Program-made: the position numbers and the translations under genes
Notes under the pieces: generated by a model
The model's database searches: none
The model's input: only the letters and a program-made list of their open reading frames with translations
What the model was told of the DNA's origin: nothing
NCBI GenBank assembly: GCA_005787565.1
Contig: SYAP01000349.1
Span: 1-41,387 of the forward strand
Direction: 5' to 3'
DNA length: 41,387 nt
Origin: Verrucomicrobiaceae bacterium
GTDB lineage: Bacteria > Verrucomicrobiota > Verrucomicrobiia > Verrucomicrobiales > Akkermansiaceae
Shown: positions 1 to 41,387 of the stretch, piece by piece
Position numbering within the stretch: position 1 is the first letter of the stretch
Layout of the letters: each line of letters starts with the position of its first letter

Positions 1-2
1 GG

Positions 3-419
3 GTGGGGGGGAAGCCGGCGCAGGCGATATTGCAGTTGAACCAGGCGTGGATGGCGGAGTTGGGGCTGGGGGATGGGGTGTTGGATGAGTTTCCTGCGCC
101 GTATCGGGCGTTGGTGTGGATGTTGCGGCGGGCGGGGGATGGGTCGTGCGGTTTTTTGGGGAATCCGGTGAGGCATTTCCAGCATTTGGCGAGCCGGATG
201 AGCGGGCCGCGTGGTGAGGTGCGGGTGTGGCGGGCGTGGGTTTGCCACCATTTGGCGCGGGAGGTGTTAGATGAGGCGAGGTTTCCGTTGGATGGCGAGC
301 AGATGGTTAGAGAGGGGTTGTGGATTCCGGGGCGGGAGCGGGCGTTGGGTGAGCTGGAGAGGCGGGGGTGGCGGGGTGAGGCGGATGAGGCGCGGGGTGT
401 GTTTGGTGAGCTTGGCTGA
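3..419 (+). CDS. Hypothetical protein, 5'-truncated by the window edge
   Basis: The reading frame is open from the window edge to a TGA at 417-419, so the true start lies outside. I do not recognise the family. The 138 visible residues are rich in Trp, Arg, Leu and Glu and end in a charged helix (GELERRGWRGEADEARG). No signal peptide, membrane segment or catalytic motif is visible. Nearly every codon ends in G, as in the other + strand genes outside the 7.7-18.1 kb block, which supports real coding. Its last 113 bp overlap the 3' end of the leftward membrane-protein gene. The overlapping part reads as ordinary protein here but as Pro/Ala/His/Thr low complexity on the other strand, so this gene is probably the older user of that DNA. 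Confidence 0.6.
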   Translation: MGGKPAQAILQLNQAWMAELGLGDGVLDEFPAPYRALVWMLRRAGDGSCGFLGNPVRHFQHLASRMSGPRGEVRVWRAWVCHHLAREVLDEARFPLDGEQMVREGLWIPGRERALGELERRGWRGEADEARGVFGELG

Positions 420-933
420 GCTGGCGGCGGAGGGTTTCCATGCGTTTGACGGAGCGGTGGGCGAGGCGGGTGAAGCGGAAGCCGATGATGAGGCAGAAGA
501 TGGCGGAGATGAGAGCGAGGATGAGGGTGAAGGGGTGCCAGAAGACTTCGATGTCCCAATTGCTTGCCATCAACCATGGGAGGGCGGAGGGGATGGTGAC
601 TGCGCCGAAGAGTGCGCAGAGGGGCCAGATGGCGCGGTGCCACCATGGGTTTGTGGATTTGAAAAGGAGGAGGCAGAGGGCGCACCAGGCGATGCCGCCG
701 GTGGTGGAGCCGGCGACGGCGGTGAAGGCTGCCCAGAAGTATTCGCCGCGGAGTAGGACGTTGGGTGAATCGAGCATGACGGTTCCGAAGAGTCCGATGA
801 CGAAGAGGGCGGGGACCATGAGGATGGTGCCGATGGTGACGAGGGCGATGTGGGTGGAGCGGGTGGCTTTTGATAGGGCGGGGTCAATGCCGTGGAAGGC
901 GAGGAGTTCGGGGCTTTCTTGCGGATGTTTCAT
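307..933 (-). CDS. Four-helix integral membrane protein of unknown function
   Basis: The 208-residue product has four clear hydrophobic segments at about residues 27-50, 63-92, 97-115 and 130-152. A short charged helix follows (RSVKRMETLRRQL). The last 35 or so residues are a Pro/Ala/His/Thr-rich tail. I recognise no family and can infer only an inner-membrane location. The tail is encoded entirely within the 113 bp that overlap the convergent gene ending at 419. That suggests the reading frame ran on into its neighbour after losing an earlier stop codon. The helical core is convincing; the tail may not be functional. Confidence 0.7.
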   Translation of the reverse strand: MKHPQESPELLAFHGIDPALSKATRSTHIALVTIGTILMVPALFVIGLFGTVMLDSPNVLLRGEYFWAAFTAVAGSTTGGIAWCALCLLLFKSTNPWWHRAIWPLCALFGAVTIPSALPWLMASNWDIEVFWHPFTLILALISAIFCLIIGFRFTRLAHRSVKRMETLRRQLSQAHQTHPAPHPPHPATPASPAHPTPAPAPESTTPL

Positions 934-1026
934 CGCGGGAGGATGGGGGTGGTGGGTGAAGGGGGGATGAATGTGGGGTGAACTTTCAGGGGGTTGGGGG
1001 TGATCTTGGGGGTTTGTTGGGAGGCT

Positions 1027-1071
1027 TCGGGCAGGATGCCCGAGCCACGGTTTTTGCTGCGCTGGCCGTGG
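1027..1071. repeat. REP-like double-hairpin element
   Basis: Two adjacent inverted repeats lie between two leftward genes. The first is TCGGGCA-GGA-TGCCCGA at 1027-1043, a 7-bp stem with a 3-nt loop. The second is CCACGG at 1045-1050 pairing with CCGTGG at 1066-1071 across a 15-nt loop. Read on the + strand the core encodes the peptide GQDARAT. From memory, this string recurs as spurious translated repeats in Verrucomicrobia and Planctomycetes genomes. There is no T-run, so it is not a classical terminator, although it sits 23 bp after a stop codon on the - strand and could stabilise mRNA. I see no second copy in the window. Confidence 0.5.
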
Positions 1072-1093
1072 AAGATGAGGGTGTCTTCTTCGG

Positions 1094-2056
1094 TCATGTT
1101 AGGGGTGGGGTGGCGTGTTTGGGGCCGGGGTGGTTTTGGCAGGTTTGGCGGTGCGCCTGTTGGGACATGGGGCCTTGGCGGTGGGGATATTGGGTGATCC
1201 AGGGGTTGAGGAGGGCGAGGGCGTTTTGTTGGGCTTCGGGGGTTGGGTATTTGTGGGGCTCGTGGGCGCGGTTTTGGGCGCGGTGGAGGCAGGTTTCGGT
1301 GTCCGGGTTGAGGTAGATGAGGATGGAGTCGGGGGTGGCGGCGTGTTGGATGAGGTCTTCGTAGCAGCCTTCGATGATCCAGGAGGGGTTTTGGCGGGTG
1401 AAGGTGTCGATGAGGTGGTAGGTTTCTGTTAGGTCGCGGCGGGTTGGGGTTTCGGTGTTTGGTTTCCAGGCGATGGTGTCGAGGTCGAGGATGGAGGCTC
1501 CGGTGCAGGCGGCGATGCGGCGTGCGGTGGTGGATTTGCCGGAGGCGGAGTTGCCGAGGATGAGCCAGCGGGTGGCGGTGGGGTGGAGGAGGAGTTTGGT
1601 GAGGTGGTAGCGGTCGATGGAGATGCCGTTGCGTTCGACGGTTTCTTGGCTGACGGTGTGGAAGTGGTGGTGTTGGAAGAAGGGTTTGGAGACGAGGCTG
1701 GCGTCTGTATCGAGGAGGAGTTGGTGTTGGTTGCGGGCGAGGGTTTCGAGTTCTGTTAGAATGAGCGTTGCGAGGCCTTTGCGGGTGTGATGGGGGTGGG
1801 TGTAGAGGAGGGCGATGTGGTCGTTTTCCTCTAACAGTCCGAAGGCGGCGGGGGTGTGGTTGATTTCGGCGACGAGGAGGGTGCCGGTTTCCAATTGTTC
1901 TTCGAAGGCTGCGAGGTCTTCGGGATAGGAGGCCCATGCGTCGACCTGGGCGGGGTTGTAGGAGGCGGGGGCGAGGGTGCGGACGGATGTCTGATAGAGT
2001 GCGGCGAGGAGGGGGGCGTCGCCGGGCTGATAGGGGCGGAGGATTTCCGCGGTCAT
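1094..2056 (-). CDS. GNAT acetyltransferase fused to a FlaR-like P-loop kinase
   Basis: This 320-residue protein has two domains. Residues 1-155 match the YafP-like GNAT acetyltransferase fold: RPYQPGDAPLLAALY at the start, then IALLYTHPHHTRKGLA at about 81-96, which is the acetyl-CoA-binding region. Residues 162-290 form a P-loop nucleotide kinase-like domain with Walker A GNSASGKST at 168-176, a DLDTIAWKPN segment at 191-200 and WIIEGCYEDL at 226-235. This is the pattern of adenylate-kinase-like 'DNA topology modulation' FlaR proteins. The C-terminal 30 residues are Gln/His/Pro-rich and may be disordered. Substrates of both domains are unknown. The start ATG overlaps the stop of the upstream L,D-transpeptidase gene by 4 bp, so the two are probably translationally coupled. 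Confidence 0.85.
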   Translation of the reverse strand: MTAEILRPYQPGDAPLLAALYQTSVRTLAPASYNPAQVDAWASYPEDLAAFEEQLETGTLLVAEINHTPAAFGLLEENDHIALLYTHPHHTRKGLATLILTELETLARNQHQLLLDTDASLVSKPFFQHHHFHTVSQETVERNGISIDRYHLTKLLLHPTATRWLILGNSASGKSTTARRIAACTGASILDLDTIAWKPNTETPTRRDLTETYHLIDTFTRQNPSWIIEGCYEDLIQHAATPDSILIYLNPDTETCLHRAQNRAHEPHKYPTPEAQQNALALLNPWITQYPHRQGPMSQQAHRQTCQNHPGPKHATPPLT

Positions 2057-2889
2057 GGGGCGGGTGGGGTGGAGAAGGTGTAGAGGCCGTCCTTGACGTT
2101 GGCATCCGGGGGGATGTGGGAGTTTTCGAAGAGGTCGTATCCTTGTTTGAGGTTTTGCCAGAAGGGGAACCAGGGGTTTTGGGATTCGCGGGCGAGGCGG
2201 GAATCGGTGGGGCGGAAGGGGAAGAGGTGGATGCGGAAGTAGGGTTGGCCGTTTTTATGGGCGGCGGCGCAGAGGGTGTAGATTTCCTCGATGCGGGGGT
2301 TGGTCATGGCGAGGCAGCCGATGGAAACGTTGCTGCCGTGGACCATGATGAAGGTGCCGGTGCGTTGGTGGTGGCGGTCGTAGGCGTTGGGGTAGCCGAT
2401 GTTGAAGGCGAGGTGGAAGTTGCTGTCCGGCTTCATGGCGGAGGGAGGGACGTGGTAGAAGCCTTCGGGGACTTGGCCGTCGCCTTCGGCGATTTTGGGG
2501 CCGAGGGTGCCGGAGAGGGAGGCGATGGGCCAGATGCGGAAGAGTTGGTATTTTCCGTGGTCGCGGTGGCGGATCCAGAGTTCGAGTTGTTTTTCTTCTT
2601 TGAAGGCGCGGAGGAAGACGGGGTCTCCGAGGTGGAGGCCGGCGGTTTTGAGGGCGGATTGGAGTTCCGGGGTGACGCGGGTTGCGGCGGCTTTGGCGCG
2701 GGCGGGGCCGCGGAGGAGTAGGTCGATTCGTGGGATTTCCGCTGGGGGTGGCGGGGTGGTGAAGTCGAGGGGGTTTGCGGTCACGGGGTGTATTTCCTGA
2801 GAGCCGCCACGGCCGGGGATGAGCCATGCGGTGGCGGCGATGAGGAGGACGATGGTGGCAAGTCCCGCGGTGATCCGTAGCAAGGCCAT
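2053..2889 (-). CDS. L,D-transpeptidase (YkuD domain, YafK-like)
   Basis: The 278-residue protein starts with a membrane anchor or signal (residues 4-25, TAGLATIVLLIAATAW) and a Pro-rich linker. The catalytic domain carries the diagnostic HGSNVSIGCLAM at 184-195, with the nucleophile Cys192 and His184. The family cross-links or trims peptidoglycan, or attaches proteins to it, on the periplasmic side. The FYHVPP and SNFHLAFNIGYPNAYD segments before the motif fit the YafK subgroup, whose E. coli members include the amidase DpaA/YafK as well as cross-linking enzymes. Transpeptidase versus hydrolase activity is therefore open. The gene precedes the GNAT-kinase fusion with an ATGA overlap and follows the hexosaminidase gene by about 70 bp. 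Confidence 0.88.
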   Translation of the reverse strand: MALLRITAGLATIVLLIAATAWLIPGRGGSQEIHPVTANPLDFTTPPPPAEIPRIDLLLRGPARAKAAATRVTPELQSALKTAGLHLGDPVFLRAFKEEKQLELWIRHRDHGKYQLFRIWPIASLSGTLGPKIAEGDGQVPEGFYHVPPSAMKPDSNFHLAFNIGYPNAYDRHHQRTGTFIMVHGSNVSIGCLAMTNPRIEEIYTLCAAAHKNGQPYFRIHLFPFRPTDSRLARESQNPWFPFWQNLKQGYDLFENSHIPPDANVKDGLYTFSTPPAP

Positions 2890-2959
2890 GAGGGTGGCAG
2901 TCTAGCGGATGGTGGCGGGGGATGTCCCGAAGGGATTTGTGAAAAGGGTGTGAAGGGTG

Positions 2960-4975
2960 TCAGGGGGAGGCGAGGGTGATTTCGTGGATGATGAGCCAGT
3001 TGGTTTGGGGGGCGGTGACGAGGAGGCGGATTTTGCGGGTGCCGGCGGGTGCGGTGGCGGTGGCTGTGCCGTCGTTGAAGGTGGCGAGGTCGGTCCAGGT
3101 GGAGCCATCGGTGGAGGACTGGAGTTTGCCGTTTTCGAGTTTGTCGCCGTTTTTGCTGGCGGGGCCGCCGGTGGTGATGGTGACGGGGGTTGGTGCGGGG
3201 AGGGGTTTGGCGAGGGTGAGGGTGAGGTGGTCGTTTTGCTTCAACTCGCGGTCCGCCCAGAAGAAGGTGTCGGGGCGGCCGTCGAAGGCGAGTTCGGGCC
3301 AGTGGTTCTGATAGATGCCGATGGATGTTTCGACGGTTGAGCCGTCGCGGGTTTTGCGGGTAGGGGGATCGAAGGGTTGGGCGCGGTTGATGCCGGCGGC
3401 GTCGTAGTGTTTGAGGATGGTTTCGAGTCTGGTACGGAAGTCGTCGTAGTTTTTGAGTTCGGCGGGTGTCCATGCGACTTCGGCGAGTGCGGCGATGCGC
3501 GGGAAGGCGTGGTATTCGACTTTTTTGTAGTCCTTGAAGTATTCGGACCAGAGTTGTGCCTGGACGCCGAGGATGTGTTTTTGTTGTTCGGGTGTGAGTG
3601 CGGCGGGGGTGGGGTTGTAGGAGTAGACCTTGTCGATGGGGAGGAAGCCGGTGATGGCTTCGTATTGGAGGCCTTTGGCGAGTTCGGTGGCGGCGGGCGC
3701 CTGGTAGTGATCGAAGTAGGTATGGCTGTTAGGGGCCATGACGACGTCGTGGCCTTCCTTGGCGGAGGCGATGCCGCCGGCTTCCCCGCGCCATGACATG
3801 ACGGTGGCTTTGGGGGAGAGGCCGCCTTCGCGGATTTCGTCCCAGCCGATGAGTTTGCGGCCTTTGGCTTCGAGGATTTTCTCGACGCGTTTGACGAAGT
3901 AGCTTTGGACCTCGTGGCCGTCCTTGAGGTTTTCCTTTTTCATGAGTTCGCGGACGCGTGGTGAGTTTTCCCATTGGTCTTTGGGTGCTTCGTCGCCGCC
4001 CATGTGGATGTAGGTGGAGGGGAAGAGTTGGCAGACTTCGGTGAAGACGTCGTCGACGAATTGGAAGACTTCCTCGGTGGGGGCGAGGGTGTAGGGGTGG
4101 ACGCCCCAGCGTGTCATGACTTTGGGGGCGTAGCCGGGGATGTCCGAGTTGCCGAGTTGCGGGTAGGCGGCGATGGCTGCGGCCATGTGGCCTGGCATGT
4201 CGATTTCGGGGACGACGTTGATATGGCGTGCGGTGGCGTAGGCGACGATGTCGCGGATTTGTTCTTGGGTGTAGAAGCCGCCGTAGCGTTTGCCGTCGTC
4301 GGAGTCGCGATTTCCGTAGGGAGGGGTGGATTCACGCCAGGCACCGACTTCGGTGAGTTTGGGGTATTTCTTGATCTCGATGCGCCAGCCCTGGTCTTCT
4401 GTTAGGTGCCAGTGGAAGGAGTTGAGTTTGTGGAAGGCGAGGGCATCGATGAATTTCTTGATGTCTTCGACGGGGTAGAAGTGGCGGCCGACATCGAGCA
4501 TCATGCCGCGCCATTGGAAGCGGGGGTGGTCTGAGATTTGAAGGGCGGGGACGTTAGCGTTTCCGTTGGCGGGTTTGGTGGGAGGGAGGAGTTGGATGAG
4601 GGTGCGGGTGCCGTGGAATGCGCCAGCGGGATCGGTGGCGAGGATGCGGATGCCTTGAGGGGTGACTTCGAGGCGGTATCCGGATGGGGGGATGGATTTG
4701 GTTTCGTCGAGGTCGATTTGGATTTGTGAGGGGAGGTGGATGCGGAGTTCCTCGGCGTAGGTTTTGGCGGGGGAGCCGGTGATTTTGGCTAGGTCGGCGG
4801 AGAGGAGGCCGGCTTCGTTGGCGAGGCGGCGGTCGTGGCGGATGGCGGTGTTTGCGGAGAGCGGGAAGTGGCCGTCGAGGGTTTTGATTTCGACGGGTTT
4901 CGGGATGATGGGCAGCGGTTCGGCGGCGGATGCGAGGGCGCTGACCGCGAAGAGTGTGGCGGTGATGGATTTCAT
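2960..4975 (-). CDS. Secreted beta-N-acetylhexosaminidase, GH20
   Basis: I chose the start at 4975 because it gives a clean signal peptide (MKSITATLFAVSALASA) and 671 residues. A longer frame adds 32 Pro/Arg-rich residues that look spurious. Residues 20-150 are the GH20 N-terminal (GH20b) domain. The catalytic barrel begins at RFQWRGMMLDVGRHF (about 152). HMGGDEAPKDQW at 324-335 contains the catalytic pair Asp328-Glu329 used in substrate-assisted catalysis. HWHLTEDQGWRIE at 188-200 and the later WDE and YW-type segments also fit. Residues 550-671 form a C-terminal beta-sandwich (LQSSTDGSTWTDL) resembling an F5/8-type carbohydrate-binding module. It probably releases terminal GlcNAc/GalNAc from chitin oligomers, glycans or peptidoglycan fragments outside the cytoplasm. 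Confidence 0.93.
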   Translation of the reverse strand: MKSITATLFAVSALASAAEPLPIIPKPVEIKTLDGHFPLSANTAIRHDRRLANEAGLLSADLAKITGSPAKTYAEELRIHLPSQIQIDLDETKSIPPSGYRLEVTPQGIRILATDPAGAFHGTRTLIQLLPPTKPANGNANVPALQISDHPRFQWRGMMLDVGRHFYPVEDIKKFIDALAFHKLNSFHWHLTEDQGWRIEIKKYPKLTEVGAWRESTPPYGNRDSDDGKRYGGFYTQEQIRDIVAYATARHINVVPEIDMPGHMAAAIAAYPQLGNSDIPGYAPKVMTRWGVHPYTLAPTEEVFQFVDDVFTEVCQLFPSTYIHMGGDEAPKDQWENSPRVRELMKKENLKDGHEVQSYFVKRVEKILEAKGRKLIGWDEIREGGLSPKATVMSWRGEAGGIASAKEGHDVVMAPNSHTYFDHYQAPAATELAKGLQYEAITGFLPIDKVYSYNPTPAALTPEQQKHILGVQAQLWSEYFKDYKKVEYHAFPRIAALAEVAWTPAELKNYDDFRTRLETILKHYDAAGINRAQPFDPPTRKTRDGSTVETSIGIYQNHWPELAFDGRPDTFFWADRELKQNDHLTLTLAKPLPAPTPVTITTGGPASKNGDKLENGKLQSSTDGSTWTDLATFNDGTATATAPAGTRKIRLLVTAPQTNWLIIHEITLASP

Positions 4976-5131
4976 GGGATGGGCAAATGGAACGGTTGGA
5001 GGGTGCGGCGGGGAGGGGCGGGTGGCAAGCCTGCAGGGATGGTTGCGCGGGGGGCGCGCCGAGCGGCCCATGGGTGGGATGGGGCGGTGGGGTTCTGGAG
5101 AGGAGATGTCTGTTAGGCCGGGGCGTCTCTA

Positions 5132-6700
5132 TCAGGATTCCTTTTCGATGACGATGCGGGGGAAGGCGGGGGTGGGGGTGCCGATGGTGTGGCCACTGGG
5201 GATGAGTCCCCATTTGAGGTCCGCGAGGTGGAGGGTGGTGAGGTGTGGGAGGCGGAGTTGTTCGGCGAGTTTGGCCGAGACGGAGGGGAGTGCCGGGGAG
5301 AGGAGGACGGCGCAGTGGGCGACGCTTTCTGCGAGGTGATAGAGGACGGTGGCGACGCGCGGGCGGTTGTCCGGGTTTTTGTTGAGTTCCCAGGGTTTCA
5401 TGTTTTCCGCGTAGCGGTTGCAGTGGACGACGTGACGGTTGACGGCTTCGAGGGCTTTGGAGATTTCGAAGTCGTCCATGGCGGCGCGGTAGTCGGCGAG
5501 GGTGGATGTTAGAGATTGTTGGAGAGCGAGGTCGTCCTCCGTGAGGTCGCTGCCGATTTGCAGAGTTCCCGCGGTGAAGCGCTGGCTCATGTTGAGCGCA
5601 CGGTTGCAGAGGTTGCCGAATTCGTTGGCGAGTTCGGTGTTGTAGAGCATGACGAGGCGGTCGATGTCGTATTCGGCATCGCGGCCGGTGGTGATGTCGC
5701 GGATGAGGTAGTAGCGGAGGGCTTCGACGGAGAATTTGTCCGCGAGGGCATCGGGATCGACGACGTTGCCGGTGGATTTGGAGATTTTGGCGCCGCCGAG
5801 GCCGTTCCAGAAGCCGTGGACGAGGAGGCGCGGCATTTGTGCGTCGGAGAAGCCCATGGCGTGGAGCATGCAGAGCCAGTAGATGCCGTGGGCGGGGATG
5901 AGGATGTCCTTGCCGATGAGGTGGACGGGGCGTTGGGACCAGATGGTGGGGAAGTCGGGGAGTGTCGGGTTTCCGGCTGATTTGTATCCGGCGAAGGAGA
6001 TGTAGTTGATGAGCGCGTCGAACCAGACGTAGGTGACGTAGTTTTCATCGAAGGGGAACTCGATGCCCCATTGGAGGCGTTCCTTGGGGCGTGAGATGCA
6101 GAGGTCGAGGCCGGAGTTTTTCTCGAGGGCGTTGAGGAGTTCGGATTTGCGGAAGGCGGGGGTGATGATTTCCGGGGTGGACTCGAGGAGGTTCTTGAGC
6201 CAGTCGGTGTGTTCGCTGAGTTTGAAGTACCAGTTTTCCTCCTGGATTTCGATGACTTCGCCCCATTCAGGTCCGAAGTTTCCGTGTTCGTCGCGGTCGC
6301 GGTCCTGGAGGAATTGTTCCTGGCGGACGGAGTAGGAGCCGGAGTGGGCTTTTTTGTAGAGCTGGCCTTGGTCCCTGAGTTCGGTTAGAATGGCGCGGAC
6401 GCAGTCCTTGTGGCGAGGGTCGGTGGTTTCGGCCCAGGAGTCGTATTGGATGCCGAGTTTTTCCCAGAGTGTGGTGAAGCGGAGGGTGGTTTGTTTGACG
6501 AAGTCGTGAGGGGAGACGCCTTGTTTTTCTGCGGACTGTTGGACTTTCTGGCCGTGTTGGTCGACGCCTGTGAGGAAGAATACCTCATCGCCGCGGAGGC
6601 GGTGGTAGCGAGCGATGACATCGGCGAGGACCTTCTCATAGGCGTGGCCGATGTGGGGAGCGCTGTTGGTGTAATCGATGGCGGTGGTGAGGTAGAACAT
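5132..6700 (-). CDS. metG: Methionyl-tRNA synthetase, zinc-knuckle-less type
   Basis: The enzyme charges tRNA-Met in the cytoplasm. The start at 6700 gives the canonical opening MFYLTTAIDYTNSAPHIGHA; the upstream in-frame extension is not conserved-looking. HIGH is at residues 16-19 and KISKS (for KMSKS) at 305-309. GVDQHGQKV and VWFDALINYISF also match class I MetRS. In the connective-peptide region the segment SYSVRQEQF replaces the Cys-containing zinc knuckle, as in the zinc-less Bacillus subtilis form. The protein is 522 residues and lacks the C-terminal tRNA-binding (Trbp111) domain. It is an essential housekeeping gene and a good chromosomal anchor. Confidence 0.97.
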   Translation of the reverse strand: MFYLTTAIDYTNSAPHIGHAYEKVLADVIARYHRLRGDEVFFLTGVDQHGQKVQQSAEKQGVSPHDFVKQTTLRFTTLWEKLGIQYDSWAETTDPRHKDCVRAILTELRDQGQLYKKAHSGSYSVRQEQFLQDRDRDEHGNFGPEWGEVIEIQEENWYFKLSEHTDWLKNLLESTPEIITPAFRKSELLNALEKNSGLDLCISRPKERLQWGIEFPFDENYVTYVWFDALINYISFAGYKSAGNPTLPDFPTIWSQRPVHLIGKDILIPAHGIYWLCMLHAMGFSDAQMPRLLVHGFWNGLGGAKISKSTGNVVDPDALADKFSVEALRYYLIRDITTGRDAEYDIDRLVMLYNTELANEFGNLCNRALNMSQRFTAGTLQIGSDLTEDDLALQQSLTSTLADYRAAMDDFEISKALEAVNRHVVHCNRYAENMKPWELNKNPDNRPRVATVLYHLAESVAHCAVLLSPALPSVSAKLAEQLRLPHLTTLHLADLKWGLIPSGHTIGTPTPAFPRIVIEKES

Positions 6701-6793
6701 GGGCGGACCGGAGGAAATCAGGCTGCGGGGGCGGAGGCAAGGCAAGGGATGAGGGCAAGGGCGGGTGGGGTTTTCGGGGAAAATGGCGGCGTC

Positions 6794-6840
6794 GTCACAA
6801 AACCGTCACACAGCGTCACTTCTGGGGGCGGGTTTGTCAC
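6794..6840 (+). promoter_or_regulatory. Pho-box-like array of phased GTCAC repeats
   Basis: Four same-strand GTCAC words start at 6794, 6805, 6815 and 6836, spaced 11, 10 and 21 bp, so all lie on one face of the helix. The first pair reads GTCACAAAACCGTCAC. PhoB sites are direct repeats of a CTGTCA-type word every 11 bp with an A/T-rich spacer, and this matches closely. The array ends 42 bp before the TonB receptor start. The nearby porin gene belongs to the phosphate-selective family. Control by a PhoB/PhoP-type regulator is inferred; no binding data can be read from the sequence. Confidence 0.6.
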
Positions 6841-6882
6841 ATTACGAGGAGCGGGCTGGCGCGTGCGAAGCGTGTGCGGTGA

Positions 6883-9800
6883 ATGATTTCCATGGTTTTA
6901 CAAGTGATCAGATGGTTGCCGCGAGGCGTTTCGAGTCCGGTGGGGGTTCCGCATTGGGGGTGGAGGATTGCGGCGTGGGTGCTGGTGTTTTGTCTGGGGA
7001 TGCCGACGGGTGGGGTGTCGGCGGCGGTTTCGTCTAACAGAGAGCGAATGGGTTCTGTTTTTGTTTGGAAGAAGCCGGCACCTTTTATGGTTAGCGGTGG
7101 GCGGTGGGAGCCATGGCGGGCGGAGGCTGGGGCGGGGTCGACGTTTTCCGAGCGGTGGCGGACGGCCTGGGCGGGGCGGGCGATTTCCGTGACGGGTGGT
7201 GGAGATGAGCGGTGGTCGCCTGCGGATTTGCAGTTGGTGACGACGCTGATGGAGCAGGAAGGAGACGTGCCAGCCGGTGGGTTGCCGATCGACCCGGCGG
7301 CGGGCGGGATCCCGGTGTTAGAGAATGTGGCGGGGAAGTGTGTGATCACTGGTGAGGTTTCCGACGCGGTGAGTCTGGATCCTCTGAAGGGAGCGATTGT
7401 GGACGTGATCGGGACGGGGCGGACGGTGGAGACGGATGCTGCGGGGCGGTTCAGGATCGAGGGAATCGCTGCGGGGACTTATACGTTGGAGGCATCGATG
7501 CTTGGGTATTTCGCGGAGACATCGGTGGTGACAGCGATTGAGGCGCAGGCGGCTGATACGCGGTTCGGTTTGAGAGAGAAGCCGTCGGATGATTCAAGTG
7601 AAGAGTATACGTTGGAGGAAGAGACGGTGGTGGGGGAGTATCAGGGGGATTCGGGGGGGGATTTGTTCATCGATCTCGAGCTGACCAATACGGTCATTTC
7701 GGGCATTTCTAAAGAGGAGTTCACCAAGACGGGGGTGAGCGATGCGGCGGGGGCAGTTGGGAAGATCTCGGGGGCAAACAGTGTGGGTGGGAAATTCGCT
7801 GTGGTTCGTGGTCTTGCCGACAGGTATGTCACGACGCTATTCAATGGTGCTGCCATTTCTTCAGCCGATCCGTCCCGCAAGGCGGTGCAATTGGATATCT
7901 TTCCGACGGTTGCACTTCAGGGAATTGACATCAACAAGACCTACCTTCCGTCTCTTCCCGGGGATTTTGGCGGTGGAACGATCCAGATCCAGTCCTTGAA
8001 CATTCCGGACGAGCGAATCATCGAAGCCAAATACAAGATTGGCTGGAATAGCACGCTTGATGACCGGATGTTGGTTCATCCGAACCGGGATCTTGGATTT
8101 TGGGGTGATGTTGATGACCGGATTCCGGATGCACTTTTATGGAATCTCGACCCATCGGGAAATCCGATCTCCTTTGATGCTGGCGGGCGCCGAGTCGCAC
8201 CTCCGCTGAGCACTAACAACGCCAACAGCAACAATAATCCACAACAGCAACAGGCTGCGATCAACGAAGCACTGCGCCAGCAGGCCGCGGCCGACTCGTT
8301 GTTGCCGCGTGTCAGGAGTCTTGAAGCTTCCCAGTCGTGGCTTCCGAAGGTTGAGAAGCCCGAGGCACCACAGAGTTTCTCGCTGGTGTATGGTGACCGC
8401 TTTGAAATTGCCGATGGTGTGACTGCCGGTTTCATTGCAGCGTTTCAGCATGCTACGAGCGATCAGGTGAATCCAAATGGTGCGGAAGCCCGTCTCACCG
8501 CACCGGCACGATCATGGATTGAGGAAAGCTATGCACGCGAAGTGGACTGGTCGGCATATCTTGGTGGTGGTGTTCGAATCGGAGAGAAACATGAGATCTC
8601 ATTGACTTACTTCAAGAAGCACATAGCGACCGACAACATCACGCACGGAACGGATTTCACTGTTGATGGGGATCGATTCGGGGATTTCGCGAACAATGCA
8701 AACATGATCGCACGCTATGGTGCGTCAGCAATCCAGAAGCGGGAATTCTGGACTATTGATCCAGTGATTCGTGAAACTGAGATCATGCAGATCGGAGGTC
8801 GTCACTCCAATGACATAGGTACCACCCTCACCTGGCGGCTTACCGACTCAAATGCGAGCGAGTCCCGCCCGCACACTTCCACTTTCAATACCTCGCTTCT
8901 TGATTTCACGGATCCTCTGATTGCCGCGGAGGCGGCGCGAAGCGCTGACTTCATCTACAACCCATTCCTCGGGAGGATTGCGACGATTGAGCACGATTTC
9001 GTCTCCAGTGCGGCGATTGCAGAATTGAATTCGTTTCGTGAGACACAGCTGATCGACGAGGAGTCCACCGAAATGTCTGGTGAGATCCGGCAAGTGATCG
9101 CATTGACGGATGAAGGTGAGAAGGGTCGGAGATTCGAATTCTCGTTTGGCGGGAATGATATCAAAAAGACACGGATCCAGTCGGGTCGGGTCTATCAACT
9201 TCGGTTTGATGATTGGGAGAATGCGACGAACAGGAATCCCCCGGCTTGGTGGAACAATCAGCCCGGGATCGAGCCATTCTCGCCAGCCAGACCTTTGGCG
9301 CGCAATACCTTTCCGGATGGTTCCGCGTTGCCTGACGGGTTCCGATCCTTAGGTGAATTTCTTGCTGCGAATCCCGGTGAAATCGCCAAATATTTCAACG
9401 GCTATGCCAGCGAGCAAACCGGAAGTGTTCCCGGCACCGGCGCTGGTCCCCGTGCCTCGCAGTACATACGCCCGGATGCGCCCTATTATCTGAATGGCAG
9501 CGGGCTTGAGATCCGCAACGTGGATTCCGAACTCCAACTGCAGGGGATTTACGCCTCGGGAACCTATCACGGAGATTACTGGCGTATCGGGGGTGGGGGG
9601 CGATGGGAGTCTGAAAACAAGTCCTACGAGGTAGCGGCATTACCGCTCAACAGCCTTCAGGAGAATTCACCAGCGCGGTTCGGCACCCTTTCGACCGAGG
9701 TTTTCATTCCATCGCTTTATGGTGGAATTGATATCATTCCTGAAACATCGACGCTGAATGTGGCTTGGTCGCGGACCGTTGCCCGTCCTACGTTTCATGA

Positions 9801-10548
9801 GTTCCTGCCAATCGAGTCGGTGGATCAGGACTCCGGCATTGTCCGGCTTGGTAATCCAAACCTGCTTGAGACCAGCATTGAAAACCTCGACGCTTCCCTA
9901 GACTGGAAATACGAGGACAGCCTCTCCGGCCGATTTTCAGTCTTCCACAAGCTACTTGAGGATCCGATCGTCGTTGTTCAGCGCTCGGACAACGCCACTG
10001 GAGCGAATTTCACCACGTATCAAAATGGTGACCGGGGTTCCATCAATGGCATTGAGTTCGAGGCTGCCTGGCGACATCCGGACAGCCCATTTTCCCTTAG
10101 TGGAAACTACACCTTCATCGACTCGTCGCTGCTTTACAAGGTTAACTCTGGCGATCCGCTCAATCCGCTGTCCCTTGACACCCGGTTTCCCTATCAACCG
10201 AGCCAGATCCTGAACCTGACGCTTGGTTGGGAGCCAGAAGACAGCCCGTGGAGCGCCTTCCTTACCGCGAATTTCACCGATGAGTATCCAACGATTCTTC
10301 GCAGCGACCCTGCCGCCTATGACGTTTGGCTGAAGCCGCAATTCACACTCGATCTTGTAGTCTCGCGCCGAATTGAGATGGATTTCATGACCGGCATCCT
10401 CACCCTCGGCGTTCGCAACCTATTGGACGGAGACTTGCAATATGAGTATCGCGGAGGATCAGGCGGCGACGATCCGCTGGATGGCCTCTCCTATTCCGAC
10501 GAGGGGCCCGGCCGAGGCGTCTATATGGAACTCAAAACCGAGTTCTAA
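6883..10548 (+). CDS. TonB-dependent outer-membrane receptor with carboxypeptidase-regulatory-like domain
   Basis: The 1,221-residue protein imports an unknown ligand across the outer membrane, powered by TonB. The signal segment is at about residues 27-48 (WRIAAWVLVFCLGMPTG) after an unusually long N-terminus; ATG at 6892 is an alternative start. Residues about 150-235 are a CarboxypepD_reg-like beta-sandwich (VITGEVSDA...GRFRIEGIAAGTYTLEA). YTLEEETVVGEY at about 240-251 resembles a TonB box. The plug follows with GGKFAVVRGLADRYVTTLFN, and the barrel runs to the aromatic C-terminus (MELKTEF). An Asn/Gln-rich stretch at about 442-465 probably sits in a loop. Codon use changes near 7670: before it codons mostly end in G, after it they are balanced. 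The gene is first in the locus behind the GTCAC array. Confidence 0.93.
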   Translation: MISMVLQVIRWLPRGVSSPVGVPHWGWRIAAWVLVFCLGMPTGGVSAAVSSNRERMGSVFVWKKPAPFMVSGGRWEPWRAEAGAGSTFSERWRTAWAGRAISVTGGGDERWSPADLQLVTTLMEQEGDVPAGGLPIDPAAGGIPVLENVAGKCVITGEVSDAVSLDPLKGAIVDVIGTGRTVETDAAGRFRIEGIAAGTYTLEASMLGYFAETSVVTAIEAQAADTRFGLREKPSDDSSEEYTLEEETVVGEYQGDSGGDLFIDLELTNTVISGISKEEFTKTGVSDAAGAVGKISGANSVGGKFAVVRGLADRYVTTLFNGAAISSADPSRKAVQLDIFPTVALQGIDINKTYLPSLPGDFGGGTIQIQSLNIPDERIIEAKYKIGWNSTLDDRMLVHPNRDLGFWGDVDDRIPDALLWNLDPSGNPISFDAGGRRVAPPLSTNNANSNNNPQQQQAAINEALRQQAAADSLLPRVRSLEASQSWLPKVEKPEAPQSFSLVYGDRFEIADGVTAGFIAAFQHATSDQVNPNGAEARLTAPARSWIEESYAREVDWSAYLGGGVRIGEKHEISLTYFKKHIATDNITHGTDFTVDGDRFGDFANNANMIARYGASAIQKREFWTIDPVIRETEIMQIGGRHSNDIGTTLTWRLTDSNASESRPHTSTFNTSLLDFTDPLIAAEAARSADFIYNPFLGRIATIEHDFVSSAAIAELNSFRETQLIDEESTEMSGEIRQVIALTDEGEKGRRFEFSFGGNDIKKTRIQSGRVYQLRFDDWENATNRNPPAWWNNQPGIEPFSPARPLARNTFPDGSALPDGFRSLGEFLAANPGEIAKYFNGYASEQTGSVPGTGAGPRASQYIRPDAPYYLNGSGLEIRNVDSELQLQGIYASGTYHGDYWRIGGGGRWESENKSYEVAALPLNSLQENSPARFGTLSTEVFIPSLYGGIDIIPETSTLNVAWSRTVARPTFHEFLPIESVDQDSGIVRLGNPNLLETSIENLDASLDWKYEDSLSGRFSVFHKLLEDPIVVVQRSDNATGANFTTYQNGDRGSINGIEFEAAWRHPDSPFSLSGNYTFIDSSLLYKVNSGDPLNPLSLDTRFPYQPSQILNLTLGWEPEDSPWSAFLTANFTDEYPTILRSDPAAYDVWLKPQFTLDLVVSRRIEMDFMTGILTLGVRNLLDGDLQYEYRGGSGGDDPLDGLSYSDEGPGRGVYMELKTEF

Positions 10549-10574
10549 CATTGGGGCGAAATGGACACACAATC

Positions 10575-10590
10575 CCGCTTATCCAAGCGG
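10575..10590 (+). other. Intercistronic hairpin
   Basis: CCGCTT at 10575-10580 pairs with AAGCGG at 10585-10590 around the loop ATCC, in the 113-bp gap between the receptor and the beta-helix gene. No T-run follows, so transcription termination is not predicted. It could protect or delimit the receptor mRNA. Confidence 0.35.
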
Positions 10591-10661
10591 CAGTCCCGGT
10601 TAACTTCGCTGCGCATGCACCAGTGGAACCCATCCGCTGAACGCAACCATAACGCAACATC

Positions 10662-13600
10662 ATGAAACTGAAACGCACTCGCCTCACGGCGCTATTCGCC
10701 ATCGCCGCCACCGTGCCGCTGGCAGTTCACGGCGCGATTATCGACGTCGTCGCCACGCAGACCGTCAACACCACACCGTTCGGGGTCAACATTGACGCAA
10801 TCACTGCGGACACCACCTGGACCAGTGACAACATCTATATCCTCAAGGACAAGGTTTTTGTCACCAACGGTGCCACCCTAACAATCGAGCCAGGAACAAA
10901 GATCTACTCCACCCTCGACAACAAGGGCACACCTTCAAACAACGATGACGAGTTCGGGTCGCTGGTGATCACTCGTGGAGCGAAGATCAACGCTTGTGGA
11001 ACGGCGGAGAGGCCGATCGTCTTCACGACGATTGACGAGCTTGAAGCCGAGACCCAAACCGACTACGATGGTGACACTTTTGTTGCCGAGGCTCCCACCG
11101 CCACCACATCCGGCCGTTGGGGGGGAATTGTGGTCCTTGGCAGCGCTCCGATTGCTACTTACACCACGGGTCCGACCAATGTTGGAGAGAACCGCATTGA
11201 AGGATTCCAGCCTGCCGCTTCCGCCGACCTTGATGGGGATGGCCGCTCCGACGTCATCGAATACGGTGGTGCGATCGCATCCGACGACTCGGGTAGTTTG
11301 AAATATATTTCCATCCGCCACGGCGGATATGTCTATGCCGGTTCCAATGAGATCAACGGCCTCACTCTTGGTGGAGTTGGAAATGGCACTGAAATCAGCC
11401 ACATTGAAGTGTTCGCGAACAAGGATGACGGAATCGAGTTTTTCGGTGGTACGGTCAACACCAGCCACATTCTCCTAGCCTTCAACTTTGATGACAGTTT
11501 CGACATCGATGAAGGATACAACGGCACCAACCAGTTCTGGTTTGCCGTGCAGAATCCGCTCGAAGGTGACGGAACCACCCGTGCCTATGACAATGGCGGC
11601 GAGTGGGATGGTGTTACCGGCACTGTTGGCAACTATGCGGACAATTCCGCGCCAACGATTTACAATGCTACTTTTGTCGGTTCAGGCACCGGAGTGGATG
11701 CACTCTATTCCGGTTCAGTTCCATCGGGCAACGATAAGGGAAACAATGCGATCTTTCTCGATGACCGCTTCAAAGGGATGATCTATAACTCCGTTTTCGA
11801 TGACTTCGCACGGGATGTGATCGGCTCCGCCGGTGATGGCCCCGGGACAGGACTCACTTTCGCCCACAACACCGTCGGTCGTTTCGGCGGAGGCACTCCT
11901 GGGACCAACCTGAGCTATGTTTCGGATTCAGGTGCGGCCAACACTTTCTTCAATGGTTCCGGAACACCGATCAATGGCAACAGTGACGGCGGTGTTGATC
12001 CCCTCTATTCGGCTTACGAGCGCAATAGCGCACTTGAGCTCGAAGTGCTTGATCCACGTCCTTCCAGCTTGTCGCCGCTTTGGGTCACCAACGGTGCAAC
12101 CCTTCAAGCCGGGGCTCCCGTGACGGTAGACTTCCGTGGTGCTTTCGGTACTGAGAACTGGGCAGCCGGATGGACCCGCTATGATCAGCTCGGATACCTC
12201 ACCTCGACTGTTGATGTCGTCGCGGAGCAGACCGTCAACACGACTCCGTTCGGTGTGAACGTTGATGCGATCACGGTTGATACCACATGGACTGCGGACA
12301 AGGTTTACATTCTCAAGGACAAGGTATTCGTCACGAACGGCGCCACCCTCACCATCGAGCCAGGTACGAAGATCTATTCCACCCTCGATAACAAAGGCAC
12401 GCCATCGAACAACGACGACGAGTTCGGTTCGCTTGTTATCACCCGTGGTGCGAATATCATGGCTGAAGGCACTGCCGAATCACCAATTACCTTCACCACG
12501 ATTGATGAACTCGAAGCCGAGCGTCGTGTGGATCTTGATGGTGACGGTGTGGTGGCCGAAATGCCGACGTCGAACACTTCGGGCCGTTGGGGTGGTATTG
12601 TGATTCTGGGCAGCGCTCCGATCGCAACCTACACCACCGGACCGACCAACGTTGGAGAGAACCGCATCGAAGGGTTCCAGCCTGCCGCTTCCGCCGACCT
12701 TGATGGCGATGGCCGCTCGGACGTGATCGAATACGGCGGTGTGAACTCGGCTGACAATTCGGGTGTGCTGAAATACATCTCCATCCGCCATGGCGGCTAT
12801 GTGTATGCCGGTGCGAATGAGATCAATGGTCTCACACTTGGTGGTGTCGGCAATGGCACGGAAATCAGTTATATCGAGGTTTATGCGAACAAGGACGACG
12901 GGATTGAGTTTTTCGGTGGTTCGGTGAACACGAGTCACATCGTCCTTGCCTTCAACTTCGATGACAGCTTCGACATCGACGAAGGATACAACGGCATCAA
13001 CCAGTTCTGGTTTGCCATTCAGAATCCGCTTGAAGCCGATGGCACCACCCGTGCTTACGACAACGGCGGCGAATGGGACGGTGTCACCGGAACGATCGGG
13101 GATTATTCCACCAACTCCGCGCCCACCATTTACAATGCCACCTTCATCGGTACCGGCACCGGAGTGGATGCGGCCTATTCGGGATCCGTCCCCTCAGGCA
13201 ATGACAAGGGTAACAATGCGATCTATATAGACGACCGCTTCAAGGGGAAAATCTACAACTCCGTGTTCGATGATTTCGCCCGCGATGTGGTGGGTTCCGC
13301 AAGCGATGGTCCGGGCACCGGTCTTGTGTTCGCTCACAACACCGTCGGTCGCTTCGGTGGTGGCAGCTATACCGGCACGAATGCCAGCAACCTCAGTTAC
13401 GTTTCCGACAGCGGTGCGGCGAACACGTTCTTCAACGGTTCCGGCTCGCCGATCAACGGCAACAGCAATGGTGGTGTGAATCCCGCATACACGGTCTATG
13501 AGCGCAATGAGGACTTCACGCTGGCCGCGATCGATCCGCGTCCTTCGAGCAACTCGCCGCTTTGGGTTGGGTCTTCGAAGCTCCAGCCCGGAGCTCCGGT

Positions 13601-14027
13601 TGCCACGACGTATCGTGGTGCATTCGGATCGGAAAACTGGGCTGCGGGATGGACGAAGATGAGCCAAACCGGAGAGCTTCTTGGCCTTGCCCCAGCTTCG
13701 GGTTCGGGTTCAGGCGAGCCTCCGTTCGCGGATGTTGATGCTGACGGGATTTCCGACACCCTGGAAGCGTCGCCTGCGCTTGCCGGTCTTGGTTTCACCG
13801 TTGGTGCGAACAATGCCGCGCTGTTTGCGGACCTCTACACGGAGACTTCGATCCAGGACCTTCGCGGCACCGGCTTGATTCTTCAGAAGACCGGCAGCAA
13901 TGTGAATCTGACGCTCGACATCGAGTCGTCCGACACGCTCAGCGGCTGGGTTCCTGCGGGCACCATGACCGGCACGATCACCGGAGTTCCGGAAGACAAG
14001 CAGTTCTTCCGCCTGAAAATCGATTGA
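10662..14027 (+). CDS. Secreted beta-helix protein with two tandem domains of about 490 residues
   Basis: The 1,121-residue protein begins with a signal peptide (residues 1-25, ending VHGA). Two near-identical units follow, residues 28-515 and 518-1008. Each opens with DVVA-QTVNTTPFGVN and contains VFVTNGATLTIEPGTKIYS, ADLDGDGRSDVIEYGG, FFGG-VNTSH and FNFDDSFDIDEGYNG. The 'VTNGATLTIEPGT' opening and the Gly/Asn/Asp-rich rungs indicate a right-handed parallel beta-helix; DxDGDGxxD motifs suggest calcium binding. Residues 1009-1121 hold another DVDADGISD motif and a C-terminal segment typical of secreted verrucomicrobial proteins (SGW...QFFRLKID). It sits directly after a TonB receptor and before the energising genes, so a surface role in substrate capture or hydrolysis is inferred. 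No catalytic residues are recognisable. Confidence 0.85.
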   Translation: MKLKRTRLTALFAIAATVPLAVHGAIIDVVATQTVNTTPFGVNIDAITADTTWTSDNIYILKDKVFVTNGATLTIEPGTKIYSTLDNKGTPSNNDDEFGSLVITRGAKINACGTAERPIVFTTIDELEAETQTDYDGDTFVAEAPTATTSGRWGGIVVLGSAPIATYTTGPTNVGENRIEGFQPAASADLDGDGRSDVIEYGGAIASDDSGSLKYISIRHGGYVYAGSNEINGLTLGGVGNGTEISHIEVFANKDDGIEFFGGTVNTSHILLAFNFDDSFDIDEGYNGTNQFWFAVQNPLEGDGTTRAYDNGGEWDGVTGTVGNYADNSAPTIYNATFVGSGTGVDALYSGSVPSGNDKGNNAIFLDDRFKGMIYNSVFDDFARDVIGSAGDGPGTGLTFAHNTVGRFGGGTPGTNLSYVSDSGAANTFFNGSGTPINGNSDGGVDPLYSAYERNSALELEVLDPRPSSLSPLWVTNGATLQAGAPVTVDFRGAFGTENWAAGWTRYDQLGYLTSTVDVVAEQTVNTTPFGVNVDAITVDTTWTADKVYILKDKVFVTNGATLTIEPGTKIYSTLDNKGTPSNNDDEFGSLVITRGANIMAEGTAESPITFTTIDELEAERRVDLDGDGVVAEMPTSNTSGRWGGIVILGSAPIATYTTGPTNVGENRIEGFQPAASADLDGDGRSDVIEYGGVNSADNSGVLKYISIRHGGYVYAGANEINGLTLGGVGNGTEISYIEVYANKDDGIEFFGGSVNTSHIVLAFNFDDSFDIDEGYNGINQFWFAIQNPLEADGTTRAYDNGGEWDGVTGTIGDYSTNSAPTIYNATFIGTGTGVDAAYSGSVPSGNDKGNNAIYIDDRFKGKIYNSVFDDFARDVVGSASDGPGTGLVFAHNTVGRFGGGSYTGTNASNLSYVSDSGAANTFFNGSGSPINGNSNGGVNPAYTVYERNEDFTLAAIDPRPSSNSPLWVGSSKLQPGAPVATTYRGAFGSENWAAGWTKMSQTGELLGLAPASGSGSGEPPFADVDADGISDTLEASPALAGLGFTVGANNAALFADLYTETSIQDLRGTGLILQKTGSNVNLTLDIESSDTLSGWVPAGTMTGTITGVPEDKQFFRLKID
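10743..12203 (+). repeat. Beta-helix domain, tandem copy 1
   Basis: This is the first copy of the internal duplication, paired with 12213-13685 at an offset of 1,470 bp at its start and 1,479 bp at its end. The 9-bp drift comes from small in-frame indels near GRFGGG and SPLWV. By eye the two protein copies are roughly 80-90% identical, while third codon positions differ widely. That indicates an old duplication kept under protein-level selection, with some stretches (around 11180-11240 against 12650-12710) still nearly identical in DNA. Confidence 0.85.
12213..13685 (+). repeat. Beta-helix domain, tandem copy 2
   Basis: This is the second copy of the duplicated domain, beginning DVVAEQTVNTTPF. 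Compared with copy 1 it has SYTGTNASNLSYV where copy 1 has TPGTNLSYV, and GSSKLQPGAPV where copy 1 has TNGATLQAGAPV. It joins directly to the short Gly/Ser linker SGSGSGEPP and the C-terminal region. Confidence 0.85.
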
Positions 14028-14071
14028 TCGTCACATGGAGCCCCCGGGCTCCTGACGAAATTGTCACAAGG

Positions 14072-14111
14072 GGGTCGTCGGCAAAAGCCGGCGGCCCTTC
14101 TTTTCTTCTCC
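14072..14111 (+). terminator. Attenuator-like intrinsic terminator inside the locus
   Basis: The arm at 14072-14082 pairs with 14087-14097 around an AAAA loop. The stem is 11 bp and includes two G-U pairs. A pyrimidine tract (TTCTTTTCTTCTCC) follows. A smaller hairpin, GGAGCC-CCCG-GGCTCC, precedes it at 14038-14053. Lying 45 bp after the beta-helix stop and before the DUF3450 start, it could make the receptor and beta-helix mRNA more abundant than the downstream energy genes. Two GTCAC words at 14030 and 14063, 33 bp (three times 11) apart, flank the small hairpin and might be a weak second Pho-like site. Confidence 0.5.
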
Positions 14112-14122
14112 CCGTCCACGCC

Positions 14123-14902
14123 ATGCGCCACCTTTTTCTAACAATCACACTCGCTTCCAGCCCGCTTGTTCTGGCCCAGGAAGTCAAACCGACACCCACC
14201 GAGGAGCTTCGCACAACTGTCCGCGAGTGGGTGGAAACGATGCGGAAAATCCAGCAGGAAGAGAACGATTGGGCACGCGATCAGGAGGTCCTTGCGAACT
14301 ACAAGGAGGGCCTTGAGAAGGAGATTGCGGGGCTCAAGGAGCAGATTGCTGCGGCGAAAACGAGAAAGGACGGCATCGACAAGGAATCGGCGGACAAGCT
14401 TGCTGAGCGTGACCGCTACGTGAGCGCCAAGGTTCGTTTCACCGAACTGGTGCGACAGATCGAAGAGAGCGCAGCCGAGATTACTCCCCTCGTTCCTGAG
14501 TCCCTGTTGTCGGACCCGAAAGTCGCACAGGCCATCGAAGACATGAAGCGAGACCTTGCGCTGCCTGTTGAGAAGCGCGGTGAAGGCCTGTCCAAGCGTC
14601 TGCTCAATGTGATCAATCTTGTTTCCGAGTCCGAGAAGTTTCAACAATCCGTTCATTTGAGGTCGGAGCTTCATCGGGATTCGAATGGCAAGGAGTTCAA
14701 CATGCAGGTCATCTATTTTGGTCTGGCGATCGCTTATGCGGTCAATGACGAGGGAACTTTCGCTTTGGTGGGTCAGCCAGGTCCTGAGGGATGGAAGTTT
14801 GAAGAAAAGTCCGAACTCGCAGCTGAGATTCTCAACCTGGTCATCACCACCCGCGGCGACAAAGACGCTGCATTCATTCCTCTTCCATTTTCCAAGCCAT
14901 GA
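14123..14902 (+). CDS. DUF3450 periplasmic coiled-coil protein of the TonB module
   Basis: I chose ATG 14123 because it yields a signal peptide (MRHLFLTITLASSPLVLAQ); the longer frame runs back through the terminator hairpin. The mature protein, about 240 of 259 residues, starts with a long charged coiled coil at about 20-125 (NYKEGLEKEIAGLKEQIAAA). A globular region follows with VYFG/IYFGLAIAYAV-like strands and FALVGQPGPEGW. DUF3450 proteins are typically encoded just before TtpC-like ExbB, ExbB, ExbD and TonB in marine Gammaproteobacteria, including the Vibrio TonB2 cluster, and the same order occurs here. Its molecular role is not established; a periplasmic accessory to energy transfer is inferred. 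Its stop overlaps the next start by 4 bp. Confidence 0.85.
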   Translation: MRHLFLTITLASSPLVLAQEVKPTPTEELRTTVREWVETMRKIQQEENDWARDQEVLANYKEGLEKEIAGLKEQIAAAKTRKDGIDKESADKLAERDRYVSAKVRFTELVRQIEESAAEITPLVPESLLSDPKVAQAIEDMKRDLALPVEKRGEGLSKRLLNVINLVSESEKFQQSVHLRSELHRDSNGKEFNMQVIYFGLAIAYAVNDEGTFALVGQPGPEGWKFEEKSELAAEILNLVITTRGDKDAAFIPLPFSKP

Positions 14903-16353
14903 TCCCCCGTCTATTCGCAATTACCTTGTTCGGCCTTGCAAGTCTGGATGCCGCTGGGCCTGTTGAACAGGCCCGCGCCGACCTCGATAAGGCTGTGGTT
15001 GAGCTCGGCCAAACACAACGCGAGTATGCCGACTTGCGACGTGCCTTGTATCGGGACATCAACCGTCTCGATGATGAAGCGTTGACGCTCGCGAAGGAGC
15101 TCAAGTTGCTCCAACAGTCGGAAGAGTCGGTTACGGCGGATTCACGCCGGCTGGATTCCGAGATTGAAGCGCGCAAGACGGATTTCAATTATGCGGCTGG
15201 GATTCTAAACCAGTATTCGAAGTCCCTAGTAACCCGGCTCCATCCCGCCGAGAACCAGATCTATCTTGAGGCGATTGAGAAGCTCGATCAGGCGGCCGGT
15301 TCCAAGGCAGACAATCCAACGGGCGAATTGGAGGAACGAATCAAGGTGCTTGAATTGGGATTGTCACGGATCAAGGCTAGCGCCGGCGGACACCGGTTTG
15401 AAGGGAAAGCACTTCGGAATGGCAGCGAGTCGCTTGAAGGGACTCTTCTGGTTACCGGCCCATCGGTCTTCTTCTCAGCCAAATCGGGCGGCTTCGAAGG
15501 AGTTGCGACATTCGCCGAAACGGGGACCGCATTGCCCAATGTGGTATCGGTGGGCGAATCCAACGGTGCCATCGCTTCCGCAGTTACCGGAGAGGGAGGA
15601 AGCCTTCCTTTCGATGGGACCATGGGAAAGGCGCTTCTTACCGCAGAGGCTCAAGACTCCCTCATGGAGACGATCGAGAAGGGCGGACTGGTCGGTCACT
15701 GCATCCTTTTGCTCGGTGCGATCTCGCTGATCATTACGGTGTTCAAGTTTTTCGAGATCACACGTTTCCCTGTTCCCGATCGCCGCGCCATCAACGCCAT
15801 TCTGGACCTGCTTGTCACCGGTGACCACGCCGGCGCGAAAAAGGCGGCAGCCTCACTCAAAGGCATGGCCGGAGAGGTGGTGAAGGTTGGTGTGGAGCAG
15901 TTCTATCAGAAGAGGAAGGTGCTTGAGGAGACGATTTACGAAAAGCTGATAGATGTGAAGCCCCGTCTCGAGCGCTTTCTGCCATTCCTTGCCCTGACAG
16001 CCGCGACCGGGCCTTTGCTCGGGCTTCTGGGGACGGTTTTGGGGATCATCAAGACGTTCCAGGCGATGGTTATTTACGGAACCGGCAACGCCAAGAATTT
16101 CTCCGCCGGTATTTCCGAAGCACTGATCACCACGGCCGAGGGTCTGGTAGTCGCCATTCCGGTGCTGATCCTACATGGGCTCATGAAGGGATTGGCCAAG
16201 GGCAAAGCCGGAGAAATTGAAAGCATTGCAATCGCGCTGGTGAACGGAACCAGTGAGCTAGACAAGAATCACAAGCCGATCGTCACAAGCAGAAGTCCGG
16301 ATGATGACGACGATGACTTCGTGCTCAATGCGGTCCAATCCAACCCTGCCTGA
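14899..16353 (+). CDS. N-terminally extended MotA/TolQ/ExbB protein (TtpC-like)
   Basis: The 484-residue protein has a signal peptide (residues 1-18) and a periplasmic extension of about 240 residues. The extension has a coiled coil (about 20-95) and a beta-rich part (about 165-235). A MotA/TolQ/ExbB channel domain follows with membrane segments at about 262-285 (GHCILLLGAISLIITVFKF), 357-385 (TGPLLGLLGTVLGIIKTF) and 405-430 (ALITTAEGLVVAIPVLIL). The extension before the first helix is the hallmark of TtpC, the fourth component required by Vibrio TonB2 systems. It is proposed to couple the proton-motive ExbB-ExbD complex to TonB through the periplasm. The acidic tail DDDDDDF is noteworthy. 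It is co-translated with DUF3450 (ATGA overlap) and sits 5 bp before the second ExbB. Confidence 0.9.
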   Translation: MIPRLFAITLFGLASLDAAGPVEQARADLDKAVVELGQTQREYADLRRALYRDINRLDDEALTLAKELKLLQQSEESVTADSRRLDSEIEARKTDFNYAAGILNQYSKSLVTRLHPAENQIYLEAIEKLDQAAGSKADNPTGELEERIKVLELGLSRIKASAGGHRFEGKALRNGSESLEGTLLVTGPSVFFSAKSGGFEGVATFAETGTALPNVVSVGESNGAIASAVTGEGGSLPFDGTMGKALLTAEAQDSLMETIEKGGLVGHCILLLGAISLIITVFKFFEITRFPVPDRRAINAILDLLVTGDHAGAKKAAASLKGMAGEVVKVGVEQFYQKRKVLEETIYEKLIDVKPRLERFLPFLALTAATGPLLGLLGTVLGIIKTFQAMVIYGTGNAKNFSAGISEALITTAEGLVVAIPVLILHGLMKGLAKGKAGEIESIAIALVNGTSELDKNHKPIVTSRSPDDDDDDFVLNAVQSNPA

Positions 16354-16358
16354 TCGCG

Positions 16359-16970
16359 ATGCCCGCTCCATTGGTCGATGCCTGGAACATGTTCGTCGTT
16401 GGTGGCGACATCATGTGGATGCTTGGAACGGTGGCCCTGCTTTTGTATTGGGCGGCCTTTGCGGCCTGGGGATATGTTGCCCGGGGCAATCTCAACGCCA
16501 AGCATGCGGAGAGGTGGGAGTCATGGATCCGCAATCCGGAATTGGCAGATGGCAGGCTGGGTGAGGCCTTGCGCTACATCCTGCATGGTCCGAGGCTCAG
16601 CGTCCGGATCGTGAACCGGCGTTTCAATGAAGTGAAACTTCAGATCCTCTCCGCGATTGACCGGCGCTTGCTCGTGGTCAACACGCTGGTGGCAGCCGCT
16701 CCACTTTGCGGCCTGCTGGGAACGGTCACAGGGATTTTGGGCATGTTCAGCGCGCTTGCCAGCGGAGGCGGCAAGGCCGGCATGACCGGAGTTGCTAATG
16801 GAATGCAGGAAGCGCTCATCACCACGCAGGCCGGGCTTACCATCGCCCTTCCGGGCCTGTTCATCGCTTTGATTGTGAAAAACAAAAGAGACGAGATCGC
16901 GTCGTCGCTCGTCCGGCTTGAAAGCCTGATCCTGACGACACTCTTTCCCAAAGACAACCCCGTACCCTGA
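16359..16970 (+). CDS. exbB: ExbB-type proton channel subunit
   Basis: The 203-residue protein has the usual three membrane segments: about 20-45 (MWMLGTVALLLYWAAFAAW), 105-135 (LVAAAPLCGLLGTVTGILGMF) and 150-175 (ALITTQAGLTIALPGLFIAL). The LLGTV-GI-MF and Q-GL-IALP signatures match MotA/TolQ/ExbB proton channels. Together with ExbD it uses the proton gradient at the inner membrane to energise TonB. It lies between the TtpC-like protein and ExbD with gaps of 5 and 7 bp, so all are surely co-transcribed. The N-terminal region is short, unlike its upstream paralogue. Confidence 0.93.
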   Translation: MPAPLVDAWNMFVVGGDIMWMLGTVALLLYWAAFAAWGYVARGNLNAKHAERWESWIRNPELADGRLGEALRYILHGPRLSVRIVNRRFNEVKLQILSAIDRRLLVVNTLVAAAPLCGLLGTVTGILGMFSALASGGGKAGMTGVANGMQEALITTQAGLTIALPGLFIALIVKNKRDEIASSLVRLESLILTTLFPKDNPVP

Positions 16971-16977
16971 TTCCATT

Positions 16978-17388
16978 ATGTTCGGCAAAGGCCTAGGAGA
17001 AGAAGCGGATGAACCGGTTATCATTGACCTTTCATCCATGATTGATTGCGTGTTCATCCTGTTGATTTTCTTCATTGTCTCAACCGTTTTCGTGGAGGAG
17101 ACGGGGGTTCAAGTGAACAAGCCGGATGTCGGTTCCAGTGCAAGCGCCTTGGACAAGAATTCCATCCTTCTTGCCGTCACCTCGGAAGACAAGGTCTTCT
17201 ATGGTGGTGAGAGCATTGGCATCCAAGGGGTGATCGGGAAGATCAAACCTCTCCTAACAGAGACACCCGACATGCCGGTCATCATCCAGGGTGACAAGGA
17301 TTCGACCCACGGCATCGTACAGCAGGTCCACGGGCAGGCGTTGTTGGCAGGCGCGATGAAGGACAGGATCTCGATCTCCACGAAATAG
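16978..17388 (+). CDS. exbD: ExbD-type biopolymer transport protein
   Basis: The 136-residue protein has one N-terminal membrane segment (about 22-42, FILLIFFIVSTVFVEE). The conserved proton-pathway aspartate is Asp23 in SSMIDCVFI. The periplasmic domain that follows (ILLAVTSEDKVFYGGESI, then VIIQGDKDSTHG) is the ordinary ExbD/TolR fold. It forms the inner-membrane motor with the ExbB proteins encoded upstream. The size is typical for the family. The gene is 11 bp from tonB. Confidence 0.94.
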   Translation: MFGKGLGEEADEPVIIDLSSMIDCVFILLIFFIVSTVFVEETGVQVNKPDVGSSASALDKNSILLAVTSEDKVFYGGESIGIQGVIGKIKPLLTETPDMPVIIQGDKDSTHGIVQQVHGQALLAGAMKDRISISTK

Positions 17389-17399
17389 AAGATATTGCG

Positions 17400-18053
17400 A
17401 TGGCACGGCATCTTTACAAACCCCCGAAAGGCACGCTGTCAGCGGTGTTCGCCATCATTGGTGGAATCATCGCCACAGTTGCCGTGTTTGTCGCCATCCC
17501 GCTTTCACAGAAACTGAATGACATCTTGCAGTCATCCGCTCCGCCGCCGCCGGAGTTGACGGTCGAACCTCCAGAAGAGACTTCGTTCGAAGCGGAGCCA
17601 CCTCCGGAAGAACCAGAGGAAGAGCCGGAGCCCGAGGAGATGGTGGAAGAGGCATCCGATCTCGATCTGGGGCTTGAGGTTGCCGATCTTGGCACGGGCA
17701 CGGGTGGCGGGTTCATCATGGAGATTCCGAAATTCGGGATGAAGGGTGGTGATGATCCGTTCGGTGGCGGTGACATGGATTCCGCGCCGGTGCCGACACG
17801 CAAGACGCCTCCGATTTATCCTAGTTCGTTGTTAGGCAAGGGGATTGGTGGCCGGGTGCTTGTCACCTGCGTGGTGGATGCCTCCGGAAAAGTGGTTTCC
17901 ACGGCGATCAAGCAATCTTCCGGTCACCCGGACCTTGATAAGGCCGCGATCAATGCCGTCAACAAGTGGGCCTTCAGGCCTGGCACCAAGGGCGGCAAGA
18001 AAGTCAAATCCACCTGCGTCGTTCCATTCACCTTCGAGGTGAAGAAAAACTGA
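17400..18053 (+). CDS. tonB: TonB energy-transducing protein
   Basis: The 217-residue protein has one membrane anchor (about 14-35, AVFAIIGGIIATVAVFVAIP), a Pro/Glu-rich periplasm-spanning linker (PPPPELTVEPPEE, then EPEPEEM) and a C-terminal TonB domain. The domain includes PIYPSSLLGKGIGGRVLVTC, VDASGKVVSTAI, SSGHPDLDKAAINAVNKWAF and RPG. It contacts the TonB box of outer-membrane receptors and transmits energy from ExbB/ExbD. The short acidic linker fits TonB2-type proteins rather than the long Lys/Pro-rich E. coli TonB. Two Cys in the C-terminal domain (VTCVV and STCVV) could pair. The obvious partner is the receptor encoded at the head of the locus. Confidence 0.93.
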   Translation: MARHLYKPPKGTLSAVFAIIGGIIATVAVFVAIPLSQKLNDILQSSAPPPPELTVEPPEETSFEAEPPPEEPEEEPEPEEMVEEASDLDLGLEVADLGTGTGGGFIMEIPKFGMKGGDDPFGGGDMDSAPVPTRKTPPIYPSSLLGKGIGGRVLVTCVVDASGKVVSTAIKQSSGHPDLDKAAINAVNKWAFRPGTKGGKKVKSTCVVPFTFEVKKN

Positions 18054-18064
18054 AATTTACCGTC

Positions 18065-19504
18065 ATGTTCCGAATTCTAACCATCTCGATTGCGTTATCA
18101 CTCGCCGCCTCCGCCGAGCGGATCATTCCTCCGTCCAACCTGTTCCGTGATCCGGATTTCGTGAAGGACTTTGTGGGGAGTTACGGGTTTCTTGCAGATG
18201 TTGAGCCGAAGGTGAGTTCGGACGAGCAGACGTTGTTGGTGACGGTGCGCGAGATGTTCGAGAAGTCACGTTTCCGTGAAGCGGAGCAGGAGATCGTGCG
18301 GTTCATCAAGGAGACTGAAGCGCCGACCGATCCCGAGAAGCAGCCTGCGGAGATCAGTCCGGCGTTGGTGTTTGTGCTTGGCAACCTGTATTTCCAGGCG
18401 GATCGGGCGGATGAGGCGCGGCGTGCGTTTCTAGAGGCGATCCGGCGTTATCCGCGGTTCCGGAGAGCGCATACGAACCTCGCGTATTTGTATATCTCGA
18501 AGAACCAGACGGACGAGGCTTTGCCGATGCTGCAAAAGGCGATCGAGTTGGGGGAGAATTCCAGTCGCGCCTACGGCTTGTTAGGGTATTGTCATCTTCT
18601 GAAGAAGAACGCGTTGGCGGCGGAGAACGCGTACCGGCAGGCGTATTTGCTTGATCCTGCATCGCGGGACTGGAAGTTGGGGCTGGCGCAAACGCTGATG
18701 GCGCAGGAAAAGGCGGCGGAGGCGTCCAATTTGCTGGGATCGTTGATCGAGGAGAATCCGAACGACAAGCAGCTCTGGCTGCAACAGACTAACGCGTTGC
18801 TCTCGATGGACCGGAAGGATGAGGCGGCGGTTAATCTGGAGATCCTGCGGCACAAGAATCTGGCCGATGAGGGGAATCTCAATTTGTTGGGGAATCTCTA
18901 CATGGACCGTAGTGAGCCGCAGCTAGCGTTGTATGCATATCTCGCGGCGATTGACAAATCGACGACCTTTGATGTCCAGCGGGCACTGAAGTCGGCGAGG
19001 ATTCTTGTGGATTATGGATTTCCCGAAAAGGCGGAGGAGCTGATCGCGGCGATCCAGAGCAAGGCGGGAGACAAGATTTCTCCAGCGGACCGCACGCGTT
19101 TGCTGTTGACTGAGGTCCGCGCGGCGCAGGCGGCGGGTCAGACGGACCGGGTTGGCAATTTGTTAGACAAGCTGGTGGAAATCAACCCCGCGGACGGAGA
19201 GGTTTTGTTGGAGCTGGCGCGGCACAAGGACAAGCTGGCCCGGGATGAGGAGGATGAGGAGAAGCGCAAGGAGTGGGTTGTGGAGGCGCGGACCCACTAT
19301 CAGCTTGCGGTGCGCTCGGAGGCGGTGGCGTATCCGGCGAATCTGGCATACGGGCAGATGTTGGTGCGTGAGCAACGTTACACGGAGGCCTTGCCGGTTC
19401 TTCAGGCTGCGTTGGCGCTGAAGAAGAGTGACAGTCTTGAGCAGTATGTGAGCCGCGTCCGCCGGGCTGCGGATCGGCAAGAGGACAAGAAAGCCAAACC
19501 CTGA
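18065..19504 (+). CDS. Secreted TPR-repeat protein of the TonB module
   Basis: ATG 18065, 11 bp after tonB, gives a signal peptide (MFRILTISIALSLAASAE) and 479 residues. Tetratricopeptide repeats fill about residues 85-330, with clear units such as LVFVLGNLYFQADRADEARR and HTNLAYLYISKNQTDEALP. A Glu/Lys-rich helical region and one more repeat (ALPVLQAALALKK) follow. TPR proteins are a regular last member of TtpC/TonB2 clusters. A periplasmic scaffold linking TonB, receptor and accessory proteins is inferred. From about 18140 onward codons return to the G-ending pattern of the flanks, marking the right edge of the balanced-composition block. Confidence 0.88.
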   Translation: MFRILTISIALSLAASAERIIPPSNLFRDPDFVKDFVGSYGFLADVEPKVSSDEQTLLVTVREMFEKSRFREAEQEIVRFIKETEAPTDPEKQPAEISPALVFVLGNLYFQADRADEARRAFLEAIRRYPRFRRAHTNLAYLYISKNQTDEALPMLQKAIELGENSSRAYGLLGYCHLLKKNALAAENAYRQAYLLDPASRDWKLGLAQTLMAQEKAAEASNLLGSLIEENPNDKQLWLQQTNALLSMDRKDEAAVNLEILRHKNLADEGNLNLLGNLYMDRSEPQLALYAYLAAIDKSTTFDVQRALKSARILVDYGFPEKAEELIAAIQSKAGDKISPADRTRLLLTEVRAAQAAGQTDRVGNLLDKLVEINPADGEVLLELARHKDKLARDEEDEEKRKEWVVEARTHYQLAVRSEAVAYPANLAYGQMLVREQRYTEALPVLQAALALKKSDSLEQYVSRVRRAADRQEDKKAKP

Positions 19505-19512
19505 AACCAGAT

Positions 19513-20823
19513 ATGAACGCTACCCGGATCGGTTGTTTGCTCATCCCGCTTTTTGTCTCATCGCTTGAAGCGAATGAGGCGCTGGATGTCCTGGAGGGGA
19601 AGAAGAAGGCGTCGGACATCGTGTTGCCACCGCCACCGGAGGGGAGTCCCGCGGCGTTGGCGGAGAAGGAGCAGGAGAAGCCGGTGTATGTGGATTCGGG
19701 CTGGGCACCGAGTCCGTTGGATCCGTTGTGGGCGCGTGTGACGTTGTTTCAAGATCTGGAGAATCCCTACATTCAGGAACTGGCGATCCGTGGATTTTTC
19801 GATTGGCGGATCAACTCCGGCGACGCGCATGTCAGGGGAGCGCCGGATGTGGAAATGGATGGCAGCCGGACCCGCCGTGCCCGGCTTGGCGCGCGGATCC
19901 GTGCGTTCCGGAATACGGACATTGAAGTGGATTATGAAATGGCCGGGTCGGGCCGGAACTCGGGATTGGAGCGGCTGAGCGCGCGGACTGAAGTTCTAAC
20001 GGACACCGGGGTGACTTATGGGAAGTTCCAGCCGGAGATTGGCGGGGAGTCGAGGATTTCACCGGAGTTCCTTCCGTATCCGGAGCGTTCGGCGCTGACG
20101 AATCTGGTGGTTCCGCCGTCCACGTTGGGATTGCGGATTGACCGCAAGTCGGGCGATTGGGATTATGCTCTGGGTTGGTTCACGGGTGGGGATCCCGACG
20201 ACATTCCGGAGGTGCGTGGGGATGGGTTTGTCACGCTGGGTCTAGGTCGGACGATGGTTGATTCATTTGAGGGTAAGACCCAGCGCACGCGTTGGCATTT
20301 TGATTATCTTCACAACTTCGATGCGGGGCGTTCTGGTGCGATTCCGGGTTACGACATCGCGGGCCGGAGGTCGGCGAATGGCGGGCAGTTGGTGACGGAG
20401 AATCCGGCGTTCCGGCATTTGATCTCGACGGGTTTCACTTTGGAGAGGGATCGTTTCAAGTTTCTGGCGGACTTCATGATCGCAAAGGGTGACTCGGCGG
20501 TGTGGGGGTTGACGATGGCTCCGGAGTGGTGGGCGATTCCCGGGACGTTGAAGATCGTGGGGCGTTATCATTATGCGGGTTCGGATGATCCCGGAGCGAT
20601 TGTTGCCGGTGTTGGGAGCAGTTCGGATCTGCGGTTTGACGATTCGAACTTCCTGATCGGGAATGAGTATCACTCGTTCTATCTCGGAGCGAACCTTCAT
20701 CTCTATCAGGACCGGATGATTCTCTCTTCCGGGGTGGAGTCGATCACATTCAGTGATGAGAATGGCGGCGGGTTCGATACCGACGCCTGGATCTGGCACA
20801 CGGGCGCGAGGGTTTCCTTCTGA
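19513..20823 (+). CDS. Phosphate-selective porin O/P (OprO/OprP) family protein
   Basis: The 436-residue protein has a signal peptide (about 1-20) and a Pro-rich spacer. A 16-strand-type barrel domain of the porin O/P family follows: RRARLGARIRAFRNTDIEVD, then TDTGVTYGKFQPEIGGE, DWDYALGWFTGG and GNEYHSFYLGANLHLYQDRM. It ends in Phe, as outer-membrane barrels do. Pseudomonas OprP and OprO are phosphate- and polyphosphate-selective channels induced by phosphate starvation. Specificity cannot be read from the sequence, and many verrucomicrobial members have unknown ligands. It is encoded 8 bp after the TPR gene, so it belongs to the same transcript. Confidence 0.85.
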   Translation: MNATRIGCLLIPLFVSSLEANEALDVLEGKKKASDIVLPPPPEGSPAALAEKEQEKPVYVDSGWAPSPLDPLWARVTLFQDLENPYIQELAIRGFFDWRINSGDAHVRGAPDVEMDGSRTRRARLGARIRAFRNTDIEVDYEMAGSGRNSGLERLSARTEVLTDTGVTYGKFQPEIGGESRISPEFLPYPERSALTNLVVPPSTLGLRIDRKSGDWDYALGWFTGGDPDDIPEVRGDGFVTLGLGRTMVDSFEGKTQRTRWHFDYLHNFDAGRSGAIPGYDIAGRRSANGGQLVTENPAFRHLISTGFTLERDRFKFLADFMIAKGDSAVWGLTMAPEWWAIPGTLKIVGRYHYAGSDDPGAIVAGVGSSSDLRFDDSNFLIGNEYHSFYLGANLHLYQDRMILSSGVESITFSDENGGGFDTDAWIWHTGARVSF

Positions 20824-20862
20824 TTTCCCCAACAACTATTCCAAAGCAAGCATCCAGCAGTC

Positions 20863-21456
20863 ATGAAAATCAAATCGCTCATTTTACTTTCGTTCCTGTC
20901 GATCCAGCCGCTGATGGCGGTGTCCTTCGATGCGGAGAATTTCGGTGCCAGTCTGAACGGTTGGGACAAGAAGCGGACGGCGAACTACACGTTCACGGAG
21001 GCGACTTACCGGACCCATGCGCCGGCGATCACTCCGACGCCATCGCGTGGGATTTTCCTGTCGATGCAGGTGGATTTGCGATCGGGGATGGGGAATGCGG
21101 CGGTGTGTCATTTGCATCTGACCTTCTCCTCGGCTGGGACTCTTGAGAGCGCGCAGATCAAGGGGCTAGTAGGAAAGCGGGATATCGACACGGGATTGAT
21201 CCGCAGGCCGGAGGCACCGGTCGCGCCGCCGGTTGCTGAAGGTGCGGTTGCGGTGCCGGTGAAGCCGTTTCACGCGACGGATGAGCTGGTGGCTGAGCTT
21301 TTCACCAGCTTTGACGGCGAGATGAAGCGGATCAACGCCGCAGCCGAGGGCGAGAAGAGGGATCTGCTTTCCCGTCTATCAGGAAAGCCCGCTTTCGATC
21401 TCGGTGCGGGGTTGAGGCACAACCTGAATCTGGTTTTGCAGAACGTGCGCATGTAA
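20863..21456 (+). CDS. Secreted protein of unknown function at the end of the TonB locus
   Basis: The 197-residue product starts with a signal peptide (MKIKSLILLSFLSIQPLMAV). I recognise no family. An N-terminal globular part (NYTFTEATYRTHAPAITP, then GIFLSMQVDLRSGMGN) is followed by a Pro/Ala/Val-rich linker at about 110-130. A helical C-terminus (ELFTSFDGEMKRINAAAEG) comes next. It lies 39 bp after the porin gene in the same direction and is probably co-expressed. It converges on the leftward protease gene with a 16-bp gap and no visible terminator. Periplasmic location is inferred. Confidence 0.75.
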   Translation: MKIKSLILLSFLSIQPLMAVSFDAENFGASLNGWDKKRTANYTFTEATYRTHAPAITPTPSRGIFLSMQVDLRSGMGNAAVCHLHLTFSSAGTLESAQIKGLVGKRDIDTGLIRRPEAPVAPPVAEGAVAVPVKPFHATDELVAELFTSFDGEMKRINAAAEGEKRDLLSRLSGKPAFDLGAGLRHNLNLVLQNVRM

Positions 21457-21472
21457 GGGGCGGGTGGGTCCG

Positions 21473-22822
21473 TCAAGGTGCGAGGCTGTCGAGGCTTTGG
21501 CGGAGTGCGTCTTCGGTGGTTTTGCGCCATTCGGCGGAATGTGCTGCCTGTTGGCGGTGGAACCAGGTGAGGCGGCTTGGGTCGAAGCCATTGCCGTTGC
21601 GTTTCACGGCGCTTGCGGTGGCGTCGATCATGCTGCGGAAGCGGCGGCGGAGGTCGGCCTCGCTGCTGCGCATGCGCTTGGCGCCGAGTTCGACGTTCAT
21701 TTCGATGATTTCTGCGACGAAGGGGAGGTCCTTGGCGTCTGATAGAATGGCGAGTGCGTCCTGTCCGCCGGGCAGAGTGCCTGAGATGCGGAGGCCTTCG
21801 GTGGTGGGACTCAGCATGGAAACGGCGTATCCGACGCGGCTGTGGCGGTCGTATTCGGCGACGAGTTTGGCTTCGGCCAGGAAGCTTCCGATGGGGACGG
21901 ACTTCCATTCCCAATCGCGGTTGAGGCGGCAGGCAAAGCGGCGGACTTCGCCGAAGCGGGTTCCATCGGACCAGAGGTCCTTGCGTTCGGAGGTGAGGTG
22001 GGTGACGACGCCGAGGACGTTACCTTCAACGGAATCGAGAACTGGGCCGCCGCTGTTTCCCTGAATGACGGCGGCGCTGACTTCAAGGGACTCGCCGCTT
22101 TGCCCGAGGATGGTGCCTTTCTCGGTGGCGATGACGCCCGCACCGCCGCCGTTTCCGAGGGCGACGATTTTTGTCCCGGAGGCGATGGCGTCGGTGGGTT
22201 TGGCGAGTGTTAGAAAGGGTGCGTCTTCGGCATCGAGGACCTCGAGTCTAACAAGATCCGCGCCTTCGGCAGCTTCGAGTGGGCCGAAGCGAGCGAACTT
22301 GCGGCCCGCGGCGCTGGTGACGGTGAGTTTCTGGTTTCCGCTGAGGACGTGTGCTGCGGTGTAGAGGTATCGTTTGTCGCCGATGCCGACGATGAAGCCG
22401 GTGCCTTTTGATGCGTCGCCTTCAATGAGGACGACGGATTGTTGTTTCTCCGGGTTGAGGCCTTCTTCGGGGGGCGGGGCGCTTTCGTTGACGGTGGCTT
22501 GGGCGGCGCGGGGAAGGGTGGCGATGCGGGCTTCCATGCGCTTCAGGGAATCGCTGACCTGTTGGCTGTGGGCGACGGCGTCGTCGCGTTCCTTGCGGAG
22601 TTGGACGATTTCCTTTTCGAAGTCGGCCTCGATACTGGAGATTTCTTGCGCTTTCGCATCGATTTCCGCCTCGTGTTCCATTCGTAGGGTTTCGATGGTC
22701 TCGTTGAGCACGATTTGTTCGGCTTCGAGTTCCTTGATTTTTTTGGCGTCTGCCTTGGATTTGCAGCCGGTGAGCGGGATGAGGGCGGTGGCGAGGACTA
22801 GTGGAAAGATCGGAGGTTTCAT
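21473..22822 (-). CDS. Lipoprotein trypsin-like serine protease with coiled coil
   Basis: The 449-residue protein has a lipobox (LTGC, Cys20). A coiled coil occupies about residues 27-100 (KIKELEAEQIVLNETIETLR). A chymotrypsin/trypsin-fold domain follows with His158 in YTAAHVLSG, Asp189 in GADLVRLEV and Ser257 in GNSGGPVLD, a complete catalytic triad as in Deg/HtrA-like enzymes. No PDZ domain is visible. The C-terminal 130 residues are helical and unrecognised. As a lipoprotein it probably faces the periplasm or sits on the outer membrane. Substrates are unknown; quality control of envelope proteins is an inference. Confidence 0.88.
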   Translation of the reverse strand: MKPPIFPLVLATALIPLTGCKSKADAKKIKELEAEQIVLNETIETLRMEHEAEIDAKAQEISSIEADFEKEIVQLRKERDDAVAHSQQVSDSLKRMEARIATLPRAAQATVNESAPPPEEGLNPEKQQSVVLIEGDASKGTGFIVGIGDKRYLYTAAHVLSGNQKLTVTSAAGRKFARFGPLEAAEGADLVRLEVLDAEDAPFLTLAKPTDAIASGTKIVALGNGGGAGVIATEKGTILGQSGESLEVSAAVIQGNSGGPVLDSVEGNVLGVVTHLTSERKDLWSDGTRFGEVRRFACRLNRDWEWKSVPIGSFLAEAKLVAEYDRHSRVGYAVSMLSPTTEGLRISGTLPGGQDALAILSDAKDLPFVAEIIEMNVELGAKRMRSSEADLRRRFRSMIDATASAVKRNGNGFDPSRLTWFHRQQAAHSAEWRKTTEDALRQSLDSLAP

Positions 22823-22958
22823 GCGTCGGTCGGATGGAGTTGCACGCGCGTGCGGGGAACGATCATTCCTGCATGCGGTGATCCGACGCTAGGGAAGTCG
22901 GGCGGGGCATCAAGCCAGAAACTGTTTGTGTTTTGCCGCTGCCGGGTCTTGGCTGACA

Positions 22959-23408
22959 TTACCAATCGGCGTGGTTCTGCGGCTGGTGGTTTTGAGCGGC
23001 GGAGAGCGAGCAGGTGACGTAGAGTTGGCCGTTGAGCGGGAACATGTCCGGAGTGAGGCGTGAGTAGGTGCCGCCGCCGGGGCAGGTGGTGGTTCCTTGG
23101 ATCAGTTCGGCAAGTTTGTCTCCGATGTAGCCCTTCTGATGGAGGTGGGTTCCGATGTCCTGGGTTCCGGCCTCGGCGTAGGGGCGGCCGCCGAAGTTGT
23201 ATCCGTAGAGGTTCTGGTAGGAACGGACGGCGAGCTGGATGTTGCGCTGGTTGAGGAGGCAGGTGCTACGATCGGAGCCGCGTTTCCAGGCATTCGCGCC
23301 GATGAAAAGCGAGGTGATGAGGCTGAGAAGGACCGCGATGACGACGGTCATTTCCAGCAGGGTAAGACCCGACATGCGGCGGCCCTTTGGGGAGGGAGTC
23401 AAATTCAT
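22959..23408 (-). CDS. Type II/IV prepilin-like protein
   Basis: The 149-residue protein has a prepilin leader with the cleavage and methylation motif SG-LTLLEM at about residues 13-19, with Glu at +5. A hydrophobic helix (VVIAVLLSLITSLFIGA) follows. ATG 23375 is an alternative start giving a very short leader. The C-terminal domain is small and contains four Cys (STCLLNQRN, TTCPGG, VTCSLS), which probably form disulfides. The repeat-like 'NQRNIQLAVRSYQNLYG' segment resembles the H-X9-DG-free pseudopilins common in Verrucomicrobia and Planctomycetes. No secretion ATPase or prepilin peptidase gene is nearby, so it would rely on machinery encoded elsewhere. Confidence 0.82.
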   Translation of the reverse strand: MNLTPSPKGRRMSGLTLLEMTVVIAVLLSLITSLFIGANAWKRGSDRSTCLLNQRNIQLAVRSYQNLYGYNFGGRPYAEAGTQDIGTHLHQKGYIGDKLAELIQGTTTCPGGGTYSRLTPDMFPLNGQLYVTCSLSAAQNHQPQNHADW

Positions 23409-23500
23409 TGGGAAGCGTTAGGGGGATTGGGGGAAGACGCTCAAGGTTTAGCATGAACGGCGGGGGATGAAATCACGTGATCGCGTGTGGACAGTATGGA

Positions 23501-24295
23501 TCATTCATCGGAGAGCGCCTGGCGGATGAAGGCGGGGCGGTTGGTGGTGATGCTGAGGGCACCGATTGTTAGAAAGGTTTTGGCGATGGCGGGATCATCG
23601 ACGGTCCAGCAGTGGTATTCGAAGCCGTGTTTTTTGAGTGGGGCGAGGAAGTCGGCTGTTAGGCGGGGATCTGCTTTTGAGGAGAAGCCGTCGGCGTGGA
23701 TGGTACGGAGGGTTTTGAGGATCTGGTCCATGGAGGGATCGAGGGGATTGGCTTTGCCGAAGCTGGAGAGCCAGAAGGCGCGGACGGTGCGGTCGCGTCG
23801 CTTGAGTTCGCGGAGGACATCGGCATTGAAGGAGATGACGGTGACTTGGTCCGGCTTGAGGCGGGCGGTGCGGATTTCCTGGAGGAGGGTGGGGATGATT
23901 TCCGGGCCGCATTTGATCTCGATATAGAATTTCTTTCCGTTAGGGACGGTGGCGGCGACTTCGGCGAAGGTTGGGATGCGGGTGTTGGTGAATTGAGGGG
24001 ACTTCCAGCGGCCGACGTCGAGTTGGCGGAGTTGTTCGAGGGTGCTGTGCTTGGCAATGAGTTTGGTGCCGGAGGTGCGTTGGGTGTCGGTGTCGTGAAG
24101 GCAGATGATTTTGCCGTCGCGGGTGAGGTGGAAATCGCCCTCGATGGCATCGGCGTTCTGATTCCAAGCGAGTTGGAAGGCAGGCAGGGTGTTTTCCGGG
24201 GCATCGTGCGAGGCACCACGGTGGGCGACGATGAGGGGTTGTGCGGCGAGGGGGGTGAGGAGGAGGAAGAGCGCGAGGGATTTGACGGAGTGCAT
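23501..24295 (-). CDS. Secreted glycerophosphodiester phosphodiesterase
   Basis: The 264-residue protein has a signal peptide (about 1-19, ending LAAQP) and a single GDPD barrel. The family signature is complete: AHRGASHDAPENTLPAF at 24-40 with the His25-Arg26 pair, Glu52 and Asp54 in AIEGDFHLTRDG, His67 in CLHDTD, and a later metal ligand in FYIEIKCG. It hydrolyses glycerophosphodiesters to glycerol-3-phosphate and an alcohol, probably in the periplasm. It is about 2 kb from the Pho-box-like TonB locus, which fits phosphorus scavenging, but it is on the opposite strand and has no visible Pho box of its own. Confidence 0.93.
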   Translation of the reverse strand: MHSVKSLALFLLLTPLAAQPLIVAHRGASHDAPENTLPAFQLAWNQNADAIEGDFHLTRDGKIICLHDTDTQRTSGTKLIAKHSTLEQLRQLDVGRWKSPQFTNTRIPTFAEVAATVPNGKKFYIEIKCGPEIIPTLLQEIRTARLKPDQVTVISFNADVLRELKRRDRTVRAFWLSSFGKANPLDPSMDQILKTLRTIHADGFSSKADPRLTADFLAPLKKHGFEYHCWTVDDPAIAKTFLTIGALSITTNRPAFIRQALSDE

Positions 24296-24305
24296 GGGGA
24301 GATGG

Positions 24306-24353
24306 ATGTTAGAAAAAGGAAAGAGGGTGCTGCGACGCGAGCCGCAGCACCCT
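24306..24353 (-). terminator. Strong intrinsic terminator of the beta-strand-repeat gene
   Basis: A perfect 11-bp stem, AGGGTGCTGCG at 24324-24334 with CGCAGCACCCT at 24343-24353, encloses an 8-nt loop. Reading leftward, the stem is followed by the pyrimidine-rich tract CTCTTTCCTTTTTCT. It starts 28 bp after the stop of the large leftward gene and ends just before the GDPD start, so it separates the two transcripts. Confidence 0.88.
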
Positions 24354-24380
24354 GATGTCGGGTTTCAACCCGTGTGGCGA

Positions 24381-27300
24381 TCAAGGAATGGTGACGCCGA
24401 GGCGAGCGAAGAGGCGGTTTTCGGTGGCGAGGGCGAGTGGAATGAGAACGGTGACCCGATCCATATCCATGCCTTCGAGGGGTTCCGCGTTGATCTGGAT
24501 GCCGGATTCACCGTGGATCGCGGTGGTCCAGCCGTTGAGGGAGTCACCGAATTCGACGTAGGGAGCGAAGGATGCGGACGCCAAGGTGCGGGTGAAGACG
24601 AATTTGAAGAAGGCACCTTCGATTTCTCCGGTAGGGAGCGAGTCGCTGGAATCCGAGTCAGGGCCGCTGGGGTCTGTGCCGAGGACAAACTCGATGGCAT
24701 TGGGGATGCCGTCCGTGTCCGAGTCATCGGTGGCGGACGCACTGGCGATTCCGTTCGCGGTTCTCCAGGAGCCGAACGCATCTGTGGAGCGCCGGATCTC
24801 GATCACGCGGTTTTCGGTGTCATGGACCAGCTGATAGTTGCCAGGCAGCCCGCTTACGTTGGCGAAGGTGCCGTTCAAGGTCCCGGTCCAGGTGGCGATC
24901 ACGTAGGATGGTTGGGTGAAGCCACCGGGCAGCGCGAACAATTGGAGGGTGCTGGCGGTGCCGAGTGTTAGATCGCCAGTGATGTTCAGCGCATCGGCGG
25001 AGTTGCCATCGATTTCACACTGATAGGTGCCATCAATCGTGGTGGAGCCTGCTGCGAACGATCCTGCGGACGCTCCGGGTGCCAGAGTTGCAGGTGTTGC
25101 GATGGCGAGTGTTCCGGTGATGGAGCCGTTGGCGATGAGTGTGCCTTCGGAGATGGTGGTGGGGCCGGTGTAGGAATGGGTGATGTTTCCAGCGAGTTGG
25201 AGGGTTCCGGTGCCGGTTTTGATGAGAGCGCCCTCGTTGATGCCGGTGTTGTTGTCCGAAGGTTCGAGTTCGGTGGAGACCACGAGGTCCGCAGCGGTGG
25301 TGCCGGTGACATCATCGATAGCGAAGGTTCTGGTTCCGCGCAAGCTGATGCCCGAGTCGGTATTGGTTCGGGCGGCGTCGCGGGTGATGACTGCCGCGGT
25401 GTTTCCACCGGAGACCGTTAGATCGCCGAGGAGCTGATAGTTTTCGCCGTTGTAGTTGGCGATGCCATCGGTGGTGGTGATCACCGCGCCGCCAGCGAGA
25501 CGGACGTTTCCGAGATGTGCGTGGGTGGATGTTGTGCCGTTGGTGAGGGTCGTCCCGGGTGCGAGGTCGATCACCGGTGCATTGGCGGCGGTTCCGAAGG
25601 GATTGGTAACCCCAAGGACCAGGGTGCCTTGTTGGATGGTGATGTTGCCATTGAAGTTGCCGCCGGCGGCTAGAGTCAGCCGGGTGGTTGAGTCGCCACC
25701 GATGATGAGGTCTGTGTTGCCGGGTGTGGCGGAGCTGTTGAGCGCGCCATCCTGGGTGAAGGCACCGGTGCGTTGATAGGAGAGCGTGGAACCGGTGGCG
25801 AGGGTGACCGCGCCGGATCCGAGCTTGCCTGATGTGCCGCCGTTTCCGATCTGGAGGGTGCCGCTTTGGATGCTGGTGGTGCCGCTGTAGGAATTGTCGC
25901 CAGAGAGGATCTGGGTGGCGGTGCCGGTTTTAACGAAGGCGAGCACGTTGTTTGCGGTTGATCCCTCGAGATTGCCGGAGAATCCGGTATTCAGATTGTT
26001 CGCGCCAACGGTTAGGGTGGCGGTGCCTCCGTTAGGTGAGAACGCGAGCACGTTGCCGCCGCCGGCGAGTGAACCGATGGTTTCGGCGGTGGTGGAAACG
26101 CGGAGGATCGCGCCGGCATCGACGGTGACTTCGGAGTTGTCCGGAATGCGGTCGCCAGCGGTGCTAGCCACGCCGATTTGCAGGTTGCCATCGGGTCCGG
26201 TTGTGGAGACGCGGATGTTTCCTGCGAACGCCGCCGGGGTGGTGGGGAAGACACTGCGCCCGGTTCCGGTGACGGTGATGTTTCCGGTGCCGGAGATGTT
26301 TTCGTAGTCGGTTCGGTCGGTCGCGTTTGAGTCCAGCACGACATCGCGGTTCAGGGTGATGGAGGTGAACTGGTTGTTGTCGCCTGAGCCTGTGACGGTG
26401 TCCCGGCTGCCGAGAGTGGCGGTGCCAGAGCCTTGGGCGGAGATGATGACCGGGCGGTTGAAATTGATGCGACTTGCATCGAGGTAGAGGGCGGTGGAAG
26501 CGGTGCCGGTGGCAACATCACCGAGGGAGACCGGTCCGGTCCCGAGTGCACCCGCTTGGCGGATCTCGATGGTGCCCGCGCTGATCGTGGTGCCGCCAGT
26601 GAAGGTGTTAGGGGCATCGATTGCGAGGGTTGACGTGCCGCGCTTGGTGAGTGATGCAGGACCTCTGAGGTAATCGAGAGTTCCGCCGACGATTGTGAAA
26701 TCGGTGGTGTCCGAATCCACGGTGATCGGGCCGGTGAGCAAGTCTCCGAAGAGGGTGACGAGCGGGTTGGTTGCGGAGTCGTTGAAGGTAACCGCATCGC
26801 CGAAGTAGAATTTCTCGGCACCGCTGTTGCCCCAATCCTCGGTGTTTGCGGCGTCCCACTGGCCGGTGGTGCCGATCCAGATGAGGTCCTTGGTGATCAC
26901 AGACATTGTCACCTGGCTGTTGGCGGTGTCATCGGTGAACACACCGGAGCCGGGCCGGTAGAGAAAGCCGTTTTGGAGTTCGAGGGCAGTTGGGCCAAAT
27001 CCTGTCAGGTTTCCGTAGGAGAAGACGGGGAGCGAGGTGTTGCCGGTGGCAGCGGGCATCGTGGAGAGATCGACGAGGGTGGTGCCGATCAAGTTGACCT
27101 CACCATCGACGGTGATGACGCCAGGCGTGGACGCATCCAACAGGATGCGCCCGCCATTGAGTTCGCCGAGGGTGAGGTTTCCGCCGATGGAGCCTTGACC
27201 GAGCAAGGTTCCGAAGTCGCCGACGGTGATGTTGCCATCAATCGAGCCGCCGAGTTCAAGCGGGCCATCATCGATCCTGATGAGTCCTGAGAACGGGCTG

Positions 27301-29663
27301 TCTGCGGAGAGGAGGGTGTTGGCGGAGCCGATTTTTCCGATGATGCCGGAGCCGATGATGGGGTTTGGGATTTCCTGATCGGCGGATGGATTGAAGTCGA
27401 AGAGACCGGTGCCGCTGACTGTTAGAGGGCCGGTGCCGGAGGTGTTGGAGCGCAACTGGAATGATCCAGCGGCATCGGTCTCGATGGTTGCCCCGGCATT
27501 TCCGATGAGGAGTGTGCGGTTGAGACTGGTGATGCCGCTATCGACGCGCAGGCTCGCGGGCATGGTTTCCGTGCCGACGGAGAAGGGAGCGGTTCCGTCG
27601 ATCGTGTGTGTGCCATTGAAAGCGAGTGTGCCCTCGTTCACTTCGACCGCGAGGTTGGTTGTGAAAGCGGTGCCATCGCCCATGGTGACGGTGCCCGGGG
27701 TGGTTTTGGCGAAGACGCCCGCGACGTTTGCGGTGCCGAGGTTTCCTCCGAGTCCGGGGGTGGTGAAGTTGGTGGTGAAGCTGCCCGAGCGGACGTCATA
27801 GGCGACGCCATTTGCCACCGGGGCGACGGCGCTGTTGTTCACTCCGGTGCGGCCGGTGGAGAAGAAGCGGAATTCGCCGCCGTTGAGTGTGACGACGCCG
27901 TAGTTTTCGCCTTGGCCGAGTTCGAAAACGCCGCCGGGGTTGAGAACGACCCCGGTGCTGTCCGGCATGTCGGTATTTCCCGTGGCGCCGAAGGTGAAGG
28001 TGCCGCCGTTGTTGACGATGATTTGGGAAGCACTGAGATCGCCGCCGAGGCCGAAGTCATCGAGGAGGACGGCACCGCTGTTGACAGTGAAGGTTCCGAA
28101 GAAGGGGTTGTTGGCGGTGAGTGTGAGGGTGCCGGTTCCGGTCTTGGTGAAGCTGCTGGATGCGCCACCGGTGAGGGGGCCTTCCATGAGAGTTGAGGTG
28201 TTGTCGGCACCAACGGTGACCTCGGATGCGCCACGAATCGTGAAGAATGAGCCGGCGAGACCGGCGAGTGATCCGAGTTCGACCGTCTGCGCGGTGTCGT
28301 TTCCGGTGACGGTGAGTCCGAATTCATCGGTGAGGTTCAAAGGTTCCGTGTAGGATCCACCGTTGAGAAACAGCGGAGCGAGGGGCCCAGCGACCGTGAA
28401 GGCTTCTGTTAGGGAGGGGAAGGCGTTGACGCCGAGGACGGCGGGTTGGTCGCCTGAGGTTCCAAGGTCCGCATCGGCGATCGGGTCGTTGGTATTTCCA
28501 GTGAAGGAGGAGGCGATGTAGGTGGCCGGCGGGGCCTTGAAGAATGCGAAACTGAAGGCATCTTCCGCCGCGTTTGCCATGTTTTGAAGGCCGGTTCCGG
28601 GAAGGTCCCTACTTTCGATCACCCAGCGGCTGTTAGGCTCATCCCAACCGTATGAGACAATGTTGTCCACATTGTTTGAACCGCCTCCTTCCGGACTGAC
28701 AATCAGGGTGCCGGTGGTGTTGTTGTGGCTGGGAATTGAGAGATACCAAACACCAGTCGGTCCCTTGGTCACGGTGAAGGAACCAGCGGCAACGTCGGTG
28801 CTGGCATCGCCGTTGACGCGGCCCATCGCGACGAGATTCCTCGTGCCAACTGCGGAAGCGGGGATGTATGCGAAGGCGAAAGGGTCTTGCTCATAGCCTG
28901 TGCCGTCCGCGCCGTTGTCCTTGACGAAGACATTGAATGAGCCGTTCGCATTGGCACGTGATAGGGCGAAATTGTCCTCGTTGCGTGCGCCGTTGACGAG
29001 GAGGATGCCTGCCTGGGATGCTTGGGCCGGAGCGGTGTAGGAGCCGAGTTGGAAGCCGTTGATGTTGACGATGAATTGGCCGTTGTTGGTTCCGGGGGTT
29101 GCAGTGGTGACGTGGGTGCCCAGAGTCAGGCTGGCGGAGCCGAAGAACTGGTCCATCGGCACACTTGCGCCGCCGTTGGTGCCGTTGGTGTTGCGGAGCA
29201 GACCTGCGATCCATTGGGTGTAGGGAAAGAACGCCATGGAGACGTTGATATTGGCCTCGCCACCGGCGGGTGAGCTATGGACGGGGATGAAGTAGTCCAA
29301 CGGGTTGCCATTGAAATCGACGGCGGAGGTGGCGAAGAACGAGCCGATGGTATCGCCCTGTGCGGTGTTGTCCCGTGAGAGTTGTGAGACGCTGGTGATG
29401 AGAGCGCCGGCTTGGCGGTCTGATCCGGCGGCCATGTTGACATCGAAGTCACCGCGGTTGGATGAGGCGCGGAGGGCGATGCCGCCGGTGCTGCCGGGTG
29501 CGAGGGTGACGGTTACGCTGGTGGTGGCGTTAAGTTCGTCGTTCTGGACGACGTTGAGATTTCCGAATTTGGTTTGTTGACCGTGGAGAAGTCCGGTGGA
29601 GCAGGCGGCCATGGCGAGGGCTGCGAATTGGCGGCGGCATTGGCGAAGTGGAAGCGGTTTCAT
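24381..29663 (-). CDS. Giant secreted autotransporter-associated beta-strand-repeat protein
   Basis: The 1,760-residue protein has a signal peptide (about 1-28, ALAMAACSTGLLHGQ). An N-terminal domain (to about 390) is followed by at least four PATR-type units at about residues 505, 1006, 1244 and 1481. Examples are FTKTGTGTLTLTANN, LTKRGTSTLAIDAPNTFTGG, FVKTGTATQILSGDNSYSG and LIKTGTGTLQLAGN. These form a long parallel beta-helix stalk. There is no C-terminal autotransporter barrel. Instead a short tail has DSDTDGIPNAIEFVLGTDP (calcium-binding-like) and a compact terminal domain ending LARLG/LFARLGVTIP, as in many secreted verrucomicrobial proteins. A cell-surface or adhesin role is inferred. 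Translocation must use a separate outer-membrane route. It is transcribed alone and ends at a strong terminator. Confidence 0.9.
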   Translation of the reverse strand: MKPLPLRQCRRQFAALAMAACSTGLLHGQQTKFGNLNVVQNDELNATTSVTVTLAPGSTGGIALRASSNRGDFDVNMAAGSDRQAGALITSVSQLSRDNTAQGDTIGSFFATSAVDFNGNPLDYFIPVHSSPAGGEANINVSMAFFPYTQWIAGLLRNTNGTNGGASVPMDQFFGSASLTLGTHVTTATPGTNNGQFIVNINGFQLGSYTAPAQASQAGILLVNGARNEDNFALSRANANGSFNVFVKDNGADGTGYEQDPFAFAYIPASAVGTRNLVAMGRVNGDASTDVAAGSFTVTKGPTGVWYLSIPSHNNTTGTLIVSPEGGGSNNVDNIVSYGWDEPNSRWVIESRDLPGTGLQNMANAAEDAFSFAFFKAPPATYIASSFTGNTNDPIADADLGTSGDQPAVLGVNAFPSLTEAFTVAGPLAPLFLNGGSYTEPLNLTDEFGLTVTGNDTAQTVELGSLAGLAGSFFTIRGASEVTVGADNTSTLMEGPLTGGASSSFTKTGTGTLTLTANNPFFGTFTVNSGAVLLDDFGLGGDLSASQIIVNNGGTFTFGATGNTDMPDSTGVVLNPGGVFELGQGENYGVVTLNGGEFRFFSTGRTGVNNSAVAPVANGVAYDVRSGSFTTNFTTPGLGGNLGTANVAGVFAKTTPGTVTMGDGTAFTTNLAVEVNEGTLAFNGTHTIDGTAPFSVGTETMPASLRVDSGITSLNRTLLIGNAGATIETDAAGSFQLRSNTSGTGPLTVSGTGLFDFNPSADQEIPNPIIGSGIIGKIGSANTLLSADSPFSGLIRIDDGPLELGGSIDGNITVGDFGTLLGQGSIGGNLTLGELNGGRILLDASTPGVITVDGEVNLIGTTLVDLSTMPAATGNTSLPVFSYGNLTGFGPTALELQNGFLYRPGSGVFTDDTANSQVTMSVITKDLIWIGTTGQWDAANTEDWGNSGAEKFYFGDAVTFNDSATNPLVTLFGDLLTGPITVDSDTTDFTIVGGTLDYLRGPASLTKRGTSTLAIDAPNTFTGGTTISAGTIEIRQAGALGTGPVSLGDVATGTASTALYLDASRINFNRPVIISAQGSGTATLGSRDTVTGSGDNNQFTSITLNRDVVLDSNATDRTDYENISGTGNITVTGTGRSVFPTTPAAFAGNIRVSTTGPDGNLQIGVASTAGDRIPDNSEVTVDAGAILRVSTTAETIGSLAGGGNVLAFSPNGGTATLTVGANNLNTGFSGNLEGSTANNVLAFVKTGTATQILSGDNSYSGTTSIQSGTLQIGNGGTSGKLGSGAVTLATGSTLSYQRTGAFTQDGALNSSATPGNTDLIIGGDSTTRLTLAAGGNFNGNITIQQGTLVLGVTNPFGTAANAPVIDLAPGTTLTNGTTSTHAHLGNVRLAGGAVITTTDGIANYNGENYQLLGDLTVSGGNTAAVITRDAARTNTDSGISLRGTRTFAIDDVTGTTAADLVVSTELEPSDNNTGINEGALIKTGTGTLQLAGNITHSYTGPTTISEGTLIANGSITGTLAIATPATLAPGASAGSFAAGSTTIDGTYQCEIDGNSADALNITGDLTLGTASTLQLFALPGGFTQPSYVIATWTGTLNGTFANVSGLPGNYQLVHDTENRVIEIRRSTDAFGSWRTANGIASASATDDSDTDGIPNAIEFVLGTDPSGPDSDSSDSLPTGEIEGAFFKFVFTRTLASASFAPYVEFGDSLNGWTTAIHGESGIQINAEPLEGMDMDRVTVLIPLALATENRLFARLGVTIP

Positions 29664-30087
29664 GGGATTGGGGATGTGTGAGGAGATGAATCATGAAGGC
29701 ATGATCATGCGTTCGGTGATTTCGGGCGAAGTGGTGATCCCATGTTCAGATCGCGTCGATGATGACTTCGTGAAGATATCGACTCATCCAATCAACAGGT
29801 GTCGGAAATGACATATCATGAATCGGTGATGGAGTATTAATCTTCCAGTTCCGTCACTTTAACCGGCATGAGGGAGTTGGTGTCATCGGTGTTTTAAATG
29901 ATGATTCTTCGGTATGTTCCGTGAGGGGTCTGAGGAGATATCGAGTGACGGATGCGTAACGTTCCGGAATTGTCACGAAGAGGATGGGACAGGTGACGGG
30001 AATGTGATGATGTGAAATTTGATCAGGTGCGATTTATCATCTTTATTTTCTGCGGAGCGTCTTTGGGAGACCCATTTTTATTATCTT
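29664..30087. promoter_or_regulatory. Divergent intergenic region, 424 bp
   Basis: This gap separates the leftward beta-strand-repeat gene from the rightward prepilin-like gene. It is clearly more A+T-rich than its surroundings, with TATTAATC, TTTTAAATGATGATT and TTTATCATCTTTATTTTC, so it should hold two divergent promoters. GTCAC or GTGAC words occur at 29853, 29944, 29974 and 29994 without helical phasing. I cannot assign -10/-35 boxes with confidence and see no RNA gene or ORF of note. Confidence 0.45.
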
Positions 30088-33000
30088 ATGAATTTCACGA
30101 TGCGGAATCGAAACGGCAAATCACGAGGTTTTGCGCTTGTCGTCACGTTGATGATGATGGTGTTGATTGTCGCGGTTGCGATCGGGCTCTCGACATTGTC
30201 GACGGTGGAGTTGCGGAAAAGTTCGTCCTCACAGGCACGGGCGGTGGCGGCGGCGAATGCCCGGGTGGCGCTGATGATTGCGATTGGCGAGTTGCAGAAG
30301 CATCTGGGGCCGGATCAGCGGGTATCCGCGGATGGCAGGGTTGCATCGGGACCCGATGGGGTGCCGGAGAATGCGAACTGGACGAGTGTTTGGAGCACGA
30401 CATTGGATCGGGGTGCGCCGGTGATCGCGAGGAACAGCAATGATGGGGGGCTGCGGGACGACCGGGTGACGGGGCGTTGGGATCGGAAGCGAAACCGGCT
30501 GGCGTGTTTGGTGAGCGGTAATGAAGTGGAGTTGGAATTTGCCGGGGACTCCGAACTGGCGGAAGCGGAACGGATCACGTTGGTGGGGGATGGGACGGTA
30601 GGCGATCCGGAAGTGGGAAAAGCTGATCCGCAGGTCCATGCGCCCAAGGTTTTGTTAGGTGGCAAAGGTGGCGCATACGCCTGGTGGGTGGGGGATTTGG
30701 GGTTGCAGGCGCATGTGGGACTGGCTGACGTGAAGAGAGGGACGCCGGACCGCGCGTTGCAGTTGGCGCAGGATATTTCCTACGAGGCTTTTGCGAAGGA
30801 AGGCTTGTCCGGGGATGAGCGTGGCCGGCTGGTGACGGAGGGGCATTTGAAGCATACGTCGGCGGGGGCGCCGGCGGGCGATGCGTTTCATGAGGTGACC
30901 ACGCGATCTGCCGGTTTGCTGGTGAATGTTCGCGAGGGTGGTCTGCGGAAGGATCTAACAGCCTATTTGGATGGGAACGGGCAGATTCCGGATCTGAGGG
31001 AGGGTGGATGGCAGCAGCCGGGGATGAGTGATGGGGACAATCTGGTGGGGCCGCAACGTCCAGCCGATGCGATTCGAACGCCCGAGGGACGTGAAGCGGT
31101 GCGGTTGTCGGTGATCTCGCCCAACTTCGGTCTGTTGCGTGATTGGGCGAGGCGTGCGCAGAGTACGCCGTTTGGCGATCATCGAGGTGAGGCGGAGGAG
31201 CCTGTGACCGGGGGCATCTCCACGGGTGGGCGGAACCCCAAGCCGGTGGAGATCCTGAACCGGACGAAGAGTTTTGTAGCGCCGGTGCTGGCGGAGGGCT
31301 CGCTTTACTATCAGATCAGTTATTTTCAGCCGACCGTGCCGAATGCGGCGAATCCTTATGGATTGAGGTTGCATCTCTATCCACGGGTGGCGCTGTGGAA
31401 TCCCTATCAGTTTCCGATGCGGGTGGAACCATCGGCGATTTTCTTTCACATCAACGGGAACAAGCTGGTGCGTGTGAGGATGAACAACGGGACCTCGCTG
31501 GACTACCGGATGAATTGGGGATTGAACTCGGGCAAAAGCCGCGGGGCAGTGTGTGGGAGTCTGTTTTTCATGATGGAGGGGGTCACCTTGCAGCCCGGGC
31601 AGACGTTGGTTTGGGCACCGAAGTCCAATCGTCCTTACGACGAGAGCGCGTATCATAACAATGTGTTATCGACGGAGACGGGACCGGATCCGCGGAGGTC
31701 ATTCCATCAGGACCGGCGTGCCGACGCGAATCCGCTTTTTGAGATCTATCCGGGCTTGCCATCCGGGCGGGAGCACAACCGGACTCCGGCGATTCCGGTG
31801 GACTGGAGGGAAGTGGTGGCTCCGAAGCTTTCTTCCAATCTGCAAGCCTCGGGCTATACGCAGGCGGATGACTATCTGATGATCTGGAAGCCGATGGAGG
31901 GCGCGGGGACTTTGACCCAATCCTCTTTCAATTCGCTGCCGATGGGGCGTTTTGTTTCCTGCGCCTATCAGTATGGGGATGAGGATGAGATGCCGTTGGA
32001 GTGGAGTTCGGCGGATCCGGTGCCGATGTCCCGGACGAGCGAATCGTTGCCTGTGATCTCGACATCGCCGGACCGGAGGACCCGCGAGGGGTTCCGGCTC
32101 CGGTGGTTTGAGGAGCATGAATCGAACCAGATCGGTTCGGGATCGTTGGCCGGGACGCCGCATTTGCAGAGTGCGCCGATCGCGAACTGGAACATGCGTG
32201 CGTCTTATTCGCTGAGGAATCCGTTCGACAATGTGACGGACATCGCGCCGCATTTTTTCGGGATCTACACGCGGGATCTGTTTGATGGCGCGGTGGATTG
32301 GGCATCGATGCAGCCGCGTGCGGGGAGTTCCGGGAGTGTGGGTGATCCGTTCGATCAGGCGCAGCGTTTCAATCCGCCGCGGGTGTTGTTCGATGTGCCA
32401 CGGCGTGGTGCGGAGGTTCTTTCGCTGGCGGCCTTTCAACACGTCAATCTATCGGAAATGATCTGGAGTCCGACGTATGTGGTCGGAAACTCGCTGGTGG
32501 ATCCGAGGATTGGTCTTACGCGGACTGAGCCGCGCAGGAGCATCGGAATGAATCGTGATCAGGGCGGGTGGAACCAGGATACGATCGGTTATGCGACGGA
32601 TGGGCGTTCGAACAACGACAACGGGTTGACGACGGACGAGGACAACTGGGCATGGCATGCGCGGACGCTGATCCAGGACACGCCGCTTGAGCATACGGTG
32701 TTTTATGATTTGAGCTATGAGGTGAATCACTCGCTGTGGGACCAGTGGTTTCTATCGACCGGCAGCGCAGCAGAGAAGCGGGCTTTGTTAGATGATCCGG
32801 GAGCGCCACCGCTGCCTAACGCGAGGATGAAGCCAACACCGTTCCGCAAGGGGGAAGTCGATCCGGCGCACCTTTCGGATTATCATCGGGCGGCTGCGAA
32901 TTTGGTGTTGGATGGGGCTTTCAATGTGAATTCAGCGTCGGTTGGGGCATGGGAGGCGTTGTTGCTTTCGTCGTTGGGCCGGCATTCGGATGGAGATCAT

Positions 33001-33663
33001 GTGGCATTTCCGCGCGCTCCGACCTTTGACGGGCGATGGGATGGGGAAGATGTGGGTGCGGCCGAGGCGTGGAACGGTGCGCGCAAGCTGGATCGTGCGG
33101 AGGTGAGGAGGCTGGCGGAGGAGATGGTGCGGGAGGTGCGTGTGAGGGGGCCGTTTCTCTCGTTGGCGGATTTTGTAAACCGGCGGTTGCGCGAGGATGA
33201 GACTGGCAGGATGGGGGCGCTGCAGGCGGCGATTGATCGTGCGGGGGTGAATGCTGTGTTTGCGGAATCGCTGCCGATTGACAATTCGGAGGACTTGCCG
33301 GATTACAGGCATCCGGATCACATCAAGGATCCAACCCGGCTGGACCAGTCGTTGGTGCCGTCGACGTCGGCGTGGGGTGCGCCGGGATTTCTAACACAGG
33401 CGGATGTTTTGCAACACATCGGGCCGGTGCTGAGTGCGCGGTCCGACACGTTTCGCATCCGCGCGGCGGGGGAGGCGCATGATGCATCCGGCAAAGTGCT
33501 GGCGCGGGTGGTGTGCGAGGCGGTGGTGCAGCGGGTGGCGGAGTATGTGGATCCGACGGATACGGCGCTGGAGATTCCGCGGACTCTAACGGAGACGAAT
33601 CGGAGGTTCGGGCGGCGGTTTGAGGTGGTGTCTTTCCGTTGGCTGCATGCGGATGAGGTTTGA
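30088..33663 (+). CDS. Large prepilin-type protein, Verru_Chthon cassette protein A-like
   Basis: The best start is ATG 30088 or 30100; the open frame extends 23 residues further upstream without support. The protein has about 1,190 residues and begins with a type IV prepilin-like segment: basic leader RNRNGKSRG, cleavage before FALVV, then the helix TLMMMVLIVAVAIGLSTLST. ARVALMIAIGELQKHLGPDQ directly follows and is the hallmark of the Verru_Chthon cassette A family (PilX-like). The rest is a very long extracytoplasmic region rich in Trp, Arg and Pro with no recognised catalytic motif. Family members usually sit beside partner prepilins (B, C, D), which are absent here. A pseudopilus or surface-structure component is inferred. 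A family assignment other than cassette A within PilX-like proteins remains possible. Confidence 0.78.
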   Translation: MNFTMRNRNGKSRGFALVVTLMMMVLIVAVAIGLSTLSTVELRKSSSSQARAVAAANARVALMIAIGELQKHLGPDQRVSADGRVASGPDGVPENANWTSVWSTTLDRGAPVIARNSNDGGLRDDRVTGRWDRKRNRLACLVSGNEVELEFAGDSELAEAERITLVGDGTVGDPEVGKADPQVHAPKVLLGGKGGAYAWWVGDLGLQAHVGLADVKRGTPDRALQLAQDISYEAFAKEGLSGDERGRLVTEGHLKHTSAGAPAGDAFHEVTTRSAGLLVNVREGGLRKDLTAYLDGNGQIPDLREGGWQQPGMSDGDNLVGPQRPADAIRTPEGREAVRLSVISPNFGLLRDWARRAQSTPFGDHRGEAEEPVTGGISTGGRNPKPVEILNRTKSFVAPVLAEGSLYYQISYFQPTVPNAANPYGLRLHLYPRVALWNPYQFPMRVEPSAIFFHINGNKLVRVRMNNGTSLDYRMNWGLNSGKSRGAVCGSLFFMMEGVTLQPGQTLVWAPKSNRPYDESAYHNNVLSTETGPDPRRSFHQDRRADANPLFEIYPGLPSGREHNRTPAIPVDWREVVAPKLSSNLQASGYTQADDYLMIWKPMEGAGTLTQSSFNSLPMGRFVSCAYQYGDEDEMPLEWSSADPVPMSRTSESLPVISTSPDRRTREGFRLRWFEEHESNQIGSGSLAGTPHLQSAPIANWNMRASYSLRNPFDNVTDIAPHFFGIYTRDLFDGAVDWASMQPRAGSSGSVGDPFDQAQRFNPPRVLFDVPRRGAEVLSLAAFQHVNLSEMIWSPTYVVGNSLVDPRIGLTRTEPRRSIGMNRDQGGWNQDTIGYATDGRSNNDNGLTTDEDNWAWHARTLIQDTPLEHTVFYDLSYEVNHSLWDQWFLSTGSAAEKRALLDDPGAPPLPNARMKPTPFRKGEVDPAHLSDYHRAAANLVLDGAFNVNSASVGAWEALLLSSLGRHSDGDHVAFPRAPTFDGRWDGEDVGAAEAWNGARKLDRAEVRRLAEEMVREVRVRGPFLSLADFVNRRLREDETGRMGALQAAIDRAGVNAVFAESLPIDNSEDLPDYRHPDHIKDPTRLDQSLVPSTSAWGAPGFLTQADVLQHIGPVLSARSDTFRIRAAGEAHDASGKVLARVVCEAVVQRVAEYVDPTDTALEIPRTLTETNRRFGRRFEVVSFRWLHADEV

Positions 33664-33746
33664 GGAGGTCGAAGGCTGAGTTGAAAGATGTTCGTGAAAA
33701 TAGCGGGGTTGCCTTGACGGGTGGGGATTTGTCACGATGGTCGCTG

Positions 33747-34442
33747 ATGGCGAAGACGGTGCTTTTGATTGGAGGAAATTCTGGAATCGGGCTGGCGACG
33801 GTGCGGTTGCTTCGTGGGCAGGGTGATGAGGTGCTGGCGGCGGCGCGGCAGGCGGGGGCACTGGAGGAGTTGGGGATTGCGGTGCAGCGGTTTGATGCGC
33901 TGGAGCCGACGGCGTTGGTGCTGCCGGAGCGGTTGGATGGGTTGGTTTATTTTCCGGGGACGATCCACCTGCGGCCGTTCCATCGACTGACCGATGAGGA
34001 TTTTCTGAGGGACTACCGGGTGAATTGTTTGGGTGCGGTGGCGGCGATCCAGGCGGCGCTGCCAGCGTTGAAGGCGTCGGGTGCGGCTTCGATCGTGTTG
34101 TTTTCGACGGTGGCGGTGGCGCAGGGGATGCCGTTTCATGCATCGATTGCGGCGGCGAAGGGTGCGGTGGAGGGTTTGACGCGGTCGTTGGCGGCGGAGT
34201 TCGCGCCGAAGATCCGGGTGAATGCGATCGCGCCTTCTCTAACGGACACGCCGCTGGCGGGACCGCTGCTGAATAGTGATGTGAAGCGGGAGGCATCGGC
34301 GAAGCGGCATCCGTTGCAACAGGTGGGTGAGCCGGAGGACATCGCGAGGTTGGTGGATTTCCTGCTTTCGCCCGCGTCGGCGTTCATGACGGGGCAGATT
34401 TTGCGGCCGGATGGCGGGCTTTCCTCACTGCGTTTGCTTTAA
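33747..34442 (+). CDS. Short-chain dehydrogenase/reductase lacking the catalytic Tyr
   Basis: ATG 33747 gives 231 residues beginning directly with the Rossmann fold (MAKTVLLIGGNSGIGLATV). The nucleotide-binding motif GGNSGIG is at 9-15. NCLGAVAA supplies the usual Asn93, and Ser120 is in VLFSTVAV. Lys138 is present in AAAKGAVEGLTRSLAAEF, but the position four residues earlier, normally Tyr of YxxxK, is Ile134. The C-terminus (RVNAIAPSLTDTPLA, then FMTGQILRPDGG) is otherwise classic SDR. It may bind NAD(P) without standard SDR catalysis, or use a shifted residue. The gap to the flavin reductase gene is 6 bp and the photolyase gene follows, so the three probably form one operon. Confidence 0.88.
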   Translation: MAKTVLLIGGNSGIGLATVRLLRGQGDEVLAAARQAGALEELGIAVQRFDALEPTALVLPERLDGLVYFPGTIHLRPFHRLTDEDFLRDYRVNCLGAVAAIQAALPALKASGAASIVLFSTVAVAQGMPFHASIAAAKGAVEGLTRSLAAEFAPKIRVNAIAPSLTDTPLAGPLLNSDVKREASAKRHPLQQVGEPEDIARLVDFLLSPASAFMTGQILRPDGGLSSLRLL

Positions 34443-34448
34443 GATGAT

Positions 34449-35078
34449 ATGAAGACGTTTACCGCTGATGATTTGGAGTCGATGGAGAAGCTGGCGCGTG
34501 TGCAGTTGATTACGTCGCTGCCTGGGGCGAAGCCGATCAGTTTGATTGGGACGACGGATGGGGAGGGGCGGACGAATCTGGCTCCATTCTCGAGTGTGGT
34601 GCATTTGGGATCGAACCCACCGTTGTTAGGGATGGTTAGCCGGCCGGATTTGGTGGAGCGGCACACGCTGGCGAATCTGATGGAAACGGGTGCTTGGACG
34701 ATCAATCACTTGCATGAGGGGATTCTGGATGCGGCGCATCAGTGTTCGGCGCGATATGACAAGGAGGTCTCGGAGTTTGAGGCGGCGGGTCTAACGGAGT
34801 GTTGGGTGGAGGGGTTTGCCGCGCCGTTTGTGGCGGAGTCGCGGTTCCGGATGGGGTTGGAGCTGGAGGATCTGGTGGACATCTCGGCGAACGGGACGCG
34901 GTTGATCATCGGGCGGGTGGTGTTGGTGCAGTTGGATGGTGAGGTGGCGGCGGATGGGTCGGTGGATTTGCCGGGTCTGGGCTGTCTCGCATCGACGGCT
35001 TTGGACACTTATTTCTCGCTGCAGCCCTTGGCGAGGCTGGCTTATGCGAAGCCGGATCGTGAACCCCGGAGGATCTAA
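34449..35078 (+). CDS. Flavin reductase-like FMN-binding split-barrel protein
   Basis: The 209-residue protein matches the flavin reductase-like (DIM6/NTAB) family. Seen motifs are RVQLITSLPGAKPISLIGTT near the start, TNLAPFSSVVHLGSNPPLLG (about 43-62), KDT-like SRPDLVERHTLANL and WTINHLHE (about 83-90). It then has the 'HQCSARYDKEVSEFEAAGL' region typical of the family. Members bind FMN and many reduce free flavins with NAD(P)H. It sits between an SDR and a flavin-dependent photolyase/cryptochrome, so supply of reduced flavin to the latter is an attractive inference. Its stop codon TAA is part of the recurrent CTAACA word and lies 4 bp before the next start. Confidence 0.88.
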   Translation: MKTFTADDLESMEKLARVQLITSLPGAKPISLIGTTDGEGRTNLAPFSSVVHLGSNPPLLGMVSRPDLVERHTLANLMETGAWTINHLHEGILDAAHQCSARYDKEVSEFEAAGLTECWVEGFAAPFVAESRFRMGLELEDLVDISANGTRLIIGRVVLVQLDGEVAADGSVDLPGLGCLASTALDTYFSLQPLARLAYAKPDREPRRI

Positions 35079-35082
35079 CATC

Positions 35083-36588
35083 ATGGAGATTTCGCTGATT
35101 TATCCGCACCAGTTGTTTCAGCGGCATCCGGCGCTGGCGAAGGGGAGGGCGGTGTTATTGATCGAGGACCCGTTGATTTTTGGAAATGATCCGCATTGGC
35201 CGCTGGCGGTGCACCGGCAGAAGCTGGTGCTGCATCGGGCATCGATGAGCGCGTACGCGGCGGAGTTGCGGGGTGCGGGATACGAGGTGACGCGTGTCGA
35301 GGCGGCGGATGGGGCGGAGGTGGACAGTGCGGGATTGTTGGAGGGGCATCTTCCGGCGGAGGTCAAGGTTTTGCATCTAGTGGATGTGGCGGATGATGTA
35401 TTGGAGCGTAGGTTGCGGAGGTTTGCGGGGGGGCGGGGGATTTCGCTGAAGGTGCATGCGTCGCCGAATTTCCTGAGTCCGGCGGAGTTTCTAACAAGCC
35501 ATCTTGCGGGGAAGAAGAAGCCGTTCATGGCGAGGTTTTACGAGGCGCAGCGGCGGCGGATGGGGTTGTTGTTGGAGGATGATGGATCGCCGATGGGAGG
35601 GAAGTGGTCGTTCGATGCGGAGAACCGTGAGAAGCTGCCGAAGCATCATGCGGTGCCAACGGAGCCTCGTGCCAAGGCGGGTGAGGAGGTGGCAGAGGCG
35701 ATCGACTATGTTTCCCGTAGATTTCCGGGGAATCCCGGTTCGTTGGAGTCGTTCCGGTGGCCGGTGACGCGGGTGGCGGCGGAGAAGTGGTTGGATGCGT
35801 TCATCGTCGAGCGATTCGCGGACTTCGGGAGGTTTGAGGATGCGATTTCGACGCGGCATGCGTTTTTGAATCATTCGGCGATCACGCCTGCGCTGAACAT
35901 CGGGTTGTTGGATCCGGGTGATGTGGTGCGGCGGGTGGTTTTCCATGCGGCGAGGTCGGGGAAGATTCCGATGAACTCGCTGGAGGGTTTTGTGAGGCAG
36001 GTGATCGGTTGGCGGGAGTTCATGCAGGGAGTTTACCGGCATCGCGGGGTGGAGATCCGAAATGGGAATTTCTGGAATTTCACTCGGCCGATGCCGAAGG
36101 GGTTTTATGACGGGACGACGGGGATTCCGCCGGTGGACCGGGTGATCCGGCAGGTTCTAGCAGAGGGGTGGTGCCATCACATCGAGCGGTTGATGGTTTT
36201 GGGGAATTTCATGTTGCTGTGCAGGATCCGGCCGGATGATGTTTACCGGTGGTTCATGGAGCTGTTCGTGGATGCGTATGACTGGGTGATGGTGCCGAAT
36301 GTTTATGGCATGTCCCAGTTCGCGGATGGGGGGACTTTCACGACGAAGCCTTATCTATCAGGATCGAACTACATCCGGAAGATGTCGGATGAGCCGGCGG
36401 GGGAGTGGTGTGCGGTGTGGGATGGCTTGTTCTGGACGTTCATCGCGGATCATCGGGATTTTTTCCTGAGGAACCCGCGATTGGCGATGATGGCAAGGAC
36501 GTGGGAGAAGCAGACGCCCGCGAAGCAAGCGGCGCACCGGGATGCGGCGGAGGGGTTTCTCCGGTCTATCAGTTCTTGCGGTTCTTGA
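35083..36588 (+). CDS. Photolyase/cryptochrome of the FeS-BCP (PhrB) lineage, cluster ligands incomplete
   Basis: ATG 35083 follows a GGAGG Shine-Dalgarno site at 35067-35071 and gives 501 residues; a longer in-frame extension overlaps the flavin reductase gene. The N-terminal antenna-like domain starts EISLIYPHQLFQRHPAL. The FAD-binding helical domain contains GFVRQVIGWREFM (about 302-314), CHHIERLMVLGNFML (364-378) and DAYDWVMVPNVYGMSQFADG (397-416), which are signatures of bacterial (6-4) photolyases of the PhrB type. These normally ligate a [4Fe-4S] cluster with four Cys. Here Cys364 and Cys443 fit two positions. The MSDYCxxC-type pair appears deleted: MSDEPAGEWC is all that remains. It is either a cluster-less DNA photolyase or a cryptochrome-like photoreceptor. 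Confidence 0.9.
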   Translation: MEISLIYPHQLFQRHPALAKGRAVLLIEDPLIFGNDPHWPLAVHRQKLVLHRASMSAYAAELRGAGYEVTRVEAADGAEVDSAGLLEGHLPAEVKVLHLVDVADDVLERRLRRFAGGRGISLKVHASPNFLSPAEFLTSHLAGKKKPFMARFYEAQRRRMGLLLEDDGSPMGGKWSFDAENREKLPKHHAVPTEPRAKAGEEVAEAIDYVSRRFPGNPGSLESFRWPVTRVAAEKWLDAFIVERFADFGRFEDAISTRHAFLNHSAITPALNIGLLDPGDVVRRVVFHAARSGKIPMNSLEGFVRQVIGWREFMQGVYRHRGVEIRNGNFWNFTRPMPKGFYDGTTGIPPVDRVIRQVLAEGWCHHIERLMVLGNFMLLCRIRPDDVYRWFMELFVDAYDWVMVPNVYGMSQFADGGTFTTKPYLSGSNYIRKMSDEPAGEWCAVWDGLFWTFIADHRDFFLRNPRLAMMARTWEKQTPAKQAAHRDAAEGFLRSISSCGS

Positions 36589-37960
36589 ACCATTTGCGGA
36601 AGTCGCCGCCGCGCCATTCGGGGAGGGTGCGTTGGCCGAGCCATTCCTGGAGGGGTTTGACGGGAGCGACTTCGATGGGGAGGTGGTTCATCGCTTTCGA
36701 CATGGTCATGGCGGTGCGCCAGAGCGACGGTGAGGTGGCGAGGGTGGCGAAGGGTGACATGGGGATGGCGCCGGCGGAGGGGACGGCCTCGCGTTTTGCC
36801 TTGTCGCGGAGGCGGAGCAGGAGGTCGGGGATGGGGATGTCGACGGGGCAGACTTCGTTGCAAGCGCCGCAGAGGGAGGAGGCTTTGGGGAGGTCGGCGA
36901 GTTCAGGGAAGCGATCGCCGAAGAGGAGAGGTGATAGAACCGCGCCGACGGGACCGCCGTAGGTGGAGCGGTAGGCGTGGCCGGAGGCCTGGCGATAGAC
37001 GGGGCAGACGTTCTGGCAGGCGCCGCAGCGGATGCAGCGGAGGATTTCCCGGCAGTTTGAGGCGAGGACATCGGTGCGGCCGTTGTCCATGAAGACGACG
37101 TGCATGTGGTCCGGGCCGTCGGGTTGGTTGGGGGAGCGCGGGCCGTTGATGAACTCGGTGTAGACGGTGAGTTGCTGGCCGGTGGCGGACCGCCCTAACA
37201 GGTTGAGGAAGACGGCGAGGTCTTTTTCCTCGGGGATGACTTTTTCGATTCCGACGAGGGCGATGTGGACGGGGACGGGGGCCATGCCGAAGCGCGAGTT
37301 GCCCTCGTTGGTGACGAGTGCGAGGCGGCCGGTGTCCGCGCAGACGAAATTGGCGCCGGTGATGCCGGCTTGGGCGAGCATGTATTTCTCGCGGAGGTGG
37401 ACGCGGGCGCGGCGGGTGATGGTTTCGGGGTCGTCGTTGTAGTCGCCGCCGATGCCTTCGCGGAGGAAGGTGCGGGCGATTTCGCGGCGGTTTTTATGGA
37501 TGATGGGTTTGACGATGTGTGAGGGCTCGTCGCCATCGAGCTGGATGATGAATTCGCCGAGGTCGGATTCGAGGCACTCGATGCCGTTTTCGATGAGGAA
37601 GGGGTTGAGGTGGATTTCCTCGGCGGCCATGGATTTCGACTTGGTGAGCCGGGTGACCTCGTGTGAGCGGAGGATGGAGAGGATGGTTTGGCGGGCGTCC
37701 TCATCGGTGGCGGCGAAGTGGACGTGGACGCCGCGGTCGGTGAGGGATTTCTCGGCTTTGGCGAGGTAGGTGCCGAGGTGGTGGAGGGTGTGGTCCTTGA
37801 TGGCTCCGGCGAGTTTGCGGAGGGCGTTGGGGTTTTCGTAATCGGCGTTGAGGACCTGGTAGCGTTTTTCGGTTCCGGACGAGGATCCATCGATGACGGA
37901 TGCTTGTTTTTCATCCGTGATGTTCCGCGCGTAGAGGTCGATCGGTTGGTGGGTCACCAT
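36569..37960 (-). CDS. lutB: LutB-like iron-sulfur protein
   Basis: The 463-residue protein matches LutB/YkgF, the iron-sulfur component of the LutABC L-lactate dehydrogenase complex. The N-terminal LUD domain includes TKSKSMAAEEIHLN (about 106-119), GANFVCADTGRLALVTNEGN (202-221) and GIEKVIPEEKDL. Ferredoxin-like motifs follow at C309-xx-C312-xx-C315-xxx-C319-P and C364-xx-C367-xxx-C371-P, then a C-terminal tail ending FRKWFKNRKN. The usual partners LutA and LutC are not adjacent: the upstream gene is dnaN and the downstream gene converges. It may be an orphan subunit or have partners elsewhere. Its 3' end overlaps the photolyase gene by 20 bp, tail to tail. Confidence 0.92.
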   Translation of the reverse strand: MVTHQPIDLYARNITDEKQASVIDGSSSGTEKRYQVLNADYENPNALRKLAGAIKDHTLHHLGTYLAKAEKSLTDRGVHVHFAATDEDARQTILSILRSHEVTRLTKSKSMAAEEIHLNPFLIENGIECLESDLGEFIIQLDGDEPSHIVKPIIHKNRREIARTFLREGIGGDYNDDPETITRRARVHLREKYMLAQAGITGANFVCADTGRLALVTNEGNSRFGMAPVPVHIALVGIEKVIPEEKDLAVFLNLLGRSATGQQLTVYTEFINGPRSPNQPDGPDHMHVVFMDNGRTDVLASNCREILRCIRCGACQNVCPVYRQASGHAYRSTYGGPVGAVLSPLLFGDRFPELADLPKASSLCGACNEVCPVDIPIPDLLLRLRDKAKREAVPSAGAIPMSPFATLATSPSLWRTAMTMSKAMNHLPIEVAPVKPLQEWLGQRTLPEWRGGDFRKWFKNRKN

Positions 37961-38031
37961 GCGGGGAGTAACGCCGAGCGATGGCGTCCGGTCAACGCCG
38001 ATTGAGCGATAAGGAACGAATCTTGTGAGGG

Positions 38032-38052
38032 GCCGCCGGGGTAAGCGGCGGC
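38032..38052 (-). terminator. Hairpin downstream of dnaN
   Basis: GCCGCCG at 38032-38038 pairs with CGGCGGC at 38046-38052 across a 7-nt loop, 15 bp beyond the dnaN stop in the direction of transcription. No T-run follows, so it is at best a Rho-assisted terminator or an mRNA-stabilising stem between dnaN and the lutB-like gene. Confidence 0.45.
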
Positions 38053-38066
38053 TTGAGGAGGGGGTG

Positions 38067-39164
38067 TCAGTTCGTCACGCGCATGGGCATGAGGACGTAG
38101 AGGAAGGAGCCTTCGATGCGGAGAACGCCTGGGCTCATTTCGTCGATGAGGTCGAGGTAGACGTTTTCGGTATCGAGGGCGCGGAGGGGAGCCTGGAGGA
38201 ATTCCGGGTTGAAGGCGATCTGCATGTTGGGGCCGGTGTAGGCGACGTCCATGGATTCCTGGGCTTCTCCGACGTCCGGGGAGTTGGCGGTGACTTCGAT
38301 GTGGTTCTCGCTGAAGACGAGCTTTACGGAGTTCGACTTGTCGGAGGAGAGGAGGGAAACGCGGCGGACGGTTTCGAGGAGGGCCTCGCGGGAAATGACG
38401 ACGCGTTCGTTGCTGTCGCCGGGGATGACCTGGCGGTAGTTCGGGTAGTTTCCTTCGATGAGTTTGCTGGCGAGCAGGCTGTCACCGATGGCGAAGGAGA
38501 TTTGGTTTTCGTTGAGTTTGACGACGACTTCGCCGGCATCGCCGAGGAGGCGTTGGAGTTCCTGGACGGCCTTGGTGGGGATGATGATGTCGGTTTCGTG
38601 GGAGGCAGGGAATTCCAGGTCGGAATCGGCCATGGCGAGGCGGCGGCCATCGGTGGCGACGAGGGTGAGTTTGCCTTCACGGAAGGAGGCGTAGATGCCG
38701 TTGAGGACGTAGCGGGTTTCGTCGCTGGAGATGGCGTAGGAGGTTTTCTTGAGGCCATCGCGGAGGACGGGCTGGGAGATGCGGAATTCCTTTGCACCTT
38801 CGAAGTCGGGAAGGGGTGGGAATTCGGCTTCACCGAGGCCGATGATTTTGAAATAGGACGGGCCGCTGCGGATGGAGGCGTGGTTTTTCGAGTCAACGGA
38901 GACTTCGACTTCGCTGGCGGGCAGCTCGCGGATGATGCTGACGAGGCGTTTGGCGGGAAGCGTGGTGGCGCCTTCCTTTTCGATTTCCGCTTCAACGGAG
39001 CCGGTGATGCCGACGTCGAGGTCGGTGGTGGTGAAGCGCAGGCGACCGTCGCGGGCGACGAGCAGCACGTTGGAGAGGATCGGCAGGGTGGTGCGGGAGC
39101 TGACGACGTGCTGGACCTTTTGTAGGCCATCGAGGAACGCTTCCTTGGAGATACGGAACTTCAT
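38067..39164 (-). CDS. dnaN: DNA polymerase III beta subunit (sliding clamp)
   Basis: ATG 39164 gives the canonical start MKFRISKEAFLDGLQKV and 365 residues, the normal clamp length; an open 62-residue upstream extension is not conserved-looking. The three clamp domains are recognisable: SRTTLPILSNVLLVARDGRL with TTTDLDVGI (domain 1), YVLNGIYASFREGKLTLVATDGRRLA (domain 2) and the C-terminal FLYVLMPMRVTN (domain 3). The ring encircles DNA and tethers DNA polymerase III and other partners. It is not adjacent to dnaA or recF here, so this window need not be the origin. DnaA-box-like words lie 65-84 bp upstream. Confidence 0.97.
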   Translation of the reverse strand: MKFRISKEAFLDGLQKVQHVVSSRTTLPILSNVLLVARDGRLRFTTTDLDVGITGSVEAEIEKEGATTLPAKRLVSIIRELPASEVEVSVDSKNHASIRSGPSYFKIIGLGEAEFPPLPDFEGAKEFRISQPVLRDGLKKTSYAISSDETRYVLNGIYASFREGKLTLVATDGRRLAMADSDLEFPASHETDIIIPTKAVQELQRLLGDAGEVVVKLNENQISFAIGDSLLASKLIEGNYPNYRQVIPGDSNERVVISREALLETVRRVSLLSSDKSNSVKLVFSENHIEVTANSPDVGEAQESMDVAYTGPNMQIAFNPEFLQAPLRALDTENVYLDLIDEMSPGVLRIEGSFLYVLMPMRVTN

Positions 39165-39228
39165 GGTGGGGAAAGCCGGGATTGGATGCGGGAGAGTTTC
39201 CGATTTCGTCCGCCCTTGGCAAGACTTC

Positions 39229-39248
39229 TGTGAGCAATGTGTGAATAA
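39229..39248. promoter_or_regulatory. Pair of DnaA-box-like 9-mers upstream of dnaN
   Basis: TGTGAATAA at 39240-39248 is the complement of TTATTCACA, which fits the relaxed DnaA consensus TTWTNCACA. TGTGAGCAA at 39229-39237 starts 11 bp earlier and is a two-mismatch relative. Both lie between the divergent dnaN and small-lipoprotein genes. Regulation of dnaN by DnaA is inferred only. One good box can easily occur by chance. Confidence 0.3.
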
Positions 39249-39340
39249 GGCGGGGGAATCCGCTGGGGGTGGCGAGGATGCCATGCGGACGTGCAAAATT
39301 TCACTTCTCTTAAGTAAATTTCTCGGGTAAGGGGGAACGC

Positions 39341-39511
39341 ATGAAGCCACTGCTGCTGATTTTCTCCGTTCTCGGGCTGCTCGCGTTGAACAGCTGCAAC
39401 ACGTTCATTGGCATTGGCCGTGACATCAAGGAGGGCTATCAGTGGTCGGCCCGGAAAATTCAGGAGGGCAACCAGCCGCCAGCCGAGGAGTATGGCGCGC
39501 CGGTTTATTGA
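39341..39511 (+). CDS. Entericidin-like small lipoprotein
   Basis: This 56-residue gene is preceded by a purine-rich ribosome-binding site (GGTAAGGGGGAA at about 39325-39337). The product opens MKPLLLIFSVLGLLALNSCN, a lipoprotein signal with Cys19 in NSC, and continues TFIGIGRDIKEGYQWSARKI. The 'SCNT..GIGRDI..G' pattern matches the entericidin EcnA/B family of tiny membrane lipoproteins. In E. coli these form a toxin/antidote pair expressed in stationary phase. Only one member is present here, and its role is uncertain. It is transcribed away from dnaN. Confidence 0.8.
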   Translation: MKPLLLIFSVLGLLALNSCNTFIGIGRDIKEGYQWSARKIQEGNQPPAEEYGAPVY

Positions 39512-39549
39512 GGGTTGAAATCGAGGATTTGGCCGCGAGCCGGGGTTCT

Positions 39550-40008
39550 TCAGGGCACCCGGAAGATTTCGTTGGTGGTGGGGTCGCGTGCCAATTCGCC
39601 GCGGCGGATATCCCTGACGTCGACGACGTTGTAGGGCGGGTAGGGGCTGATGACGTGGTTGGGATTGTCGGTGCGGCGTGCGACCGGGTAATCGCGGGTG
39701 GGTTGGGGAGCAGGGCCGTAGCGGCCGTCATTGTTTCCGCCGTAGTTGTTTCCGTAGGCTTCCCGCTGGGCGGCTTCGCGGCGTTGTGCGTCTTCGCGGA
39801 GGGCTCCGACGCCCGTGCCGACGGCTGCGCCGATGGCGGCACCGCGGATGACGTCTCCGGAGTCATTTCCAGCGATGGCTCCGAGGGCACCGCCGCCGAG
39901 AGCGCCGATGGCGGCCCCTTGTTGTTGTTGAGGGCTGCAGGAAGCGGCGAAAATCACAAGGGCGATGGAGCCGATGAGCGAGGTGGATCTGATGGAAGGC
40001 ATGTGCAT
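39550..40008 (-). CDS. Glycine-zipper lipoprotein
   Basis: The 152-residue protein has a lipoprotein signal (SLIGSIALVIFAASC, Cys at about 24); MPS at 40002 is an alternative start. A glycine zipper follows at about 31-70 (GAAIGALGGGALGAIAG and RGAAIGAAVGTGVGALRED), as in the YMGG/Rickettsia 17-kDa-like envelope proteins. The C-terminal half is Gly/Asn/Pro/Tyr-rich and ends with a small motif (DPTTNEIFRVP). Glycine-zipper helices pack in membranes or oligomerise; no enzymatic function is indicated. It converges on the entericidin-like gene with a gap of 38 bp. Confidence 0.85.
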   Translation of the reverse strand: MHMPSIRSTSLIGSIALVIFAASCSPQQQQGAAIGALGGGALGAIAGNDSGDVIRGAAIGAAVGTGVGALREDAQRREAAQREAYGNNYGGNNDGRYGPAPQPTRDYPVARRTDNPNHVISPYPPYNVVDVRDIRRGELARDPTTNEIFRVP

Positions 40009-40029
40009 GGGACGTGGGTTGGTGGGAAA

Positions 40030-40866
40030 CTATTCACCGCCTGTGCGAGAGAGCAAGTGTCGTGAGAGGATGGCGAGTTTGCGGGCTTTTGAGAGGCTGT
40101 AGCGCTTTTTGAAGACTTTGAAGCCATCGGCCCGCATTTTGTTCAAAACCGTCCGGTAGATTTCGCCCATGATGCGTGCGGGCAGGAGCGCCTGGCGGTC
40201 GGCCGGAGGCAAGGCGGCCTCGGCGGCCTGATAGAGCGAGTCCGCGCGATCGGCCTCGAATGCCATGAGCGCGAGGAAACGTCCGTCGTGGACCCGGCCG
40301 ATGAGGTCGCGCTCGGTGTATTGGAAGCGTGCGAGGTCGGCGAGCGGCAGATAGATCCGTGCGCTGTTAGAAAGATCTTCGGCGACATCACGGAGGATGT
40401 TGGTGAGCTGGAGGGCGTGGCCGAGCGCGACGGCATAGGTTTCCGATCCGGGGTCCTTGCAGCCGAAGAGGCGGATGGAAACGAGGCCGACCGCGCAGGC
40501 GACTTTCCACGTGTATTGCTGCAAGTCCTCCCAGGTGCCGAAGCGTTGGGGGTAAAGATCCATCGCGCAGCCGTCGATGATGGCGCAGAGGAGGTCGTTG
40601 GGAATCTGGTGGCGGTCACGGAGTTCGATCACCTCGCGCTGGAAGGGATCGGGTTCGGGAAAGCCGTCTAACAATCCGTTTTTCCAAGCGTCCAACATCG
40701 CCTTGCGTTCGGCTGGAGGGTGGGTTGGCTCGTCTGCAAGGTCGTCCATGGTCCGGCAGAATGCGTAGAAAACGACCATGTCATCCCGCCGTTCGCGCGG
40801 GAGGATGTTGAGGGCGATGGCGAGGTTGGATTTCGCCTTGCGGGTGATTTCCGAGGAGACGGACAC
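40030..40866 (-). CDS. Squalene/phytoene synthase family protein (HpnC/HpnD-like)
   Basis: I prefer GTG 40866, which gives a start like family members (VSSEITRKAKSNLAIAL) and 278 residues; GTG 40911 would add 15 residues overlapping the signal peptidase gene. Both aspartate-rich motifs of head-to-head prenyl synthases are present: DDLAD at about 41-45 and DVAED (in NILRDVAEDL) at about 160-164. FYAFCRTMDDLADE, CAVGLVSIRLFGC and IYLPLADLARF also fit. These enzymes join two farnesyl diphosphates to presqualene diphosphate, or two geranylgeranyl diphosphates to phytoene. The HpnD-like spacing favours hopanoid/squalene synthesis, but no other hpn or crt gene is visible, so the product is open. 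Confidence 0.88.
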   Translation of the reverse strand: MSVSSEITRKAKSNLAIALNILPRERRDDMVVFYAFCRTMDDLADEPTHPPAERKAMLDAWKNGLLDGFPEPDPFQREVIELRDRHQIPNDLLCAIIDGCAMDLYPQRFGTWEDLQQYTWKVACAVGLVSIRLFGCKDPGSETYAVALGHALQLTNILRDVAEDLSNSARIYLPLADLARFQYTERDLIGRVHDGRFLALMAFEADRADSLYQAAEAALPPADRQALLPARIMGEIYRTVLNKMRADGFKVFKKRYSLSKARKLAILSRHLLSRTGGE

Positions 40867-40871
40867 GGGAG

Positions 40872-41387
40872 TCAGCGGATGAAGCCCCAGTGACCTGTGG
40901 AGAACGGCCACAATGAGAAAAGCGCGGGGCCGACGAGGTTGAATTCCTTGACCTGGCCCCAGTAGCGGGAGTCGAGCGAGTTCATGGTGTTGTCTCCGAG
41001 TGCGGCGTATTCGCGCATGCCTACCGGTGCCTTGTCCCGGAGGAAAAGGGTTCGTCCGGAGGAGTCGAGATATTGGGGCAGGGTCCGGCCGTTTTCCGGA
41101 GCCCGCTCGGGGCGTGCGAGGGTGTATCCCGGGTGTTCCGGTTTGAAGGGGGGCTCGCCGGCGGCAACGCGTTGGATGCCGGGTTCGTTGGCGATCCTGC
41201 CATCGACCAACAGATTTGGCTCATCGATGGAGAGGGTGTCTCCGGGCACGCCACAGAGGCGCTTGATGTAATGGGAGCCCGCCGCCTGTTCTCCGCTGCG
41301 TTCATGGATGCCGCGGATGCCGATGGTGTCGAAAACGAAAACCTCGCCACGATCCGGCCGGCGGAAGTGATAGGAGAACTTGTCGAC
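40872..41387 (-). CDS. lepB: Signal peptidase I, 5'-truncated by the window edge
   Basis: The frame is open to the window end and ends at TGA 40872; 171 residues are visible. HYIKRLCGVPGDTLSI contains the catalytic Lys of the Ser/Lys dyad and the GxPGD motif. GDNTMNSLDSRYWG is the conserved box E (GDNxxxSxDSR). The nucleophilic Ser region lies outside the window. The insert between these motifs (EHPGYTLARPERAPENGRTL) is of the longer kind. The C-terminus ends in a hydrophobic segment (PALFSLWPFSTGHWGF). It cleaves signal peptides on the periplasmic face of the inner membrane. It is probably co-transcribed with the prenyl synthase gene 5 bp downstream. Confidence 0.95.
   Translation of the reverse strand, partial: VDKFSYHFRRPDRGEVFVFDTIGIRGIHERSGEQAAGSHYIKRLCGVPGDTLSIDEPNLLVDGRIANEPGIQRVAAGEPPFKPEHPGYTLARPERAPENGRTLPQYLDSSGRTLFLRDKAPVGMREYAALGDNTMNSLDSRYWGQVKEFNLVGPALFSLWPFSTGHWGFIR

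Follow-up and report, generated by a model that had tools for sequence, protein, structure and literature searches.

A candidate phosphate-responsive locus joining a TonB receptor and beta-helix protein to a TonB2-type motor in a Verrucomicrobiaceae bacterium

The window analysed here is a stretch of 41,387 nucleotides from a Verrucomicrobiaceae bacterium whose draft genome (4.03 Mb, 364 contigs) is 78% complete. It holds a locus of ten genes (positions 6883-21456), all on the forward strand and bordered by genes of the opposite orientation, for a methionyl-tRNA synthetase before it and a trypsin-like protease after it. The first gene (6883..10548) encodes a TonB-dependent receptor (PF00593, 3.8e-24; PF07715, 1.6e-5) with an N-terminal CarboxypepD_reg domain (PF13620, 9.5e-13), and the second (10662..14027) an exported tandem right-handed beta-helix protein of 1121 residues. 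Six genes for a TonB-type motor follow (14123..19504), then a porin gene (19513..20823) and, at the end of the locus, a gene for a small exported protein (20863..21456), conserved in a 17-member alignment and with no Pfam match. An earlier note on this DNA had described the same gene content, strand and order, and all ten genes were found as it stated. Two starts were corrected: the DUF3450 gene begins at the ATG at 14123, previously placed at a TTG at 14024, and the gene for the exported TPR protein begins at the ATG at 18065, previously a GTG at 17966, from which ATG its product has a signal-peptide-like N terminus. With the DUF3450 start so moved, the gap behind the beta-helix gene is 95 bp. 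The locus itself contains no gene for a phosphatase; about 2 kb past it, on the other strand, is a gene for a glycerophosphodiester phosphodiesterase (23501-24295).

Vibrio TonB2 systems have the gene order TtpB-TtpC-ExbB2-ExbD2-TonB2-TtpD (PMC6957404). The same six components occur in the same order in the window: a TtpB-like DUF3450 protein (14123..14902; PF11932, 1.1e-13), a TtpC-like extended ExbB with a long N-terminal extension and its PF01618 domain at residues 325-440 (14899..16353; 4.2e-26), ExbB (16359..16970; PF01618, 5.1e-20), ExbD (16978..17388; PF02472, 2e-20), TonB (17400..18053; PF03544, 2.9e-19) and a TtpD-like TPR protein matching several TPR families (18065..19504; best 3.7e-20). 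Judged by its genes and their arrangement in one cluster, the motor is of the TonB2 type, and the TtpC-type assignment made earlier was right. In Vibrio vulnificus, TtpB, TtpC and TtpD are all essential for TonB2 iron uptake; the Vibrio system is iron-regulated and serves siderophore uptake (PMC6957404), whereas the window locus is preceded by a phosphate-type box. Among relatives the motor varies. Nine loci carry a divergent TtpC/ExbD set, with no separate ExbB detected in them, and keep the same receptor, beta-helix, TPR and porin genes, an apparent motor swap; in seven other loci the motor operon has two ExbD genes in a row.

The porin has no Pfam or NCBIfam match, PF07396 included at E values up to 10, and no direct sequence match in the PDB. 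It is related to the pst-linked Porin_O_P protein of the same genome, a member of PF07396, with 22% identity over its length (E 4e-15). Its structural model matches best the Pseudomonas phosphate and polyphosphate porins OprP and OprO (2o4v, 4rjw and 4rjx), with Z of 29.4 for OprP (2o4v) and 28.9 for OprO; beyond this pair the highest value is 24.6. The homology and the fold together bear out the earlier assignment to the OprP type, at a sequence identity to OprP and OprO of only 12-13%; no sequence-profile match to OprP was obtained, and the residues of the OprP arginine ladder could not be aligned to the porin by sequence profile.

The beta-helix protein consists of two domains (residues ~24-512 and ~513-1004) and a C-terminal region (~1020-1121). 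Its AlphaFold model is a right-handed beta-helix (pLDDT 82) that aligns with known beta-helix proteins at a VIA-align Z of about 22; there is no direct sequence match in the PDB, and the nearest solved folds, at 10-16% identity, are tailspikes, alginate lyases and epimerases, a pectate lyase and polygalacturonases. Right-handed beta-helix folds are common to many functions. Each domain conserves an acidic motif, NxDDGxExFGG, with a further DD 21 and 22 residues on, which is retained in 76 of 77 cross-phylum copies. Polygalacturonases have a similar spacing of their catalytic aspartates, a likeness to be taken as a lead only, because one turn of the helix is about that long. The duplication noted earlier is real in this protein, but it is not a defining feature, since relatives have one, two or three domains. 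The closest named relatives are from Akkermansiaceae. The C-terminal region (13719-14024) recurs on other large proteins in five related genomes and, over its ~100 residues, nowhere else in the 78%-complete draft genome of the organism itself; it is possibly a sorting domain.

The family to which this protein belongs is assigned by its neighbourhood. Caulobacter crescentus makes the surface lipoprotein ElpS (Cc0170) when starved of phosphate; the elpS gene adjoins genes for type II secretion and the TonB receptor gene cc0171, reported as constitutively expressed (PMC2996285). The window protein has a homologue, matched with an HHalign probability of 100%, at a locus of the same kind (L164), where a receptor gene and gspCDEFG stand beside the beta-helix gene in a layout identical to that of the Caulobacter elpS locus. 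In Flavobacterium johnsoniae, the lipoprotein FI is the most induced gene product upon phosphate depletion and the most abundant exoprotein, and the adjacent TonB-dependent transporter is also induced; FII, encoded in the phoBR operon, is likewise induced by phosphate depletion, and the authors relate both proteins to ElpS and to polygalacturonase (PMC8115612). In the Flavobacterium PUSIII and PUSIV loci, a transporter with the same domains (PF07715, PF13715) stands beside an exported protein of polygalacturonase-like fold (PMC8115612). The likeness of the window protein to ElpS and FI is drawn from synteny, from the L164 homologue and from these published descriptions, and places the window system, most likely, as a variant of the ElpS/FI kind with a motor and porin of its own. 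There are differences as well. ElpS is a lipoprotein and FI and FII are Bacteroidota lipoproteins, in whose description DUF3450 is not mentioned (PMC8115612), whereas the window protein is a tandem of two domains without a lipobox, and a lipobox-like motif occurs in only one of the 28 members of its own family; the pair in Caulobacter goes with type II secretion genes, that in the window with an OprP-like porin and a motor of the TtpB/C/D kind. On its sequence the window protein is called here an ElpS relative and not an ElpS lipoprotein, and the missing lipobox leaves the surface position proposed for it in the earlier note with no evident anchor.

Common to the Caulobacter pair and the window is a beta-helix-type exported protein with an adjacent TonB receptor, and this adjacency holds in all own-family loci with flanking sequence and in most cross-phylum loci. 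So inseparable a pair could suggest that receptor and motor serve to export the beta-helix protein, or to display it at the surface, and import nothing, a reading that would also suit the type II secretion genes that follow the pair at elpS-type loci (L164; PMC2996285). TonB receptors, however, are generally importers, and in Caulobacter ElpS was still produced when cc0171 had been deleted (PMC2996285), so that we find export scarcely credible as the purpose of the machinery. A second alternative grants a phosphate regulon and makes the beta-helix protein a secreted factor that cleaves glycans or stimulates phosphatase, freeing phosphorus from polymers, with the receptor importing a glycan fragment or cofactor rather than a phosphorus compound. 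It draws on the nearest folds (alginate and pectate lyases, polygalacturonases and phage tailspike depolymerases), on the acidic cluster and on the rise in extracellular alkaline phosphatase activity when ElpS is overproduced, the only condition under which ElpS stimulated that activity (PMC2996285). Likeness of a beta-helix fold does not show function, however, and no gene for a carbohydrate-degrading enzyme is conserved in the own-family loci; we regard this second alternative as unlikely.

Upstream of the receptor gene, GTCAC occurs at 6794, 6805, 6815 and 6837. The phased array described in the earlier note is present, but its conserved part is only the first pair, a Pho-box-like site of 16 bp with an 11-bp direct repeat (GTCACAAAACCGTCAC, 6794..6809, forward strand) that conforms to the pattern GTNAC-N6-GTNAC. 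The third and fourth copies (6815..6841) probably lie outside the site: the third was rejected as an operator element, since relatives carry CTTC at its distance, and the fourth lacks conservation. Of 26 homologous receptor genes, 24 have the pattern upstream, against 0.03 expected from dinucleotide shuffles (the exceptions are one upstream region truncated by a contig end and one that belongs to a doubtful start), and so have 24 of 28 pstS genes in the same genomes, against 0.1 expected from shuffles; the counts come from related genomes and are hence not independent events, so that the shuffle figures overstate the significance. Pairs of GTNAC upstream of the receptors are spaced by 11 bp in 28 cases and by any other distance in at most three. 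The base preferences of receptor and pstS boxes correlate (r 0.83), and a matrix made from pstS-promoter boxes, with that of the genome itself included, gives 6794 as the top-scoring site of the window when both strands are searched.

Elsewhere in the same genome, the pattern occupies the intergenic region of pstS and a divergent Porin_O_P (oprP) gene, and at 2212-2227 of L205 it occurs ~50 nt before the best phoB candidate, which a histidine kinase gene follows. The candidate response regulator scores 224.8 bits against TIGR02154, under the curated PhoB cut-off of 296.2, and for that reason its identity rests on context; the box before this PhoB-like gene suggests autoregulation. Taken together, these several independent lines lead us to infer that GTNAC-N6-GTNAC is a candidate Verrucomicrobial Pho box, though some other regulator of the OmpR family could recognise it in place of PhoB. 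A further Pho-box-like site lies outside the locus at 29945-30008 of the window (GTGACGGATGCGTAAC, plus GTGACGGGAATGTGAT at 29993), between a divergent autotransporter-repeat gene (24381-29663, reverse strand) and a large gene on the forward strand (30019-33663) whose product has a GspK-like N terminus.

By the score of the pst-trained matrix, CTGACGAAATTGTCAC (14052..14067, forward strand) comes second among the sites of the locus; it lies 71 nt upstream of the ATG of DUF3450. In 23 of 29 loci this position has a site with one mismatch or none, with one of the 23 probably spurious, against a background of 0.13 per region. Directly behind the box in the window, between the beta-helix and DUF3450 genes, is an intrinsic-terminator hairpin followed by a T-rich run (14068..14102, forward strand; -24.9 kcal/mol, z -5.6), an arrangement found in many of the loci, and 4 of 12 hairpin pairs show compensatory change across 11 loci. 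Since the second box and the conserved terminator, both overlooked in the earlier note, separate the beta-helix gene from the DUF3450 gene, two transcription units are probable, and a single operon is correspondingly weakened. The self-contained locus proposed earlier thus has all its genes in place but probably comprises a strongly made receptor/beta-helix unit and a motor/porin unit that likely has its own start.

A gene-neighbourhood search of the kind suggested earlier found the order of receptor, beta-helix, DUF3450, TtpC and porin to recur among 145 genomes of the family, in 47 of which the beta-helix protein is present; in full, the recurring order is receptor, beta-helix, DUF3450, TtpC, ExbB, ExbD, TonB, TPR, porin and small protein. 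In four genomes (G024, G094, G031 and G144) the locus immediately adjoins pstSCAB-phoU, and in three of the four an OprP porin gene intervenes. The association extends to other groups: in an Alteromonas (L147) the genes run phoB, phoR, pstS, an oxygenase, beta-helix, receptor, DUF3450, TtpC, ExbB, ExbD, TonB and TPR, and among 76 beta-helix loci from Bacteroidota, Latescibacterota, Alteromonadales, Alphaproteobacteria, Opitutae and more, 14 have pst genes nearby, against about 0.3 expected from pstS density, an estimate that takes its pstS rate from other genomes. Further neighbours, from 100 proteins scanned, include OmpR-type regulators (6), metallophosphoesterases (5 and 4), polyphosphate kinases (3), Pit transporters (2) and Na/Pi transporters (2). 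The phosphate regulation suggested in the earlier note is made likely by the shared box, by the adjacency to pst and by the published induction of related pairs, and the locus is very probably switched on at phosphate shortage.

The same neighbourhoods bear on a third alternative, uptake of a metal or cofactor (iron, calcium or a lanthanide) that would be induced together with the phosphate response since phosphate minerals bind such metals. Motors of the Vibrio TonB2 type are known from siderophore uptake (PMC6957404), and the acidic cluster of the beta-helix protein could bind a cation. Set against this, the locus has no genes for siderophore or metallophore synthesis, and it is pst, oprP, phoBR and phosphoesterase genes that recur as neighbours across phyla; metal uptake appears very unlikely. 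As for a lanthanide in particular (PMC10875860), nothing in the locus is in its favour.

The reading we consider probable is that of a PhoB-regulated, TonB-energised outer-membrane system for the acquisition of a phosphorus-containing ligand. At low phosphate, PhoB would bind the GTNAC-N6-GTNAC boxes before the receptor and DUF3450 genes and drive two adjacent transcription units. The receptor and the exported beta-helix protein would act as a capture pair at the outer membrane, in which the latter binds, and perhaps processes, the ligand, and import via the receptor would be powered by the TonB2-type motor (DUF3450/TtpB, TtpC, ExbB, ExbD, TonB and TPR/TtpD). The OprP-like porin may offer a parallel route for small phosphate species, and PstSCAB would move phosphate across the inner membrane. 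Points against this reading are the lack of a phosphatase gene in the locus, the missing lipobox and, in Caulobacter, the constitutive expression reported for cc0171 and a phosphatase stimulation by ElpS seen only on overproduction (PMC2996285). We hold with somewhat more doubt than belief a broader version of this acquisition system, in which an ElpS-type beta-helix protein and a TonB receptor form a phosphate-starvation importer shared by several phyla, equipped with the six-part motor in Verrucomicrobia and Alteromonas, that takes in a polymeric phosphorus compound before the periplasmic Pst step.

The combination of genes, put forward in the earlier note as possibly undescribed, is new in part. 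The pairing of receptor and beta-helix protein is known (PMC2996285; similar, PMC8115612), but the assembly of motor, porin and pst was not found published, and the open-access literature searched held no paper describing DUF3450 or TtpC with phosphate starvation. As far as this search goes, two things are new: in Verrucomicrobia the pair is combined with an OprP-like porin and a motor of the TtpB/C/D kind, and across phyla it is linked to pst. The novelty is narrower than first claimed, and the core idea stands, much better supported. For Verrucomicrobia, the box provides a candidate Pho box. In their respective hosts, ElpS and the Flavobacterium proteins FI and FII rank with the most strongly phosphate-induced proteins known; the finding of the pair beside pst in many phyla, and with a motor of its own in Verrucomicrobia and Alteromonas, turns the purpose of ElpS into a direct question of uptake. 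If the polymer importer proposed here is true, phosphatases and phosphate porins would be joined by a third general route.
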